From Christiangramia forsetii KT0803 (lineage in GTDB: Bacteria > Bacteroidota > Bacteroidia > Flavobacteriales > Flavobacteriaceae), in NCBI RefSeq assembly GCF_000060345.1, contig NC_008571.1, positions 1,178,001-1,242,000 on the forward strand: DNA of 64,000 nucleotides, read 5' to 3'. This document shows, one piece after another, positions 1 through 64,000 of the stretch (positions are counted from its first letter, which is position 1; the number at the start of each line of letters is the position of its first letter). A model generated the notes under the pieces. The model had not been told where the DNA came from, made no database searches, and saw only the letters and a program-made list of their open reading frames with translations. A program made the position numbers and the translations under genes.

Positions 1-293
1 ACCGCATCATAATCAAAAGCCTTAAATGCGTACTTGGTTTTACCGGTTACGAATATAATTTGCGGTTTATTAGGAAGATTATCCAGAAGTTCAAATCCAG
101 ATAATATTGGCATTTCTATATCCAGGAAAATTAGATCAGTTTCGGTATCCAACAAACCATTTTTAGTCTCGATAGCATTATTATATTCAGCTACCAGTTT
201 TAAATTCGGGTGGTCTTTAATTAATTTGACGATAGATAGCCTTTGAAGGCTAGAGTCGTCTACGACAGCACATTTGAGTAAAACTTCTTCCAC
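1..293 (-). CDS. LytTR-type response regulator, receiver domain (3' part outside window)
   Basis: Reverse-strand reading from a GTG at 291-293 gives about 97 residues of a CheY-like receiver domain before the window edge. The acidic pair appears as VVDD near residue 10, the phospho-acceptor Asp in FLDIEMP near residue 60, and the conserved Lys in VTGKTKYA near residue 85. An in-frame TAA lies three codons upstream of the GTG, and the only nearby ATG is out of frame, so a GTG start is required. The phrase KYAFKAFDYDAV is typical of receiver domains joined to a LytTR DNA-binding domain, which would lie outside the window. Membership of the LytTR class is therefore inference; the receiver domain is clear. 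Confidence 0.8.
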   Translation of the reverse strand, partial: MEEVLLKCAVVDDSSLQRLSIVKLIKDHPNLKLVAEYNNAIETKNGLLDTETDLIFLDIEMPILSGFELLDNLPNKPQIIFVTGKTKYAFKAFDYDA

Positions 294-398
294 GATTATT
301 TAGGTTAGTCAAGAACAATATTACTCATTAATAATAAGAAATACAAGGTAAAAACCATTTTGACCGATAATATTTGTGTTTTATCCTTGTAAATTTAC

Positions 399-429
399 TT
401 TGAAATAACGAATAATAATTCTATTTTTG
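399..429 (+). promoter_or_regulatory. Bacteroidota-type promoter of the rpsF operon
   Basis: TTTG at 399-402 and TATTTTTG at 422-429 are separated by exactly 19 bp and match the Bacteroidota consensus (-33 TTTG, -7 TAnnTTTG). The rpsF ATG follows 27 bp after the -7 box. This is a pattern match, not a mapped start site. Confidence 0.7.
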
Positions 430-456
430 CAGCCGATTTAATATAAAATAATTTTT

Positions 457-795
457 ATGAACAATTATGAAACTGTTTTCATCTTGAATCCCGTTTTATC
501 TGATGAGCAGATAAAGGAGACAGTTAAGAAATACGAAGATTTTCTTGTTTCTAAAGGAGCTGAGATGGTAGCTAAAGAAGATTGGGGCCTAAGAAAACTG
601 GCTTATGCAATCCAACACAAGAAAAGTGGTTTTTATCACTTATTTGAATACAAAGCTCCTGGTGATGCAATTGAGCCGCTAGAGTTAGAATTCAGAAGAG
701 AAGAGCGTATGATGCGTTATTTAACTGTAAAGTTAGACAAGCATGCTATCGCCTGGGCTGAAAAAAGAAGAAAACGTAACAAGGAAAAAGCGTAA
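457..795 (+). CDS. rpsF: 30S ribosomal protein S6
   Basis: A 112-residue protein with the S6 signatures YETVFILNP at the N terminus, [12 protein letters not shown] in the middle and [13 protein letters not shown] near residue 85. S6 binds S18 on the platform of the small subunit. Length and gene order (rpsF-rpsR-rplI) are standard for Bacteroidota. It ends 2 bp before rpsR, so the genes are probably translationally coupled and driven by the promoter at 399-429. Confidence 0.97.
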
Positions 796-797
796 CC

Positions 798-1097
798 ATG
801 GCAACATCTATTGAACAACAAGCAAAAGGAAAAAAAGACGGAGAGATCAGGTATCTTACTCCTCTTAATATAGAGACTACCAAGGCTAAGAAATACTGTA
901 GGTTTAAAAGATCGGGTATCAAGTATATCGATTATAAAGATCCAGATTTCTTAATGGGCTTTGTAAACGAACAGGGTAAATTGTTACCTCGTCGTTTAAC
1001 AGGTACTTCTTTGAAGTTCCAGAGAAAAGTGGCTACAGCCGTAAAACGTGCTCGTCACTTAGCATTAATGCCTTACGTAGGTGATTTATTAAAATAA
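798..1097 (+). CDS. rpsR: 30S ribosomal protein S18
   Basis: A 99-residue basic protein with the S18 core [21 protein letters not shown] and the [20 protein letters not shown] motif ending in [11 protein letters not shown]18 pairs with S6 on the 30S platform. The N-terminal extension of about 25 polar residues ([16 protein letters not shown]) is common in Bacteroidota S18. It is the middle gene of the three-gene ribosomal operon. Confidence 0.97.
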
Positions 1098-1109
1098 AAA
1101 GAGGCAGTT

Positions 1110-1559
1110 ATGGAAGTGATACTTAAAAAAGACGTAGATAATTTAGGTTTTAAAGATGATCTTGTAGCTGTTAAGAACGGTTACGGTAGAAACTATCTTA
1201 TTCCACATGGTTTTGCTGAATTAGCAACTCCTTCTGCAAGAAAAGTTTTATCTGAAACTTTGAAGCAGAGAGCCTATAAAGAACAAAAGCATATTGACGA
1301 AGCTAAAAAACAAGCTGAAAAGCTTAATAACCTGGAAATTAAGATTACTGCTAAGGCAGGTGCAGGGGATAAGCTTTTTGGATCCATTACTAATGGAGAT
1401 TTAGCTGATGCTCTTGCTAAAGAAGGTGTAGAGATCGAAAAGAAATATATTAGCATTGCTGGTGGAAACATCAAACGTTTAGGACAGTATGATGCTACTT
1501 TACGTTTTCATCGTGAAGTAATATCTAACTTTTCTTTTGACGTTGTAGGAGACGCTTAA
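1110..1559 (+). CDS. rplI: 50S ribosomal protein L9
   Basis: A 149-residue protein of normal L9 length. The N-terminal rRNA-binding domain shows VILKKDVDNLGFKDDLV and the L9 signature GYGRNYLIPHGFA. A charged linker helix (residues 50-75) and the C-terminal domain with KLFGSIT follow. L9 binds 23S rRNA and bridges to neighbouring ribosomes. It is the last gene of the operon and is followed directly by a terminator hairpin. Confidence 0.97.
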   Translation: MEVILKKDVDNLGFKDDLVAVKNGYGRNYLIPHGFAELATPSARKVLSETLKQRAYKEQKHIDEAKKQAEKLNNLEIKITAKAGAGDKLFGSITNGDLADALAKEGVEIEKKYISIAGGNIKRLGQYDATLRFHREVISNFSFDVVGDA

Positions 1560-1577
1560 TTTATTTTATTTATAGAA

Positions 1578-1616
1578 AAAAGCCTGCTCATTCTTTGAGT
1601 GGGCTTTTCTTTTTTA
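1578..1616 (+). terminator. Rho-independent terminator after rplI
   Basis: AAGCCTGCTCA pairs across a 5-nt loop with TGAGTGGGCTT (two G-U type pairs) and is followed by a T-rich tract (TTTTCTTTTTT). It lies 20-55 bp after the rplI stop. Confidence 0.85.
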
Positions 1617-1686
1617 GTGAAACTGAATTTTGATTTTTTATCAAAATTCTTTGTTGAACTAATCCTGTAGACTAGCAGGATTTATT

Positions 1687-2172
1687 ATGAAAGAATTTAT
1701 GAAATACGCACGATTAACAAAGGAGCAGTTAGAAGAAATGCATCAGGAATTCATCAATTTTCTGGCCACACAGTCTATTACTGGAGATGAGTGGCAGAAG
1801 ATCAAAAAAGATAAACCTGAGACTGCTGAAGAAGAATTAGATATATTTAGTGATCTTGTTTGGGAAGGTGTCTTAAATAAAGTGGAGTATCTGGAACATT
1901 TTTCTCCAAATCAGATGTTTCTTTTCCATATCACTACCGCTACGATAGAATTAATAGCGGTGAAGATAGAAAATGAAGCAATAGATATTACTACCAGAGA
2001 AGGCTATCAGTGGTTGCAAACTAATTTGATGGACGATGCTGTAAATATTTATACTTCTACCAGAGCAATTAGTGATGATAGAAATAAGGATATTTTTGCC
2101 CTTATCAAACAAGGTGCTAATATCACACAAGGAGCGCTTTACGGTTATTTTAAGGATGTAGTTAAGGGATAA
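1687..2172 (+). CDS. Conserved hypothetical protein found after rplI
   Basis: A 161-residue acidic soluble protein without signal peptide or membrane segment. I recognise it as a conserved Bacteroidota protein often placed beside the S6-S18-L9 operon, but I do not know its function. Visible elements are an N-terminal KYARLTKEQLEEMHQEF, a central segment rich in acidic residues (ETAEEELDIFSDLVW) and a C-terminal GALYGYFKDVVKG. The start may be the Met at 1699 (MKYAR) rather than 1687; the first site has an AGGA 6 bp upstream. It stands alone between two hairpins. Confidence 0.8.
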   Translation: MKEFMKYARLTKEQLEEMHQEFINFLATQSITGDEWQKIKKDKPETAEEELDIFSDLVWEGVLNKVEYLEHFSPNQMFLFHITTATIELIAVKIENEAIDITTREGYQWLQTNLMDDAVNIYTSTRAISDDRNKDIFALIKQGANITQGALYGYFKDVVKG

Positions 2173-2177
2173 ATTAA

Positions 2178-2229
2178 TTTGAAAATGAGTTATTGAATCT
2201 TTCGATTTTCAAATTGATTCATTTTCAAA
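2178..2229. terminator. Hairpin between convergent genes
   Basis: TTTGAAAATGA at 2178-2188 is perfectly complementary to TCATTTTCAAA at 2219-2229. It lies between the stop codons of two convergent genes, so a bidirectional transcription stop is likely. There is no strong U tract. Confidence 0.5.
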
Positions 2230-2234
2230 CTTAT

Positions 2235-3473
2235 TTATTCATATCTAAGTGACTCGATAGGATCTTGTTTTGCAGCTTTGGCTGCTGGATAACTTCCCGC
2301 AAGGATTGCTACTAGAATGGTAATTCCCGTGGCCCAGAACATGGCTTTCCAAGGTGTGGTAAAATCAAAGTCAAGAGAGGTTGCAACAGCATAACCAATA
2401 AGAATTCCAAGTAATATCCCTAATAGTCCCCCAAGTTGACCAATAACCAGCGTTTCTAAAAAGAACTGGGTGGCAATCGTATTTTTCTTAGCTCCCAATG
2501 CCTTCCGAACCCCGATTTCACGGGTTCTTTCTGTTACCGTAACCAGCATAATATTCATCAGAGCTATAGAAGACCCGAAAATGGTAATTATGGAGATGAT
2601 CCAGGCTGCAATATTGAGGGCATCCGTTATCGAAAGAATTCGGTTAATAAGATCATCGCTTCTTTCCAATCCGAAGTTATTTTCTTCTTTTGGACTTAAT
2701 CCGCGAATATTTCTAAAGGTGATAATTGCTTCATCCATCGCCGCATCCAGCACTTCTTTATCTTCCACTTTGACGCTTAAACTATAATTGATGTTTGGTA
2801 GTGAAAAAATAGAACGAGCATGCTGAATAGGTATAAATACCCGAAGATCCTGGTTGTTTCCAAAAGTACTTCCTTTTGACTCCAATACCCCGATAACCTT
2901 AAATTTTGCGCCGCGAACACTAATAGTTCGGTTTACAGGATCGAAACCTTTAAAAATTCCATCTTTAAAATCTGAACCTATAACAGCAACATTATTATTA
3001 TTCTCAATATCAAAAACGTTAAATTCTCTTCCATCTTCAACGTTTAATCCGGAATTTTCGAGATAATATTCATTAACTCCCATTACCGAAATTTCGGGAT
3101 CGGTCTTTTCATTTTCATATTTAATTTCTGCAGATCCGGTTCCTGTGAAAGAAATGGCCGTTTCTGTATATGGGTATTGAAATTTTTCTTTAAACTCCAT
3201 CACTTCACGATAACTTACTACAGGATTCACTTTTCTGTCCTCACTACGGGAACTCTGTGTTTGGAATTCATATCGTTGCAGATTAAAGGTATTGGAACCC
3301 ATAGAAGCAAAATCTTTACTAATGGTGTTCTCCAGTGCCGAGACAGCACTTAGAATGCCCACTAGCGCCGTAATACCAATAGCGATAATTAGAACCGTAA
3401 GAATGGTTCTAAGGGATTGATTTCTGATAGAATTAAGGGCTATCCTTATATTTTCTCTAAAGAGTGAAAACAT
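2235..3473 (-). CDS. ABC transporter permease, MacB/FtsX family
   Basis: A 412-residue membrane protein with the MacB topology: one N-terminal transmembrane helix (about residues 18-45, TILTVLIIAIGITALVGIL), a large extracytoplasmic MacB-like domain (about 46-285), then three C-terminal helices (about 285-400). The conserved TERTREIGVRKALGAK segment precedes the third helix and YPAAKAAKQDPIESLRYE closes the protein. Such permeases work with a separate ATPase in mechanotransmission, peptide export or lipoprotein-related transport. No ATPase gene lies beside it here, so the partner must be elsewhere and the substrate is unknown. Confidence 0.9.
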   Translation of the reverse strand: MFSLFRENIRIALNSIRNQSLRTILTVLIIAIGITALVGILSAVSALENTISKDFASMGSNTFNLQRYEFQTQSSRSEDRKVNPVVSYREVMEFKEKFQYPYTETAISFTGTGSAEIKYENEKTDPEISVMGVNEYYLENSGLNVEDGREFNVFDIENNNNVAVIGSDFKDGIFKGFDPVNRTISVRGAKFKVIGVLESKGSTFGNNQDLRVFIPIQHARSIFSLPNINYSLSVKVEDKEVLDAAMDEAIITFRNIRGLSPKEENNFGLERSDDLINRILSITDALNIAAWIISIITIFGSSIALMNIMLVTVTERTREIGVRKALGAKKNTIATQFFLETLVIGQLGGLLGILLGILIGYAVATSLDFDFTTPWKAMFWATGITILVAILAGSYPAAKAAKQDPIESLRYE

Positions 3474-3542
3474 GGTTTGAATTTTCTGGCTTACCGGTTA
3501 GACTATAAAATTAGAACTTTGTTACTTAAAATTTCAATTTTG

Positions 3543-3572
3543 TTTGGGTTCGGTTAAAAATTAAGATATTTG
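3543..3572 (+). promoter_or_regulatory. Probable hisS promoter
   Basis: TTTG at 3543-3546 and GATATTTG at 3565-3572 (one mismatch to TAnnTTTG) with 18 bp between them, 34 bp before the hisS ATG. Pattern match only. Confidence 0.5.
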
Positions 3573-3606
3573 CATTCCTAAATAGCAATTCAGCTTAAAA
3601 TATATC

Positions 3607-4977
3607 ATGGCACAAAAACCGTCTATACCAAAAGGTACGAGAGATTTTTCACCGGAAGAAGTCGCAAAGAGAAATTATATTTTTAATACCATCCAAACAG
3701 AATTTAAAGGCTTCGGATTTCAGCCAATTGAAACCCCAAGTTTTGAAAATTCTTCCACCCTTATGGGGAAATATGGAGATGAAGGTGACCGCCTGATTTT
3801 TAAAATCCTGAATTCAGGAGATTTCCTTAAAAAAGCTGATAAGGACGCCTTGGCTAATAGCGATAGTCTAAAACTAACTTCTTCTATTAGTGAGAAAGCT
3901 TTGCGTTATGATCTTACGGTTCCATTTGCGCGATATGTGGTACAACATCAAAATGAAATTGAATTCCCGTTTAAAAGATACCAGATCCAACCTGTTTGGA
4001 GGGCAGATCGTCCTCAAAAAGGAAGATTTAGAGAATTTTTTCAGTGTGATGCAGATGTAGTTGGAAGCAATAGTCTTTGGCAGGAAGTGGAGTTTGTTCA
4101 GTTATACGACGCTGTTTTTAATAAGCTTGGTTTAGAAGGAGTGACGATTAAGATCAATAATCGTAAGGTTCTTTCCGGTTTTGCTGAAGTGATCGGGGAG
4201 CAGGATAAATTAATCGATTTTACGGTTGCCCTGGACAAGCTTGACAAAATAGGTGAGGAGGGAGTTAAAAAGGAAATGCGTGAAAAAGGTATTTCTGAAG
4301 AGGCATTAAACAAGATTCAGCCAATTTTTAATCTAAATGGAAATTTTGCTGAAAAGATAGAAGGATTAAAAACTATTTTGGAAGGTTCTGAAACAGGACA
4401 GAAAGGAATTGAAGAATTGCAGTTTATTCAAAATGCGATTGAAGAAATGCCATTATCGGTGGCAAAACTTGATTTAGATGTCACCCTGGCTCGCGGACTC
4501 AATTATTATACAGGAGCAATTTTTGAAGTTGCCGCTCCCGAAAATGTAAAAATGGGCTCTATTGGTGGTGGAGGTCGTTACGACGATCTAACAGGTATTT
4601 TTGGATTGAAAGATATGAGTGGAATAGGAATTTCCTTCGGACTTGATAGAATATATCTTGTACTGGAAGAGCTTGGACTTTTCCCGGCTACGGTTACTGA
4701 AAATACAAAAGTTCTGTTTATCAATTTTGGAGAAAAAGAAGCGCTTTATGCTATGAAGGCAGTCAAAAGGCTTAGAGAGGAAAATATTATCGCAGAGTTG
4801 TATCCAGATTCAGCCAAGATGGGAAAACAAATGAAATATGCCGATAAAAGAAGTATTCCTTATGTGGTTCTAGCCGGGGAAGAGGAAATAAACGATAAAA
4901 AGTTCACTCTAAAGCATATGAAATCGGGAGAACAATCAAATTTAGATTTTAACGGACTTTCGGGTGCTCTTAAATAA
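3607..4977 (+). CDS. hisS: Histidyl-tRNA synthetase
   Basis: A 456-residue class II aminoacyl-tRNA synthetase that charges tRNA-His. The N terminus reads [10 protein letters not shown], followed by the motif 2 region ([12 protein letters not shown], then [28 protein letters not shown]). The HisRS-specific [13 protein letters not shown] and GGGGRYDDL motifs and motif 3 ([11 protein letters not shown]) follow. The C-terminal 90 residues form the anticodon-binding domain ([11 protein letters not shown] to YVVLAGEEE). Length is normal. It is monocistronic between its own promoter and a perfect hairpin. Confidence 0.97.
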
Positions 4978-5000
4978 CATTTAGGAAACCTCCATTATTC

Positions 5001-5043
5001 TGAACTTGTTTCAATATCTAATTTATAGACTGAAACAAGTTCA
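5001..5043. terminator. Bidirectional terminator between hisS and the aldo/keto reductase
   Basis: TGAACTTGTTTCA at 5001-5013 is the perfect reverse complement of TGAAACAAGTTCA at 5031-5043, with a 17-nt AT-rich loop. It lies between two convergent stop codons. Confidence 0.7.
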
Positions 5044-5053
5044 GCTTGGAAAT

Positions 5054-6004
5054 TTAAGAACTGGCGTTATTGAGCATCGTCATTTCTTCTGAAGTTAATT
5101 CAAAAGAAATAGCTTCTTTAAAAGATTTGAAATGATCCGGTTTTGTAGTACTGGCAATAGGGGCGGTGACTCCCGGACGTTGAATAATCCATCGTAAAGC
5201 AATACCCGCCTGGGATATATTATGATGATCTGAAATATCCTTTAGAGCTTTTAAAACTTTTTTACCACGATCATTAAAATATTCTTTCAAAAACTGCTCT
5301 CTTTCAGTTCCTTTTATACCTTCTAAATTATCATATTTTCCTGTTAGAAATCCGCTTGCTAGTGAGAAGTAGCTCGTGACCCCCAAATTATTCTTTTTGC
5401 AGATCTCCTGTATGTCACCTTCAAATTTATCTCTAACCATTAAACTATATTCCGGCTGAAAAACCTCGTATTTCGGTAAGCCTTCCGTTTTTGAGGCTTC
5501 AAGTGAAGCTTTAAGTCTTTCAGGAGATAGATTAGAAGCGCCAATATATCTCACCTTTCCCTGGTCTATAAGTTTCTGGTAAGCTTCCAAAGTTTCTTCC
5601 ACAGGTGTCTTGTCATCATCCCAATGCGTGAAATAAAGATCAATATGATCGGTTTGGAGACGTCTCAAGGAGTCTTCTACTGCTTTTAGAATATGAGTTT
5701 TTGAGATGTTTTTATCCCCACCTTGTTGCATACTGGAACCAACCTTAGTAGCGATCGTGAGTTTATGCCGATTTCCCCGGGCTTTCATATATTTTCCAAT
5801 GATGCTTTCAGATTCACCGCCAGAATTTCCTTTTGCCCATCGCGAATATACATCGGCACTATCAATCATATTGAATCCCATATCCAGAAACTGGTCCATC
5901 AATTCAAAAGATTCCTTTTCATTTGCTGTCCATCCGAATACATTTCCCCCAAAAATAATTGGAGCAGTTTCAAGTTTTGTATTTCCTAATAGCTTCTTTT
6001 CCAT
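5054..6004 (-). CDS. Aldo/keto reductase
   Basis: A 316-residue (alpha/beta)8 NAD(P)H-dependent oxidoreductase. The catalytic tetrad is visible as D48 and Y53 (IDSADVYSRW), K87 (IATKVGS) and H127 (YFTHWDDD). GKVRYIGASNLS and the late cofactor-binding segment (PIASTTKPDHFKS) are family-typical. It belongs to the broad AKR group that includes YajO/Tas-like enzymes reducing aldehydes or ketones; the substrate cannot be read from sequence. It is monocistronic. Confidence 0.92.
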   Translation of the reverse strand: MEKKLLGNTKLETAPIIFGGNVFGWTANEKESFELMDQFLDMGFNMIDSADVYSRWAKGNSGGESESIIGKYMKARGNRHKLTIATKVGSSMQQGGDKNISKTHILKAVEDSLRRLQTDHIDLYFTHWDDDKTPVEETLEAYQKLIDQGKVRYIGASNLSPERLKASLEASKTEGLPKYEVFQPEYSLMVRDKFEGDIQEICKKNNLGVTSYFSLASGFLTGKYDNLEGIKGTEREQFLKEYFNDRGKKVLKALKDISDHHNISQAGIALRWIIQRPGVTAPIASTTKPDHFKSFKEAISFELTSEEMTMLNNASS

Positions 6005-6135
6005 CTTTGCTTTTTATTAAATTGAACTCTATAGTTTTCTTCTGAATTCTCATCTTACCTTTCGGAATGCCTTCAGAAGAAAATATCTCTAAGAATAAAT
6101 TAATGATTAAAATTATAGATATTATTAGTGTTCTG

Positions 6136-7107
6136 TTAAGATTTGGGTTTATGCCTTAATGACAACAGAATGGAGCCGGTAAGAATGACAGCTATAAAAA
6201 CCAGAGATATCCAGATTGGAATTTCAACTTGTTCGCTTACTAGAAATTTCACTCCTACAAATGCGAGAATAATCGCAAGACCTTCATTCAAAAAAACAAA
6301 ACGATCTTTCATATCTGCAAGTAAAAAGTACAAAGCCCTAAGTCCCAGAATCGCGAAAGCATTTGAACTTATAACAATAAACTTATCTCTTGTTACTGCG
6401 AGTATAGCGGGAATAGAGTCTAATGCGAAGATAATATCGGTGAGTTCTACGATCACTAATACTACAAACAACGGAGTTGCAAGACGCTTACCATTTTCAA
6501 TGACGAAAAACTTATCTTCTACGTACTTATTGGTTTGTGGGATTATTTTCTTAGCCCATTTAAATATCCGGTTGTTTTCAGGATCGGTTCCGGAGGTTTT
6601 ACTTTTAAAGATCTTATAAGCAGTGAATAATAGAAAGGCTCCAAAAACGTAGATGATCCAGTGAAATTTTTCTATTAATGCGATTCCGCCGAGAATAAAA
6701 GCGACTCTTAAAACCAAAGCACCAAAAATTCCCCAAAATAAAACCTTATGCTGAAATTCTTTCGGAACTTTAAAATAGGTGAACAACACCGCCCATAAGA
6801 ATACATTGTCCATAGAAAGGGACTTCTCAATAAGATACCCGGTAATATATTCCCCTGCAGCTCCGGTTCCCTGCCACCACGCGATGACTCCTGTAAAAGC
6901 AACTCCCAGGCTAATCCAGCCAGCGCTATACCATGCAGCTTCCCGGGTGTTTATTTTATGAGGATTACGCATTACGAGCTTTAAATCTACTATAAGAAGC
7001 AGCACTATAAAAGCAGCAAAAGCAATCCATATCCAGGTATCAATTTCAGGACTTGCAGACGCTGGGTTTGCCTGTATAAATAGAAAGGAAAGTAGGAAAT
7101 TCTGCAT
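6136..7107 (-). CDS. TerC/Alx family membrane protein
   Basis: A 323-residue protein with about nine hydrophobic helices. It carries the two acidic family motifs: KSLSMDNVFLW near residue 95 and VELTDIIFALDSIPA near residue 215. These acidic intramembrane residues are thought to bind metal ions in the Alx/TerC group, which is linked to manganese homeostasis and tellurite resistance. The short N-terminal segment before the first helix is variable in the family, so the start is not certain. It is monocistronic; the next 240 bp upstream hold no gene. Confidence 0.92.
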   Translation of the reverse strand: MQNFLLSFLFIQANPASASPEIDTWIWIAFAAFIVLLLIVDLKLVMRNPHKINTREAAWYSAGWISLGVAFTGVIAWWQGTGAAGEYITGYLIEKSLSMDNVFLWAVLFTYFKVPKEFQHKVLFWGIFGALVLRVAFILGGIALIEKFHWIIYVFGAFLLFTAYKIFKSKTSGTDPENNRIFKWAKKIIPQTNKYVEDKFFVIENGKRLATPLFVVLVIVELTDIIFALDSIPAILAVTRDKFIVISSNAFAILGLRALYFLLADMKDRFVFLNEGLAIILAFVGVKFLVSEQVEIPIWISLVFIAVILTGSILLSLRHKPKS

Positions 7108-7349
7108 CTAAAACTTAATGAGGATCAAAGAAAAGTTTTTTTAAGCAGGGACACCTAAGATTTAAAACAACTATAACAGAAAATCAGATTATAATAAGCC
7201 AGCCCGGAAAACGCAAAAATTTTTCTAGCGTAAAAGGTATTTTTTGGAGCAGGATTTAATTTTACAATACTTTTTTTTAATCAGCACAGAAAATCTCTAA
7301 GCAGAAAGAGCTTTTTTAGTGTAATTTCTGAAATTTGAAAATATTGCAA

Positions 7350-7736
7350 TTATAACCCACGTATAATTTTCTCCAGCTTCTCTCCAATTTCTATAGCGAT
7401 CATTTCTAAGTCATCATTCTTTACAGCCTGCATGGAAGCCATAGGATTTACTGCCGCGACTTCAATTTTCCCGTTTTCTAATTCCTGAACAATTATATTG
7501 CAAGGCAGCATGGTACCAATTTTATCTTCAGCCTTTAAAGCCTTATGCGCATATGGGGCGTTACAGGCTCCCAGAATGCGATATTTTTTAAAATCTACAT
7601 CAAGTTTTTTCTTAAGAGTTTCGGTAACATTAATTTCTGTTAATACGCCGAAGCCTTCTTCCTCCAGTTTCCCGGTCACTTTATCAATAACCTCTTCAAA
7701 CTCTCCAGTAATCGTTTTATCGAAATAATATTTCAT
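7350..7736 (-). CDS. DUF302 domain protein
   Basis: A 128-residue cytosolic protein matching DUF302: an N-terminal YYFDKTITGEFEEVIDKV strand-helix unit, the conserved RILGACNAPYAHKAL core near residue 55, and LPCNIIVQE near residue 80. The function of the family is unknown; it is often found near metal or sulfur genes. Here it faces away from the DoxX-DsrE-efflux block. A decayed paralogue lies at 58430-58807, beside the copper genes of the island. Confidence 0.9.
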   Translation of the reverse strand: MKYYFDKTITGEFEEVIDKVTGKLEEEGFGVLTEINVTETLKKKLDVDFKKYRILGACNAPYAHKALKAEDKIGTMLPCNIIVQELENGKIEVAAVNPMASMQAVKNDDLEMIAIEIGEKLEKIIRGL

Positions 7737-7880
7737 GATTTTTTATTTAAATGGATATGATAAATATACGGCTATACCTAATGATTTTCCGTAACCTATG
7801 TTACATAAACAGTGTGACTATATCTATGTAACAAAGGTTACATGCAGTGGGAGCTTAATCTAATATATTTGAAAACTTCT

Positions 7881-8243
7881 ATGCACGTAAAAAAAATCAT
7901 AGCGATATTTCTACTAACCGTTTTTTTAGGGGAACTGGTTACGGTAGATACTGATATACTGAATTTTATAGCAGATGCGAACCAGGTAGTCCTTATAAAT
8001 TTTTCCTGTAAAAATAAGAAAAAGGATTTTCAGGAATCGGGTGAAAACTTTAAAACCGCCTCTCCAGTTCAAATACTGAAATTTGCCAGGACCTGTTCTA
8101 ATAATTATCAACTGAGTGTAGAAAAAGAGAATTCTAAAATTTTTACTTTAGATTACAGGCTATTCGTGTATAGAAAACAATTGATTGCCAGTATTGATCC
8201 CAGAAAATTATACCCACCTCCGCAATATTCATTAGCGACCTGA
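7881..8243 (+). CDS. Small secreted or anchored hypothetical protein
   Basis: About 120 residues from the ATG at 7881; an upstream ATG at 7842 would only add a polar, non-homologous-looking stretch before the signal. The N terminus (MHVKKIIAIFLLTVFLGELV) is a signal peptide or membrane anchor. The remainder is basic, with two Cys residues (FSCKNK and ARTCSN), and ends in a Pro-rich tail (YPPPQYS). I do not recognise a family. Spacing and orientation suggest it leads the DoxX-DsrE group that follows, and it may have a role in the envelope. Confidence 0.65.
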   Translation: MHVKKIIAIFLLTVFLGELVTVDTDILNFIADANQVVLINFSCKNKKKDFQESGENFKTASPVQILKFARTCSNNYQLSVEKENSKIFTLDYRLFVYRKQLIASIDPRKLYPPPQYSLAT

Positions 8244-8299
8244 TTTAAAATAGCCTGGAAACATAGATTATTTCCCGGCCTAATTATTCACGAACCTTA

Positions 8300-8716
8300 A
8301 TGAATTCAATGAAAGCAAGAATTTTAGTTTCCTATAGATCGGTACAGCTATTGCGCATTTTACTGAGTGGAATATTCTTAGTGGCGAGTTTTAACCATAT
8401 TTTAAATTTGGAAAAAACAATCAAGCGTATAGACCAGGCAAGGTTTAAAGGAATTGCCTATTTTTTTGGTAATCCGGAATACCTGGTAATTATATCAGGC
8501 ATCGTAATGATGATAGCAGGCTTTTGCCTTCTGATTGGGTACAAAAGCCGGTGGGCTGCAATGGCACTGGCAGCAGTTATTATTCCCATAACCCTAACCG
8601 TTCAGGTAGGCCAAATACATACTTTAGGCCCTCTCTTTAAAAATATTGCAATTCTGGGAGGACTCCTATTTTTTATATTAAACGATATACAAACTTTTAA
8701 AAAACAAGAACCATGA
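8300..8716 (+). CDS. DoxX-like membrane protein
   Basis: A 138-residue protein with four hydrophobic helices (about residues 18-35, 58-80, 85-105 and 112-130) in the DoxX/MauE-like arrangement: LLRILLSGIFLVASFNHI, then a GYKSRWAAMAL turn. DoxX-type proteins are associated with quinone-linked or thiol-disulfide chemistry, but the precise role here is unknown. The start may be the second Met at 8309. It overlaps the next gene by 4 bp (ATGA), so the two are translationally coupled. Confidence 0.75.
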   Translation: MNSMKARILVSYRSVQLLRILLSGIFLVASFNHILNLEKTIKRIDQARFKGIAYFFGNPEYLVIISGIVMMIAGFCLLIGYKSRWAAMALAAVIIPITLTVQVGQIHTLGPLFKNIAILGGLLFFILNDIQTFKKQEP

Positions 8717-9135
8717 AAAAGCTAATTTTAGGATTATTTATCCTTACACTTACATTCACGAATGTATTAAACGCGCAAACCTCAAAACAGGATCAGCATT
8801 CACATAATTATGTGGTGCTCACTAAAAAGATCCCCCAACTCCAGCCAATAATTTTAACGGCTGAGGCTCTGGCGAAAGAAGATGGAAAGAGTTTTGGCGA
8901 TTTTCAGGCGATTATCTGCGGAAAAACCGTACAAGACATTAAGGATAACGAAATGATGAAAGACTTTATTGAAAAAGCTGAAAAAGCGCACGTGAAAATC
9001 GTTGTATGCGGATTTTCTTTAAAAAAGTTTAAAGTGAATAAAAAAGATATCCCTATCGAGCTGGAAGTTGTGGACAATGGAATCTTACATGATTTTCAAC
9101 TTCAGAAGAAAGGATATTTAAGTATAGAACTCTAA
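8713..9135 (+). CDS. Periplasmic DsrE-like protein
   Basis: A 140-residue protein with a clear signal peptide (MKKLILGLFILTLTFTNVLNAQ). The remainder resembles the DsrE/DsrF-like sulfur relay fold: an alpha-beta pattern with two Cys at the strand ends (AIICGKTV and IVVCGFSL). The family moves or senses sulfane sulfur, and the secreted version next to a DoxX-like gene suggests an envelope thiol or sulfur function. The specific role is inference. A perfect terminator follows. Confidence 0.65.
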   Translation: MKKLILGLFILTLTFTNVLNAQTSKQDQHSHNYVVLTKKIPQLQPIILTAEALAKEDGKSFGDFQAIICGKTVQDIKDNEMMKDFIEKAEKAHVKIVVCGFSLKKFKVNKKDIPIELEVVDNGILHDFQLQKKGYLSIEL

Positions 9136-9163
9136 TATCTGGGATATTTTTTAGGTAAAGTAT

Positions 9164-9198
9164 AAACCATAAGAGCTAAAGTTCTTATGGTTTATTTT
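9164..9198 (+). terminator. Rho-independent terminator after the DsrE-like gene
   Basis: AAACCATAAGA at 9164-9174 pairs perfectly with TCTTATGGTTT at 9183-9193, followed by ATTTTATTTT. It separates the DoxX/DsrE group from the efflux operon. Confidence 0.85.
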
Positions 9199-9242
9199 AT
9201 TTTCCCTCTAATCTCTCTCGTAAATTACTATTTTTGTAACCT

Positions 9243-9680
9243 GTGCAAATAAAAAATCAAATAAAAGCCTTATTTCTTCTTGGCATTTTTATGCTGATGT
9301 CTTTTCATCAGGTCATCCCTCATGCACATCATGAACACCAGGAGGAGAAAAAGGAGATTGCGCATCATCATTCCGGGGAAGATCATCATCACCAGGATAA
9401 GAAGGAAGAGGGTAAATCTGAAGGCTTTCTGTCCTTTTTATTTGCGATGCATTCCCATACCACTACTTCTAATGAAATTCCCGTTCTAAAAGAACATTCG
9501 GAAAATTTCAGGTTTCAAAAGACCGAAACTAAAAATAAGACCGAACAGAAATATTACGAGGAAGATTGGGTGTTAACTGATCAGGAATCGGTAAATGCAA
9601 TAAATTATCAACCTCCAGGGAAATATTTTAATCCCTATTTATCTTTACTCTCGCTCCGGGGACCACCCCAATTAGTTTGA
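9243..9680 (+). CDS. His-rich secreted protein heading the efflux operon
   Basis: About 145 residues from a GTG at 9243; the hydrophobic start (KALFLLGIFMLMSFHQVIPHAH) reads as a signal peptide. The mature N-terminal third has dense His/Glu clusters (HAHHEHQEEKKE, HHHSGEDHHHQDK), consistent with metal binding. The C-terminal half is ordinary and ends with LSLRGPPQLV. A -7-like TATTTTTG at 9229-9236 lies just upstream. I infer a periplasmic metal-buffering role for the CusCBA-type system downstream; no family is assigned. Confidence 0.65.
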   Translation: MQIKNQIKALFLLGIFMLMSFHQVIPHAHHEHQEEKKEIAHHHSGEDHHHQDKKEEGKSEGFLSFLFAMHSHTTTSNEIPVLKEHSENFRFQKTETKNKTEQKYYEEDWVLTDQESVNAINYQPPGKYFNPYLSLLSLRGPPQLV

Positions 9681-9752
9681 TCACTAAGTCATGCCGTTGT
9701 TTTTAACAGCAGGCAGACCTTTATTATACAGATTAAACTAAAATCAATATTT

Positions 9753-10937
9753 ATGTACAGATATATAGTTTCCGCTATTTGCGGAATCCTTATCTCTATT
9801 GGCTCTTTTGCCCAAAGTCCCGGCATAAAAGATATTCTGAATCAAATAAGTAAGAATAACAGGGAACTAAAGGCTTATCAGTCATATATGGCCAGTCAGA
9901 ACCTTGGAAACAAGACAGAGAACAACCTACAGGATCCTCAGGTTTCAGCCTTTTATCTTCCGTTTGGAGAGCATGAGACCGATGATTATTATGAATACCA
10001 GGTATCTCAACGTTTTGAATTTCCCACGGTTTATGGAGCTAGAAGCAAAAGGATAGAGAAGCAGAAAGAATTACTTGAGCTTGAGTACAATACCATGCGA
10101 CAGGAAGTACTTCTGGATGCAAAAAAACAGCTTCTAGAGTTGCAGATCCTGCAAAAACGAAAGGAACTTGAGCAGGAAAGGGTGGAGCAGGCCAAACAGG
10201 TTTACGATCAGATCCAGCGGTTATTTGATGCGGAACAGATTGGAATCCTGGAACTTAATAAGGCAAAAGTTGCCTGGTTGCAGGAACAGTTTGAAATGGA
10301 TCAAATTGAGATCGAGATCAAAAACACGTTCCTGGAGCTTCAAAAACTGAATGGTGGAAACGCCATTAATGAAGATCAGTTCTATTTAATGGAAGATGCT
10401 GAACTGGCTTCCATGCAAGGGCTCTGGGAAGAAAAACTTTCCGCAGATGCCCAGGTTCAGCAATTAACTGCCCGTGAAGCTTTGGCCGAGCAGCAGGTGA
10501 AACTGGAAAAGAATAAGGTACTTCCAGACCTAAGCATAGGTTATAATTATCAGGGAGTGAACTCCAGTAATTATTCCGGTTTCCTGGGCGGACTTTCAAT
10601 TCCCCTCTGGAATAGCAATAATAAAGTGAAAGCCGCGAGGGCAAACCTGGAATATACCCAGGCCAATACCGGAGCTGAAACTGCTCAATTTTATACCAGA
10701 TTTCAGGAAAATTATCAGCAATATCATCTTTTAAAAAGAAAGTTTGAAGAATACCAGGAGACGTTTAAGGACCTGAATTCCGAAGAACTTTTATTTAAAG
10801 CCTATAAGCTGGGTGAATTTTCATTTCTGGATTATTACCGGGAAGTTGAATTTTACCGGCAAGCCTATAACAAGAAGCTGGAGATGGAAAAAGAACTTCT
10901 TCAGCTAAAAGCAACACTATTAAAACATCAATTATAA
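9753..10937 (+). CDS. TolC-family outer membrane channel of a metal efflux system
   Basis: A 394-residue protein with a signal peptide (about residues 1-20, ending SFAQ) and the two long heptad-rich helical hairpins of the TolC/CusC fold (about 75-200 and 285-390). No lipobox Cys is seen. It provides the outer-membrane duct for a tripartite RND pump. Adjacent His-rich, adaptor and RND genes in the same direction make a CusC/CzcC role likely. The length is shorter than classical TolC, which is usual for CzcC-like proteins. Confidence 0.88.
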   Translation: MYRYIVSAICGILISIGSFAQSPGIKDILNQISKNNRELKAYQSYMASQNLGNKTENNLQDPQVSAFYLPFGEHETDDYYEYQVSQRFEFPTVYGARSKRIEKQKELLELEYNTMRQEVLLDAKKQLLELQILQKRKELEQERVEQAKQVYDQIQRLFDAEQIGILELNKAKVAWLQEQFEMDQIEIEIKNTFLELQKLNGGNAINEDQFYLMEDAELASMQGLWEEKLSADAQVQQLTAREALAEQQVKLEKNKVLPDLSIGYNYQGVNSSNYSGFLGGLSIPLWNSNNKVKAARANLEYTQANTGAETAQFYTRFQENYQQYHLLKRKFEEYQETFKDLNSEELLFKAYKLGEFSFLDYYREVEFYRQAYNKKLEMEKELLQLKATLLKHQL

Positions 10938-10952
10938 TTAAAAATAAAAATT

Positions 10953-11231
10953 ATGACTTTTAAAAATTTATTTATTGCAGCCCTGTTAATATTTAGTTTT
11001 TCAGCTTGCAGAGAAACTGCTAATGAAGAACACGGCCATGAGCATGAAGAAGGGGCTGAAGCTCACGCGCAGGAAGAAGAGCATGGACATGCACACGATG
11101 AGGATGGGAACCATATGAACGACGAGCATGGGGAACAGGAAGAATTTAAAGTAGGTGAAGATTCACTGGAAAAGCATGAAGGATCTGATCATCATACGCA
11201 TGATGACGGAACCGAGCATGGGGATCATTAA
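10953..11231 (+). CDS. Small His/Glu-rich lipoprotein
   Basis: A 92-residue protein with a lipoprotein signal (LLIFSFSAC; lipobox Cys near residue 19). The mature part is almost wholly acidic and His-rich (GHEHEEGAEAHAQEE, HGHAHDEDGNH, SDHHTHDDG). It has no recognisable fold. Its position between the outer-membrane channel and adaptor suggests a periplasmic metal chelator or chaperone, analogous in place but not in sequence to CusF. Its neighbour downstream begins with a similar short His-rich segment after its own lipobox. Confidence 0.75.
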   Translation: MTFKNLFIAALLIFSFSACRETANEEHGHEHEEGAEAHAQEEEHGHAHDEDGNHMNDEHGEQEEFKVGEDSLEKHEGSDHHTHDDGTEHGDH

Positions 11232-11246
11232 AAATAGAAATTGAAC

Positions 11247-12749
11247 ATGAAATATATTTATATAACATGCATCGCACTTTTTCTGTTTTCCTGCGGAAAT
11301 AATGAGGAAGCAGAACATGCGCATGATGCAGAAGGAAACCATGTAAGCTCAGAAGTTCCTGCAATTAGTAAAACCATCTGGACAGACCAGACGGAACTTT
11401 TCGTAGAATTTCCGGCTTTAGTGGAAGGTAAAACCAGCAAATTTGCAGCTCATTTTACCGTGCTGGATAAACATCAACCAGTTCGTGAAGGTTCAGTAAC
11501 GGTGAGTCTTATAAAGGGAGAAAGTGGTATTCGTCATAAAGTGGATTCGCCTTCTTCTCCGGGAATTTTTTCACCGGCTTTACAACCGAAAGCGCCAGGG
11601 ACCTATGATCTGGTTTTTGATCTGAAAACCCCTGAATATTCAGACAGGATCGTGATCCAGGACGTCCGGGTGTATGCCTCAGCCGCAGATGCTTCAGAAA
11701 ATGTGGCAGAAGCAGCAGATGGTGGGATTAGCTTTTTAAAAGAGCAGGCCTGGAAGATCGATTTTCAAACAGCACCTGTAACAAAGGGAGAAGTTTACGA
11801 GGTTGTTCATACTTCCGGAGTCTGGCAAGCTGCTCCGGGCACTTATAAGATTCTGGCGGCAGGAGCCAATGGAATGGTGAATTTTGTTTCAGACAACCTG
11901 ACGGAAGGAACCGAAGTGAAAAAAGGTCAGTTATTGATGAACCTTAGCAGTGAAGGACTTTCTTCTAATAACATTCAGGCAGAGATCGCTCAGGCTAAAG
12001 CCAGATATGATCAGGCCAAAGCAGAATATGAACGGAAAAAAGAGCTTTACGAGGATAAGATCGTTCCCAAGGCGGAATTTGAAAAAGTAGAAAGTGATTT
12101 TCGCGTAGCCGAAGCAAACTACCGGGCGCTTGGCTCCAATTATGGAGCAGGCGGGAAGCAGATAAGGGCTCCATTTGATGGTTTTATAAAATCCATCAGC
12201 ACTTCTAATGGAAATTATGAGGAACAGGGAGCGAACCTGGTCACCATTGGAACGGATAGATTGCGCCTATTGAAAACCCAGTTAAGTGCGTCTAATAATC
12301 CAAGTAAAGAATCTATCGCTAACGTCTGGTATAAGACTGAGAATGGAGACTGGAAAGAAGTGAAAGGAGCAGGCAGCTCAATAATTTCGGTAGGTAAGGA
12401 AGTGGAAGATCGCAAACCGATGATCCCTGTATTTATCAAGGTAAATGATGTGGTTGAAATGCCTGAAGGTAGTTTTACTGAAGTCCAGATCGCTCTGGGT
12501 GAAGCCAAAGCCGGAATTGTAGTGCCTGAAGCTGCTTTACTTGAAGATTACGGAAATTATTCTGTGATCGTACAAACTGGCGGTGAAAGTTTTGAACGAA
12601 GACCTGTAAAGATCGGAAAGCGAAATGGCCGGAATGCACAGGTTCTTAGCGGACTTGAAGCTGGAGAAGTTGTAGTTACTACAGGTTTCTATCAGGTAAA
12701 AATGGCTTCTATGTCCGGTACAACTCCTGCACACGGTCACGACCACTAA
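11247..12749 (+). CDS. RND efflux periplasmic adaptor (CusB/CzcB-like)
   Basis: A 500-residue lipoprotein-type adaptor from the ATG at 11247 (lipobox LFLFSCG). A His-containing N-terminal stretch (EEAEHAHDAEGNH) is followed by a beta domain, the lipoyl half-motif, a coiled-coil hairpin (about residues 240-300: AQAKARYDQAKAEYERKKELYE), then the second lipoyl half (QIRAPFDGFIKSI) and the membrane-proximal domain (VVPEAALLEDYG). It ends in HGHDH. It links the RND pump to the outer-membrane channel and may hand metal to the pump. Confidence 0.9.
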   Translation: MKYIYITCIALFLFSCGNNEEAEHAHDAEGNHVSSEVPAISKTIWTDQTELFVEFPALVEGKTSKFAAHFTVLDKHQPVREGSVTVSLIKGESGIRHKVDSPSSPGIFSPALQPKAPGTYDLVFDLKTPEYSDRIVIQDVRVYASAADASENVAEAADGGISFLKEQAWKIDFQTAPVTKGEVYEVVHTSGVWQAAPGTYKILAAGANGMVNFVSDNLTEGTEVKKGQLLMNLSSEGLSSNNIQAEIAQAKARYDQAKAEYERKKELYEDKIVPKAEFEKVESDFRVAEANYRALGSNYGAGGKQIRAPFDGFIKSISTSNGNYEEQGANLVTIGTDRLRLLKTQLSASNNPSKESIANVWYKTENGDWKEVKGAGSSIISVGKEVEDRKPMIPVFIKVNDVVEMPEGSFTEVQIALGEAKAGIVVPEAALLEDYGNYSVIVQTGGESFERRPVKIGKRNGRNAQVLSGLEAGEVVVTTGFYQVKMASMSGTTPAHGHDH

Positions 12750-12867
12750 TAATTTTGAGTTATGAATTTTGAATTTTGAACTGGGAGTTTTGAGTCGTGA
12801 ATTTTAAGTTTTCAGTTATCTAAAATTACTTCTTTACCAGAGAGGAATTTTCATTTTATTTTCGAGA

Positions 12868-13276
12868 ATAACTCAACACTAAAAACTATAGATAATGGTG
12901 ACTAAGCGGAGTATAGTTCAGGATATGGCGATAAAATTTGCATTGGAAATTATTTCACTTTATAAATTTTTAGTAAAAGAAAAGGAGTTCGTGATATCCA
13001 AACAGCTGTTGAAAAGTGGCACTTCTATTGGTGCCAATATTTCTGAAGCTTTGGCCGGACAATCCCGGAAAGATTTTATTGCAAAAATGTCAATTTCTTC
13101 TAAAGAAGCAAGGGAAACCAAATACTGGCTTTTTTTGTTACAGGAAAGTCAATTAGTTAAATATGACTTTACAAAAGAAATTGCAGCCTGCGACGAAATT
13201 GTCCGATTGCTCACGGCCATTGTGAAAACCTCCCAATCCACTCAAAACTAATAACTCAACACTAAAAACTTTATAG
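12868..13276 (+). repeat. Direct repeat flanking the S23-type gene
   Basis: The same 20 bp (ATAACTCAACACTAAAAACT) occur at 12868-12887 and 13251-13270, each followed by (TT)ATAGAT. The first copy sits just before the S23-type gene, the second just before the RND pump gene. The upstream 12760-12830 stretch is made of degenerate GAATTTTGAA/GAGTTTTGAG-like units often seen around these genes. The arrangement looks like an insertion that duplicated the leader of the pump gene. Confidence 0.7.
12895..13251 (+). CDS. Four-helix bundle protein (S23 / 23S rRNA intervening-sequence family)
   Basis: A 118-residue protein with the family pattern: AIKFALEIISLYKFL, then LLKSGTSIGANISEA near residue 42 and FIAKMSISSKEARETKYWLFLL near residue 63. 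Proteins of this family form pentameric four-helix bundles and were first seen in 23S rRNA intervening sequences; their role is unknown. Its place inside an efflux operon is unrelated to metal export, and the flanking 20-bp direct repeats suggest it arrived as an insertion. Confidence 0.88.
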   Translation: MVTKRSIVQDMAIKFALEIISLYKFLVKEKEFVISKQLLKSGTSIGANISEALAGQSRKDFIAKMSISSKEARETKYWLFLLQESQLVKYDFTKEIAACDEIVRLLTAIVKTSQSTQN

Positions 13277-16200
13277 ATGTTAAACAAAATATTATCAATA
13301 TCACTCCATAACAGGCTACTAGTGCTGTTGGGAGCTGTTGTGCTTAGTGTTACCGGGTTTTACCTCGCACGTACTATGAACGTGGATGTATTTCCGGACC
13401 TTACAGCACCAACGGTGACCATACTTACAGAAGCCCACGGAATGGAATCTGAGGAAGTTGAGAAACTGGTGACCTACCAGCTCGAAACCGCAATGAACGG
13501 TTCGCCAAATGTGAGAAGAATTCGTTCTTCTTCCGCAGCGGGAATCTCTATCGTCTGGGTTGAATTCGACTGGGGCACCGATATTTACAAGGCAAGACAG
13601 ATTGTAAGTGAACGTATTCCAATGGTTCGGGAAAACCTGCCCAGTGGAATCGGAGCTCCTACCATGGCACCTATCTCCTCGATTATGGGAGAAGTAATGC
13701 TATTGGGAGTCACTTCAGACAGTCTTAGCCCAATGGAACTAAGGACTTTATCTGACTGGCAGATACGTCCACGTATTAAAGCTATCGGGGGAATCGCCAA
13801 CGTGGTGGTAATTGGAGGGGACTACAAGCAATACCAGGTCTTTGCCAATCCCGGAAAAATGAAATATTACGACGTTAGCCTTGAAGAACTCACTGAAAAA
13901 GTGAAGCAAGCGAATACTAATGCGCCCGGTGGTTTTCTGAACCAACATGGAAACCAGTATATCGTCAAAGGTAGCGGTAGAGCTTATGCTTTGGAAGATC
14001 TGGAAGAAGCCGTTGTAAAACAAGTGAATGGACAGAGTATCAAGATCAAAGATGTAGCTGAAGTAAAGATTGGAGCTGCAGATAAGATTGGTGATGGATC
14101 ACTGAATGCAGAACCAGCGGTTATTCTGACGATTTCTAAGCAGCCCGATGTGAATACGCTGGAGCTAACGGAAAGACTGGACGAAGCAATTGCTGAACTG
14201 GAAACCAGTCTGCCTGAAAGCGTAGAGATCAAGAGTCAAATCTTCCGCCAGGCCGATTTTATTGATGCTTCCATCAGCAATCTGAATATGACGCTGCTTG
14301 AAGGAGCATTTTTTGTAGTGATCGTGCTGTTTATTTTCTTAATGAACTGGCGTACTACATTAATTTCACTGCTGGCAATCCCTATATCGTTACTGGTCTC
14401 GATTATTTTCCTGAAAATGCTTGGATATACCATCAATACGATGAGTCTGGGAGGTATGGCTATCGCTATAGGAGCATTGGTAGATGATGCGATTATTGAT
14501 GTGGAGAACGTTTACAAACGCCTACGGGAGAACATTCGAAAACCAAAAGCTGAAAGGCAGGGGGTTATTACCGTGGTAAGGGAAGCATCCGTGGAAATTA
14601 GAAGTTCCATTATAATTGCTACACTTATTATCATTGTTTCTTTTGTGCCGCTGTTTTTCCTTGGCGGAATGGAAGGAAGATTATTGAAACCTCTCGGAAT
14701 TGCATTTATAACTTCAGTTCTAACTTCTTTGATAGTTGCGGTAACCGTGACTCCTGTATTGTGTACCTATCTTCTGAAAAAGGAGAAAATGCTGAAGAAG
14801 CAAGCTGAAGGTACTAAAGTCGAAAGATGGTTGCGAAATGGGTATGCCGATATTTTAAGTCGTGCGATGAAAATACCTAAAACGGTGATCGCCGTTACTG
14901 TCATCGCTTTTTTACTGAGCATTGCCCTTTTTACTCGATTGGGGAGAAGTTTCCTTCCGGAATTCAATGAAGGTTCTATGGTGATCAGCGTGGTTGGACC
15001 TCCGGGAATGTCACTTAAAGAAAGTAATAAGACCGGGAAACAGGTTGAACAATTGTTACTTGAAATGCCTGAAGTTGCGGTGGTTACCAGAAGGACGGGT
15101 AGAGCCGAACTGGATGAGCACGCCCAGGGAGTGAATGCTGCCGAGATCGATGTACCGTTTACCCTGGAAGATAAATCCAAGGAGGAATTTTTTGAAGATG
15201 TCAGAAATAAACTCAGCATCGTTCCTGGTGTAAATATTACCCTGGGGCAGCCTATTGCTCACCGTATAGATCATATGCTTTCCGGAACTCGAGCCAATAT
15301 CGCAATCAAAATTTTTGGCCCGGATCTGCAGCAGCTATATGAAATAGGTAAAAGCGTGGAGGAGAATATTAAACCAATCGACGGACTTGCCGATGTAGCG
15401 GTAGATCAGCAGATAGAAGTGCCGCAAATCAAGATCACTCCAAAGCGCCAGATCCTTTCGGCCTACGGAATGACCGTTGGCCAGCTGATGGAGCAGGTAG
15501 ATGTTGCTTTTGCCGGTCACGAAGTAGGTGAGATCTACGAGGGTCAGAAGTATTTTGACCTGGTAGTGCGCTATCAAGAGGACTTCAGAAATAGCATCGA
15601 GAAAATAAAAACCGCTTTGATAGGTCTCCCAAATGGATCACAGGTCCCATTGGAACAGCTTGCTCAGGCTTCTTCTGTTAGTAGTCCCAATACCATTAGC
15701 AGGGAAGATGTGCAGCGTAAGATCGTTGTTGCCGCTAATGTGCAGGGCCGTGATTTGCGAAGTGCAGTAGAAGAGATCCGGGAGACTGTAAATTCGTCGG
15801 TGAATATTCCGGAAGCTTATAGAGTACAGTATGGCGGCCAGTTTGAAAGTGAATCAAGAGCTTCACAAATGCTTTTGATCACTGCGGTGATAGCCATTTT
15901 TGTGATATTCCTGTTGTTGTATTTTGAGTTCAATAACGTGAAATTAGCTTTCGTGGTGCTCATCAATTTGCCACTGGCTTTGATCGGTGGAATTCTGATC
16001 GTTTACTTTACCTCAGGGATTGTAAGTATAGCTTCCACCATTGGATTTATAAGTCTCTTCGGAATCGCAACCCGGAACGGTATTTTACTGGTATCGAGAT
16101 ATGAAGACTTAAGAAAAGAAGGTTGGAAAGGCTACGAACTTATCAAAACGGGAGCTTTAGACAGGCTGAATCCTATTTTGATGACCGCTTTTACTACGGG

Positions 16201-16357
16201 TCTGGCACTTATTCCGCTAGCCCTAAAAGGAGGGGAACCGGGGAGTGAAATTCAAAGCCCTATGGCGGTGGTGATCCTGGGAGGATTACTTTCAGCAACA
16301 ATTCTAAATCTTTTGGTGATACCTTGTGTGTATGAACTGGTAATCAGGAAAGATTAA
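13277..16357 (+). CDS. Heavy-metal efflux RND pump (CusA/CzcA family)
   Basis: A 1026-residue inner-membrane proton-driven pump with twelve helices and two large periplasmic loops. It shows the HME-RND N terminus (RTMNVDVFPDLTAPTVTILTEA), a TM4 motif AIGALVDDAIIDVENV (about residues 395-410) and a C-terminal FGIATRNGILLVSRYEDL. CzcA-type pumps have DFG at the start of the TM4 motif; this one has AIG as in CusA, which favours monovalent Cu/Ag export. It lacks a matching second prediction, so the metal remains inferred. It is the last gene of the efflux operon. Confidence 0.92.
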   Translation: MLNKILSISLHNRLLVLLGAVVLSVTGFYLARTMNVDVFPDLTAPTVTILTEAHGMESEEVEKLVTYQLETAMNGSPNVRRIRSSSAAGISIVWVEFDWGTDIYKARQIVSERIPMVRENLPSGIGAPTMAPISSIMGEVMLLGVTSDSLSPMELRTLSDWQIRPRIKAIGGIANVVVIGGDYKQYQVFANPGKMKYYDVSLEELTEKVKQANTNAPGGFLNQHGNQYIVKGSGRAYALEDLEEAVVKQVNGQSIKIKDVAEVKIGAADKIGDGSLNAEPAVILTISKQPDVNTLELTERLDEAIAELETSLPESVEIKSQIFRQADFIDASISNLNMTLLEGAFFVVIVLFIFLMNWRTTLISLLAIPISLLVSIIFLKMLGYTINTMSLGGMAIAIGALVDDAIIDVENVYKRLRENIRKPKAERQGVITVVREASVEIRSSIIIATLIIIVSFVPLFFLGGMEGRLLKPLGIAFITSVLTSLIVAVTVTPVLCTYLLKKEKMLKKQAEGTKVERWLRNGYADILSRAMKIPKTVIAVTVIAFLLSIALFTRLGRSFLPEFNEGSMVISVVGPPGMSLKESNKTGKQVEQLLLEMPEVAVVTRRTGRAELDEHAQGVNAAEIDVPFTLEDKSKEEFFEDVRNKLSIVPGVNITLGQPIAHRIDHMLSGTRANIAIKIFGPDLQQLYEIGKSVEENIKPIDGLADVAVDQQIEVPQIKITPKRQILSAYGMTVGQLMEQVDVAFAGHEVGEIYEGQKYFDLVVRYQEDFRNSIEKIKTALIGLPNGSQVPLEQLAQASSVSSPNTISREDVQRKIVVAANVQGRDLRSAVEEIRETVNSSVNIPEAYRVQYGGQFESESRASQMLLITAVIAIFVIFLLLYFEFNNVKLAFVVLINLPLALIGGILIVYFTSGIVSIASTIGFISLFGIATRNGILLVSRYEDLRKEGWKGYELIKTGALDRLNPILMTAFTTGLALIPLALKGGEPGSEIQSPMAVVILGGLLSATILNLLVIPCVYELVIRKD

Positions 16358-16378
16358 TCTTGCTCTAATAAATAATTA

Positions 16379-16524
16379 AATGAAGCTGTCCCAATAGTAA
16401 GAAACACGTCATCCTGAATTTATTTCAGGATCTTAACAAGTTGAAAAACAAATTAGAAGCTGAAACAATTCCGATAACTATCGGAACAGCTTGACGAAAA
16501 ATCGACTTTTAGGGCAGCTTCATT
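16379..16524. repeat. Palindromic intergenic repeat with nested hairpins
   Basis: An outer inverted repeat (ATGAAGCTGTCCC at 16380-16392 with GGGCAGCTTCAT at 16512-16523) encloses two hairpins: ATCCTGAA/TTCAGGAT at 16411-16431 and TTCCGATA/TATCGGAA at 16469-16486. The right arm continues into TTTTTT, so it may also stop transcription. A diverged copy of the CATCCTGAA...TTCAGGATCTT core lies at 58902-58943 on the other strand. The form is that of a small non-coding interspersed repeat. Confidence 0.6.
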
Positions 16525-16550
16525 TTTTAAGAACTACTATTTAAGATCTC

Positions 16551-16757
16551 TTAACAACAACTGGAATTTTTTTGGATAGGGGGACATGCAGCGGTGCCAT
16601 AAGAACAGAACACGCAGCAGTCGCCTTGTTTTGGTTTTAATATTTCATTGCAATTATCGCATGTATAAAAGAACTGACATGCATCCGTTGGCATTTTCTC
16701 TAATTTGCTTTGGTCGCAATGCGGACAGGTTATTTTTGATTCTATTTCTATATTCAT
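16551..16757 (-). CDS. GDCCVxC domain protein
   Basis: A 68-residue Cys-rich protein from the ATG at 16757 (MNIEIESKITCPHC). It has a CPHC pair, a CDNC pair, the signature QGDCCVFCSYGTAACPP and a terminal CC. The family is commonly encoded next to mercury-resistance genes in Bacteroidota and is likely a cytosolic metal-binding protein. The start is chosen because the longer reading adds a segment overlapping the upstream oxidoreductase gene. It is the last gene of the mer-type operon, 13 bp after the oxidoreductase. Confidence 0.85.
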   Translation of the reverse strand: MNIEIESKITCPHCDQSKLEKMPTDACQFFYTCDNCNEILKPKQGDCCVFCSYGTAACPPIQKNSSCC

Positions 16758-16770
16758 ATTGTTTCTAAGG

Positions 16771-18117
16771 TTAAAGCATATGCGGAATGTCTGAAGCCAA
16801 TGTAGGGTAGGCAAATATCATTTTTCTTAAATCATTTATGGGGATCTCCGTTTTAATAGCCAGTGCAAAAATATTTATTATTTCTTCTGATTGAGGTCCG
16901 ATCAAATGGGCGCCCAAAAGTGTTTGTTTTTCTTTATCAATAATAGTTTTAAAGACATATTGATCTATATTCAACCTTTTGGCATTGAACCATTCACTTG
17001 CATCCTGATGGTTAACTTTTATGGCATATCCTTTTTCTTCAGCTTCATTTTCTTTTAGCCCAACACTTGCGAGTGTAGGTAAAGTAAATACAATCGTGGG
17101 CATAGGAGGATAGTTAATTTCCTTTTTATTGCCTTTAATAATGTTGGAGGCCACCGTATGACCTTCCAGGACAGCTACAGGCGTTAGGGGTAGGCCTGCA
17201 GTATCTGCAGCATCTCCAGCTGCATAAATATCAGGGTTAGAAGAACTTTGAAGAAAGGAATTTACTTTAATTCCTTTTTCTGAATACGCAATATTTGCCT
17301 TTTCCAGATCCAGATCGAATATGGAAGGTGGGCGGCCGGCTGCATTAAATACCGCATCTGCTTCAAAAATCTTTGAACCATGGTTGGACTTTCCTTCAAC
17401 ATAAAACTTTTGATCTTTTTTGTTGATTGAATTTACTTCAGTATTTAAAATTAGTTCAATTCCTAAATCTGTTGTAGCTGTCACCAGATGTTTGACAATA
17501 TCCTGTTCAAAATTCTTTAAAGGTTTTGCACCCCGATGTAAAATAGTAACTTTTGACCCGCAACGTGCTGCTATATGGGCAAATTCAAAGGCTATATAAC
17601 CTCCTCCAATAAATAAAAGAGATTCTGGAAGTTTTTCCAGATTTAAAAAATCTGCACTTAAAAGAGCTAGTTCTCCACCCTCAAATTTTAATTCTCTGGG
17701 CTTTGCCCCGGTTGCGATTACTATTTTGTTAGCTTTAATCTCTGTATCGCCTATTTTTAAAGTATTCTCTGAAATAAATCGAGCTGAAGAATGATAGGTG
17801 TCGATCCCTTTTTTGTCATATCCTTTTTCTATTTTGGGAGGCATCGCATCTACAAAAGATTGTTTAAAAGCCATTATATCTGCCCAATTCACTTCTGGAA
17901 CCTTATCAATACCCTTTGTTTTAAGCCGCGCAGCGAAATCGCAAACTTCAGTAGCACCAATAATCACCTTCTTTGGATCACATCCTCTCAAGGCGCAGGT
18001 GCCTCCATAAGGCAATTCGTCTGTTATGGCAACGCTGAGTCCTTTTGAAGCACATTTATTAGCAATGGTCATTCCGGACATCCCTGAACCTATTATAAAA
18101 ACATCATACTCCTTCAT
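16771..18117 (-). CDS. MerA-like FAD/NAD(P) disulfide oxidoreductase
   Basis: A 448-residue flavoprotein of the pyridine nucleotide-disulfide reductase class. The FAD site is IIGSGMSGMTIA (residues 8-19), the redox pair is C41-x4-C46 (GGTCALRGCDPKK), the NAD(P) site is LLFIGGGYIAFEFAH, and the second FAD contact is IYAAGDAADT. Unlike classical mercuric reductase it has no N-terminal HMA domain and no C-terminal vicinal Cys pair. The usual catalytic His of glutathione/lipoamide reductases is Tyr (FAYPTLASD), as in MerA. Operon position supports a mercury or other thiophilic-metal role; the substrate is unproven. Confidence 0.82.
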   Translation of the reverse strand: MKEYDVFIIGSGMSGMTIANKCASKGLSVAITDELPYGGTCALRGCDPKKVIIGATEVCDFAARLKTKGIDKVPEVNWADIMAFKQSFVDAMPPKIEKGYDKKGIDTYHSSARFISENTLKIGDTEIKANKIVIATGAKPRELKFEGGELALLSADFLNLEKLPESLLFIGGGYIAFEFAHIAARCGSKVTILHRGAKPLKNFEQDIVKHLVTATTDLGIELILNTEVNSINKKDQKFYVEGKSNHGSKIFEADAVFNAAGRPPSIFDLDLEKANIAYSEKGIKVNSFLQSSSNPDIYAAGDAADTAGLPLTPVAVLEGHTVASNIIKGNKKEINYPPMPTIVFTLPTLASVGLKENEAEEKGYAIKVNHQDASEWFNAKRLNIDQYVFKTIIDKEKQTLLGAHLIGPQSEEIINIFALAIKTEIPINDLRKMIFAYPTLASDIPHML

Positions 18118-18122
18118 CTTAA

Positions 18123-18737
18123 TTATTCTTTATTTTTTGGAATAGCTTTATATCCAGTTTTATTGATAGCCCCATAAATTTCAACTTCTTCAACAAGCGA
18201 TTTATCATACTCAACTATGGTGTTTGAATTTTCATAACTAGCTTTTACTGAAATAATTCCCGGTAGTTTATTTACTTCGCTTTCTACATGAGCTTCACAT
18301 CCCGAGCAGGTCATTCCTTCTATTTCAATAACTTTTTTCTCTATGTTATTTTCAGCCACTACCATTATCTCTTTTTTTGTAGTAGTATAAAAAATATCAG
18401 AGTAATAGGGAAAAGCTAACATTAACGCAGTAAATATTGTAATGATAAAAAGGAAATTTTTAGATTGCCAGAAGGAAGTTTTTTCTTCTTCGTCACATGC
18501 GCATTCTATTTCCTTCTGCGTTTTAGGCCTCAATTTAAGATACCAGGCGAACACAAGAATTCCTATGGTAAGCCCAATCAAATAAGGACGAAAAGGATCT
18601 AACCACGAAAACATGGTGGCAAGTCCGCTGCTTCCTGCTAAAATAGCCAGAAGGGGAGTAATACAGCATAGTGAAGCAGTTATGGCAGTAATTAAGCTTA
18701 AGTAAGCCGGGCTGTTTGACTTATTTGAATTTTTCAT
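18123..18737 (-). CDS. merTP: Mercuric transport fusion protein MerTP
   Basis: A 205-residue membrane protein from the ATG at 18737, one base after the ArsR gene stop. Three hydrophobic helices are visible. The first contains the MerT pair C24-C25 (ASLCCITPLL), a loop carries CAC (C79, C81), and the C-terminal HMA domain has GMTCSGCEAHVE. MerT passes Hg(II) from the periplasm to cytosolic reductase; the HMA part replaces MerP. The annotated TTG-start extension upstream would overlap the regulator and is not favoured. Confidence 0.88.
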   Translation of the reverse strand: MKNSNKSNSPAYLSLITAITASLCCITPLLAILAGSSGLATMFSWLDPFRPYLIGLTIGILVFAWYLKLRPKTQKEIECACDEEEKTSFWQSKNFLFIITIFTALMLAFPYYSDIFYTTTKKEIMVVAENNIEKKVIEIEGMTCSGCEAHVESEVNKLPGIISVKASYENSNTIVEYDKSLVEEVEIYGAINKTGYKAIPKNKE

Positions 18738-18738
18738 T

Positions 18739-19110
18739 TCAGGCAATTTTCTTTACTGTTCTGATCGTAGTGAAAATAGAATCAAGAACAGCTGTTTTAT
18801 TTTTTACTAACGAATAATATAAAGTTTGTCCTTCTCTCCTTGAAGTGATAAAACCGGCATCTTTAATTTTACGAATATGTTGAGATATCGCTGGAACACT
18901 CATTTCCAAAATATCAGCAATATCACAAGGGCATAATTCATCTTCCATATTTAACAGGAATAATATTTTTAATCGTACTTCACTACCAGCAATTGAAAGC
19001 AGTTTTGTCATTTCTTGAAAATTCTCATCCATTTTTTCTAAAGTTGATTTACAATTTAGAAGTTGTTTATGGTCAGCTTGTGCTCTTGTACAGGTTATTT
19101 CCAGTTTCAT
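18739..19110 (-). CDS. ArsR/SmtB-family metal-responsive repressor
   Basis: A 123-residue winged-helix protein from the ATG at 19110. The core reads SEVRLKILFLLN, then the metal motif ELCPCDIADIL near residue 60 and the recognition helix MSVPAISQHIRKIKDAGFI, then REGQTLYYSL. The ELCxCD motif is the alpha-3 site seen in ArsR/CadC/SmtB-type repressors; two further Cys at the N terminus (TCTRAQ, LLNCKS) could add ligands as in CadC. It leads the MerTP-oxidoreductase-GDCC operon and probably represses it in the absence of metal. Confidence 0.9.
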   Translation of the reverse strand: MKLEITCTRAQADHKQLLNCKSTLEKMDENFQEMTKLLSIAGSEVRLKILFLLNMEDELCPCDIADILEMSVPAISQHIRKIKDAGFITSRREGQTLYYSLVKNKTAVLDSIFTTIRTVKKIA

Positions 19111-19127
19111 GTCAATCAATTATTTTT

Positions 19128-19168
19128 CAAATGTATAATAAAATACGTATTTAAGCAAATACTTAAAT
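19128..19168 (-). promoter_or_regulatory. Promoter and candidate ArsR operator of the mercury-type operon
   Basis: On the reverse strand, TTTG (complement of 19156-19159) and TACATTTG (complement of 19128-19135) are 20 bp apart, matching the Bacteroidota promoter pattern. A perfect dyad, ATTTAAG at 19149-19155 and CTTAAAT at 19162-19168, overlaps the -33 box. Dyads of this form are usual for ArsR/SmtB repressors, so autoregulation is likely. Confidence 0.6.
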
Positions 19169-19269
19169 AAAAGTATAATTATTCATAACAGAGTAATGTC
19201 TTAAGAATAATAGGCGGAGAGCCGTTGTTTATACTTCTTTACTCGAAGCGATAAAATAGTTTTAGATGG

Positions 19270-19305
19270 AAAAAAGGCGGTTGTAGTATTAAAACCGTCT
19301 TTTTT
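19270..19305 (+). terminator. Terminator-like hairpin before a small secreted protein gene
   Basis: AAAAAAGGCGGTT at 19270-19282 pairs with AACCGTCTTTTTT at 19293-19305 (one G-T pair) and ends in a six-T run. It lies between the divergent ArsR promoter and the gene at 19338, with no plus-strand gene upstream. It may end an unseen small transcript or be a leftover of a deleted gene. Confidence 0.5.
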
Positions 19306-19337
19306 AAGCTAAACCAACATTTTATAAACTTTAATTA

Positions 19338-19631
19338 ATGAACAAAAAGAAAAAACTAATTATTGCACTGGTATTCACTTTAGGATTTGTAGCTACAGGA
19401 TCTGCTCAATCTGATAAATTGATGAAGAAAGTTACCGAAAAAGTTGAAAAATTAAATCAGCAGATCGTAGACGGTGAAGGCGAGGCAATTTCCGCAGAAC
19501 AACGGGGAAAAATCACTGTTTTCGAAATTGAAAGAATTAAGAAGATTAGAAAAGTGAAAAAATCTGGAGTCGAAGATGATGATCTAAAAGAAGCGCGCAA
19601 AGAGATTAACAAGGTAAAGACGAATAATTAA
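19338..19631 (+). CDS. Small secreted hypothetical protein
   Basis: A 97-residue protein with a signal peptide (KKLIIALVFTLGFVATGSAQ) and a highly charged, Lys/Glu-rich helical mature part (KLMKKVTEKVEKLNQQIV and IERIKKIRKVKKSGVEDDDLKEARKE). No Cys and no known domain are visible. Its position 33 bp after a terminator-like hairpin makes it a single-gene unit. I do not recognise the family. Confidence 0.65.
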   Translation: MNKKKKLIIALVFTLGFVATGSAQSDKLMKKVTEKVEKLNQQIVDGEGEAISAEQRGKITVFEIERIKKIRKVKKSGVEDDDLKEARKEINKVKTNN

Positions 19632-19681
19632 TAGAAAGAAAAAGAGGGTATATTCAGCCATTTTTTTTTAATTTAAAATTT

Positions 19682-19990
19682 ATGAAACAAAACTTCAAAA
19701 TATTACTGGCATTTTTGATAATACTGGCCTCTTGCAAGAATAAAAAGCAGGAATCTACTGAGTCAACGGCTTCGGAAAAAGAGACAGTAAAGAAAGAATA
19801 TGAGTTGATAAAAGAAAAACCTGACAGTATGTTGTCTCCAGAAGGCATGGTGTGGGTCTCTGGTATTAATTTCACAATGGGAGCTCAAAATGGGGATCCT
19901 ATGGCGTTACCAAGAGAAAGACCTGCTCACCTCGTAGCTGTGAATGGCTTTTTTATAGATCAGACTGAAGTTACCAATGCGTTTTCTTAA
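19682..19990 (+). pseudogene. Truncated SUMF1/formylglycine-generating-enzyme-like lipoprotein gene
   Basis: The 102-residue reading has a lipoprotein signal (FLIILASCKNKK) and then the start of an FGE-sulfatase (SUMF1) domain: SPEGMVWVSGINFTMG, then PRERPAHLVAVNGFFIDQTEVTNA. It stops right there, at the point where the family normally continues with a further 200-plus residues. The sequence after 19990 shows no continuation in any frame that I can see. Complete homologues modify or bind partner proteins; this copy is a 5' remnant created by a deletion. Confidence 0.8.
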
Positions 19991-20277
19991 GTTCAGTAAT
20001 TCTAAGAGTTCAAAGCGGGCTAATGTAAGTTTAGACATTCAATCACAAAAACTAACCAAATATTTTTAAAACTGAAAAATTCTGAGAGGATTTATAAAGA
20101 AGCCAAATCAATTCGAGCCCAATAAAATTATATCCCCGACTGAAACTTAAATATTGAAGTACGATTTCACCCCTAAAAAATCCTGGTGTTTGTATATTTA
20201 AAGACTTTATAAAATGTTGGGCTTCGTACTTTATCAAGGTCTTAGGTCAATTCTTATTTTTTGTATATTTGAAAACA

Positions 20278-20508
20278 ATGAAAAGGAAGATGGATATTAA
20301 AACCACAAAAATCGAATTAGTGAAAGCAATACTAGAAATCGATAATAATGATTTTATTCAAAAAGTTGCTGATTTTATCAATAAAGAAAAAGTTGATTTT
20401 TGGGATGAATTAAGTGCTTCTGAACAAAAAGAAATTAAACAGGGTATTGAGGAACTCAATCAAGGTAAGAGAGTCTCTTACGATTCATTCTTAAAGAAAA
20501 TTTCTTAA
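20278..20508 (+). CDS. Antitoxin of a RelE/ParE-type pair
   Basis: A 76-residue acidic protein from the ATG at 20278. It has the addiction-module pattern: an N-terminal helix (KTTKIELVKAILEIDNNDFIQKVADFI), then FWDELSASEQKEIKQGIEELNQGKRVSYDSFLKKIS. The C-terminal arm normally wraps the toxin. Its stop overlaps the toxin ATG (TAATG at 20506-20510). TATATTTG at 20264-20271 fits a -7 box. The partner toxin is split by an insertion, so the antitoxin is now orphaned. Confidence 0.8.
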   Translation: MKRKMDIKTTKIELVKAILEIDNNDFIQKVADFINKEKVDFWDELSASEQKEIKQGIEELNQGKRVSYDSFLKKIS

Positions 20509-20771
20509 TGAAAGTTTTTTTATCCGAGCTTGCCGAAACAAAACTTTTAAAACTTAATGAATATCTTTTAGAAAATTGGAATAAGAAAACTAGAGATAAA
20601 TTCATTCAAAAGCTGTCGGAAAAAATAGAACAAATATCCCTTTATCCTGAAAGTTACCCACAATAATCACAAAATTTAAACTTAAGAAAATAAAAAAGTA
20701 ATTTAAATTGATTCTAAATTATATACATCATATATATAATAACTTAAAATTTGTAAATTTGATTGATCTTA

Positions 20772-20810
20772 AAAATAAAGAGAGATTGCTCACACCACAT
20801 AAGCAATCTC
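20772..20810 (-). terminator. Terminator hairpin of the small reverse gene
   Basis: GAGATTGCT at 20782-20790 and AGCAATCTC at 20802-20810 form a perfect 9-bp stem with an 11-nt loop. Read on the reverse strand the stem is followed by TCTTTATTTTT. It lies 54 bp after the stop of the reverse ORF at 20864, which supports a real short transcription unit. Confidence 0.6.
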
Positions 20811-20863
20811 CCATTTTTGAAATAAAATTAACCGTCTAGTTAAAGTTTAAGATCATGAAGATT

Positions 20864-20983
20864 TTATATTCCTAAAAAAATCTTCGCTAATTCCCAAGCA
20901 ATTTCAGCTATAAAAAGTAGCACATGTAAATTGAATCCTTTCCTCCTTGAGGGGTCGGATTCTTGGTGTCTATTTTTAGACAT
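20864..20983 (-). CDS. Putative 39-residue membrane microprotein
   Basis: A reverse-strand ORF from the ATG at 20983 to a TAA at 20864. Its first 17 residues are polar and basic (start MSKNRHQESDPSRRKG) and the rest is one hydrophobic helix (FNLHVLLFIAEIAWELAKIF). No family is recognised. Support is structural: a basic-inside plus one-helix layout and a dedicated terminator downstream. The coding DNA also contains the stem GAATCC...GGATTC (20936-20962). It could be cargo of the insertion element, or chance. Confidence 0.4.
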   Translation of the reverse strand: MSKNRHQESDPSRRKGFNLHVLLFIAEIAWELAKIFLGI

Positions 20984-21199
20984 AATCTTAATAATTCATT
21001 CTATACCATCTGTTTCATAATTGTGGTTTATAATTAATTTTAGTTACTTTTGAATGAAAGTAAAGAGTCTGAACACCAAATTTTTACAAAGAACTTTTTC
21101 GACTGTTATATCGACTGGACTAAATTAAAAAAATATAACGGTTAGATATAAAATAGTTTTCAGGAATTATCAACAAGTAATTCTACATTACTGTGGGTA

Positions 21200-21326
21200 A
21201 CAGCGGTTCATCTCAAATTACGGGTTGTGCAGAAAAAGTATAATTTTAGAAACCAGGAAAGAAGATGTTAAATCCGACAATTCCGCGTTCCTAATCCCGC
21301 AACTTGCGATAACCGCAAACCGTTGT
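21200..21326. repeat. Palindromic repeat, copy A
   Basis: About 125 bp with imperfectly complementary ends: CAGCGGTT...CAAATTACGGG on the left and CCCGCAACTTGCGATAACC...AACCGTTG on the right. Inside lies GTATAATTTTAGAAACC, shared almost exactly with copy B. Shape and size fit a MITE-like non-autonomous element. It forms the right end of the insertion in the toxin gene. Confidence 0.6.
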
Positions 21327-21494
21327 CCAAAATCATCTAATTTTAAAGATATTTATAAATGCGTTGTGACAGAGCATACAACTTTTTATTATCGCATTTT
21401 CTCCTCGAAAAAAGAAATAGAAATAATAACTATTTTCGACACACGACAACATCCTCAAAAATTAAAAAAGGATATAGAGTAAAGTACGAAAGCC

Positions 21495-21627
21495 TAACAT
21501 CAATTAATCGCAAATTACGGGTTTAATCGAAAGAGTGTAATTTTAGAAACCTGAACAAAATTGTTTATCCTAAAAGTCTGCGTCCATAATCCCGCAATAT
21601 ATGAACCGTAACCATTGCAGATATTCT
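21495..21627. repeat. Palindromic repeat, copy B
   Basis: About 130 bp between the toxin remnant and the Crp/Fnr gene. It shares CAAATTACGGGTT, GTAATTTTAGAAACC and TAATCCCGCAA with copy A in the same order and spacing, while the loop regions differ. Its right end (GAACCGTAACC) is diverged. It lies in the leader of the Crp/Fnr gene and could affect its expression. Confidence 0.55.
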
Positions 21628-21650
21628 AAAAAGAACCATTCGAACCAAAA

Positions 21651-22244
21651 ATGCAAAGTTCACATCTCAAAACTTATTTGACATCAAACCTTGATATTGA
21701 CGAAAAGGACATTTCTTCAATAATTGAAAGCTGTACGGTTAAAAAGGTACGAAAGGATGAGTTCCTTTTAAGAAAAAATGTACATTGCAAACATACTTTT
21801 TTTGTAGGAAATGGACTTTTACGACAGTATTCAATAGATGAGAAAGGTAAAGAACACACGATATCCTTCGCGCCTGAGAATTGGTTTGTAACCGATCGCG
21901 AAAGCGCATATTTCAATCAGCCATCAGCATATTATATTCAAGCATTGGAAGAGAGCGAAGTGGTTATAATTGATGAAAATTTCATTCAGCTTCTTTCAGA
22001 AAAAATTCCTGATTTTTCAGGTTTCAATAATAAATTACTGCATAACCATATACGACATTTGCAGAAACGAATTAACCTGTTGTTAAGCGCTAGTGCAAAG
22101 CAACGTTACCTGCAATTTATTGATATGTACCCCGATATTCTTTTACGTGTTCCCCAAACAATGGTAGCTTCCTATCTGGGAATTACCCCTGAAAGTTTGA
22201 GCAGGGTACGGAAGGAATTGGCTAATGAACACTTCAAAAAGTAG
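21651..22244 (+). CDS. Crp/Fnr-family transcriptional regulator
   Basis: A 197-residue protein with an N-terminal cyclic-nucleotide-binding-like beta barrel (about residues 10-120: VRKDEFLLRKNVHCKHTFFV, then GLLRQYSIDEKGKEHTISFAPENWF) and a C-terminal helix-turn-helix (RVPQTMVASYLGITPESLSRVRKEL). No iron-sulfur Cys set is present, so it is not an Fnr-type oxygen sensor. Bacteroidota members are usually local regulators with unknown ligands. The gene is intact and followed by 330 bp without genes; its target may be the pirin/YceI group downstream. Confidence 0.88.
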   Translation: MQSSHLKTYLTSNLDIDEKDISSIIESCTVKKVRKDEFLLRKNVHCKHTFFVGNGLLRQYSIDEKGKEHTISFAPENWFVTDRESAYFNQPSAYYIQALEESEVVIIDENFIQLLSEKIPDFSGFNNKLLHNHIRHLQKRINLLLSASAKQRYLQFIDMYPDILLRVPQTMVASYLGITPESLSRVRKELANEHFKK

Positions 22245-22601
22245 TTTCATACCAAACATAAATGTAGTTAAGCGAAACCTCCCATATATTAGTTGTCTTA
22301 TTAATTTTAAAACTTAATGGGTTATTTCTAACAGTCTTTCTATAATGTCTATGGAACTGACAAAATTTTTAGCGAGTTACTAAAAGAGATCCATTCAACA
22401 GCAATTTTGTTCTTGTACAAACACAATATTTGCTCTTAATAGTTAGAGTGTTTCAATAATATTTCAATTCAGCATAGTGTTTAAGAATGATGTAAGAAAT
22501 TGATAGTCTGTAAATTGACTTCTTATCGTAGATCAATGCACAGCATCCTATGATCATCTAATTTTGTTTCAAATAAGATGTTTAACATTAAAATCTTAGA
22601 A
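22245..22601. other. Intergenic stretch without visible gene
   Basis: AT-rich DNA between the Crp/Fnr gene and the YceI remnant. No convincing ORF, RNA or repeat was seen. GTTTC/AATTTTGTTTC near 22560 may belong to the YceI promoter. Confidence 0.4.
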
Positions 22602-23130
22602 ATGGAAACAATAGAAAATACAAAATGGAAAGTAGATGCGGCTCATTCTGAAATCGGGTTTAAAATAAAACATATGATGATTTCTACTGTCTCTGGAAAT
22701 CTAAAAGGATTTGATGCTAATATCGAAACGGATAAAGAAAATTTTAAGGATGCAGATTTCAGTTTCACGGCAAAAATGGATTCTATCAGTACTAATAACA
22801 AGGAAAAGTATGCGCATTTGAAATCGGCGGATTTTTTGAATAATTAAAAATACCCCGATCTGACTTTTGAATCAAAATCTTTTAACGGAAGTACTATGGT
22901 GGGAAACTTGACGATTAGAAATGTAACCAAAGAAATTTCCCATGACTTTGATTTTAATGGAATAGCGGTGAATCCTATGCAGACAGACCAAACCCGGTTT
23001 TGAAGATTCAAGAACTATTAACCGAAAAGACTTCAATTTAAACTGGAATGCAGTAACCGAAACCGGCAATGTCGTAGTCAGTGATAAGGTTAGGTTGGGT
23101 GTCGATTTTCGATTTAAGCAGGAAAAGTAA
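22602..23130 (+). pseudogene. Broken YceI-family gene
   Basis: The reading starts METIENTKWKVDAAHSEIGFKIKHM, a typical YceI lipocalin-like start. Codon 82 is TAA in the segment SADFLNN*KYPDLTF, where family members have an ordinary residue. After VNPMQTDQT a one-base shift is needed to continue with KPGFEDSRTINRKDFNLNWN to the normal end VDFRFKQEK at 23130. Two separate lesions argue for decay rather than a single read error. Intact YceI proteins bind polyisoprenoid-like lipids. Confidence 0.85.
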
Positions 23131-23166
23131 GAATGTAAAAATTGTTAAATTTAAAATATTAATATA

Positions 23167-24045
23167 ATGAGAACTAAAACAGTAGAGCTAGTAGCAAGTC
23201 CAAGGGAGCCTCATTTTGTGGGCGACGGGTTTCGGGTACATAATTTCATACCAAGTGGTTTTCGGATGGATATGCAGCGAATGAGCCCGTTTATTATGCT
23301 GGACTATAATTCGACCTATAATTTTCCACCTTCAGAAAAACCAAAAGGGGTTGGAGTCCATCCACATAAAGGTTTTGAGACCGTAACGCTTGCATATAAA
23401 GGTAAGGTTGCCCATCATGACAGCAGTGGTGGTGGGGGTGTAATAGGCGAAGGTGATGTTCAATGGATGACCGCGGCCAGTGGAGTATTGCACAAAGAAT
23501 ACCACGAAGAAGTATGGAGCAAAACAGGTGGTGATTTTCAAATGGTACAACTTTGGGTGAACCTGCGCGCCAAAGACAAAAAAAGCGATCCCAAATACCA
23601 GGCTATAAAATATGAAGATATCAACCGCTATAAATTGCAGGATGACGTTGGAATTATTGAAGTTATTGCAGGCGAATATAATGGCACTAAAGGAGCGGCT
23701 TCAACTTTTACACCCATACATATGTTCAATGCCAAATTGAAAAAAGGAGGAAAGGCAGATTTTCAATTTCCGGCAGCGTATAATACGGTACTTCTGGTCC
23801 TGGAAGGAAGCATTATTGTTAACGGGAAAGAAGAAACTCCAACAGATCACCTGGCATTAATGGCTAATGATGGCGAAACTTTTGAAATCGAAGCAAAAGA
23901 TGATGCCGTGGTACTGGTTCTTAGTGGTGAACCTATCAATGAACCCATTGCTGCCCAGGGTCCTTTTGTAATGAACACCAGGGAAGAATTGATACAAGCC
24001 TTCAATGATTTTAATACCGGGAAGTTTGGTTATTTAGAGGATTAA
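23167..24045 (+). CDS. Pirin family protein
   Basis: A 292-residue bicupin. The N-terminal cupin has the pirin motif GVHPHKGFETVTLAYKGKVAHHDS with metal-ligand His residues, then GDVQWMTAASGVLHKEYH. The C-terminal cupin starts near residue 175 (FNAKLKKGGKADFQFP) and ends with LSGEPINEPIAAQGPFVMNT. Pirins bind iron; bacterial members include quercetin-dioxygenase-active and regulatory forms. The substrate here is unknown. A strong terminator follows. Confidence 0.92.
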   Translation: MRTKTVELVASPREPHFVGDGFRVHNFIPSGFRMDMQRMSPFIMLDYNSTYNFPPSEKPKGVGVHPHKGFETVTLAYKGKVAHHDSSGGGGVIGEGDVQWMTAASGVLHKEYHEEVWSKTGGDFQMVQLWVNLRAKDKKSDPKYQAIKYEDINRYKLQDDVGIIEVIAGEYNGTKGAASTFTPIHMFNAKLKKGGKADFQFPAAYNTVLLVLEGSIIVNGKEETPTDHLALMANDGETFEIEAKDDAVVLVLSGEPINEPIAAQGPFVMNTREELIQAFNDFNTGKFGYLED

Positions 24046-24094
24046 ATAATTGACTATTTGCGAATCATTAGTAATGAAATTGGTGAAATTACCC

Positions 24095-24134
24095 AAAAAA
24101 GGAATGATGTAATATAAATAATCATTCCTTTTTT
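24095..24134 (+). terminator. Rho-independent terminator after the first pirin
   Basis: AAAAAAGGAATGAT at 24095-24108 pairs perfectly with ATCATTCCTTTTTT at 24121-24134; the stem ends in a T run. Confidence 0.85.
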
Positions 24135-24295
24135 ACTTAACTTATCAATGAAGACAGGGTTTTGAAACTCATAAAGATTGAGTAATTCTATTAAGCTACT
24201 TTTCACTAAATAGGAAATAGGAAAAAGCTTAAAAAAGTATAGAAAAATAGAGTAGGTAAAAACTGCTTTTAAATCACATACTAAATCAAAAAAAT

Positions 24296-24580
24296 ATGGC
24301 GGAAATAAAACGAGAAGACAATGGTAAAAAGGGAAGATTTATCATTGATGAGGATGGTGAAGTTGCAGGAGAAATGACGTATACCTGGGCCGGAAAAACA
24401 AAATTTATAATTGACCATACCGGAGTAGAAGATAAGTTTGAAGGGAAAGGCTTTGCCAAACAATTGGTAATGGCCGGTGTTGATTTTGCCCGGAAGAACG
24501 ATGTAAAAATTATTCCGCTTTGTCCATATGCAAAAAGTAGATTTGATAGAGATAGAAGTATAGGAGATGTTTTGGCGTGA
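24296..24580 (+). CDS. Small GNAT-like N-acetyltransferase (YidJ/NATD1 type)
   Basis: A 94-residue protein of the short Gcn5-related group. GEVAGEMTYTWAG forms the beta hairpin, then FIIDHTGVEDKFEGKGFAKQLV is the acetyl-CoA pyrophosphate loop (V-x-x-x-x-x-G-x-G), and IIPLCPYAKSRFDRD is the family C-terminal signature. The substrate is unknown. It sits alone between the two pirin genes. Confidence 0.9.
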   Translation: MAEIKREDNGKKGRFIIDEDGEVAGEMTYTWAGKTKFIIDHTGVEDKFEGKGFAKQLVMAGVDFARKNDVKIIPLCPYAKSRFDRDRSIGDVLA

Positions 24581-24887
24581 GTAAAATCTTAAGGATTATT
24601 TGAATTGCGCTATTAATTAATAATAGTAGTATCTGAAAATGTCAGTATTTCCAGAATATGGGAATTAGGTGAGAATGGGCTTTTCAGAATTTATCGATAA
24701 CACTTTATATGCTTTTCCTTTAAAGTACCTATCAGGCAAATCAAGATTAAAATTTTCATGTTGTGCCTTTCGTTTTCGCTCAAGACAGGCTGGAGTCGAG
24801 ACATTTTTGATTGACCTTTCAACTACGCCCACAGTACCAAGAAATAATCTTAGGTCTCTAAATAGAAGTGAATTAAATTTTAAAAAT
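24581..24887 (+). other. Intergenic region before the second pirin
   Basis: An open reading frame from 24669 runs in phase into the pirin, but its 73 residues look non-coding (basic, Ser/Arg/Cys-rich, no homology to pirin N termini). I read it as leader DNA. No repeat or RNA was recognised. Confidence 0.45.
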
Positions 24888-25781
24888 ATGTCGAATACAG
24901 AATTGATTATAAAAGAACGTGCAGCCGATATTGGTAATTTTATGGTCGGTCGTTTGTTACCGTTCCGGCAGAAACGGGCCGTTGGACCTTTTACTTTTAT
25001 TGACCATATGGGGCCAGCCAGAATGAGCAAGGATGAAAATCTCGATGTTCCGCCACACCCACATATTGGATTGTCTACCCTTACATATTTATTTGAAGGA
25101 TCAATTGTACATAAAGATAGTTTAGGTTCTGAGGTGGAAATTAAACCTGGTTCGGTAAACTGGATGACTGCAGGAAAAGGGGTGGTACATTCAGAAAGAA
25201 CACCTGGATATTTACGAGATTCAGATAAGACTTTACACGGATTGCAAATTTGGGTGGCATTACCTAAAAATTTAGAGCAAATGCAACCCACCTTTGCTCA
25301 TTTTGAAGAGAAAGATATTCCACATTGGAGCGAGCAAGGCGCGCAATTTAAGTTAATTGCTGGCAAGGCTTTTGGAAAAGTTTCCCCGGTTCCTGTTCAT
25401 AGCGAGTTGTATTTCATTGAGATAAAAAGTAAGGAAAAACAACAGATAAATATAGGGAAAGAGCTCTATGGGGAAAGCGCTTTGTACATTTTAGAAGGGA
25501 GCGTAACTGCTGATGGACATCATTATGGTACTAAACAAATTTTAGTTGCCAAGGAAAGTACATTGTGCTCCTTTGACATGGAACCAAACACAACGCTCTA
25601 TGTTTTTGGAGGAATTCCGTTTGAAGAAGAACGTTTTCTATATTGGAATTTCGTGAACTCTGATAAGGAGGTTATTGAAAAAGCTAAAAAGGACTGGAAA
25701 GACCAGAATCTGAAAGCTTTTCCGAAGGTGCCTGGAGATGAAGAGGAATATGTGCCTCTACCAAAACCACGCAAATTATGA
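24888..25781 (+). CDS. Second pirin family protein
   Basis: About 297 residues from the ATG at 24888 (MSNTELIIKERAADIG). The N-terminal cupin carries PFTFIDHMGPA and PHPHIGLSTLTYLFEGSIVHKDSLG with the iron-ligand His residues, then GSVNWMTAGKGVVHSER. The C-terminal cupin follows (about residues 165-260) and the protein ends with a Pro-rich tail (EEYVPLPKPRKL). It differs clearly from the first pirin and belongs to the YhaK/Pir subgroup. Its stop overlaps the TMEM175-like start (ATGA), so the two are co-translated. Confidence 0.9.
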   Translation: MSNTELIIKERAADIGNFMVGRLLPFRQKRAVGPFTFIDHMGPARMSKDENLDVPPHPHIGLSTLTYLFEGSIVHKDSLGSEVEIKPGSVNWMTAGKGVVHSERTPGYLRDSDKTLHGLQIWVALPKNLEQMQPTFAHFEEKDIPHWSEQGAQFKLIAGKAFGKVSPVPVHSELYFIEIKSKEKQQINIGKELYGESALYILEGSVTADGHHYGTKQILVAKESTLCSFDMEPNTTLYVFGGIPFEEERFLYWNFVNSDKEVIEKAKKDWKDQNLKAFPKVPGDEEEYVPLPKPRKL

Positions 25782-26353
25782 AAACAGGAAGATTAGAAGC
25801 CTTTAGCGATGGCGTTTTGGCCATTATCATCACTATAATGGTATTAGAAATGAAAGTTCCGGAAGGTGCCGGTTTTGATGTCTTAAAGCCAATTCTGCCT
25901 GTTTTTCTCACCTATATTTTGAGCTTTATTTACTTAGGAATTTACTGGAACAACCACCATCACCTACTACAAGCCGTTAATAAGGTAAATGGGAAAATTT
26001 TGTGGGCGAACCTGAATTTATTGTTTTGGCTCTCTCTTTTTCCATTTGTTACAGGTTGGATGGGAGAAAATCATTTTGAAACCAACCCAACCGCATTGTA
26101 TGGGATGGTTTTATTCCTGGCTGCTCTGGCATTCAAAATATTTGTTTATTACGTTATAAAGAATGAAGGCAAAGAATCGAATGTAGGGAAAGTTTACAGT
26201 AATGATATAAAGTTGAATATTTCACTTTTACTATACTTAACTGGTAGTGCCATATCATTTTTACAACCATTCCTAGGCCTCTTAATATATTTAGTCGCTG
26301 CTCTTCTGTGGGTGTTACCAGATAAAAGAATTGAACAAACATTTAAAAAATAA
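25778..26353 (+). CDS. TMEM175-like (DUF1211) membrane protein, potential potassium channel
   Basis: A 191-residue protein with about six hydrophobic helices. It starts with the family signature RLEAFSDGVLAIIITIMVLE, where the FSDG motif in helix 1 lines the pore of bacterial TMEM175 channels. LGIYWNNHHHLL in helix 2 is also family-typical. Homologues form leaky potassium channels. Overlap with the pirin gene by 4 bp indicates shared expression. Confidence 0.88.
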   Translation: MKTGRLEAFSDGVLAIIITIMVLEMKVPEGAGFDVLKPILPVFLTYILSFIYLGIYWNNHHHLLQAVNKVNGKILWANLNLLFWLSLFPFVTGWMGENHFETNPTALYGMVLFLAALAFKIFVYYVIKNEGKESNVGKVYSNDIKLNISLLLYLTGSAISFLQPFLGLLIYLVAALLWVLPDKRIEQTFKK

Positions 26354-26785
26354 ATCAGGTAAAAACAAATGAATATCCAACAGAGAAATCATTGTCTAAT
26401 GAAAAGTCAAAAAATGCATTCATTCGGAAATATGTGTGAAAATATTACCAAAAAAAATCAGGAAAGAGTTAGAGCAAAAAATAATTGGTAGCTGGTTAAT
26501 AATTTAAAAAAACGATTTTCAAAAATTTAAAAATAACATGTGAATGATGAAGCCAGAAATAGTGGGATCTTAGGCCCAAATAATTACAAATAATGACTCT
26601 TAAGGTGGAATAATTCTGGTTATCAATGAGAACGATTAAGCTTTCTAATTTTATTTTTAATCTAAACGAGAGGGGATTAGATTCAATTGGATAATATTGA
26701 TCCAAGGTCTAATCCCCTTATAAATTTTGGCTCTTCATAGCTGAAAGCCCATTTTTCAGTTCTTTATACAAATTTTCTACGAAAG
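26354..26785. other. Intergenic region with one strong hairpin
   Basis: 432 bp between convergent genes. GGGGATTAGA at 26672-26681 pairs perfectly with TCTAATCCCC at 26708-26717; inside, TTGGAT pairs with ATCCAA. It can end transcription of both the TMEM175-like and lyase genes, although neither side has a long T run. No gene was seen in the rest. Confidence 0.55.
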
Positions 26786-27853
26786 TTAATCTTCCTCAGG
26801 TGATGAACCTGCTCCTACCGTTGCATCTTTAAACCAAACTTCTGCATAGTCTCCATTGGCATATTGTTTGGCGATATCACCTTCATAAATATCTGCTCCC
26901 GTGCTCCAAACCAGGTTTTCTTCCGGGGATTTTCCGTTAGTTTGATTATAAGCTCCTTGTTTAAAGTAATTTAATTCCCCTGAATATGCTTCCTCACGTT
27001 CTATTCCGTCACGACCTATTGATTCATATAAGGTTAATATTTGCTGTGGAATATCTTCAGTTCTTGCAAATTCTGATTTTAGCAGGTTTTTGGTAAAGGT
27101 TTTGGTTTCGTGGCCTTCACTTTTAAAAGTAAGATACATGGTTCCCTTATGTACGTTTATTTCATAGCTGAATTCTTCCCCCAGTTCAATACCATTTTCA
27201 GGTTCTTCAGGATAGGCATCAGGGGCTGAACCTATAACAGACATGTCATGTCCCCAAACCGGGGTGGAATAATCCCATCGTTCTGAATTATCACCTTTCG
27301 TATTAATTTCATAGTTCCAGAACACAGAACCTTTCGTGTGTCCTGGAAATTTCTTATAAAAGATTTTCAGAGGTTCGTTTTCATGACCTTCATCGCTATG
27401 AATCTGACCCACTACTACTGAATAAGAAGCAGCGACCCTGGCATCCCCGGAAGTGGAAACATGCATTACTTTTAGTGTGCCGGTTAATTTCCCTCCCTCT
27501 TCAGGAGTCCAGTGTTCTAATTGGCCTAATTCCGTTCTCGTATTGCTTGAGGTTTTAGAGGTAACACCAGAATTAGGTGTTTTATACACAACCCATTCTG
27601 TATTGTATTCATTTTCGACATAGAAAAAATCCTTATGCTTAAAATCTTCCAATTCTTCTGTACGAGTACCATTACCTAAAAGGATACTCCATTCATCCAT
27701 AAAAGAGATTACATCGCTTGGATAAACTTCGGCTTTTTCATTAGTTTTTTCTTTTTCCTCCTTGTTTTTTTTGGCATTATCTGCACAACTATTTAGTGAT
27801 AAGACTAAACCGAGTATTAAAAAAGATTTGAACGATAATTTAAAAAATTTCAT
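26786..27853 (-). CDS. Alginate lyase, polysaccharide lyase family 7 (first copy)
   Basis: A 355-residue lipoprotein (signal peptide with LSLNSCADN) and a PL7 jelly-roll. The three catalytic strands are visible as NTRTELGQL near residue 110, VVGQIHSDEGHENEPLKIF near residue 150 and LNYFKQGAYNQ near residue 305, carrying the Arg, Gln/His and Tyr of the active site. It cleaves alginate by beta-elimination, probably at the cell surface. It is close to the protein encoded at 31355-32431 and is read from the shared divergent promoter region together with 27921-28886. Confidence 0.93.
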   Translation of the reverse strand: MKFFKLSFKSFLILGLVLSLNSCADNAKKNKEEKEKTNEKAEVYPSDVISFMDEWSILLGNGTRTEELEDFKHKDFFYVENEYNTEWVVYKTPNSGVTSKTSSNTRTELGQLEHWTPEEGGKLTGTLKVMHVSTSGDARVAASYSVVVGQIHSDEGHENEPLKIFYKKFPGHTKGSVFWNYEINTKGDNSERWDYSTPVWGHDMSVIGSAPDAYPEEPENGIELGEEFSYEINVHKGTMYLTFKSEGHETKTFTKNLLKSEFARTEDIPQQILTLYESIGRDGIEREEAYSGELNYFKQGAYNQTNGKSPEENLVWSTGADIYEGDIAKQYANGDYAEVWFKDATVGAGSSPEED

Positions 27854-27920
27854 TTAGTAGATATTTAAGGTTTAAAATTCTGTCGATTATTTTGTATCGT
27901 TATTTATTAATATCTTGATT

Positions 27921-28886
27921 TTAAGCTTCTTGCCATAATTGTTGCACGGTGGCCAGGTCTTTTTGCATGGCATCAAAAACAAACTGCTTATCAACGGTAA
28001 TTTCAGATTTTCCTTTTTCAGCTCCACCCAGAGGATATTCCAGATGTAAAGAAACAGGAGGTTTTAAATCATAATCTTTCAGAAGTTTAAAATAACTTTT
28101 GAAGTCTACCATCCCTTCGCCTATCGGCACATTCACAACTTCCCATTTACCGTTTGTTTTTTTCCATTTAAAATCCTTTAAAACGATCGTTTTTATATGG
28201 TCTTTCAGTAACCTAAGACCATTCTCCCAGGATAAGCCACCATCTACCATGGCATGACGAATGTCGTATTGGGTCCCGAACCAATCTGGATTAACCGTTT
28301 CCAGAAGTTGTTTTACCTCCCAGAAAGTAGAACCGATACTTGTGCCCGCATGGTTTTGATAACAGCCAGTAATGCCGTATTGTTTATTTACCTCCCCAAG
28401 CTCGTTGATTTGTTGCTGGTAGATATCGATAGACTCCTGCATGGATCTGTCTTTATGATATTTGAACCAATCGCTTCTATAAAACTCTACTCCATTCTCC
28501 GCAGCTGTTTTGATAATTTTTAAATCATCTGTATTCTTAACATCACTTATGGTAGTGGTGATCATTTTACAGGACGATCCGGCTTCTTTTATATCCTGTA
28601 TGGCTTGAGGTAATTCAGTTTCAACATTTTCAGGTAAGATGTGACCTTTGGGGCGCACGGTCAGGTCCAACCCTTCAAATCCTAATTTCGCTGCAATTCT
28701 GGCAGCTTCTTTTATATCCAAAAACTGCAAATGTTTAGAGAAGAGATGGACTTCTAAAGGATCATCAGACTTATCAAAATTGAATATACTGAACGGAGAT
28801 GTGATCCAGGGCATAGCGATTACTGCCGCGCCTACATTTTTTATAAACTCTCTTCTTGGCATGTTCATATAATCAAAATTTAGCAT
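27921..28886 (-). CDS. Sugar isomerase/epimerase-like TIM-barrel protein
   Basis: A 321-residue xylose-isomerase-like TIM barrel with a twin-arginine-like signal near its start (MPRREFIKNVGAAVIAMPW), so probably exported. Visible barrel segments include EAARIAAKLGFEGLDLTVRPKGH, YQNHAGTSIG, WFGTQYDIRHAMVDGG and SLHLEYPLGG, the last three holding probable metal ligands. The start at 28886 may instead be the Met at 28862. The role in alginate breakdown is unknown; it could act on a keto-uronate sugar. It shares the promoter region with PL6. Confidence 0.85.
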   Translation of the reverse strand: MLNFDYMNMPRREFIKNVGAAVIAMPWITSPFSIFNFDKSDDPLEVHLFSKHLQFLDIKEAARIAAKLGFEGLDLTVRPKGHILPENVETELPQAIQDIKEAGSSCKMITTTISDVKNTDDLKIIKTAAENGVEFYRSDWFKYHKDRSMQESIDIYQQQINELGEVNKQYGITGCYQNHAGTSIGSTFWEVKQLLETVNPDWFGTQYDIRHAMVDGGLSWENGLRLLKDHIKTIVLKDFKWKKTNGKWEVVNVPIGEGMVDFKSYFKLLKDYDLKPPVSLHLEYPLGGAEKGKSEITVDKQFVFDAMQKDLATVQQLWQEA

Positions 28887-28986
28887 TATTAGATATCCTC
28901 ACTTTTCAAGATAATCGAAACTTATTGGGCTTATTAGCATATAAATACTTTTATAGGATACTATTTGACTGTAATTATGTTAAAAA

Positions 28987-29038
28987 TTTGCAAGTCGAAC
29001 AAATATACATATATTTGGTAAACCAATTTGGTAAACCA
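28987..29038 (+). promoter_or_regulatory. PL6 promoter with tandem regulator sites
   Basis: TTTG at 28987-28990 and TATATTTG at 29010-29017, spaced 19 bp. Two copies of TTGGTAAACCA (29015-29025 and 29028-29038) start inside the -7 box with a 13-bp period. Binding there would block transcription. It lies in the divergent region shared with the TIM-barrel/PL7 unit. Confidence 0.75.
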
Positions 29039-29047
29039 GTTGAAATT

Positions 29048-31348
29048 ATGAAAAATATCTTATTTACTTTTTTTTTATTTGTATCCGGAATTAGCGTCGG
29101 TCAAGATTCTACAACGACTAAAAATCCTGTTACGAACATTTCAGAATTTAATAGTGCCGTGGAAAAAGCCGGGCCAGGTGATGTAATTACATTGGCCAAC
29201 GGGGTGTGGAAAGATGCAGAATTGATTTTTAAGGGAAATGGAACTAAAGACCAGCCTATTACCTTAAATGTTGAAAGTAAAGGAAAAGTAACTCTTGCGG
29301 GAAAATCGTCTTTAAAACTAGCAGGGGAATTTCTTATTGTAGATGGCCTTTATTTCAAAAACGGCTATACACCATCAAACTCGGTAATTGAATACAGGCT
29401 TGATGATGAAAATATTGCCAATAATAGCACGGTCCAGAATTGTGTCATTGAAAACTTCACCCAGCCGAGCAGGGATACAAAAGATCATTGGGTAGAACTT
29501 TGGGGGAGGAATAATGCCCTTAAGAATAATTATATCGCGGGAAAGTCAAATACCGGTCCTACCGTACGGGTTTTTCTGAAAGGAAATGAGAATATCAATA
29601 CCCATCACCAGATAACTCACAATTATTTCGGGGAACGACCACGAAAGGGAGGTCCGCATGGTGAAACTATGCAGATAGGTTCCAGTGAAACTTCGATGAC
29701 TCCAGCGTACGTAAATGTTTCTGAAAATTTATTTTATAGATGTAACGGTGAGGTAGAGATCATTTCCAGCAAGTCTAATTTCAATAGTTTTAAGAATAAC
29801 GTATTTTTTGAATCTGAAGGTTCATTGGTGTTAAGGCATGGGAATTACGCTACGATAGATGGTAATATTTTTATTGGGAATGATAATTCAGAATTTATAG
29901 GTGGTATTCGGGTAATCAATACCGGGCACTGGATCACCAATAATTATTTTTATAAGCTCAAAGGAACCGAGTTTAGGGCTCCCTTAGCAGTGATGAATGG
30001 AATCCCTAAATCTCCACTTAACCGTTATAACCAGGTAACCGACGTAGTGGTTGCTTATAATTCTTTTATTGATAATAAATCTCCGTGGCATTTTAGTGTT
30101 GGGTCTAATGTAGATAAAAGCGAGGTTTTGCCTGCTTCTGAAATTCGTTCTGCCAGACCTGAGCGGATACTGGTTGCCAATAATTTAATTTATAGTGAAT
30201 CGGAACAGAAACTTCCTGTGGTAGCCTACGATACGGTAGACGGTGTGAAGTTTAAAAATAATATTTTAAATAGTCCTAATGAGAGTGAGGTTCAGGATAA
30301 AGGAATGATAACGCAGGATTTTGAAATAAAACAGCTTTCAGAATATTTATATGCCCCTGCCGAAAATCTTAATGATGTTTATGATGGTTTTGATTTTGAA
30401 ACTATTGAGAAAGATCTCTTCGGAAATGATAGGACAGAAGATAACAGTATTGGAGCGGTTACTTTACCGGTCTCTAATAATGCAAAACTTGTAAATAAAA
30501 AATTATATGGTCCTGATTGGTTTAACCCTGAGATAGAAAAGAAAAAGGCTGAAGTAGTGCAGGTTTCAACTTCAGAAGAATTAATTAAAGCTTTACAAAA
30601 CGCAAAGTCGGGCGGCATAATCGAATTAAAGTCCGGAACTTATAAGCTTGAGAATTCGATTGTTATTGATAAAAGAATTAGTCTTCGATCAAAAAATAAG
30701 GCGAAACTGCAATTTTCAGAAAGTAATTCCACTCCTGCATTTCAAATGAACCCGGGAGGAAGCCTGAAAATTGAAAATATTGATCTAAGCGGAAATAAAA
30801 ACCGTGATGCTTTTGGGACTTTGAATGAAAATATGTCCAGCGCCTATAATTTATGGGTAGATAATTCTGAAATAAAGGATTTTAAAAATCTTCTGGAAGT
30901 CTCACAACGTTCTTTTGCCGATACCATTTCTATTACAAATTCAAGTGTTAAAGATCTTCAGGCGGGGATTAATCTTGCTGAGGAGACCGATGACAAAGGT
31001 GAATATAATGCCGAATTCGTTTATATAACCAATTCTGAGTTTGAAAATATCCAGAATGAAGTACTTGATTATCATCGTGGCGGTTATGATGAATCAACGA
31101 TAGGTGGCAATCTGGTCTTTACAGGTAATACCATCAAAAATTCGGGTACATCAGAAGCTACGGAGATTCTTTTAAAAACCAGGGGAATTGTAAATGTTGA
31201 AATGGCCAACAACAATTTTATTGATAATCCAGTGAAATTTATTGCGATTCTTTGGGGAGCCAAAGGTCAGGAGCCGGTGAATAATACTATTGAAAATTCA
31301 GGCGAGATTAAAGTGGAGGAAAACCTCAAGCAGAAATTAATGTACTAA
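29048..31348 (+). CDS. Alginate lyase, polysaccharide lyase family 6, two-domain
   Basis: A 766-residue secreted enzyme from the ATG at 29048 (signal peptide ending GISVGQ). The first half is a PL6 parallel beta-helix with GDVITLANGVWKDAEL, GGPHGETMQIG, and the catalytic Lys and Arg in ISSKSNFNSFKNN and GSLVLRHGNYATIDGNIF. The second half (about residues 500-766) is another beta-helix (SGGIIELKSGTYKLENSIVI), as in AlyGC-type enzymes. The longer in-frame reading upstream is not used because the regulator sites lie inside it. It probably attacks poly-M or poly-MG. Confidence 0.93.
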   Translation: MKNILFTFFLFVSGISVGQDSTTTKNPVTNISEFNSAVEKAGPGDVITLANGVWKDAELIFKGNGTKDQPITLNVESKGKVTLAGKSSLKLAGEFLIVDGLYFKNGYTPSNSVIEYRLDDENIANNSTVQNCVIENFTQPSRDTKDHWVELWGRNNALKNNYIAGKSNTGPTVRVFLKGNENINTHHQITHNYFGERPRKGGPHGETMQIGSSETSMTPAYVNVSENLFYRCNGEVEIISSKSNFNSFKNNVFFESEGSLVLRHGNYATIDGNIFIGNDNSEFIGGIRVINTGHWITNNYFYKLKGTEFRAPLAVMNGIPKSPLNRYNQVTDVVVAYNSFIDNKSPWHFSVGSNVDKSEVLPASEIRSARPERILVANNLIYSESEQKLPVVAYDTVDGVKFKNNILNSPNESEVQDKGMITQDFEIKQLSEYLYAPAENLNDVYDGFDFETIEKDLFGNDRTEDNSIGAVTLPVSNNAKLVNKKLYGPDWFNPEIEKKKAEVVQVSTSEELIKALQNAKSGGIIELKSGTYKLENSIVIDKRISLRSKNKAKLQFSESNSTPAFQMNPGGSLKIENIDLSGNKNRDAFGTLNENMSSAYNLWVDNSEIKDFKNLLEVSQRSFADTISITNSSVKDLQAGINLAEETDDKGEYNAEFVYITNSEFENIQNEVLDYHRGGYDESTIGGNLVFTGNTIKNSGTSEATEILLKTRGIVNVEMANNNFIDNPVKFIAILWGAKGQEPVNNTIENSGEIKVEENLKQKLMY

Positions 31349-31354
31349 TTCATC

Positions 31355-32431
31355 ATGAAAAAAATATTCATAGCCATATTCATATTTTCCGCTTTTTTTT
31401 CCTGTAAAGATAATACCGCAGGAACATCTAAAGAAATCGAACAAAAAGGCGATACAACAAAATACCCAAGTGATGTTATTCCATTTTTTGATCACTGGAA
31501 ATTAATATTGGGCGATGGTTCAAATGCTGGTGTTGCAAATAATTTTGAAGATGAAGATTTCTTTTATACTGAAACTGAAGATTCTGGGAACTGGATAGTT
31601 TTTAAGGCTCCCAATGGAGGAGACACGCATGGTACTTCAAACAATACGAGAACTGAATTAGCTCAAATTAAAAAATGGTATCCCGCAACCGCCGATGATA
31701 AACTTTCAGCTACACTCAAAGTAATGAATGTATCTTCTACCGGGGATGCCCGGGTAGCTGCTTCCTACTCGGTAGTTGTCGGTCAGATTCATAGCGCCGA
31801 TGGCCACGAGAACGAGCCGCTTAAAATATTTTACAAGAAATTTCCTGGTCATACTAAGGGGTCGGTGTTTTGGCATTATGAAATTAATACTGCCGGAGAT
31901 GATAATTCTGTACGATGGGATTTTTCCACAGCGGTTTGGGGGCATGATTTTTCGGTAGTTGGCCCTGATGAAAGCACGTATCCTGAAGAACCAGAGGATG
32001 GGATTGCTTTGGGTGAAGAGTTCAGTTATGAAATCGAGGTGAAAGGCGGTATTATGAACTTAAAATTCACTAGTGAAGAACATGAAACCAAATCCTTTAC
32101 AAAAAATCTAACCAAATCTGAATATTCCATAACTACTGAGATACCTAAGCAAACACAGGATTTATTTGTACCAGTTGGGCAGGATGGTGTGGAGCGTAAG
32201 AACGCGTATGCTGGCGAGGGATGTTTTTTTAAGTTGGGAGCTTACAATCAAACTAATGGAAAATCACCTATAGTAAATAAAAATTGGTGTTCCGGGGCAG
32301 AAACCCATGGAGGCGATATAGAAAAACAATATGCAGACGGGAACTATGCTGAAGTATGGTTTAAGGACGCAAGCATAACTATTAGTGATGCAGCCATTTC
32401 TAATAAAGCTTATTTTACTAAAAATGATTAG
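31355..32431 (+). CDS. Alginate lyase, polysaccharide lyase family 7 (second copy)
   Basis: A 358-residue lipoprotein (AFFSCKDN) PL7 enzyme with NTRTELAQI, VVGQIHSADGHENEPLKIF and CFFKLGAYNQTNG. It is highly similar along its length to the 26786-27853 enzyme on the other side of PL6, suggesting a duplication. It follows PL6 by 6 bp in the same operon. Its C terminus has about 10 extra residues. Confidence 0.93.
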   Translation: MKKIFIAIFIFSAFFSCKDNTAGTSKEIEQKGDTTKYPSDVIPFFDHWKLILGDGSNAGVANNFEDEDFFYTETEDSGNWIVFKAPNGGDTHGTSNNTRTELAQIKKWYPATADDKLSATLKVMNVSSTGDARVAASYSVVVGQIHSADGHENEPLKIFYKKFPGHTKGSVFWHYEINTAGDDNSVRWDFSTAVWGHDFSVVGPDESTYPEEPEDGIALGEEFSYEIEVKGGIMNLKFTSEEHETKSFTKNLTKSEYSITTEIPKQTQDLFVPVGQDGVERKNAYAGEGCFFKLGAYNQTNGKSPIVNKNWCSGAETHGGDIEKQYADGNYAEVWFKDASITISDAAISNKAYFTKND

Positions 32432-32808
32432 GCATTAGAGAATCAACAATCAAACAGCGTATTCCTAGGGGTGCCCATGTGCAATTCACTATTGTTTTGG
32501 TGCAGATGCAGTAAACCAATATACAGCGTAGGTTGCATATAAAGGAAGACATCCGGAAACTCTGTAGGCTACCAGCAATGCTGAAATCTTGACGCACACT
32601 CCTATAAAATTCGGTGCTAAGAAGATTTGCGTTAGTACAGTCTACCCAAATTTTGTCCTTGGAAGTTCATTTCAGGATAAACACACTATAAAAAATAAGG
32701 AGCTGCAAGAGCTGGAGGTACTGTTGGATTTTGCAGGTACTGCTTACGACGTTGCCCGGGTTGTTTATTTGTTTCTTCTGAAATTATTGGTTAAGTAAAA
32801 AATTATTG
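32432..32808 (+). other. Degenerate DNA between PL7 and PL17
   Basis: About 375 bp without an intact gene. A 69-residue reading at 32589-32798 contains KICVSTVYPNFV and FAGTAYDVARVVYLFL, loosely like the C-terminal part of a short-chain dehydrogenase, but the rest does not match and upstream frames are broken. A decayed SDR gene is possible; evidence is thin. Confidence 0.3.
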
Positions 32809-32836
32809 TACATTGGTAAACCAATTTGGTAAACCA
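32786..32836 (+). promoter_or_regulatory. PL17 promoter with tandem regulator sites
   Basis: TTGGTAAACCA occurs at 32813-32823 and 32826-32836, again with a 13-bp period. ATTG at 32786-32789 and TACATTGG at 32809-32816 are the best, weaker, promoter boxes (19 bp apart). It is 45 bp before the PL17 start. Confidence 0.7.
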
Positions 32837-32880
32837 GTTTTATTTTTTTAATTTCAACCTCAATTAATCAATAATATGAT

Positions 32881-35124
32881 ATGAGATATTACATAGCCTC
32901 CTTATTTTTAATATTAGTTTTTTCAGTAAATGCTCAGAAGAATCTGAAAAGTAATTCTTCGGGTTTAGTCCTTACTGAAGAAGGAGTGGAAAATATCCAG
33001 TCCAACCTGGGGACGGTATCCTTATTTGATCAGACCCTAAAGCAGGTAAAAGAAGAAGTAGATAAGGAAATGGCTCGGGATATCCAGGTTCCTGTTCCAA
33101 AAGATCTTGCCGGTGGGTATACCCATGAAAGGCACAAAAAGAATTATGCGACAGCACAAAAGGCTGGAGTGCTTTATAAAATTTTAGAGGAGGAAAAGTA
33201 CGCTCGATATATTAAAGAGATGCTCATGGAATAAGCCCGGCTTTATCCTGAACTTCCATTACATCCTGAAGAACGATCTTATGCAAGAGGTAAATTATTC
33301 TGGCAATCACTTAACGATTCCAACTGGCTTGTAGCGATGAGTCAGGCTTATGACAGTATATATGACTGGTTAAGTACTGAAGATAAAAAGTTCTTAGAAG
33401 AGAATTTATTCCATCCTTATGCCGATTTCCTTTCTGAAGGAAACCCTAAATTCTTTAATCGAATTCATAATCATAGCACCTGGGGAAATGCAGCCGTGGG
33501 TATGATTGGTTTGGTTATGGATAATGATGAACTGGTGAACAGGGCATTATATGGACTAGAGAATACGAATATAGATAAAGCCGCCAGGGATAATGATGGC
33601 GGTCTAATTCAGCAGCCCGGACAGAAAGCCGGTTTTTTGGCTAATATTGAAGAAGCTTTTTCTCCTTCCGGATATTATACTGAAGGTCCTTATTATCAGC
33701 GGTACGCCATGTATCCTTTTATGTTATTTGCTAAGGCGTTGCAGAACAAAAGGCCTGAACTCAAAATCTTCGAATATAAAGATGGGGTTCTTATTAAGTC
33801 TGTAGATGCGTTATTGAATTTAACCGATGCCGATGGGGAATTCTTTCCATTAAATGACGCTCAGAAAGGCATGTCATTTTTCAATAAATCAGTAATAATG
33901 GCGGTAGATGCGGCTTATTATTACGGGGAGCAGGATCCAAGGCTTTTATCGGTTGCAAAAAAGCAGGGAGAGGTAACACTTGATGATGCGGGATTGGCAG
34001 TTGCCCTTGGGTTGAAAAATGATAAAGAGAAAGAATTTCAAAAAAAATCTATTGTACTTAGCGACGGTTCAAAAGGAAATAAAGGTGGCGTAGGAATATT
34101 GCGGATCACAGAAGATGAAAGTATCTTTTCATTAGTAATGAAATTCACTTCTCAGGGCGATAGCCACGGTCATTATGATAAACTTTCTTATTCATTTTAT
34201 AATGATGGGGAAGAAGTGATTCAGGATTACGGCTTTTCCAGATTTGTAAATATTGAACCCAAGAACGGCGGAGGTTATTTAAAGGAAAACACTAGCTGGG
34301 CAAAACAAAGTATCGCTCATAATACCATAGTTCAGAATGAAACATCGCATTTTAATGGAGATTTCGATACCGGAAATAAATATCATTCAGAAAAATACTT
34401 TTCAGATTTTTCAAAGGATAATGTTCAGATCATAAGTGCTAAGGAAGAGAATGCTTATCCAGGCACTAAGATGCAACGAACCATGGCGTTGATCAAAAAT
34501 GACATATTTCAGAAGCCTGTGCTGGTAGATATATTCAGGGTAAAAGGAGATCAATCAAATCAATATGACTTACCCTTTTATTATTTCGGACAGATTATAG
34601 AAACCAGTTTTGAGTATGATTCACCTGAAAAGCTGGAAAAATTAGGTTCAAAAAATGGATATCAGCATCTATGGAAAGAAGCTTCTGGTGCTGCGGAAGC
34701 TGGAAATGCCAGATTTACCTGGTCTGAAAATAACAAATTTTATACGCTCACTAGCGCAACCATGCAGAATGATAGTCTTATTCTGGGCAGGTTGGGAGCT
34801 TCAGATCCTGAATTCAATTTAAGAAGAGATCCGGTTTATATCTGGAGAAAAAGTAATACTAAAGACGCGGTGTTTGCTTCGGTTCTGGAACCACATGGCA
34901 GTTATAACCCGGTAACCGAATTAGGGAATAATAGCTTCAGCCAGGTTCAGAATGTTGAGGTATTACTGGATAGTGATGAATATACCGGTATTGAAATTAC
35001 CGGAACAAATAAAAATAAGCTTTTACTCGTAATTTCAAATAATGATGCTGAAGACCAGCATAATATAAAAATAGGTAACCGTGAAATTTCCTGGAAAGGT
35101 AATTACACATTAATTGAAAATTAA
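32881..35124 (+). pseudogene. PL17 oligoalginate lyase gene with an in-frame stop
   Basis: The frame gives a 747-codon PL17/heparinase II/III-like protein: signal peptide (SLFLILVFSVNAQ), an N-terminal (alpha/alpha) toroid with GLVLTEEGVENIQ and VPKDLAGGYTHERHKKNY, then RIHNHSTWGNAAVGMIGLVM, SPSGYYTEGPYYQRYAM, and a C-terminal beta-sandwich with KFTSQGDSHGHYDKLSY. Codon 118 (33232-33234) is TAA in KEMLME*ARLYPELPLHP, where relatives have an aromatic residue. A restart at 33337 would lack the signal and the first 152 residues. Intact, it would release unsaturated monomers. Confidence 0.85.
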
Positions 35125-35129
35125 ATAAA

Positions 35130-35474
35130 ATGAAAGATTTAGGTACAAGTAAAGAATTCTTAAAATCCAAAGAAGTTGAAAAAGAAACCGTTGGAGAAGG
35201 TGTTCAAAGACAAATCATGGGCTATGATGATAAAATTTTATTAGCCAAGGTTGAATTTGAAAAGGGTGGGGTAGGACCAATGCATGAGCATCACCATTCA
35301 CAGGTAACCTACGTGGTAAGCGGAAAATTTGAACTTACTATAGGAGATGAAACTAAAATGATGGAAGGGGGAGATTCTTTTTATATACCTCCTCATAAAA
35401 TGCATGGTGCAATCTGTAAAGAGAAAGGAATTCTTATAGATGTTTTTAGTCCTATTAGAGAAGACTTTTTCTAA
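35130..35474 (+). CDS. kdgF: KdgF-like cupin, unsaturated uronate processing
   Basis: A 114-residue single-domain cupin. Motif 1 is GPMHEHHHSQVTYVVSGKFEL and motif 2 is GGDSFYIPPHKMHGA, giving the three His metal ligands. KdgF converts 4,5-unsaturated monouronates from pectin or alginate to the open keto form (DEH). It starts 6 bp after the PL17 gene, so the two are coupled. If the PL17 stop is real, its natural substrate supply changes. Confidence 0.85.
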   Translation: MKDLGTSKEFLKSKEVEKETVGEGVQRQIMGYDDKILLAKVEFEKGGVGPMHEHHHSQVTYVVSGKFELTIGDETKMMEGGDSFYIPPHKMHGAICKEKGILIDVFSPIREDFF

Positions 35475-35553
35475 AAGCTCAGAATATTAAACAATAATTA
35501 AAGAATTGTAAAAATTTATATAAGATTATTTTTTAGTTAACAATTAATTAATA

Positions 35554-35595
35554 TATATTTGGTAAACCAGATTGGGAAACCAAATTGGTTTACCA
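35554..35595 (+). promoter_or_regulatory. susC promoter with three tandem regulator sites
   Basis: TATATTTG at 35554-35561 with TTTT at 35531-35534 (19 bp upstream). Three sites follow at a 13-bp period: TTGGTAAACCA 35559-35569, TTGGGAAACCA 35572-35582 (one mismatch) and TTGGTTTACCA 35585-35595 (the complement form). This is the largest site cluster in the locus. The promoter lies about 275 bp before the susC ATG. Confidence 0.7.
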
Positions 35596-35631
35596 GAAAA
35601 GTTCTTTAAAATTTTAATTTAGGAAATAAAA

Positions 35632-35659
35632 AAAAGGATAGGTGCACGCCTATCCTTTT
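35632..35659 (+). terminator. Intrinsic terminator in the susC leader
   Basis: AAAAGGATAGG at 35632-35642 pairs perfectly over 11 bp with CCTATCCTTTT at 35649-35659; the descending arm ends in a T run. It lies between the susC promoter and susC. It could be the terminator of an upstream transcript or a leader attenuator. Confidence 0.7.
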
Positions 35660-35693
35660 ATTAAAACTTCATTGAGAGAAGTTATTTAAACAC

Positions 35694-35764
35694 ATGCCTA
35701 TTACTTGATCGTAAACATGTACCACAAAGGTACAATTTCATAAGTAACCTACATAGGCATTTTT
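35694..35764 (+). ncRNA. Structured susC 5' leader element
   Basis: An outer stem ATGCCTAT (35694-35701) with ATAGGCAT (35753-35760), a second stem TACTT (35702-35706) with AAGTA (35742-35746), and an inner hairpin GTACC (35719-35723) with GGTAC (35729-35733) are nested in one 67-nt fold, followed by TTTTT at 35760-35764. It is 77 bp before the susC ATG. The fold could be a terminator, a small RNA end or a regulatory leader; I know no matching named family. Confidence 0.5.
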
Positions 35765-35840
35765 CATTTACCATTTCCTTATTTAAGTATTACGCTTTTC
35801 GCGGTTAGATTAATTATCAATTTTAATAAATGAAAAACTT

Positions 35841-38800
35841 ATGAATTTGAAGAAAACAGCAGTTTTTTGTATGGCCTTACTTTGCCATCTAGCATTAATT
35901 GCTCAGGAAAGTTATTCACTTTCAGGAACCGTGACTTCTCAGGGGGACAATGTGCCTCTTGCAGGGGTAAACGTATTAATCCAGGGATCTGCTACCGGAG
36001 TAGTAACCGATTTTGATGGAAATTACGAAATCGATGTAGTGGAGGGGGACATACTGGAGTTCTCCTATTTAGGCTTTGTGAGTCAGCAAATCACTGTTAC
36101 AGATCAAGAATCACTTAATGTATCTTTAGCGGCAGACTCCCAACTACTGGACGAGACCGTAGTAATTGGTTATGGTACGAGAAAGAAAAGCCATTTAACT
36201 GGTGCGGTATCCAGTGTTGTTAATGAAGATTTAGACCAATTACCAGTTGCCAGAGTAGATGATGCCCTTGTAGGGCAAATTTCTGGGGTAAATATTCAGG
36301 CTACAGAAGGTGAAGCCGGGTCTGCACCAACTATTCGTATTAGGGGAACAGGGTCATTGACCGGAAGTTCAGCTCCATTGATTGTAGTAGACGGACTTGT
36401 CGTAGATAATGATTTTCTTGGAAGTTTAGATATGAGTGAAGTAGAATCTTTCGATGTCTTAAAGGATGCAGCGTCAGCCGCTATTTATGGATCTCGAGGA
36501 GGTAACGGTGTTATTTTAATTACCACTAAACAAGGTAAAGCAGGGAAAACAGTATTTAGTTATCAAGGATATACAGGTTTTAAAGAGGCAAGACAAAGTG
36601 ATGCCTATTATTTCTCTGTTGCTGAAACTCTCGCGGAAGAACTCGCAGTTACGGGAGAACTATCAGAACGTTCCCAATATATTCAGCAAATTGGGATTGA
36701 CAGGGATTATCAGGATATAATCTTTGATGGAGGTATTATTCAAAACCATTCATTGAGTGCACGTGGAGGTACCGAGAACACAAAATTCAGTATTTCTCTT
36801 GGCTATCTTCATGATGAAGGGGTTCTTATAACTGATGACTATAAAAGATATAATCTAAGGTTAAAACTGGATACCAAGGTTAGTGACGAATTCAGATTTG
36901 GAGGTAACATTGCGCCTTCTTATACGAATAGAAGAAGGTTTGATGGTTCCACGCATGATATTCTACGTCAGGGTCCCTGGTTGCCAGTCTACCATGACGA
37001 GAACACTATACAATATGTAGATCGAAATGTATATCCAGATGTGCAGGTAGGAGATTATGCAAGACAGCGCCACTTTGATAATTATGATTTATTTGGTGAC
37101 GGTAACTTAGTAGACATAAGTGATACATCGAATCAAAATCCTGCGGCAAAAGTACTGGAAAGAGATGAAAATGATTATAAGTTTAAAGTCTATGGTAATT
37201 TTTATGCCGACTATGAAATTATGGATGATCTTAATTTAAGAACTACGCTTTCGGGGGATTACCAGCATACCATGAGAGATAGATGGCAGGGGGTTGAAGC
37301 AAGTAGAAATGGAGCTTCAGATGCCAGTTATGATGTAGAGAATGAAAAAAGGATTCACATGGCTTCGGAAACTTATCTTACTTACGATAAGAATATTGAT
37401 AAACATGAATTTGATGTGGTAGCAGGGATCACATTTGAAAAATGGGATTATGAAGGAAGTTTCGCATTTGGAACGGGTTATACATCAGATTTAATCAGGA
37501 CTTTATCTGCTGCAACAGTAGCTTCCGAAATAGAATCCTGGGTTTATGAAGAAAGATTTCAAAGTTATTTTGCCAGGTTAAATTACGCGTATGATGATAA
37601 ATACCTTGCTTCGTTTAGTTATCGTCGTGATGGTAGTTCAGTTTTTGGAGCTGATTCAAAATATGGAGATTTCCCGGCACTTTCTTTAGGATGGGATATT
37701 GCTGAAGAAAATTTCTTACAGAATGTTGATTTTTTAAGTAGCTTTAAATTTAGAGTTAGTTACGGGTTTACCGGGAATAAAGATTTGGATACCGATAGTG
37801 ATATCATAGATCTTTATCCATCCTTACCATTACTAGGACCATCTTCAGCTACTATTGGAGGAGCAGTACAACCTGCTTTTATATCCTTGAATATAGCTAA
37901 TCCAGATCTTCAGTGGGAACGTTCAAAGGAGATAAATCCTGGCCTTGACTTTGGTTTTTTCAAAAACAGAATTACAGGTTCTCTTGATTATTATAAACGA
38001 ACCAGTGATCAGTTATTACTTTTTAATCCTATTTCAGCGAGCACTGGATTTAGAAATGCATTGGTGAATATTGGAGAAGTTGAGAATACTGGTATTGAAG
38101 TGGAACTTCGAACCAGAAATATAGCAAACTCTAATTTCTCATGGAATACCACCATTCTTGCTTCTAAAAATGAAAATGAACTAACAGATTTTGCAGATTC
38201 TAATGGACAGATTGGAATTGTTGATGATAAAAGAGCTGCAGAATGGATTAATTTAGAAGGTCAGCCTATTTCGTCCTTCTATGGTTGGGTTGTGGACAGA
38301 GATATTCCGAGGGAATTACGTGAAAGACCTTACTTTCCGATTGGTGCGGAAGCCCAGGATGTGTATGTAAAAGATTTAAATGGAGATGGGGTCATAGACG
38401 ATGATGATAAGACAATCTTAGGAAATCCCTATCCGGATCTTGTATGGAGTGTGACCAATGATTTTAGAATTGGTAACCTTGATATTAGCTTTCTTTTCCA
38501 GGGTAGTCATGGAGCTGAAGTTAGAAATATGGGAGACCAGTATATTTTCAACCATTTCAATAGTGGGGCAGATTTTGATCCAGCCATCACTCCTGATCAG
38601 GATTTCATACGAGAGAAAATCTTTACCGATGATATTATTCAAGATGCTTCTTATATAGCACTTAGAAATGTGAATGTAGGATATAATCTACCGGTAACAC
38701 TTACCTCAAAAATAGGTTTAACGAGTATGAGAATTTACGCTGCGGGACAGAATCTTAAATATTGGACAGCAGATGATTACACAGGTTTTAATCCAGAATC

Positions 38801-38894
38801 TATTGATAATACCTCACCTACAACGTATGGATATCAAAGAGCTGGTTCCCCGATCTTTAAAACTATTTCAATTGGGATAAATGCTGATTTTTAA
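35841..38894 (+). CDS. SusC-like TonB-dependent outer membrane transporter
   Basis: A 1017-residue protein: signal peptide (residues 1-21), CarboxypepD_reg-like domain (about 25-105, SGTVTSQGDNVPLAGVNV to EFSYLGFVSQQI), plug domain (about 110-225, VVIGYGTRKKSHLTGAVSS, then AIYGSRGGNGVILITTKQGK), then a 22-strand beta-barrel ending GINADF. It imports alginate oligomers across the outer membrane using TonB energy, with SusD as lid. It starts the SusCD-SGBP-PL7-PL7 operon. Confidence 0.95.
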   Translation: MNLKKTAVFCMALLCHLALIAQESYSLSGTVTSQGDNVPLAGVNVLIQGSATGVVTDFDGNYEIDVVEGDILEFSYLGFVSQQITVTDQESLNVSLAADSQLLDETVVIGYGTRKKSHLTGAVSSVVNEDLDQLPVARVDDALVGQISGVNIQATEGEAGSAPTIRIRGTGSLTGSSAPLIVVDGLVVDNDFLGSLDMSEVESFDVLKDAASAAIYGSRGGNGVILITTKQGKAGKTVFSYQGYTGFKEARQSDAYYFSVAETLAEELAVTGELSERSQYIQQIGIDRDYQDIIFDGGIIQNHSLSARGGTENTKFSISLGYLHDEGVLITDDYKRYNLRLKLDTKVSDEFRFGGNIAPSYTNRRRFDGSTHDILRQGPWLPVYHDENTIQYVDRNVYPDVQVGDYARQRHFDNYDLFGDGNLVDISDTSNQNPAAKVLERDENDYKFKVYGNFYADYEIMDDLNLRTTLSGDYQHTMRDRWQGVEASRNGASDASYDVENEKRIHMASETYLTYDKNIDKHEFDVVAGITFEKWDYEGSFAFGTGYTSDLIRTLSAATVASEIESWVYEERFQSYFARLNYAYDDKYLASFSYRRDGSSVFGADSKYGDFPALSLGWDIAEENFLQNVDFLSSFKFRVSYGFTGNKDLDTDSDIIDLYPSLPLLGPSSATIGGAVQPAFISLNIANPDLQWERSKEINPGLDFGFFKNRITGSLDYYKRTSDQLLLFNPISASTGFRNALVNIGEVENTGIEVELRTRNIANSNFSWNTTILASKNENELTDFADSNGQIGIVDDKRAAEWINLEGQPISSFYGWVVDRDIPRELRERPYFPIGAEAQDVYVKDLNGDGVIDDDDKTILGNPYPDLVWSVTNDFRIGNLDISFLFQGSHGAEVRNMGDQYIFNHFNSGADFDPAITPDQDFIREKIFTDDIIQDASYIALRNVNVGYNLPVTLTSKIGLTSMRIYAAGQNLKYWTADDYTGFNPESIDNTSPTTYGYQRAGSPIFKTISIGINADF

Positions 38895-38921
38895 TCATAT
38901 AGAATTTTAAAAAACATTATT

Positions 38922-40346
38922 ATGAATATAAGAATATACTTACTCTTAGGAATTACCATGATGACTCTGGTTTCGTGTGGGAAAGATTTTTTAGAACCTG
39001 AACCGGAATCTGCGATTTCTGCAGAAGGCTATTTTCAGAATAGCGAACAACTGGAAACTGCGGTAATTGGTATGTATGATGCTATCCAGGGTGTAAATTC
39101 AAACGATCTGGACGATAATTTCAGCATTCAGCGAGAATTTTATATCACAGAAATGCGTAGCGATAATACACGTACCAAATCTCGTGAAGGCGAAGCAGCC
39201 CAATTTGAAAATTATAGAGTCACTACCAGTAATGGTATCGTTACTAATTATTATATAAGTTATTTTGAGATTATTTATCGAGCTAATTTAGTATTGGCAA
39301 ATCTTGATGCCGCCAGTGAAGAAGATGCTGCTCAATTTGAAGCAGAGGCAAAATTTGTAAGGGCTTATGCGTACTTTAATCTGGTAAGATTATTTGGACC
39401 TGTGCCTCTAATAGATGAATTAATAGGGCCTTTAGAAAAAGAAAAGGCTTACACTCGAGTTGCAGAAAGTCAGATTTATGATTTGATCATTTCTGATCTT
39501 CAAACTGCTATATCAGGTCTTGACAATATGTTTGTTAACAGAGCTTCCAGAGCAGCGGCTCAAACTTTTTTAGCTAAGGTATATCTTACTAATGAAAATA
39601 ATTATACCGAGGCTCAGACGCTGTTAGAATCTGTGATTAATAGCGGAGATTATTCCCTTGAATCAAATTTCAAAGATGTTTTTTATAATGAAAGAAATGG
39701 CGAAGTGATCTATGCTGTAGGTTATACCTCAGACATTACCTCAGACAGCCAGAATTTTTCTGCTGAAATGTTGAATTCTGTAGGAAGAACAAGTGGTGTG
39801 AATTATGTAACTGCAGATGCCAGAATAGCACTGGACGCTAAAGGGGGAAATAGAACAGAATATTCCTATAGGCTGGATGAAGCACAACCAACGCAGTACC
39901 AGGTGGCAAAATATATACCGAACGGTGATGATGCCCTTGGGATAGAGCCAACGTCCAGTAATCCGGAATTAGCGGGTAACGACTGGATCGTGCTAAGATA
40001 TGCTGATGTTTTGCTGCTACATGTAGAAGCTATTTTAGCAGGTGGCCAGGAAACAAGCTCTTCTGCGGCCCTGGATTCTTTTCAAAAAATTCGTGATCGA
40101 GCTGGTTTAACAGATGCTGTGACAAATATTACGAAACAGGATTTACTGGAAGAAAGACGTGTAGAACTGGCATTTGAAAATCACAGGTTTTTTGATCTGG
40201 TTCGATTTGGCTTAGCACAAGAAGTATTATCAGCTTTTTCAGATGAAAACGGCTATGATTTTAGTGCGACAGATTTGTTACTGCCTATTCCGCAGAGAGA
40301 GATTAACCTGAGTAATGGCTTAATGGAACAAAATCCAGGATACTAG
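38922..40346 (+). CDS. SusD-like glycan-binding lipoprotein
   Basis: A 474-residue surface lipoprotein (lipobox TLVSCGKDFLEPEPES) with the SusD/RagB all-helical TPR fold. Typical segments are EAKFVRAYAYFNLVRLFGPVPL near residue 150 and RRVELAFENHRFFDLVRFG near residue 420, ending LLPIPQREINLSNGLMEQNPGY. It forms the lid of the SusC channel and binds alginate oligosaccharides. It lies 27 bp downstream of susC. Confidence 0.95.
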   Translation: MNIRIYLLLGITMMTLVSCGKDFLEPEPESAISAEGYFQNSEQLETAVIGMYDAIQGVNSNDLDDNFSIQREFYITEMRSDNTRTKSREGEAAQFENYRVTTSNGIVTNYYISYFEIIYRANLVLANLDAASEEDAAQFEAEAKFVRAYAYFNLVRLFGPVPLIDELIGPLEKEKAYTRVAESQIYDLIISDLQTAISGLDNMFVNRASRAAAQTFLAKVYLTNENNYTEAQTLLESVINSGDYSLESNFKDVFYNERNGEVIYAVGYTSDITSDSQNFSAEMLNSVGRTSGVNYVTADARIALDAKGGNRTEYSYRLDEAQPTQYQVAKYIPNGDDALGIEPTSSNPELAGNDWIVLRYADVLLLHVEAILAGGQETSSSAALDSFQKIRDRAGLTDAVTNITKQDLLEERRVELAFENHRFFDLVRFGLAQEVLSAFSDENGYDFSATDLLLPIPQREINLSNGLMEQNPGY

Positions 40347-40370
40347 AAAAATCTAATAAAAATTTTTAAA

Positions 40371-41324
40371 ATGAATACGATAATAAATAAAACCCTTATT
40401 CCAGGATATTACAAACTTTTGTTTGTCATATTCAGCATGGGAGCATTAGTCTCTTGTGATTACGAATACGAACTACCGGAAACCGGATCTATTGCTGATA
40501 AAACACCTCCTTCAGCAAACTTTTCTGCTTCCCAAAGTGATACAGATTTTCTAACCTTTAATTTTGCCAACCTTTCAAATAGTGCCACAGATTATATGTG
40601 GGATTTTGGAGATGGCAATACTTCAACAGAGCTAGATCCATCCAATACGTTCCCAGATGAAGGGACTTATACGGTTAGTTTAACTGTGTCAGATAAATTA
40701 GGAGTTACAGATACTTTTACTTCTGAAATTTTAGTGGAGGAGCCACCAGTACCCGCAGCAATTACACCATTTATAGGTGAACCAGGCTTTGAAGATGGAA
40801 GCGAGGCCTGTGGAGATGGTCAGGATGGTAGAGATTGTTGGAGACTGAGTGGTGCTAGTATTCACCAGATCACGAGTTCAGATGGTAGGGGAGACACCCA
40901 GGCTGCAAAATATCCTGAAAGTACTACAAATGCCCGCCAGTCTTATCAGGCAATAACCGTTTCTCCTAATACTAAGTATATTTTCACTGCATTTTATGCG
41001 CTGACGGGTGATGGGGATTCTGTTAGAGTTTCAATTATAGACGGTCAGTTATCAAATTTTGATGAATTTGAATCGGCTACTTTATTAGCACAGGAAAGTG
41101 GTACTACTAATGATGGTAAAGGAAATTTCAATACCCTTATTGTAGAGTTTGAAACCGGTGCCAATGGTGAAATTTCTATGTTATTTGATAGTGATAATGC
41201 TGAAACAGCATATATCGATGATGTCTCAATCATACCAGTTGTAGAGGAAGAAACTGAAGGCGAAGAATCAGAAGAAGAGGAAGAGGCCGAAGGTGATGGT
41301 ACTGGAGAAGGAACTGAAGGATAA
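40371..41324 (+). CDS. PKD-domain surface lipoprotein, probable alginate-binding protein
   Basis: A 317-residue lipoprotein (ALVSCDYEYE). A PKD domain lies at about residues 45-125 (YMWDFGDGNTSTELDPSNTFPDEG), then a carbohydrate-binding-like beta domain (about 135-290) with four Cys near its start (EACGDGQDGRDCW), then a 30-residue tail of almost only Glu and Gly. Position after SusCD fits a surface glycan-binding protein. Its stop overlaps the next start (TAATG). The acidic tail is unusual beside a polyanionic substrate. Confidence 0.8.
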   Translation: MNTIINKTLIPGYYKLLFVIFSMGALVSCDYEYELPETGSIADKTPPSANFSASQSDTDFLTFNFANLSNSATDYMWDFGDGNTSTELDPSNTFPDEGTYTVSLTVSDKLGVTDTFTSEILVEEPPVPAAITPFIGEPGFEDGSEACGDGQDGRDCWRLSGASIHQITSSDGRGDTQAAKYPESTTNARQSYQAITVSPNTKYIFTAFYALTGDGDSVRVSIIDGQLSNFDEFESATLLAQESGTTNDGKGNFNTLIVEFETGANGEISMLFDSDNAETAYIDDVSIIPVVEEETEGEESEEEEEAEGDGTGEGTEG

Positions 41325-42250
41325 TGAGGATGTTTATAAAAAAATCTTCATCTGTTCAGAAAATTTCAATGAGCATTTTCATACTTGGTTTTGCCTGGCT
41401 TTCAATTCAATGCCAGGGATCAGGAACTGCTGTAAAAAATGGTTCAGAATCTAAAACCAATAATACTGCAGGAAAGTATAAACTGCCTAATGTTGACCTT
41501 TCAAATTGGAAGGTCACCATTCCGGCAGGACAGGGTAAAGGTGGCGCCATGAGTGTGGAGCCACCAGAGATCCTGGATTATGCCTCTAATGAAACCCTGA
41601 AGCCTTACATGTTTAATGATTCAACTTCCGGAGCTTTGGTGTTCTATGCCTATCCCAGTGATGCAACCACTGCGAATACAAAATATTCAAGGTCTGAATT
41701 ACGGGAGCAGATGGTGGCAGGTGACGATGATGTTAACTGGACCTTTAAGGAAGGTGGGAACTTGAAGGCGACCATCGAAATGGAAGATGTATCACGTGAT
41801 GAAGAAGGGAAATATCATAAAGTGATCATCCTTCAAATTCACGGAAGGTTGACCGATGAGCAAAAAGAACAGATTGGTCAAAAGGATAATAACGCACCGC
41901 CAATCCTTAAAGTTTACTGGGATAAAGGTAAGATCAGGATCAAAACCAAGGAATTGAAGTTTTTAGGAACTAAACCTGAAGGTATTTTATATGAAGAGGC
42001 CTGGGGCGACGATGAAGGTTACACCTTTGAAGAAGAAGTTGGTTTTAAAAAATTCGATATGGAAATTGATGTATCAGATGGGAAATTGGTAGTCTCTTTG
42101 AACAATAATGAATTTCATACTTATGATAACATTCATATGGAGAAATGGGGAGTTTTTGAAAATTATTTCAAAGCCGGGAATTACCTGCAAACAAGAGATG
42201 ATAATGCCTTTGCAAAAGTAAAATTCTATGATCTCAAAGTATCTCATTAA
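41324..42250 (+). CDS. Alginate lyase, polysaccharide lyase family 7 (third copy)
   Basis: A 308-residue PL7 lipoprotein (WLSIQCQGSG). Active-site strands are visible as YSRSELREQM near residue 125, VIILQIHGRLTDEQ near residue 165, and ENYFKAGNYLQ near residue 285. It belongs to a different PL7 branch from the two copies flanking PL6 (QIHG instead of QIHS). The start may be the Met at 41330. It is translationally coupled to the PKD protein and to the next PL7 gene. Confidence 0.92.
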   Translation: MRMFIKKSSSVQKISMSIFILGFAWLSIQCQGSGTAVKNGSESKTNNTAGKYKLPNVDLSNWKVTIPAGQGKGGAMSVEPPEILDYASNETLKPYMFNDSTSGALVFYAYPSDATTANTKYSRSELREQMVAGDDDVNWTFKEGGNLKATIEMEDVSRDEEGKYHKVIILQIHGRLTDEQKEQIGQKDNNAPPILKVYWDKGKIRIKTKELKFLGTKPEGILYEEAWGDDEGYTFEEEVGFKKFDMEIDVSDGKLVVSLNNNEFHTYDNIHMEKWGVFENYFKAGNYLQTRDDNAFAKVKFYDLKVSH

Positions 42251-42251
42251 T

Positions 42252-43169
42252 ATGAAAACTATTAAGCACATATTGCGAAAGCTTAATCTGGGTCTTTTAG
42301 TCGCAGGTAGCGTGATTTATATGGGATGTGAGAAGGATGATACAGCAGATGTAGTTGAATCCCCTCCCATTGTAGAAGAAGTACCAGAGGAGAAGCCTGC
42401 TGAAAACGATTATAAATTACCAGAAATAGATCTTAGTAATTGGAAAGTAACACTTCCCATTGGAAATCCATCTGAAGTGGAACCGCCAGAAATTCTGGAC
42501 TATGCCACTAATGAGAATTTAAAAAGATTTATGTACAATGATTCTACAGATGGGTCTTTAGTTTTTTATACCTATCCTGAATCTTCTACTGCAAATTCCT
42601 CTTATTCCAGAACAGAACTTCGGGAGCAAATGCAACCAGGTAGTAATAACAAGAACTGGACTTTTGAGGAAGGTGGTAAAATGCGAGGCAGGCTTGCAGT
42701 TCCTGAAATATCTAAAGACAATGACGGGGATTTTCATCGGGTTATTATCATGCAAATTCATGGAAGACTTACAGATGAACAGAGAGATCTTATAGGAGAA
42801 GATGATAACAATGCTCCTCCAATTTTAAAGATCTACTGGAATAATGGACGGGTTAGAGTAAAAACGAAAGTTTTAAAAGAAACTACAGCTTCAGATCAGG
42901 AAATATTACATACTGATGCCTGGGGGGACGATGAAGGTTTTAATTTCTCGGAAGAAGTTGGTCATGAAGCCTTTACCCTGGAAATAAAAGTGACTGAAGC
43001 AAAAATGGAAATTATCCTGAATGACGATGAGACAGTAGTATATGATAGTAAACATATTCAGAGGTGGGGGATTTTTGAAAATTACTTTAAAGCTGGGAAT
43101 TATCTGGTAAGTACCGATGAAAATGCTTTTTCTTTTGTGAAATATTACGAATTAGAAGTTATCCATTAA
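42252..43169 (+). CDS. Alginate lyase, polysaccharide lyase family 7 (fourth copy)
   Basis: A 305-residue PL7 lipoprotein from the ATG at 42252, one base after the previous stop (lipobox VIYMGCEKDD). It shows YSRTELREQM, VIIMQIHGRLTDEQ and ENYFKAGNYLV, and is a close tandem relative of the third copy. A Glu/Pro-rich linker (VEEVPEEKPAEND) joins the lipid anchor to the catalytic domain. A strong hairpin ends the operon downstream. Confidence 0.92.
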   Translation: MKTIKHILRKLNLGLLVAGSVIYMGCEKDDTADVVESPPIVEEVPEEKPAENDYKLPEIDLSNWKVTLPIGNPSEVEPPEILDYATNENLKRFMYNDSTDGSLVFYTYPESSTANSSYSRTELREQMQPGSNNKNWTFEEGGKMRGRLAVPEISKDNDGDFHRVIIMQIHGRLTDEQRDLIGEDDNNAPPILKIYWNNGRVRVKTKVLKETTASDQEILHTDAWGDDEGFNFSEEVGHEAFTLEIKVTEAKMEIILNDDETVVYDSKHIQRWGIFENYFKAGNYLVSTDENAFSFVKYYELEVIH

Positions 43170-43198
43170 TTTGAGAGATAAATTTTGTTTGAGTGGCC

Positions 43199-43244
43199 TT
43201 ATTAGTGATCCATCCGGTGGACGCACCGGTGGGATCGCTAATAA
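43199..43244 (+). terminator. Hairpin ending the susC operon
   Basis: TTATTAGTGATCC at 43199-43211 pairs with GGATCGCTAATAA at 43232-43244 (one wobble), and the inner CCGGTG/CACCGG extends the stem. Strong stem without a long T run. Confidence 0.75.
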
Positions 43245-43276
43245 TTAAAAATTGGTTGTAATTAAATGAACTAAGC

Positions 43277-43328
43277 TTTATAACTAAGATTATTTTTTAT
43301 AAATTTGAATAACCAGATTGGTTAACCA
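43277..43328 (+). promoter_or_regulatory. Promoter of the GntR gene with regulator sites
   Basis: TAAATTTG at 43300-43307, with TTTA at 43277-43280 19 bp upstream. The sites TTGAATAACCA (43305-43315, three mismatches) and TTGGTTAACCA (43318-43328, one mismatch) keep the 13-bp period and the same offset from the -7 box as at PL6 and susC. This supports autoregulation. Confidence 0.65.
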
Positions 43329-43357
43329 GTTTTAATAAGGATTCTAATAAAGGAACG

Positions 43358-44068
43358 ATGAAAGTAGATGGATATACGAAAATTGAAATTCAGCAGCAAA
43401 CGCGGAATGAGATTTTGGGTAAAATACGAGAGTATATAAATTTTAAGAATTTAGAGCCTGGCGATAAACTGCCTTCAGAACGAATGCTTTCTGAAAAATT
43501 TGGCGTAAGCCGTAATAATTTAAGAGAAGCTATTCAAACTTTAGAATTCTACGGAATATTGGAAAGTGTTCCACAAAGCGGAACCTATCTGGCCAATATC
43601 GGCGTAGTTGCGCTAAACGGAATGATCTCTGATATTCTAAGCCTGGCAGATCCAGATTTTAAATCACTAGTGGAAACAAGGATTTTATTAGAATTGAAAA
43701 CGGTTCGTCTGGCAGCAACAAGACGTACGGAAACGCAGCTAGAGCATATGAAAGAAACGCTGGAAGCCTATAGTTCCAAAGCTTTAAATGGAGAAGATGC
43801 TGTTCAGGAAGATCTTTTATTTCATTTAGCTATTGCGAAAGCCAGTGGTAACAGTACTATGAACACATTTATGCTTACAATTACTCCTGAAATCATTACC
43901 AATTTTGCTAAATATCATGTTTGTGATGAAAACCAGGCATTTCTTGGAATAGAAGAACATAAAGCCATTCTGGATGCTATCGAGGATAAAGATCCGTCCA
44001 GAGCAAAGGAAAAGATGAAATTACATTTTAGAAGTCTGTATAAATACTGTTATAATGTAGATATCTGA
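43358..44068 (+). CDS. FadR/GntR-family regulator, probable regulator of the alginate locus
   Basis: A 236-residue protein with an N-terminal GntR winged helix (about residues 15-75: LEPGDKLPSERMLSEKFGVSRNNLREAIQTLEFYGILES) and a C-terminal FCD all-helical ligand domain (about 90-225: LVETRILLELKTVRLAA, DLLFHLAIAKASGN, EEHKAILDAI). The FCD group senses small carboxylates such as uronate or keto-sugar acids. Its place between the uptake and catabolic genes, and the shared palindromes at four promoters, make it the best candidate regulator. The ligand is inferred to be DEH or KDG. Confidence 0.9.
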   Translation: MKVDGYTKIEIQQQTRNEILGKIREYINFKNLEPGDKLPSERMLSEKFGVSRNNLREAIQTLEFYGILESVPQSGTYLANIGVVALNGMISDILSLADPDFKSLVETRILLELKTVRLAATRRTETQLEHMKETLEAYSSKALNGEDAVQEDLLFHLAIAKASGNSTMNTFMLTITPEIITNFAKYHVCDENQAFLGIEEHKAILDAIEDKDPSRAKEKMKLHFRSLYKYCYNVDI

Positions 44069-44269
44069 TATTAAAAATGGGATTGCACGCTCCCATAGAA
44101 AATTGATAGAGAGAAGAATTTAAACCGGAATTACTTGATATACCTTTCTTAAGAAATATCCTCATTCCAGGTTGTTAAAAAATAGCACCACAGGTTGTTT
44201 GATCCTGATGGTATAAGGCATTTTTTGTCAAAAATTAAGTCTAGCTACACGGACTATAAATCTGAAATT

Positions 44270-45547
44270 ATGAAGATAAGAGGATTAAGATGGTGGATTA
44301 TTGCTTTGATAGCACTTGCCACTATCATCAATTACATTGATAGAACGGCATTTGGTGTCATGTGGCCAGAAATGGGTAAAGATTTGGGAATGGACGAATC
44401 TGATTACGCCGTGATGCTGAACGTATTTATGATCACCTATGCGCTTGGTAAATTTTTATCCGGAAAATTATATGATCAAATTGGTACCCGTCTAGGATTT
44501 ATTTTTTCCATTACATTATGGTCTGCCGCTGCAATTCTGCATGCATTTGCCAGAGGGCTTGTTTCTCTATCAATGGTAAGGGCAATGTTAGGTTTTGGTG
44601 AAGCAGGTAACTGGCCTGGAGCTGTAAAAAGTAATGGAGAATGGTTCCCGGTTAAAGAAAGAGCGATTGCCCAGGGAATTTTTAATGCAGGTGCCTCTCT
44701 TGGAAGCGTAGTTGCACCGGCGCTTATTGCTTTTCTCTATGCTCAGTTTGGATGGAGAACCACTTTCATTATTTTAGGTCTTCTGGGTTTTGTCTGGATC
44801 ATACCCTGGTTCATCATTAACAAAACAACTCCAAAACATCACCCGTGGTTAGGGGAAAAAGAAAGAAATCTTATCCTTTCAGGTAGAATAGAACCCGACG
44901 AAGTAGGCGACAAAGAAAAAGGCTTACCCGTTTCGAAAATATTAAGTTATAAAGAATCCTGGGGAGTGTTGGTATGTCGATTCTTTATTGAACCAATCTG
45001 GTGGCTGTTCGTAGGATGGATGCCACTATACCTGAATTCCGAATTCGGATTTAGTATTGAAGACATTGGATCAACAATCTGGATCTCTTATTTAGGAGGG
45101 ATGGCCGGAAGCTTAGCAGGGGGCTGGTTTTCTGGTAAATTAATGGAAAAACATTCATTGGATTTTTCACGAAAACTTTCCATACTTATTGGAGGTGCTT
45201 TGATATTCCTCGGTTTGTTAGGTATTATCTTCCTCGTTGATGCCAACAATCCAATGACCTTTATTTATATCACATCGATTGTACTTTTCGGTTTTCAATT
45301 TGCCATTGGAAACATTCAAACGCTTTCCAGTGATCTGCTTAAAGGCCCATCTGTGGGGACCCTGGCAGGACTTGCGGGAACGGTTGCAGCGGTATCAGTA
45401 ATAATAATGAACTGGCTAATTCCGCAAATAACTGAAATTTCTTATACCCCGGCATTTATAGTAATTGCAATTCTAGCACCATTGGCAGTATTGTCTATAT
45501 ACATACTTATAAGAAGAATAGAACCAGTAGAAGTGAAATCAAATTAA
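44270..45547 (+). CDS. MFS transporter, ACS/hexuronate type
   Basis: About 425 residues from the ATG at 44270 (MKIRGLRWWIIALIALATIINYIDRTAFGVMWP) with twelve helices. NYIDR in helix 1 and FGEAGNWPGAVKSNGEWFP in loop 4-5 are typical of the anion:cation symporter (ExuT/SLC17) group. An upstream in-frame Met at 44195 adds 25 residues before the first helix and is less likely. It probably imports unsaturated uronate monomers (DEH) through the inner membrane. Confidence 0.9.
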   Translation: MKIRGLRWWIIALIALATIINYIDRTAFGVMWPEMGKDLGMDESDYAVMLNVFMITYALGKFLSGKLYDQIGTRLGFIFSITLWSAAAILHAFARGLVSLSMVRAMLGFGEAGNWPGAVKSNGEWFPVKERAIAQGIFNAGASLGSVVAPALIAFLYAQFGWRTTFIILGLLGFVWIIPWFIINKTTPKHHPWLGEKERNLILSGRIEPDEVGDKEKGLPVSKILSYKESWGVLVCRFFIEPIWWLFVGWMPLYLNSEFGFSIEDIGSTIWISYLGGMAGSLAGGWFSGKLMEKHSLDFSRKLSILIGGALIFLGLLGIIFLVDANNPMTFIYITSIVLFGFQFAIGNIQTLSSDLLKGPSVGTLAGLAGTVAAVSVIIMNWLIPQITEISYTPAFIVIAILAPLAVLSIYILIRRIEPVEVKSN

Positions 45548-45582
45548 ATTTTTTAGATAATAATTATAAATATTAATGAACT

Positions 45583-46347
45583 ATGAGTGAATCAAACCAA
45601 AAAATAGCAGTAATCACCGGTGCTACCGGAGGGATAGGATTTGAAGTAGCCAGAAGACTTGGTAAGGATGGTTATACCGTAATTTTAAACGGGATAGAAA
45701 ACGATAAAGGAGCTGACAGGCTTAAAGAACTTGAAAAAGAAGGGATTTCAGCAGAATATTATGGTTTCGACGTTACCGATGAAGATGCTGTTAATTCAAA
45801 TATCAAGAAGATCGGAGAGAAATATGGTAAAATAGATGCTCTTATAAATAATGCGGGGGGTCTTGGTGGTAGATCAAGATTTGAAGAAATGACTACCGAC
45901 TTTTACAGATCTGTAATGGCACTGAACCTGGATTCTGCGTTCTTTGCATCCAGAGCAGCTATTCCTTATTTAAAAAAAGGGGAGCACCCTACAATTATTA
46001 ATTATACTTCTAATGCAGGTTGGAACGCTGGAGGTCCCGGCGCCGGTATTTACGGCACTTCTAAAGCAGCTGTGCATACGTTAACCAGGGCACTTGCAAA
46101 AGATCTTGCAGAATATGGAATTAGGGTCAATGCAGTTTCTCCCGGGACTATAGATACTCCATTTCATTCACAGATTAAATCTACAAAACCAGAGGTATTC
46201 GCTTCGTGGAAGAACAACATCATGTTAGGACGTTTGGGAGAGCCGGAAGATGTAGCTGGGGTTGTAGCATTTTTGGTAAGTAAAGATGCGGCTTTCTTGA
46301 CTGCGGAAACCATCCAGATTGGTGGAGGACAAGCCCTGGGAATCTAA
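45583..46347 (+). CDS. SDR-family reductase, probable DEH reductase
   Basis: A 254-residue classical short-chain dehydrogenase. It shows the nucleotide motif TGATGGIGFEVARRL, NNAGG near residue 90, the catalytic Ser in NYTSNAGWNAGG, and YGTSKAAVHTL with Tyr and Lys. In alginate loci this place is taken by the enzyme reducing 4-deoxy-L-erythro-5-hexoseulose uronate to 2-keto-3-deoxygluconate. Enzyme identity is inferred from context. It follows the transporter by 36 bp. Confidence 0.88.
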   Translation: MSESNQKIAVITGATGGIGFEVARRLGKDGYTVILNGIENDKGADRLKELEKEGISAEYYGFDVTDEDAVNSNIKKIGEKYGKIDALINNAGGLGGRSRFEEMTTDFYRSVMALNLDSAFFASRAAIPYLKKGEHPTIINYTSNAGWNAGGPGAGIYGTSKAAVHTLTRALAKDLAEYGIRVNAVSPGTIDTPFHSQIKSTKPEVFASWKNNIMLGRLGEPEDVAGVVAFLVSKDAAFLTAETIQIGGGQALGI

Positions 46348-46378
46348 TAAAAAAGAATGCTGAAGTAGGAAGTAAAAA

Positions 46379-46407
46379 ATGTCTGTTTTATTGAATATTT
46401 CAGACAT
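46379..46407 (+). terminator. Intra-operon hairpin before kdgK
   Basis: ATGTCTG at 46379-46385 pairs with CAGACAT at 46401-46407, with a possible outer pairing of GAAGTAA and TTACTTTC. It lies in the 92-bp gap between the SDR and kdgK genes. It may be a partial terminator or an mRNA-stability hairpin. Confidence 0.35.
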
Positions 46408-46439
46408 TGACTATCTTCTTACTTTCAAAATAGAATCAC

Positions 46440-47459
46440 ATGAAAAGTATTGTAGCCTTTGGGGAAATGATGATGAGATTGTCTCCACCTGAACATTTGC
46501 GTTTTTTCCAGGCAAACTCTTTCGAGGTTTCTTATAGTGGTGCCGAGTTTAATACGCTGGCATCACTGCAACGTTGGGGGCTTTCTACGCAGTTCGTAAC
46601 CAAACTACCGGATAATGATTTTGGAAATAAAGCTATTTCCGAGATTTCCAGGTATCAGGTGGGTAGCCAGCACATTGTAAAGGAAGGTAAGCGTCTGGGC
46701 ATTTACTTTCTTGAAAAAGGTAATGCCATAAGACATAGCAAAGTTATTTACGATCGGGCTGATAGTGCTGTTGCAAATATTAAGCAGGGAGAGATAGATT
46801 GGGAAAAGGTATTTGCCAATGCTACCGGATTTCACTGGTCTGGTATTACCCCGGGAATTTCAGCAGAAGCCGCCCGGGAATGTTTGCTTGCCTGTAAAAC
46901 GGCAAAAAAGATGGGACTAAAAATTTCCTGTGATCTTAATTACAGGTCCACCTTGTGGAAATGGGGTAAACAACCAGATGAGATACTCCCCGAAATGTTG
47001 GAGATCACCAATGTGATCCTGGCAGATCTTGCTACGCTTAATAAAATGCTGGGTAAAAAAAGTATAGATCCCGATTACAGGAAACCCGATACGTTAAAGG
47101 AATATTACGATGAAATTTTAAAGGCATGTCCAGATCTGGAATTTCTACCTACCACGTTGCGCTATTCTGAAAGTGCCTCGCATCAAAAAATAGGAGGAAT
47201 TATGTATGCTTCCGGAGAACTTATTACTTCAGAAGTAAAAGAAGTACTACCGGTTGTAGATCGTTTGGGAACAGGAGATGCTTTTATGGCGGGTATTCTT
47301 TACGGAATTCACATGAAAATGGACTATCAGGAAGTTCTGGATTTTGCGGTAGCTACCTGCGCTTATAAGCATACTATGTCTGGCGATATAAATATAGCTT
47401 CCTTAGAAGAAGTGCAAGCAATCATGAAAGGCGATCTTTCTGCATTAATTAAAAGATAA
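46440..47459 (+). CDS. kdgK: 2-keto-3-deoxygluconate kinase
   Basis: A 339-residue PfkB-family sugar kinase. The N terminus reads VAFGEMMMRLSPPEHLRF, the substrate region includes SYSGAEFNTLASLQRWG, and the PfkB signature 2 with catalytic Asp is DRLGTGDAFMAGILYG near residue 280. It phosphorylates KDG to KDPG. Length and order (kdgK then kdgA, 7 bp apart) are standard for uronate pathways. Confidence 0.93.
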   Translation: MKSIVAFGEMMMRLSPPEHLRFFQANSFEVSYSGAEFNTLASLQRWGLSTQFVTKLPDNDFGNKAISEISRYQVGSQHIVKEGKRLGIYFLEKGNAIRHSKVIYDRADSAVANIKQGEIDWEKVFANATGFHWSGITPGISAEAARECLLACKTAKKMGLKISCDLNYRSTLWKWGKQPDEILPEMLEITNVILADLATLNKMLGKKSIDPDYRKPDTLKEYYDEILKACPDLEFLPTTLRYSESASHQKIGGIMYASGELITSEVKEVLPVVDRLGTGDAFMAGILYGIHMKMDYQEVLDFAVATCAYKHTMSGDINIASLEEVQAIMKGDLSALIKR

Positions 47460-47466
47460 TCAAATT

Positions 47467-48138
47467 ATGGCAAAATTATCAAGACTGGAAGTATATGAGG
47501 TAATGAAATCAACAGGCCTGGTTCCACTTTTTAGTCATACAGATATAGATGTTGCTAAAAGCCTGATCGACGCGTGTTATAAAGGAGGAGCCAGGGTTCT
47601 GGAATTTACCGCTCGTGCTCAGAATGCTCATACGGTATTCGAGGAAATGGCCGGGTATGTAAAGAAAGAATATCCAGATCTTGCTCTGGGAATTGGTTCT
47701 ATTACCGATGGTCCTTCAGCGTCACTCTATATTCAGCTCGGTGCCGATTTTATTGTAACTCCGGTGTTTAGAGAGGATATCGCAATTATCTGTAACCGCA
47801 GAAAGATCCCGTTTTTTCCTGGTTGTGGTTCTCTGACTGAAATCGCCAGGGCTGAAGAGATAGGCTGTGAAATTGTAAAATTATTTCCTGGTTCTATTTA
47901 TGGTCCGGAATTTATAAAAGCTATTAAAGGTCCGCAACCATGGACGAGCATAATGCCTACGGGCGGTGTGGAGCCAACTGGAGAAAGTATAGAACAATGG
48001 CTGAAGGCAGGAGCTTCTTGCGTTGGTATAGGTTCTAAACTTATGATAAAAGATTCCAATGGAGATTTTGATTATGATGAAATCCAACAAGTTGTAAAAA
48101 AATGTGTTGAAATCATTAAAGACTACAAAAGCAAATAA
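47467..48138 (+). CDS. kdgA: KDPG aldolase
   Basis: A 223-residue class I aldolase. Visible features are GGARVLEFTARAQNAH with the catalytic Glu region, FIVTPVF, PFFPGCGSLTEI, and the Schiff-base Lys in CEIVKLFPGSIYGP, then SIMPTGGVEPT binding phosphate. It splits KDPG into pyruvate and glyceraldehyde-3-phosphate, or KHG by the same chemistry. It is coupled to kdgK. Confidence 0.93.
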   Translation: MAKLSRLEVYEVMKSTGLVPLFSHTDIDVAKSLIDACYKGGARVLEFTARAQNAHTVFEEMAGYVKKEYPDLALGIGSITDGPSASLYIQLGADFIVTPVFREDIAIICNRRKIPFFPGCGSLTEIARAEEIGCEIVKLFPGSIYGPEFIKAIKGPQPWTSIMPTGGVEPTGESIEQWLKAGASCVGIGSKLMIKDSNGDFDYDEIQQVVKKCVEIIKDYKSK

Positions 48139-48196
48139 AAGATTTAGCCTCCTAGTTGGTAAGTCTAATTCTAAAGGACACAATAAAATCGAATAA

Positions 48197-49195
48197 ATGG
48201 AAAGACATACTACTTTAGGAGAGTTCATTATTGAAAATCAAAAAGATTTTCCATATGCTAAAGGAGAATTGAGCGCTTTGCTGAGTTCTATCCGGTTAGC
48301 AGGAAAGGTGGTGAACCAACAGATCAATAAAGCAGGCCTGGCAGAAATTCTTGGAAAAGCAGGAAAGGAGAATGTGCAGGGGGAAAGTCAGGCGAAATTA
48401 GATGTGCTTGCTAATGAAATTTTTGTAAGTACGCTTCGAAATCGTGGTGAAATATGCGGTCTGGCTTCAGAAGAACTGGAAGATTATCTCGTTTTTGATG
48501 AGGAGATGCATAAGAATGCTGAATATATAGTTTTAATAGATCCATTGGACGGTTCCAGCAATATTGATGTAGACATTACCGTAGGTACGATATTCAGTAT
48601 TTATCGAAGAATTTCAAAGAAAGGCACCCCGGCAACTTTAGAAGATTTTTTACAACCTGGAATAAATCAGGTTGCTGCCGGATACCTTATCTATGGAACT
48701 TCGACCATCTTAGTCTATACCACCGGAAATGGAGTTAATGGATTCACTTTCGATCCTGGAATTGGTTCTTTTTTCCTTTCTCATTCCGATATAAAGTTTC
48801 CGAAGAAAGGAAATACCTATTCAGTAAATGAAGGGAATTATGTGCATTTTCCGCAGGGTATCAAAAAATATATAAAATGGGTACAGGAGCTGAATGAGGA
48901 GGAGAATAGGCCATTTACTTCACGTTACACAGGATCACTGGTAGCAGATTTCCATAGAAATATGTTGCTTGGGGGGATTTATTTGTATCCGCAGGGAACA
49001 ACAGCACCCAAGGGAAAATTACGTTTACTCTATGAATGCAATCCTATGGCTTTTTTGGCAGAACAGGCAGGCGGGAAAGCCACTGATGGTTCTAGAAGGA
49101 TCATGGAATTACAACCTCAAGAACTACACGAGCGTGCACCTTTTATTTGTGGAAACAAAGAGATGGTGGAAAAGGCTGAAGAGTTTATGCAGTAA
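48197..49195 (+). CDS. fbp: Fructose-1,6-bisphosphatase, class I
   Basis: A 332-residue enzyme with the metal-site motif [24 protein letters not shown] near residue 110, [14 protein letters not shown] with metal-ligand Glu residues, [25 protein letters not shown] in the middle, and the family end [25 protein letters not shown]. It removes the 1-phosphate of fructose-1,6-bisphosphate in gluconeogenesis. Its co-directional place after kdgA, 58 bp downstream, suggests that growth on alginate, which yields only triose and pyruvate, recruits it. Confidence 0.95.
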
Positions 49196-49245
49196 TTTAA
49201 CCTTTCTGATTCTTCTATTTCTATTGTTAATGATTTGAATAAATT

Positions 49246-50271
49246 ATGAGGAATGAAATAACATTACAGGAGTTGGCCCTGTCGTTAAACTTATCTATTA
49301 GCACGGTCTCCAAATCATTAAATGATAGTCCTGAAATAAGTGTAAAAACGAAAAGCCGGGTCAAAGAATTAGCTCTATTAAAGCGATATATCCCGAATAG
49401 TATGGCACAAAGTTTAAAGGGGAAGCAATCCAAGACTATTGGGGTGGTCATACCAAATATATTCAGTAAATTTTTTTCTGAGTCTCTTCACGCAATTGAA
49501 AATAAAGCCAACGAACGCGGTTTTAGAACTATTATTTGTTTCTCTAATGATTCTATCGATAAAGAAGCAGAATGTATAGAAAAGCTTATTAAAAGTAGAG
49601 TAGATGGAATTATCCTCGCGGTATCAGAAGAATCGCAGTACAAGAAAATAAACGAACATATCGAAAAGGTTTTATCTTATAAAATCCCTTTGGTAATGCT
49701 TGATCATTTGGAGGATACTATAAGTTGTGATAAAGTAGGATTGAATGAAACTCTTTTAGCGGAAGAAGCAACAATGAATCTTTTTAATTTAGGTTATAGG
49801 AATGTTGCCTTTTTAGCGCAAAATCCATCTACAAATAAAGCTGAATCTCAGAAACAGGGATATTTAGATGCAATTAAAAGGAAAGATGGTAAAAAGCAAA
49901 TTTTGAGTTTTGGGTCTTCTGAAGTTTGTCATCAAAAACTACACAAGTTAATTCACTCTGAAAAAATCGACGCTGTTATAGTGAATAAGTTACCATTAAC
50001 CATTTTTGGTACTAAAAATTGCTCAAAATCCGTGTTCTCAATTCCGGAAAATGTACACGTTTTAAGTTTATCCAATTTGGGAGATAAAGAGCATCTTTCA
50101 ACTGCATATGATGCTTATGACAGACTTGGAGAAGAACAGGGCGATATTGCTGTTGATACATTACTTGATAGAATTGAAGGAGTGCTTTCAGAAGAATTTG
50201 TAAAATTTGAATTAAAAGGCAGGCTGAATTGTAAAAGTAATAGTGCTCAAATTCAGAAACTTTCAATTTAA
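49246..50271 (+). CDS. LacI-family transcriptional regulator
   Basis: A 341-residue protein. The LacI helix-turn-helix is at the N terminus (ITLQELALSLNLSISTVSKSLNDSPEIS), the hinge helix PNSMAQSLKGKQSKTIGVVIPN follows, and the rest is a periplasmic-binding-like ligand domain (about residues 62-330). No typical CG-centred LacI palindrome was seen nearby, so its target is unclear. It is the last gene of the block before the island. Confidence 0.92.
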   Translation: MRNEITLQELALSLNLSISTVSKSLNDSPEISVKTKSRVKELALLKRYIPNSMAQSLKGKQSKTIGVVIPNIFSKFFSESLHAIENKANERGFRTIICFSNDSIDKEAECIEKLIKSRVDGIILAVSEESQYKKINEHIEKVLSYKIPLVMLDHLEDTISCDKVGLNETLLAEEATMNLFNLGYRNVAFLAQNPSTNKAESQKQGYLDAIKRKDGKKQILSFGSSEVCHQKLHKLIHSEKIDAVIVNKLPLTIFGTKNCSKSVFSIPENVHVLSLSNLGDKEHLSTAYDAYDRLGEEQGDIAVDTLLDRIEGVLSEEFVKFELKGRLNCKSNSAQIQKLSI

Positions 50272-50569
50272 TCCCGGTTTAACCTCTTATATAAATACTC
50301 ACCAGGCAGATAGTATTTGCTTATTTTATACTTTCGCATGGGTATTAATATGGGTTGATTAAATAAGAACATACCAATAATTCTCGATTACTTTAGTACA
50401 CTTTCGCTGCGATTTTTTTCTGAAAAGAATAGAAAGGTTTAGATAGTTTCTTAGAAACTTCTGAAGTTATATGCTGTCAAATTTAAGTTGAAAACATCAA
50501 ACATTCTGTACCTATGTTGTACCCATTAATAAATAAAGGCTTTCGATTTCTCAAAAGCCTTGTTATTAT
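50272..50569. other. Intergenic region holding short repeats and a tRNA-type terminator
   Basis: Two related 10-11-bp units, TTCTGTACCTA and TGTTGTACCCA, lie at 50504-50525, like the units at 50719-50751. AAGGCTTT (50536-50543) and AAAGCCTT (50554-50561) form a hairpin whose reverse-strand reading is followed by TTTATTTATT; it is the terminator expected after the tRNA whose 3' end lies at 50570-50615. No gene was seen. Confidence 0.6.
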
Positions 50570-50615
50570 TGTAGCGAGACCGAGATTTGAACTCGGGACC
50601 TCCGGGTTATGAAAA
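50570..50615 (-). other. tRNA 3'-half remnant, attachment site of the genomic island
   Basis: The reverse strand reads TTCATAACCCGGAGGTCCC, then GAGTTCAAATCTCGGTCTCGC: an anticodon loop with CAT, variable loop, complete T arm with the GTTCAAAT loop, and the 3' acceptor strand. The 5' half of the tRNA is missing. A tyrosine recombinase gene follows at 50799. This is the pattern left when an element integrates into a tRNA 3' end; the repaired full tRNA (Met or Ile2 type) would lie at the far, right-hand end of the island, outside the window. Confidence 0.8.
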
Positions 50616-50718
50616 TATTCTGCTAGAAGTCAAATTTATACAAAATACTTGAAAATCAATTAGTTATCGTTGTTTTGGTAAATTTTGATATTATATAATA
50701 TGGCCTAAAATCAACCGA

Positions 50719-50751
50719 TTCTGTACTTATTCTGTACTTATTCTGTACTAG
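50719..50751 (+). repeat. Three tandem 11-bp repeats before the integrase
   Basis: TTCTGTACTTA at 50719-50729 and 50730-50740, and TTCTGTACTAG at 50741-50751. Placed between the attachment site and the integrase gene, they may be arm-type recombinase binding sites or an integrase operator. Confidence 0.65.
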
Positions 50752-50798
50752 TTTTTAGGTATAAATTATTATATTACAAGGTTTTAAATCCTAACTGT

Positions 50799-52130
50799 AT
50801 GGCAAATTTAAAGATTGTTTTGAGAAAAAACATGAAAAAGAAGGATGGAAGGATACCTCTGGCCTTAAGAATTAGCGAAAATTATAAAACGAATTATGTT
50901 TGGCTGGGACATTCTGTATTTGAAAAAGATTGGGATGACGTTGCTTGTAAGGTTAAAAAGACTCATCCAAACTTTAAGCAGTTAAATAATTTTTTGATGA
51001 AAAGGATGATTGAAGTCAATGATATCTATTTCAATGCAGAGAAAAAAATTACGCCAAGGCAAATAAAACAAAAATTAAAAGGGCCAGATGGCTCTAAATC
51101 ATTCTTTACTGTTGCCACTGAACATATTCAAAGTAAATATGACACGGGAGTTTTTTCAGTTGCTAAAGCGCAGTTATCAATACTATATAATATTGAAGAA
51201 TTTATACAACTAAAGAATTCGAGAAGTAAGGCAAAAATCATCCAAGAAATTAAACAAAGACGGTTAAAGCGAGTGAGCGAGGCAAGAAGATCTAAATATC
51301 ACTGGATGGATGGTGTTGCATATTTTAAAAAAAATGATAACCTAAGATTCCGGGATATTGACGAGTCTTTTATTAGAAAATATAAGACATTTTGTTCTTC
51401 TTACTTGAATCATAAACCAAGGACAATAACCAATCAGCTTATTTTCATTAGAACTCTTTATAATATTGCAATTAAAGAAGGAGTAATTGCCCAGAAATAT
51501 TATCCTTTTGCTGGTGAGAAAGAGAAAATTAGAATAAGCTCAGGTAATAAAATTGGATTGAATGTAGAAGAAATTGAGAAGATAGAATCACTCGAATTAG
51601 AGAAGTACAGAACTATATGGCATACTCACAACATATGGTTGTTTTCTTTTTATTTTGCCGGGATGCGAATCTCAGATGTAATTAAATTAAAATGGTCTGA
51701 TTTCAAGGATAACCGTTTATACTATGTCATGGAAAAAAATGGTAAGCCTTTAAGTTTAAAAATTCCTGATAAAGCTAGGATTATAATTGATTACTATCGC
51801 CCAGATAAGAAATTCAATAACGGATATTTATTCCCTTTTTTACGGGAAGTAGATCAAACTCAAGCCGAACAAATTTATACACGGACAAAGAGTACCACTA
51901 AACTTCTCAATAAATATTTAAAAAGAATAGCTAAACTCTGTGGCATTGATAAAACATTATCGAATCATATAGCCCGTCATAGCTTTGGAAATATTGCAGG
52001 TGATAGAATTCACCCTTTAATGCTGCAAAAATTATATAGACATAGTGATTTAAAAACCACTTTAAATTATCAGGCAAATTTTATCCATAGGGATGCTGAT
52101 GAAGCTTTGGATAGTGTTATCAATTTTTGA
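50799..52130 (+). CDS. int: Tyrosine recombinase (island integrase)
   Basis: A 443-residue integrase. The N-terminal Arm-DNA-binding domain (about residues 1-90, KNMKKKDGRIPLALRISENYKTNYVWLGHSV) and a core-binding SAM-like domain (about 105-245) precede the catalytic domain. Catalytic residues are in FAGMRISDVIKLKW (Arg), NHIARHSFGNIA (His-x-x-Arg) and LYRHSDLKTTLNYQ (His, Tyr). This is the Bacteroidota integrase type used by genomic islands and conjugative elements. It should catalyse recombination at the tRNA site immediately upstream. Confidence 0.93.
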   Translation: MANLKIVLRKNMKKKDGRIPLALRISENYKTNYVWLGHSVFEKDWDDVACKVKKTHPNFKQLNNFLMKRMIEVNDIYFNAEKKITPRQIKQKLKGPDGSKSFFTVATEHIQSKYDTGVFSVAKAQLSILYNIEEFIQLKNSRSKAKIIQEIKQRRLKRVSEARRSKYHWMDGVAYFKKNDNLRFRDIDESFIRKYKTFCSSYLNHKPRTITNQLIFIRTLYNIAIKEGVIAQKYYPFAGEKEKIRISSGNKIGLNVEEIEKIESLELEKYRTIWHTHNIWLFSFYFAGMRISDVIKLKWSDFKDNRLYYVMEKNGKPLSLKIPDKARIIIDYYRPDKKFNNGYLFPFLREVDQTQAEQIYTRTKSTTKLLNKYLKRIAKLCGIDKTLSNHIARHSFGNIAGDRIHPLMLQKLYRHSDLKTTLNYQANFIHRDADEALDSVINF

Positions 52131-52446
52131 TTTGGTAATTTGAAATTTATTATTCCTTCTCCATAGAATCTATAACTCATTTCTTATAAAATGTCACTTT
52201 TTTGTTAAATAAACTTAATTGTGAAAGTTTTTCCCATAAAAACATAAGAAATTGATTTCATCAATTTTTAATTTTGCTATTCCTTAGAAGTAAGCTCACT
52301 TTAATTAACCTTTAGCTAAAATATATTTATCTCTCTCAATTCAATCGATGTTGAGAATTATAACAAATACTACAATTTTTTAATTAATTTAAGTAAATAG
52401 AGGTGTAAAAAAATCAACCTAATCAATTAACCAAACCATTAATATT
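52131..52446. other. Intergenic region after the integrase
   Basis: AT-rich DNA with no ORF, repeat or stable hairpin that I can support. It probably carries the promoter of the DUF3347 lipoprotein gene. Confidence 0.4.
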
Positions 52447-52992
52447 ATGAGATCTATCATTAAGTTGGGAATTGCTCCCTTATTAGTTTTACTATTAGCT
52501 TCCTGTGTGGATAAAAAAGAAACCCAATCTGTCGAAGTAAACACGCCTCAGGAAGTGAAAAAAAATGAAGAAAAAGCCGCAGATGTTGCCGATCAGGATT
52601 TTATAGATGGTATGACGGGGAAGATCTGGCATAACTATCTTGAAATCAAAATGGCACTTACCAATGATGATTCTGGACAGGCAAAGGATGCAGCAAAAAG
52701 TATGGCCGATTCATTTTCTGAAGAGCGTGCAGAATTAAAATCAATGGCTGCGCAGTTGGGAGACACTGACGATATTGAGGAGCAGAGAAGGTTATTTTCA
52801 AAGTTTACAGAATTGGCTGGGCCTATGTTTGAAGAAGCCCTTTCCGGAGGGACCATTTACAGGAAATTCTGTCCTATGGCTTTTAATAATGATGGCGCGT
52901 ACTGGTACGCTGATGTAGAGGAGATCAAAAATCCATATTTCGGTGATAAAATGCTCAACTGCGGCTCCGTAAAAAAGGCTATAGAAAAGTAA
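52447..52992 (+). CDS. DUF3347-type lipoprotein, probable copper binding
   Basis: A 181-residue lipoprotein (LLLASCVDKK). The C-terminal half holds the pattern typical of DUF3347 and of CusB tails: YRKFCPMAFNNDGAYWYADVEEIKNPYFGDKMLNCGSVK, with Cys, Met and a second Cys positioned to bind Cu(I). An Asp/Glu/Ala-rich helical part precedes it. It is the first cargo gene of the island and lies 32 bp before a DUF305-like gene. Confidence 0.82.
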   Translation: MRSIIKLGIAPLLVLLLASCVDKKETQSVEVNTPQEVKKNEEKAADVADQDFIDGMTGKIWHNYLEIKMALTNDDSGQAKDAAKSMADSFSEERAELKSMAAQLGDTDDIEEQRRLFSKFTELAGPMFEEALSGGTIYRKFCPMAFNNDGAYWYADVEEIKNPYFGDKMLNCGSVKKAIEK

Positions 52993-53024
52993 AATTTCCC
53001 AATAAACCTTAAAAACCCAATTAG

Positions 53025-53519
53025 ATGAATTCAGAAAATAACAATAACCACAAGTCTGGTGGAAGCAATTATGGTCGGTTTTTCCTAATGCTTGGTCTGT
53101 CCTTTTTAGCTATGTATATCACGATGTACATGAATACATATGAGTTTGACCATGTATATTTTAGTTTAACCCGCTTTTATATGACCTGTTTGGGAATTGC
53201 AGCTATGGCAGTGATCATGTTATCTCTTATGCTGAAAATGTATAAAAACAAAAAAAAGAACATCGCTATTTATATCGGTAGCCTCGTGTTATTTGTTTCA
53301 GCCTTAGGTCTGGTAAGAGCACAACGACCTATTATTGGGGATGTTTTATATATGAAGGCGATGATCCCCCACCATTCCATTGCGATATTAACCAGTAAAA
53401 GGGCAGATATTAAAGATCCTGAAACCAAAAAACTAGCCGAGGAGATCATTGAAGCACAGAAACGCGAAATTGCCCAAATGAAGAAGATCATTTATCGACT
53501 GAAAAACGAGGAGAATTAA
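53025..53519 (+). CDS. DUF305-like membrane protein
   Basis: A 164-residue protein with three hydrophobic helices (about residues 17-35, 45-70 and 77-97) and a C-terminal cytosolic or periplasmic part with the DUF305 motif MKAMIPHHSIAILTSKRADIKDPETKKLAEEIIEAQKREIAQMKKII. DUF305 folds like ferritin-type helices and its MIPHHxxAI motif may bind metal. Found commonly in copper-resistance clusters. It forms a unit with the DUF3347 gene. Confidence 0.85.
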   Translation: MNSENNNNHKSGGSNYGRFFLMLGLSFLAMYITMYMNTYEFDHVYFSLTRFYMTCLGIAAMAVIMLSLMLKMYKNKKKNIAIYIGSLVLFVSALGLVRAQRPIIGDVLYMKAMIPHHSIAILTSKRADIKDPETKKLAEEIIEAQKREIAQMKKIIYRLKNEEN

Positions 53520-53586
53520 TCTGAATATTTTACAGCTCTTATAGTAAGGAAGGAAATCTCTCGGAGAGAGTGAAGTTAAAAATTAA

Positions 53587-54135
53587 CCACTATGGACTGA
53601 AATGTCCATAGTTTATGATAGCGACTCAAAGTCGCACCATGGTCATTTTTCAATTATAAAGTCACTGTTATCTCGATCGTCAGGTTTCCTATGATGTTCA
53701 AGATACTCATCTACCATTTCATCCGTTATATTACCCGTACTCCAGCATCCATAGCCTACTGCCCAAAAATGTCTTCCCCAATATCTTTTCTTTAACTCAG
53801 GGAATTCTTGTTGAAGTTTCCGAGAGCTACGGCCTTTTAACTTCTTGACCAACCCACTTACATTTGACGAAGGACGATATTCTAAATGCATATGAACGTG
53901 ATCTTTAGATACAACTCCCTTCAATATACTTACATCCTCTGCTTCGCATATTTGTATCAGCAAACTTCTGCAACGAATCTGAATATCATCTTTCAAAACT
54001 CTATATCTGTACTTCGTACACCATACAACATGTACGGTTAGCCTTGAAACGGTATGTCCATTACTTCGTTGTTCTGTCATATCAACAAAAGTAAGTATTT
54101 TTAGAAGCTAAAGCGAGATGCACTAAAGTGCATAG
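53587..54135 (-). mobile_element. IS200/IS605-type insertion sequence
   Basis: The element is bounded by imperfect palindromes instead of inverted repeats: ACTATGGAC (53589-53597) with GTCCATAGT (53604-53612) plus GCGAC/GTCGC (53621-53635) at one end, and ATGCACT (54118-54124) with AGTGCAT (54127-54133) at the other. Both hairpins are followed by ATAGTTTA, a likely cleavage-site context. Only tnpA is present. Exact ends were not verified. Confidence 0.7.
53643..54080 (-). CDS. tnpA: IS200-family transposase TnpA (HUH)
   Basis: A 145-residue Y1-type HUH transposase. It shows LTVHVVWCTKYRYRVL, the HUH motif VSKDHVHMHLEY (His-x-His) and the nucleophile Tyr in the region WSTGNITDEMVDEYLEHH. Length is normal and the frame is open, so the element could still be active. 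It transposes single-stranded DNA using the flanking hairpins. It lies in the copper cluster next to a deleted gene. Confidence 0.92.
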   Translation of the reverse strand: MTEQRSNGHTVSRLTVHVVWCTKYRYRVLKDDIQIRCRSLLIQICEAEDVSILKGVVSKDHVHMHLEYRPSSNVSGLVKKLKGRSSRKLQQEFPELKKRYWGRHFWAVGYGCWSTGNITDEMVDEYLEHHRKPDDRDNSDFIIEK

Positions 54136-54170
54136 TTTAAACTACTTTTGAGACCAATTAAGAAAATTAT

Positions 54171-54405
54171 ATGCGAGAACTGATAAAAATGAATTTGCTA
54201 GGTCTCTTTCTTATGGGAGTAAGTACAGTTTTTAGTCAACAGGAAAGACGAATACCAGATAGATTTTGGCTGGGTGAATGATCTTCCTGAAGGTTCAAAT
54301 TTTGAAAATGAAACTATCTGGCAAGTGGGGATGGAATATGTAGTGAGCAAAACAATCCAGGTAATTGGTAGTTATGATAACCGCTTTGGGGCGGGACCGG
54401 TTTAG
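54171..54405 (+). pseudogene. Internally deleted outer-membrane protein gene
   Basis: The start (MRELIKMNLLGLFLMGVSTVFSQ) is a signal peptide, but the frame stops at a TGA near 54279. In another frame DFGWVNDLPEGSNFENETIWQ, then VGMEYVVSKTIQVIGSYDNRFGAGPV, ends at 54405; this resembles the final strands of an outer-membrane protein. The central part of the gene is missing. It lies 40 bp after the IS200-type element, so IS-linked deletion is possible. Confidence 0.6.
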
Positions 54406-54429
54406 AAATCTGGTTTTAAGATATACAAT

Positions 54430-55746
54430 ATGTCAAATTACAAAAAAAACAGTTTAAGTCTGATAGGAGCCATTTCTATGGGTACCAATGTTATGATTGG
54501 TGCAGGAATCTTTGCGCTTCTTGGTCAAGTGGCAGAACTTTCTGGTGAGTATTTTCCAATAGCTTTTATTGTGGGTGGAATTATATCAGGATTTAGTGCT
54601 TATTCCTATAACAAGATGTCTAATGCGTATCCATCTGCAGGAGGTATCGCCATGTATTTGGAGAAAGCATATGGAAAGGAACTTGTAACTGCTTTTGCAG
54701 CTTTACTGATGACGTTCTCTATGATTATTAATGAAAGTCTGGTGGCCAGGACCTTTGGTAGTTATACTTTGCAATTGTTCGATGCGCCAAAAGACAGTTA
54801 TCTCATTCCCGTTTTAGGAGTAGGCTTACTCATTTTAGCCTTTGTAATTAACATTTCAGGTAATAAGGTAATAGGGAAATCCTCCCTAGCCATGGCGATC
54901 CTCAAAACCGGTGGATTATTGATCTTTGCCGGAGGAGCTATATATGCTTCGGGTTTTGTAGTATCAGATTTAGTACCTTCAGGAGATACCGGCGGGGAAA
55001 GGGGAGTTATGGAATATCTTGGAGCACTTGCCTTATCGATCCTCGCTTATAAGGGTTTTACTACGATCACCAACAGTGGAGGTGAAATTGTTAATCCGCA
55101 TAAAAATGTAAGCAGGACCATTGTCATATCTTTATTGATCTGCGGGGTGACCTATTTACTGGTTTCCTGGGGGGTTATTTCCAATTTAAGTATTCCTGAA
55201 ATAATTGAAGCAAAGGATTATAGTCTTGCGGAAGCATCGAGGCCTTTATTTGGCCAATTTGGTTTATGGTTTACGGTTTCTATAGCCATAATCGCTACGA
55301 TTTCAGGGGTTATTGCCAGCGTATTCGCGGTGTCAAGAATGACGGCTATGCTTACCGATATGAAGCTAATCCCACATAGCCATTTTGGCATGAAAGGAAG
55401 TATTCAAAAGCATATGCTGGTGTATATTATAGTAATTGCTATTGTGCTTACTATCTTTTTCGATCTTTCCAGGATAGCCTCTCTTGGGGCAATTTATTAC
55501 TTGGTTATGGATATTATTATTCACTGGGGGGTGCTTACCAAAATGAGAGAAGATATAAAGGCGAAAGCTTGGATCGTAATTAGTGCCATAATTCTGGATC
55601 TAGTGGTATTAAGTTCTTTTGTTTTTATTAAAATAGAAAGGGATCCTGCACTTATTTGGATAGCATTTGGTTCTATGTTGCTCATTTTTCTAGGTGAAAG
55701 ATGGTTTTTAAATCGAAAACTTCCGGAAAAAGGGTTGACGAATTAG
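54430..55746 (+). CDS. APC-superfamily permease
   Basis: A 438-residue transporter with about twelve helices. The helix 1 motif SLIGAISMGTNVMIGAGIFALLGQ is the unwound substrate-binding motif of the amino acid-polyamine-organocation group. SNAYPSAGGIAMYLEKAYGKE and the EFFKGFTT-like segment (ILAYKGFTTITNSGGEIVNPHKN) are also typical. The substrate is unknown. Its place among copper genes is unusual but common in these islands. Confidence 0.88.
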   Translation: MSNYKKNSLSLIGAISMGTNVMIGAGIFALLGQVAELSGEYFPIAFIVGGIISGFSAYSYNKMSNAYPSAGGIAMYLEKAYGKELVTAFAALLMTFSMIINESLVARTFGSYTLQLFDAPKDSYLIPVLGVGLLILAFVINISGNKVIGKSSLAMAILKTGGLLIFAGGAIYASGFVVSDLVPSGDTGGERGVMEYLGALALSILAYKGFTTITNSGGEIVNPHKNVSRTIVISLLICGVTYLLVSWGVISNLSIPEIIEAKDYSLAEASRPLFGQFGLWFTVSIAIIATISGVIASVFAVSRMTAMLTDMKLIPHSHFGMKGSIQKHMLVYIIVIAIVLTIFFDLSRIASLGAIYYLVMDIIIHWGVLTKMREDIKAKAWIVISAIILDLVVLSSFVFIKIERDPALIWIAFGSMLLIFLGERWFLNRKLPEKGLTN

Positions 55747-55856
55747 GAGCTGTTAGTTTGTTACGACTTTTTAAATTGTCGAGCTCCCTAAAATTAAAGG
55801 AGAGCTGTAACCCTCCTTAAACTGAAATTTTTACGGATGCAATTCAAAATTTTATT

Positions 55857-57536
55857 ATGATTAAAAAAAACGTAAACAGAAGGAATTTTATTCAAACTGC
55901 AAGCCTGGCAGCAGCAGGTTTCTATGTAATGCCTTTTTTTGGATCTTGTAAATCGGATACCTCCACCCGGCATCCAGAGACGGGGAATAAAATGAATAAG
56001 GATTTTATTGCCGATTTAGATATACAACTCACCGCATCACCTTCTCAGACTAACATCTTTCCAGACAAAAGTACCAATACATATTCCTATAAAGCATCTA
56101 TTATAAAAGGAAGTGAAGATAATTTACAAAATATAGAGGGTAGCTATTTAGGACCTGTTCTTCGGGTAAAGAAAGGGGATAAGGTTAGGGTGAGGTATGA
56201 AAACCAGATTCCAGCGGAATCTATAGTACACTGGCACGGCCTGCATGTATCTCACGAAAATGATGGCCACCCGGCGCATGTAATAGGTGAGGGCGACACA
56301 TATTACTATGAGTTTGAAGTGATGAACAGGGCTGGTACTTATTGGTTTCACCCCCATCCGCATAGGCATACCGGGGAACAGGTTTATCAGGGGCTAGCAG
56401 GATTGTTTATCGTTTCTGATAAAGAAGAAGAAAAATTAAATCTACCCCAGGGTGAATATGACATTCCTGTGGTGATCCAGGACAGGACTTTTGATGATAA
56501 TAAGCAACTCCAATACCTAGGCGATGGTCAGATGGATCGAATGCAGGGTTTTTTAGGTGAGCAAATATTGATCAATGGTAAGATTGATAATACCCTGGAA
56601 CTGGGCGCAAATGGGAAATATCGGCTAAGACTCTTAAACGGTTCCAATTCCCGAGCCTATAAGTTGGCATGGGATCATGGCGAAGCGATAACCGTATTGG
56701 GGGTAGATGGAGGACTGCTGAAAGCGCCAAAAAGAATGCCTTATTTAATGTTAGGGCCGGCTCAGCGCGTAGATATATGGTTGGATTTATCTCAACAAGT
56801 AGAAAATAGTCGTATTAAACTGGTCCATTTACCTATCTCACTGGATATGATGGGTGGTGGCATGATGAATGGCGGGATGATGGGAAATAGCAATAGCAAT
56901 CACTTGCCTTATGACACTCAGTTTGATATTATGGAAATAAATGTGGGAGCTTCTGCAGAAAACGATGCTCAATTACCCGGTGAGCTCAGTTCTTTGAATA
57001 CATTAGCAGCCACAGATGCCATCAATAAAAACAATCCCAGGACTTTCACTTTTGCTATGGGCGGAATGATGGAATGGACCATTAACGGTCACACCTATAA
57101 TGGCACTGAAGTAGCCGAAGAAGAGACCGTGAAATTAGATACTACCGAAATTTGGCGTATCAATAATGGAAGCCAGTTTTCTTCAGATCCTGATGATGAC
57201 AGCGGAATGATGGGCGGCGGAATGCATGGCAACGGCGGAATGATGGGTGGTCAGGGAGGCATGGGAAATATGATGCAAATGCCACATCCTGTTCATATCC
57301 ACCAATTACAATTCAACATCTTAAACCGAAACGCTGATAAGGTAGATGATAAACTTTGGGAAGCAACCAAAGACGGTTTTATCAACGAAGGCCGGCAGGA
57401 CAGTGTTTATCTTTTACCAGGAATGCAAATGGATTTGATCATGCGATTTGAAGATTTTAAAGGATTGTTTCTCTACCATTGCCACAACCTCGAACACGAA
57501 GATATGGGAATGATGAGGAACTTTAAAATAGTTTAG
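55857..57536 (+). CDS. CopA/CueO-like multicopper oxidase
   Basis: A 559-residue enzyme exported by a twin-arginine-like signal (NRRNFIQTASLAAAGFYV). The four copper-ligand blocks are VHWHGLHV (near residue 125), TYWFHPHPHRHT (near 165), HPVHIHQLQFNIL (near 480) and FLYHCHNLEHEDMGMM (near 545), giving the T1 and trinuclear centres. Two Met/Gly-rich loops (MMGGGMMNGGMMG and MMGGGMHGNGGMMGG) fit Cu(I) recruitment as in CueO. It oxidises periplasmic Cu(I) to less toxic Cu(II). Confidence 0.93.
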   Translation: MIKKNVNRRNFIQTASLAAAGFYVMPFFGSCKSDTSTRHPETGNKMNKDFIADLDIQLTASPSQTNIFPDKSTNTYSYKASIIKGSEDNLQNIEGSYLGPVLRVKKGDKVRVRYENQIPAESIVHWHGLHVSHENDGHPAHVIGEGDTYYYEFEVMNRAGTYWFHPHPHRHTGEQVYQGLAGLFIVSDKEEEKLNLPQGEYDIPVVIQDRTFDDNKQLQYLGDGQMDRMQGFLGEQILINGKIDNTLELGANGKYRLRLLNGSNSRAYKLAWDHGEAITVLGVDGGLLKAPKRMPYLMLGPAQRVDIWLDLSQQVENSRIKLVHLPISLDMMGGGMMNGGMMGNSNSNHLPYDTQFDIMEINVGASAENDAQLPGELSSLNTLAATDAINKNNPRTFTFAMGGMMEWTINGHTYNGTEVAEEETVKLDTTEIWRINNGSQFSSDPDDDSGMMGGGMHGNGGMMGGQGGMGNMMQMPHPVHIHQLQFNILNRNADKVDDKLWEATKDGFINEGRQDSVYLLPGMQMDLIMRFEDFKGLFLYHCHNLEHEDMGMMRNFKIV

Positions 57537-57619
57537 CAAATACCGGAATCGAGGTTACCCTTGAAAGCTTAGTATTATTTAAAACAAAAACTTTTATCAA
57601 CCATTTAAAACAAATTACA

Positions 57620-58225
57620 ATGAAAACAATTTTAAAAGTAACTTTTTTAGTAGGAACTATTGCGACATTCATAAGTTGTAATGCAACTTTTAATGCCAGC
57701 GAAGCGATGGAAACACAGCAAAACAGAAATGCGGTTTATCAGGAAATCATCAGCAATCCGGCTCAATTCAATGAGCTTCTGGATCTGGCTGCCAACAATG
57801 AAATGGCAAAGAAAACATTGATGCAAAACCATATGCAAATGATGGAATCAGGGAAAATGGAAGCCATGATGAAGAAGAATCCTGAGATGAAGGAGAAAAT
57901 GAAAAAAATGATGCAGGAAAAGATGGAAAAAGATCCCGAAATGAAAGAAATGATGGGGAAAATGATGATGAAGAAAATGAAGGAAAATCCAGAAATGAAA
58001 GAAAAAATAATGCATGAGATGATGCATTCCATGGAGAAAGATCCTGAATTCAGAAAAAAAATGATGCAGGGAATGATGAATAAAATAAATGAAAACCCTG
58101 AAATGATGAAGGAAATGATGGAAAAAATACATGACGATCCTGAAATGATGGAAAAAATGAAACAACATATGGACAAATCCAAAAAAGAAGGGGAGAAGCA
58201 TAAAGAGCATAAACAGAAACCATAA
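57620..58225 (+). CDS. Met-rich repeat lipoprotein
   Basis: A 201-residue exported protein (signal peptide with FISCNA, probable lipobox). After a 50-residue lead-in it consists of repeats beginning N/D-P-E-M: four units of 18 residues, then one of 14 and a partial unit, each rich in Met, Lys and Glu (for example NPEMKEKMKKMMQEKMEK). Methionine-only sites bind Cu(I), so a periplasmic copper buffer is likely. I know no named family with this exact repeat. It follows the multicopper oxidase in the same direction. Confidence 0.8.
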   Translation: MKTILKVTFLVGTIATFISCNATFNASEAMETQQNRNAVYQEIISNPAQFNELLDLAANNEMAKKTLMQNHMQMMESGKMEAMMKKNPEMKEKMKKMMQEKMEKDPEMKEMMGKMMMKKMKENPEMKEKIMHEMMHSMEKDPEFRKKMMQGMMNKINENPEMMKEMMEKIHDDPEMMEKMKQHMDKSKKEGEKHKEHKQKP

Positions 58226-58236
58226 TTTTTGAAATT

Positions 58237-58433
58237 ATGATGATGTACTGGTGGATTTTAATAGGAGCTGTTGTTCTGGCCGCGATTTTATTGCCCGTTA
58301 GTCGTTGGAAAACAAAGAATGAAAACAACCTCGAAGATTCTTTGCAAATCCTTAAAAAAAGGATGCAAAAGGTGAAATAAGTAAAGACGAGTTTGAAGAG
58401 CAGAAAAGTATTCTTAAAAAAAATGGATCATGA
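58237..58433 (+). pseudogene. Small SHOCT-like membrane protein gene with frameshift
   Basis: MMMYWWILIGAVVLAAILLPVSRWK starts a small membrane protein that stops early after ILKKRMQKVK at 58380. A one-base correction near 58360 continues with AKGEISKDEFEEQKSILKKNGS to TGA at 58431-58433, giving the usual short C-terminal SHOCT domain (LKKRYAKGEISKDEFE pattern). The 47-residue truncated form could still be made. Confidence 0.65.
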
Positions 58434-58807
58434 ATTACTATTTTAATAAAACGATAAAAGGAAATTTTGAGCAGGTAATCGAAAAAGTTACCTAGGAACT
58501 CGAAAAAGAAGGTTTGGGGTTTTAATCGAGATCAATGTTACCGAGACTTTAATGAAAAAGCTGAATGTAAATTTCAGAAAGTATCGCATCCTGGGTGCCT
58601 GCAATGCGCCTTATGCACATAAAGCATTAAAAGCAGAAGATAAGATTGGTACCATGCAACGTTATTGTTCAGGAAAAGGAAGCCGGGGAGATAGAAGTAG
58701 CCGCAGTTAACCCTATAGCCTCTATGCAGGCCGTTGATAATGGAGCTTTGGGTGAGATAGCCGAAGAGATTAAGGAGAAACTGGAAAAAGTTATTCATAA
58801 TCTATAG
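58430..58807 (+). pseudogene. Decayed DUF302 gene
   Basis: The start MNYYFNKTIKGNFEQVIEKVT matches the intact DUF302 gene at 7350-7736. Codon 22 is TAG, a frameshift follows near 58520, and a small deletion removes the Leu-Pro of the LPCNIIVQE motif near 58650. The rest reads GACNAPYAHKALKAEDKIGTM and IEVAAVNPIASMQAV to the natural end at 58807. Three lesions show that it is not functional. Its ATG overlaps the SHOCT-like stop. Confidence 0.85.
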
Positions 58808-58901
58808 TTTTTATTGATTAGCCGTTTTTCTATCTTAAAAGTGCTTTTATCATCCTGTCCTGATGTTTAGGGAATTTTAAGGTCGGCAAATTACCCTGAT
58901 T

Positions 58902-58943
58902 TATCTTGAAATAAGATTCTGAACCGGGTCCAGAATGAAGTCA
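58902..58943 (-). repeat. Diverged copy of a CATCCTGAA-type intergenic repeat
   Basis: The reverse strand reads TGACTTCATTCTGGACC, then GGTTCAGAATCTTATTTC. It matches the order of elements in the 16404-16440 repeat (CGTCATCCTGAA...TTCAGGATCTT). It lies in the gap between the decayed DUF302 gene and the small lipoprotein. Confidence 0.45.
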
Positions 58944-59006
58944 TTTTTCAATTAAAAATACATTACATACAAGCAATATTTTAATAAACCTTTAAAAATA
59001 GATATC

Positions 59007-59156
59007 ATGAAAAAATTAAGAATTCTAATGTTGGTCTTATTTGTGGGAGCTTTTAATCTTACGATGTTCTCCTGCAGGGAAACTACTGAAGATGACCACG
59101 ATGATATGGAAATGGATCATGATGAGTCTATGGACCATGACGATGAACATGAATAA
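59007..59156 (+). CDS. 49-residue acidic lipoprotein
   Basis: A short gene with a lipoprotein signal (LMLVLFVGAFNLTMFSC) and a mature part of only about 28 residues made mostly of Asp, Glu, His and Met (EDDHDDMEMDHDESMDHDDEHE). It is the same style as the His-rich lipoprotein at 10953-11231, but shorter. The likely role is periplasmic metal buffering. It lies between the broken DUF302 gene and the DUF2231 gene. Confidence 0.7.
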   Translation: MKKLRILMLVLFVGAFNLTMFSCRETTEDDHDDMEMDHDESMDHDDEHE

Positions 59157-59310
59157 TAAGTTTGAGGAAAATGGAGGGATGGTCTTAAGTATTAATTAGT
59201 TGAATTTCTTTTTCTCCCTCCTTTTCTTTCATTTTTAGCTTCTGTAACTATTACTTAATAAGGCCAATTATAATAGGAGACAGGTATTGGTTATTTTAAA
59301 GTTAAATTTT

Positions 59311-59961
59311 ATGAAAAAAACCGTTCTTATATTTTTTTTGATGTTCTTACCCATACTTGGAGGGGCACAGGATGATGAGCACTATCATCATAACCACGAA
59401 GAAGAAACGATCCAACAGGTTGACACTATAGATCTGGAGAAAGAAGTTAATGCATCAACCAAACTTGAAAATAATCAGGATAAACCAGTTAAAGCTAAAC
59501 TGGATGACTTCCCTAACCTGCATCCCTTAATAGTACATTTTCCAATTGTACTATTGCTTCTCGGCGGAATCCTACAATTAATTCAGCTTTTCGTTCTTAA
59601 AAGAAACCTCGACTGGGTAATACTTCTATGTGCCGGTGCCGGATTTATAGGAGCTTATGTTGCAGGAGTGTATGCGCATCCTCATACCCATGATCTTAGC
59701 GAAATGGCAAAGAAGGTTTTAGGACAACATGATATATATGCAGAATGGACCATTTATGCCAGTGCCCTGGCAGCCGTTTTAAAACTTGGAAGTATCTTCT
59801 TGATTAAAAAGAACCGTATTTTCGAAATTGCGGTTTTCTTGGTTTTGGGCTTCGCTGCGTATTCTGTATCTGAAGCAGGACATTATGGTTCTCAATTGGT
59901 TTATATAGAAGGAGTAGGGCCTCAAGGCGATTACCTCGAATCTGAAGGACATGGACACTAA
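59311..59961 (+). CDS. DUF2231-like membrane protein with His-rich N terminus
   Basis: About 216 residues from the ATG at 59311 (MKKTVLIFFLMFLPILGGAQ, signal peptide). A His/Glu-rich segment (DDEHYHHNHEEE) follows. From about residue 60 the sequence matches the DUF2231 pattern: FPNLHPLIVHFPIVLLLLGGILQ and three further helices, ending YLESEGHGH. DUF2231 proteins are inner-membrane proteins of unknown function, sometimes haem- or copper-linked. Added His clusters point to metal contact. Confidence 0.75.
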   Translation: MKKTVLIFFLMFLPILGGAQDDEHYHHNHEEETIQQVDTIDLEKEVNASTKLENNQDKPVKAKLDDFPNLHPLIVHFPIVLLLLGGILQLIQLFVLKRNLDWVILLCAGAGFIGAYVAGVYAHPHTHDLSEMAKKVLGQHDIYAEWTIYASALAAVLKLGSIFLIKKNRIFEIAVFLVLGFAAYSVSEAGHYGSQLVYIEGVGPQGDYLESEGHGH

Positions 59962-60110
59962 AACCTGTATTTTCCTGCTTATATCATTTACTAAACATGG
60001 TCAGATATGAGTGTACAAAATAGCTATAATTGAAAGTTCACCGTTACTAGTGTATTTTATAATGACAGGATTGAATTCTATTTAAAACGATCTGAGTAAT
60101 AATTTATGAT

Positions 60111-61118
60111 ATGGCAATATTTCTGGCTTTAGGGCTCATTATTTATATAGCTACAGTACTGGATATACTTCAAACGACATTGTCTATGCAAGGAGGAGGC
60201 TGGTTAACTAGCAGGTATTCTCATCTCTTCTGGAAACTTTTTCTTTTTGTTTCCGGTGGTAATGGTAAATCAAAAATCTTATCTCATGCAGGTTATATCT
60301 TGTTGATTTCAATTGTTTTAATCTGGGTATTTTTATTGTGGATTAGTTTTGTCCTTATTTTGATATCACAACCTGGAATTATTGTTAACAGTAGCACGCA
60401 AATTCCTGCAGATCTTTTGGAAATTATTTATTACAGCGGATATACCTTATCTACCCTGGGCATGGGAGATTTTATAGCTGCCGGAAATGGGGGCAGGATT
60501 CTCACCAGCTTTTATTCTTTTACCGGCCTCATTCTCTTAACTATGTCGGTCACATATTTCATCCCTGTACTATCAGCAGTTATAGAGCAACGAAAACTGG
60601 GAATAAGACTTAGCATATTAGGGAGCAGTCCTGAAAAAATAATCCTAAACTTCTGGGATGGTAAAAGCTTTCAATCCTTTACTTCTAAAGTTGACGAACT
60701 ATCTGGATCAATTATAAAATATAGTCAGCAACATAGGGCTTATCCTGTAATTCACTATTTCCATAATCACAAAGAGAAGAATGCCATTATTTTACAACTT
60801 GCTAGACTTTACGAAGCCTATCTTATTCTAGCATTTAACTTAAATGATAGGGTAAAACCAGAGCAAGGAGACTTACGTCCATTAGATATTGCTTTCGAGA
60901 ATTATTTTGAAGTTTTAAAAGAGGTAACGCATATAAATACCAGTAATGAAACTCCAGCATATTCAACCATACAAAAATTAGAGGAACTTAGTTTAATTGA
61001 CAAGTCCAAGGGGAACCACGCGTTAGACACTAAGTCTGAAGATCTTCGTAAAATTTTTCTAACCCTGGTACAGCAGGATGGATGGACCTGGAATCAGGTA
61101 GATGAAAAAAAATCTTAA
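60111..61118 (+). CDS. Two-helix ion channel protein, potassium-channel-like
   Basis: A 335-residue protein. Hydrophobic helices lie at about residues 1-20, 60-90 and 138-160. Between the last two, YYSGYTLSTLGMGDFIAAG resembles the selectivity filter of potassium channels (TxGxGD). The C-terminal 170 residues are soluble and helical (KIILNFWDGKSFQSFTSKVDEL). Gating ligand and ion are unknown. The filter has Met where TVGYGD has Tyr, so ion choice is uncertain. Confidence 0.7.
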   Translation: MAIFLALGLIIYIATVLDILQTTLSMQGGGWLTSRYSHLFWKLFLFVSGGNGKSKILSHAGYILLISIVLIWVFLLWISFVLILISQPGIIVNSSTQIPADLLEIIYYSGYTLSTLGMGDFIAAGNGGRILTSFYSFTGLILLTMSVTYFIPVLSAVIEQRKLGIRLSILGSSPEKIILNFWDGKSFQSFTSKVDELSGSIIKYSQQHRAYPVIHYFHNHKEKNAIILQLARLYEAYLILAFNLNDRVKPEQGDLRPLDIAFENYFEVLKEVTHINTSNETPAYSTIQKLEELSLIDKSKGNHALDTKSEDLRKIFLTLVQQDGWTWNQVDEKKS

Positions 61119-61233
61119 ATATTCTTCCCACAAGTTAAATTTATTTAAAACTGAAAGATCTTACCATAATTTTATAAGTATCGGTTTGAACTCATTTCTA
61201 TCTTTATGTTATAACCATAAAAATCAATTAGTT

Positions 61234-61554
61234 ATGAGAAATGAAAAATTAATTACTGCATTAGGTAACTGTATCAACCATTGTAATTATTGCGCAGATG
61301 CCTGCCTTGGAGAAGACGATGTTCAAAAAATGGTAAAGTGTATCAGGCTGGATCGAATTTGTGCTGAAGCATGTGCTGCTTTGAATCAAATTCTTGCGGT
61401 GGATGGTGCAGAGGTAACCGGCCTTGTTAAATACTGCAAAGAAATATGTAGGAAATGTGCTGACGAGTGCAGCAAACATGAAACACAACATTGTAAAGAT
61501 TGTGCTAAAGCCTGTGAAGAATGTGAACGCGCCTGCGAAGAGTTTTTGGCGTAA
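61234..61554 (+). CDS. Csp-like four-helix copper-storage protein (DUF326)
   Basis: About 106 residues from the ATG at 61234 (MRNEKLITALGNCINHCNYC). Thirteen or more Cys residues lie in CxxxC/CxxC patterns along four helices (CINHCNYCADAC, CAEACAAL, YCKEICRKCADECSKH, CKDCAKACEECERAC), as in copper-storage proteins that hold many Cu(I) ions inside the bundle. No signal peptide is present, so it is cytosolic. The longer reading upstream overlaps the channel gene and looks non-coding. Confidence 0.9.
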   Translation: MRNEKLITALGNCINHCNYCADACLGEDDVQKMVKCIRLDRICAEACAALNQILAVDGAEVTGLVKYCKEICRKCADECSKHETQHCKDCAKACEECERACEEFLA

Positions 61555-61571
61555 AATCAAATTATAGTTAA

Positions 61572-61629
61572 GGCCCCATTAAATTTTCAATAGAGAATTA
61601 ATTTCTCTGGAGATTTTGTGGGGTTTTTT
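61572..61629 (+). terminator. Terminator after the Csp-like gene
   Basis: CCCCA at 61574-61578 and TGGGG at 61619-61623 close a long stem that encloses the perfect inner hairpin AGAGAAATT-type (AGAGAATTAATTTCTCT, 61592-61608), followed by TTTTTT at 61624-61629. Confidence 0.75.
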
Positions 61630-61713
61630 ATTTAACAGGTTTATTCTAAGTCTGATTGATTGAATTTCTGAAATAAGGGAAAGGAGTCTTATTATAATAT
61701 AATTATTTTCAAT

Positions 61714-63229
61714 ATGGCAGATCAAAACCACCAAAAAAAAGCTGAAACACCTGGAATGGGGAGTCGGGGAGTAACTAGACCCATGGCCGAGAAAGAAATG
61801 AAGAAAGGAAAGGACGATGGCGAGGATAATGGGATGGACAGAATGAAAATGCTGCACATGCATCATAAGCAAACTCTTTGGATATACTGGTTGCTTATCC
61901 TCCTGGGAGCATGGTTAGTAGTTTCCCCTTTTTCTTTTGATTATGGGAAAGATATAATGCAGCCATCAGGAGGAAGATCTGTCTGGCTCAGTGATGCAAT
62001 GCGGGTTCAAATCATGCAGTGGAGCGATATAATTTGTGGATTGCTGCTGATGTTCTTTGGGTGGCGTTCCCTAACTCCTAACCGGCCCATAAGTCTCTGG
62101 ATAGCCTGTTTTGTTGGGATCTGGCTAAACTTTGCTCCGGTTATATTGGGCACCCAATGCCTATATTTATAATAATGATACCATGGTAGGGGTAATGGTG
62201 ATTGCATTGACCATTCTTATTCCTGGCATGCCGAATATGATCACCTACATGAAAATGGGATCTGTGGTTCCTCCCGGGTGGAGCTATAATCCTTCCAGCT
62301 GGCCCCAACGTTGGATCATGATCGTACTAGCTTTCTTTGGATGGATCGTTTCCCGGTATCTGGGAACATTTCAATTAGGATATACAGATTTTGCGGCAGA
62401 TCCTTTTTTCGGGGAAAGCACGATGAAAATATTAAATCCTAATATGTCCCATTCTTTGCCAATTTCAGATGGAGCTTTTGGGGCGCTTGCTTACACCTTC
62501 GAATTTTTGATGGGCTGGATGGGAAGTCCTTCCAGATGGCGAACTATGCCATGGATGGTTACGTTCTTTGGGATCTTAGTCATTCCTTTAGGCTTGGTCC
62601 ATATATTTCTGGTGATATCCCAACCTATTATAGTTGGAGAATGGTGCACCTTTTGTTTGTTGGCCGCGGCTATTATGCTGCCAATGATCCCGCTGGAACT
62701 TGATGAGGTAATCGCGATGGGACAACATATGGTCCAGGCTAAAAAGAGAGGAGATAATATGTGGGAAGTGTTCTGGAAAGGTGGAAAAGCTTTTGAAAAA
62801 AATACAGATGATCGTACTACTGAACTTATGGAATTTCCCAACAAACCAGTGGCCGTTTATAAATCTTCCATTTGGGGGATGAGTGTTCCATGGACGCTGG
62901 CAGTTTCAACTCTTTTAGGTATTGCAGTAATGTTTGCACCGGCGGTATTTGGAGTAGAGATTCAAACCATGCCTTCTAATATTTTCCATCTCAGCGGTTC
63001 TCTTATCGTAGTTACTTCGGTAATATGCATGGGAGAGGTTGTTCGTCGCGGAAGATATTTTAATATCCTGTTAGGTTTAGTACTTGCAGTGGGTCCATGG
63101 GTGGTAGATGGCAGTACTTTAGGATTGCAAATAACCGGTTTGGTTGTAGGATTATTGGTAGCCGGACTTTCTTTCCCTCGAGGACCGAAGAAAGAAGAAT
63201 ATGGACTCTGGGATAAATACGTAAAATAG
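61714..63229 (+). pseudogene. VKOR-like membrane protein gene with a frameshift
   Basis: The first frame (61714-62172) encodes a charged start, then helices with LWIYWLLILLGAWLVVSPFSFDYGKD (SPW-type) to NFAPVILG. The second frame (from 62132) picks up as WAPNAYIYNNDTMVG and runs to 63229. One missing base near 62140 explains both. The C-terminal half contains WCTFCLLAAAIMLPMI, a CxxC in a membrane-edge setting as in vitamin K epoxide reductase-like disulfide enzymes. If intact it would be about 504 residues. A read error cannot be excluded. Confidence 0.6.
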
Positions 63230-63247
63230 AAACTTACTTGCATTCTA

Positions 63248-64000
63248 ATGAGCGATGAAGAGCTTTTAAAAAAAGTCAGGGAAATTATCTATGAGAATAT
63301 GGAAATGGCTGAAGAGGATGATAGCCCACGTTATCATTACACCCGGCCTGCTCCAGATAGGTATCCCTACCAATTCTTTTGGGATACCTGCTTTCACGTT
63401 TTTATTCTGGTCGCTATAGATGAAGTTGAAATGGCTGAGAAGCATATACATAGTTTGTTAAGACTTCAGGAGGAGGATGGTTTTATTGGGCATATGATCT
63501 ATTGGGACCGATTGAAACCAGGTAGATGGGCAGATATTTTTCAGTCGAAATTCAGTTATAAAAACTTCCTTAACAGTCATATGAGTTCTCTTATCCAGCC
63601 ACCTCTTATTGCACAGGCAGTGAGCAGAATTGTTAATGCTTCGGGTGATCTGGAATTTTTAAAGCAAGTACTTCCGAAGTTAAAAAGATATTATAACTGG
63701 CTGGCTGAAAACCGTGATTTTGAAGGTGATCATTTGCTTAGTATCATATCACCTTTCGAATCTGGCATGGATTGGAAACCCACTTTCGATGTTCCGCTAA
63801 ATTTTAAAGGAAAGGCCAATAACTTGCTTTACATGAAGGTCATTTGGGTGGATTTTCGAAATTTCCTGAATAATTATAATCTAAAAAAGATTTATAAGAA
63901 GAGCTATTTCCTGGTTAAAGAAGTGGGTTTGAATACGATTTATGCACAAAATCTTCAAAGCCTGGGAGAATTATGTGAAAAGGTAGATGACAGGGATGCG
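63248..64000 (+). CDS. Glycoside-hydrolase-like protein, (alpha/alpha)6 barrel, 3' end outside window
   Basis: 251 residues are visible from the ATG at 63248 (MSDEELLKKVREIIYENMEMAEEDD). The pattern PYQFFWDTCFHVFILVAIDEVEMAEKHI, LQEEDGFIGHMIYWDR, then IISPFESGMDWKPTFD resembles GH63/MGH1-like glycosidases, where WD and SG-DW hold catalytic or substrate residues. No signal peptide is present. Such enzymes act on alpha-glucosides, such as mannosylglycerate or trehalose-like osmolytes; the substrate is unknown. The gene runs off the window edge. Confidence 0.65.
   Translation, partial: MSDEELLKKVREIIYENMEMAEEDDSPRYHYTRPAPDRYPYQFFWDTCFHVFILVAIDEVEMAEKHIHSLLRLQEEDGFIGHMIYWDRLKPGRWADIFQSKFSYKNFLNSHMSSLIQPPLIAQAVSRIVNASGDLEFLKQVLPKLKRYYNWLAENRDFEGDHLLSIISPFESGMDWKPTFDVPLNFKGKANNLLYMKVIWVDFRNFLNNYNLKKIYKKSYFLVKEVGLNTIYAQNLQSLGELCEKVDDRDA

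Follow-up and report, generated by a model that had tools for sequence, protein, structure and literature searches.

Repeated probable AusR-type operators at alginate promoters of Christiangramia forsetii and other Flavobacteriaceae, and a predicted antisense RNA opposite the susC leader

The DNA considered here is a 64,000-nucleotide stretch of the Christiangramia forsetii KT0803 genome (positions 1,178,001 to 1,242,000 of NC_008571.1; referred to below as the window) that contains an alginate PUL. Among its genes are PL6, PL17, susC (35841-38894, plus strand, a TonB-dependent receptor by gene annotation search) and, encoded inside the PUL, a GntR-family regulator with an FCD domain (43358-44068, plus strand; Pfam GntR 3.6e-17, FCD 8.2e-25), which we class as an AusR-type repressor. 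The promoters of these four genes carry repeats of a palindrome, TTGGTnnACCA, the presumptive operator unit. Two units precede PL6 (29015-29038, with units at 29015 and 29028); genome-wide pattern scanning also places two before PL17 (32813-32836; units at 32813 and 32826), three before susC (35559-35595; units at 35559, 35572 and 35585) and two before the regulator gene (43305-43328; units at 43305 and 43318), all on the plus strand. A preliminary description of the locus had put the four arrays at these coordinates with a constant step of 13 bp, and position and step hold in every case. It had also portrayed the regulator-gene array as two weakened units; there are indeed two, but one is perfect and it is the preceding one that has a degenerate left half-site. 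The same degenerate-plus-perfect form recurs in three of the relatives' loci examined below.

The arrays are set in a fixed register to a TAnnTTTG -7 box, which, as the preliminary description had it, starts 5 bp before the first unit at PL6, susC and the regulator gene. At PL6 (box TATATTTG, 29010-29017, plus strand) the last bases of the box fall within the first unit, the register is conserved in relatives, and a TTTG lies at 28987-28990, 19 bp upstream of the box. The susC box, TATATTTG, is at 35554-35561 on the plus strand, and 72 of 75 susC arrays carry a box at the same register. PL17 has in its sequence a -7-like TACATTGG (32809-32816, plus strand) in place of TAnnTTTG; 16 of 18 PL17 arrays of relatives keep the -5 register.

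What distinguishes these sites from background is not the unit as such. A two-unit pattern, allowing up to three mismatches, is found nowhere but at the four sites in the whole 3.8-Mb genome (as five forward and three reverse-strand readings of them), and the same pattern read backward, as a control at the same threshold, has no match in the genome. In contrast, the single 11-mer with at most one mismatch gives 83 + 74 genomic matches against 99 + 108 for its backward control and, with at most two mismatches, 45 in the window against 45.2 expected from shuffles. Thus, single units carry no information and pairs do; it is pairing and pitch that exceed chance. The possibility that the motif might be equally frequent in unrelated regions, which had been named as grounds for rejecting it, accordingly holds for single units and fails for pairs. 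Exact single units occur at four other places in the genome, none with a -7 box at the operator register.

The same grammar is found in relatives. For this comparison 80 stretches around AusR-type regulators were collected, which together with the window make 81 sources. Exact unit pairs in the 80 stretches have a pitch of 13 bp in 122 of 140 cases and of 26 bp in 17. A relaxed rule finds 178 arrays with the 13-bp pitch, against none in one dinucleotide shuffle per stretch, and at most nine at any other pitch between 10 and 30 bp, except for 76 at 26 bp; such arrays are present in 79 of the 81 sources. Of 175 arrays, 150 have TAnnTTTG at offset -5 (the next-best offset accounts for 5/175). Exact single units seldom stand at the -7 register (2/74). 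Unit number follows promoter identity: three units are found in 56 of 75 susC arrays, while at least three occur in 13 of 100 arrays elsewhere. A survey of 299 Flavobacteriaceae genomes ties the arrays to the regulator. An orthologue of the window's regulator is encoded by 74 of these genomes and by none of the other 225; the strict pair is present in 60 of the 74 and in one of the 225 (Fisher 4e-48, the lists having been crossed by hand). Of the 14 regulator genomes that lack the strict pair, 13 were fetched, and all have relaxed-rule arrays. Outside the Flavobacteriaceae, related regulators go with pitches of 13, 14, 15, 16 and 22 bp.

This co-occurrence, together with the published AusR of Zobellia galactanivorans, makes it likely that one regulator, the 43358 GntR/FCD protein, binds all four sites, as the preliminary description had suggested. 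The assignment is right but not new, since the AusR system has already been described in Zobellia: a GntR-family repressor of the alginate PUL that controls most alginate genes (Dudek et al. 2020, NAR; PMC7874173, PMC8286568, PMC8073546) and binds its operator as single, double or triple copies (PMC7874173). By that description, the two systems share a GntR-family regulator in an alginate PUL and operators in one to three copies at alginate promoters; what the present analysis adds is the constant register to the -7 box, the triple array of susC and the predicted antisense RNA discussed below. (None of the 80 loci listed carries the name Zobellia.)

LacI proteins, too, bind palindromes, and a LacI-family gene (49246-50271) belongs to the same alginate gene cluster. 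That its product binds the palindromes is nevertheless very improbable: the arrays track the GntR gene genome-wide and occur in 79 of 81 sources, whereas tblastn finds LacI homologues in only two of 81, the window included (an incomplete absence, most stretches extending just ~2-3 kb past the regulator start). How the repressor would occupy its repeated units is a more evenly balanced question. NanR of E. coli, a GntR-type repressor weakened by a sugar effector, places three dimers on a repeated operator, and its cooperativity requires a 32-residue N-terminal extension (PMC8012715). By that account NanR differs from the AusR considered here in its repeats, which are GGTATA, and in the extension. 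The NanR-type extension, which makes the dimer-dimer contact, is absent from the window's AusR, whose Pfam GntR domain starts at residue 17 with 16 residues preceding it; a search of PDB sequences aligns NanR residue 39 with residue 22 of the query. This absence, and the variety of pitches used by out-of-family regulators, speak for independent dimers on the multi-unit arrays, with the 13-bp pitch set by steric packing alone. Against it, the pitch is practically invariant within the Flavobacteriaceae, which fits a specific contact. We give independent binding slightly less than an even chance; it is in any case compatible with the explanation preferred below. Because AusR is a repressor, unit number would set the depth of repression and not, as had been proposed, promoter strength.

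The second feature of the locus lies between the susC array and the susC start codon. Beginning 33 bp past the array, the minus strand from 35718 to 35628 is predicted to encode a small antisense RNA opposite the susC leader (fold z -3.58), the susC mRNA being its presumed target. Its parts, in order of transcription, would be a minus-strand TAnnTTTG box, TACCTTTG (35725-35732), which is conserved in aligned leaders and places the 5' end near 35718; a hairpin, H2 (35665-35683), seen in covariation and folding; and a hairpin followed by a T run, H1 (35632-35659), identified as an intrinsic terminator by terminator scan and covariation. The estimated length is 91 nt in the window and 70-101 nt in 36 sequences, and our model of the element, R1, matches the window's minus strand at 35628-35692 with 63.9 bits.

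Which strand the leader structure serves has to be argued. The plus strand of the leader (35567-35860) also folds well (z -4.43), susC leaders are long, with a median of 257 nt between array and start codon, and a hairpin with at least four T in six, a looser rule, is found on the plus strand of 30 of 73 susC leaders against 1 of 73 shuffled. This would suit an element of the susC mRNA that works as an attenuator or in the manner of a riboswitch, and because the looser rule is so often satisfied H1 may serve either strand in the relatives. Four observations make a plus-strand element unlikely. Base changes read on the minus strand give 52 G-U against 4 A-C cells, although columns 142/156 alone supply 27 of the 52 (25 against 4 without that pair) and the sequences are related. 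The longer T run is on the minus strand, with at least seven T after H1 in 38 of 51 leaders; on the plus strand the 47 leaders measured have at most five. A stricter terminator scan of 35480-35845 finds a single terminator-like site in the window, H1 on the minus strand. Lastly, a -7 box is present on the minus strand of 38 of 51 aligned leaders (window included; chance level ~7% in mononucleotide shuffles) and on the plus strand of none of the 51. The exact minus-strand box is absent from 13 of the 51, and no conserved -33 element was found upstream of it across 36 sequences. (The window's 38-bit plus-strand match to R1 is set aside as the palindromic terminator read from the opposite strand.)

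Another alternative involves no regulatory RNA and makes the hairpins just a terminator that works in both directions and insulates susC. H1 would be enough to stop transcription of the minus strand, and in some relatives it is terminator-like on both strands. This reading we consider improbable, since H2 and the minus-strand -7 box that precedes it are conserved too, and minus-strand transcription arriving at that point would itself be antisense to susC. Six of 18 base pairs show both-sided changes, a count reached in none of 500 shuffles; the pairing of H2 is partly circular because H2, unlike H1, served to place the leaders. A minus-strand terminator, two covarying hairpins and, in most relatives, a -7 box predict an antisense RNA of ~70-100 nt, apparently the product of a conserved and undescribed gene.

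The element keeps company with the regulator. At E <= 1e-5, R1 matches 57 of the 74 regulator genomes and none of the other 225, and 59 of 75 susC arrays have a match on the opposite strand of the leader (50 of these 59 trained the model and nine did not). The match is missing at 16 of 75 susC arrays, and the operator system can therefore do without the antisense element. The idea of an element general to susC leaders was considered and rejected: there is one strong R1 match in the C. forsetii genome and, at E <= 1e-4, none in 246 other genomes of a class sample. An Rfam scan of the window yields nothing at the gathering score; 14 matches at E <= 5 in 35540-35900, all far below gathering (the best an L20 leader, E 0.0084, 24.7 of 58.7 bits), are taken as chance.

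Short RNAs opposite susC homologues are not without precedent. In Bacteroides, DonS and other cis-antisense RNAs associated with PULs (Cao et al. 2016), 78-128 nt long, lie opposite a susC homologue and lower its expression (PMC7366714). The RNA predicted here would resemble DonS, by description, in being short and in facing a susC homologue's 5' region; it differs in family, in the GntR-controlled alginate PUL and in one conserved structure across many genera. Bacteroides thetaiotaomicron has the FopS small RNAs, a family of 14 paralogues that share targets and repress SusC-like transporters (PMC11697453); in contrast to that family, as it is summarized there, the C. forsetii genome has its single strong match and no clear trans targets near gene starts. 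There, words from the conserved loop match two to three times (H2-like hairpins removed) against zero to two for reversed words. Away from gene starts two of the three words exceed their controls (18 against 4 and 31 against 13 in all), perhaps through hairpins missed by the filter. On balance a cis role is favoured for the putative RNA, which may nonetheless act in trans.

Taken together, these features make it probable, as far as DNA sequence can tell, that the palindromes are operators of the 43358-44068 AusR-type repressor and that at susC an antisense RNA adds a second layer. One dimer would occupy each TTGGTnnACCA unit, the first unit taking in the -7 box's final three bases, the others lying downstream across the start site. 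We infer that the bound repressor blocks initiation at PL6, PL17 and susC and, more weakly, at its own gene, and that it is released by a breakdown product of alginate. At susC the antisense RNA, transcribed from its own -7 box to its own terminator on the opposite strand, would base-pair with the leader transcript of susC or collide with it and so keep residual susC expression low.

A bolder version, to which we would give an even chance, makes this a two-layer lock: a triple AusR operator and a facing antisense promoter (the convergent -7 boxes are ~178 bp apart in the window) whose product is a structured RNA of 70-100 nt with its end in the susC leader, which together would give switch-like uptake. 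The same proposal has the operator unit ancient and its pitch specific to lineage or paralogue, so that pitch (13, 14, 15, 16 or 22 bp) and not sequence could separate paralogous AusR-type regulators within one genome.

The published AusR system is here extended across the family with a grammar of unit, pitch, -7 register and three units at susC, and with the grammar of the operator array known, alginate regulons are therefore readable from the sequence by itself. Gut Bacteroides are known to control SusC at the RNA level or by interference; should the antisense RNA prove real, such control reaches the marine Flavobacteriaceae too and sits there atop an easily studied repressor, and why PUL transporters need a second off-switch becomes directly testable in a marine strain that is harmless. 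If the two-layer lock is true, the convergent promoter pair would make alginate uptake switch-like.

The preliminary description placed the palindrome TTGGTnnACCA, or close variants of it, at four promoters: two units at PL6 (29015-29038), two at PL17 (32813-32836), three at susC (35559-35595) and two at the GntR gene (43305-43328). All are present, and every step from one unit to the next is exactly 13 bp. A scan of the whole genome (a single contig of 3,798,465 bp) for the two-unit pattern, with up to three mismatches allowed, shows them to be confined to the alginate locus: only these four arrays match, and the backward control has no match across the whole genome. The lone unit, in contrast, shows no excess over controls in scans of window or genome. 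It is therefore the pair and its pitch that constitute the signal.

The arrays follow the GntR/FCD regulator (43358-44068) through the Flavobacteriaceae. When the gap between units was allowed to vary from 0 to 30 bases, the strict pattern matched 61 of 299 family genomes and its backward control one. Of the 299, 74 have an orthologue of the regulator (E up to 1e-25); the strict pair is present in 60 of these 74 but in only 1 of the 225 others (Fisher, 4e-48), and in that one (G193) the pitch is 12 bp. Thirteen of the 14 regulator genomes that lack the strict pair were fetched, and all 13 carry arrays under a relaxed rule. The 13-bp period recurs in 80 fetched stretches (79 centred on regulator genes, one on an array): 122 of 140 close pairs of exact units lie at 13 bp, and 17 at 26 bp. 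The relaxed rule yields 178 arrays, in 78 of the 80 stretches, as against none in one dinucleotide shuffle per stretch; at other pitches of 10-30 bp, 26 bp excepted, it yields at most 9. Adding the window brings the total to 182 arrays (79 of 81 sources), reduced to 175 by removing three duplicates from an overlapping stretch and, where a gene was needed, four arrays without an assignable one. A second set of 80 named loci, apparently in part from the genomes of the fetched stretches, has arrays in 77, with 92 exact pairs at 13 bp.

The register of the arrays relative to the promoter is equally regular. TAnnTTTG, into which the first unit had been said to start by 5 bp at PL6, susC and gntR, begins 5 bp ahead of that unit in 150 of the 175 oriented arrays of window and relatives, the runner-up offset accounting for 5 of the 175; in the second set it stands at the same register, on either side, in 115 of 125 arrays. 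TAnnTTTG is the flavobacterial -7 box consensus, according to PMC9723704, and so the first unit covers the end of the box and the remaining units the start region. To judge by the sequence, this is where a repressor blocking initiation would sit. The number of units tracks the gene: susC has three in 56 of 75 arrays, and all other classes pooled have three or more in 13 of 100. The regulator gene itself has an exact unit within 120 bp upstream in 52 of 80 loci; frequently that unit stands by itself or next to a degenerate one, as in the window and its closest relatives.

AusR of Zobellia is described, in PMC7874173, as a GntR repressor of alginate genes, which contacts promoters at an operator present in one, two or three copies, and as forming DNA complexes that metabolic intermediates inhibit. 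Given that description of an alginate-gene repressor on one to three operator copies, the array system is a conserved member of the published AusR system. For cooperative binding there is a precedent in NanR, three dimers of which bind tandem sites by way of an N-terminal extension (PMC8012715); since the AusR of the window, unlike NanR, has no such extension, cooperativity is left as a candidate property of the arrays. Outside the family, the unit turns up again in a small sample of seven stretches from five genomes of other families of the class, all taken around genes for AusR-like proteins (43-53% identity). The pitch there is 13 bp at two promoters and otherwise 14, 15 (in a triple), 16 or 22 bp, and two of the seven have no unit pair. 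Two genomes have two AusR-like paralogues each, with differing pitches (13 versus 14 and 15 versus 22 bp).

By Pfam, the locus encodes PL6 (a chondroitinase-B family lyase, start codon at 29048, 3' of its operators), PL7 lyases, a PKD protein, PL17 pieces, SusC, SusD and the GntR/FCD regulator, followed by an MFS transporter, an SDR, a PfkB kinase, KDPG aldolase, fructose-bisphosphatase and a LacI regulator. The closest named relatives of the regulator among the matches listed are in Christiangramia portivictoriae (92%), C. lutea (86%) and Gillisia mitskevichiae (83%). The PL17 frame (32881-35124) is broken by an in-frame TAA (33232-33234), and its promoter has TAnnTTGG where the -7 box is expected; possible explanations are decay of the gene in this strain and a sequence error at that base. 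On the minus strand (26789-28886), genes for a PL7 lyase and a sugar-epimerase-like protein diverge from PL6 across a common intergenic region; nine of the relatives' arrays are assigned to an epimerase-like gene of this kind, five of them with its -7 box 32 bp past the start of the first unit. The family sample includes one further genome of the genus (G266), and it has no match to regulator, operators or the predicted antisense RNA described below, although all three elements are present in two other Christiangramia species. A phage-integrase-family gene (50799-52130) adjoins the locus, which may thus be mobile or retained only patchily.

The susC leader is long (median 257 nt from array to start codon, 75 arrays), and the plus strand of the window's leader folds far better than shuffles (z -4.43). 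Relatives' leaders have in common a two-hairpin block. It was aligned from 68 leaders of 150-340 nt, 57 of which matched a simple search for hairpin H2 that served to place them; 6 of these, misplaced or too divergent, were set aside to leave 51, and 50 entered the model after one more was dropped. The minus strand reads -7 box, variable part, H2 (loop mostly C-rich), H1 and a T run, and H1 with the T run is a predicted intrinsic terminator on that strand. Three features favour the antisense strand: the -7 box (38 of 51 leaders on the minus strand, 0 of 51 on the plus strand, about 7% of shuffles), the T run after H1 (at least 7 in 38 of 51 on the minus strand, never more than 5 on the plus strand among 47 leaders measured) and the non-Watson-Crick cells, which as minus-strand RNA are 52 G-U, 27 of them from one pair, and 4 A-C. 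A looser plus-strand terminator rule matches 30 of 73 leaders as against 1 of 73 shuffled, so that in some relatives H1 may terminate transcription in both directions. Both-side changes occur in 6 of 18 pairs and 96.4% of cells pair, counts that are partly circular for H2, which placed the leaders, H1 having played no part in placing; none of five covariation measures was reached by any of 500 shuffles, and sliding partners by 1-3 columns gives both-side changes in 1-3 pairs and pairing in 45-64% of cells. The RNA, from box to last T, would be 70-101 nt long (36 sequences; 91 in the window, where it folds at -21.6 kcal/mol, z -3.58). No conserved -33 element was found on the minus strand in 36 sequences. 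Very short ATG-to-stop frames, spotted by eye, recur between array and hairpins in the long class of susC leaders (e.g. ATG AAA ATA TAA; 9038-9110 of the relative's stretch L104); they may encode leader peptides, or may simply arise by chance where the DNA is AT-rich.

The covariance model has one strong match in the whole genome (35628-35692, minus strand, E 5.4e-10); the next are at 3.1e-4 (same place, opposite strand) and at 0.005 and weaker. At E up to 1e-5 it matches 57 of the 299 family genomes; every one of them has the regulator (57 of 74), and the 225 others have no match. Because many of these 57 supplied training sequences, they give no independent measure of recall, whereas the absence from the 225 is independent. 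A further 18 genomes match at E between 1e-5 and 1e-3: 7 have the regulator, at least 4 of these with the match in the susC leader, and the 11 without it are taken as noise. A class-wide sample (E up to 1e-4) gives 1 of 247 genomes, the window's own. Within the fetched stretches the leaders of 59 of 75 susC arrays match (50 trained the model, 9 did not) and 16 do not. In two stretches (L148:16369-16510 and L170:16407-16581) a triple operator and the antisense RNA lie directly 5' of the regulator gene without an assigned susC in the interval, perhaps a rearranged locus.

No Rfam family matches at its gathering score. A literature search that lacked most subscription papers, and is weak evidence of novelty, found no paper on antisense RNA in alginate PULs; of the papers that it did find for antisense RNA in Gramella forsetii or Zobellia galactanivorans, PMC9723704 among them, none looks to concern the element described here. 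Trans targets near gene starts found no clear support. Functionally, the nearest counterparts are the cis-antisense RNAs of the Bacteroides DonS group, 78-128 nt long and encoded opposite susC homologues (PMC7366714). On paper, the predicted antisense RNA would work like the DonS group, in a different family and beside a one-component repressor.
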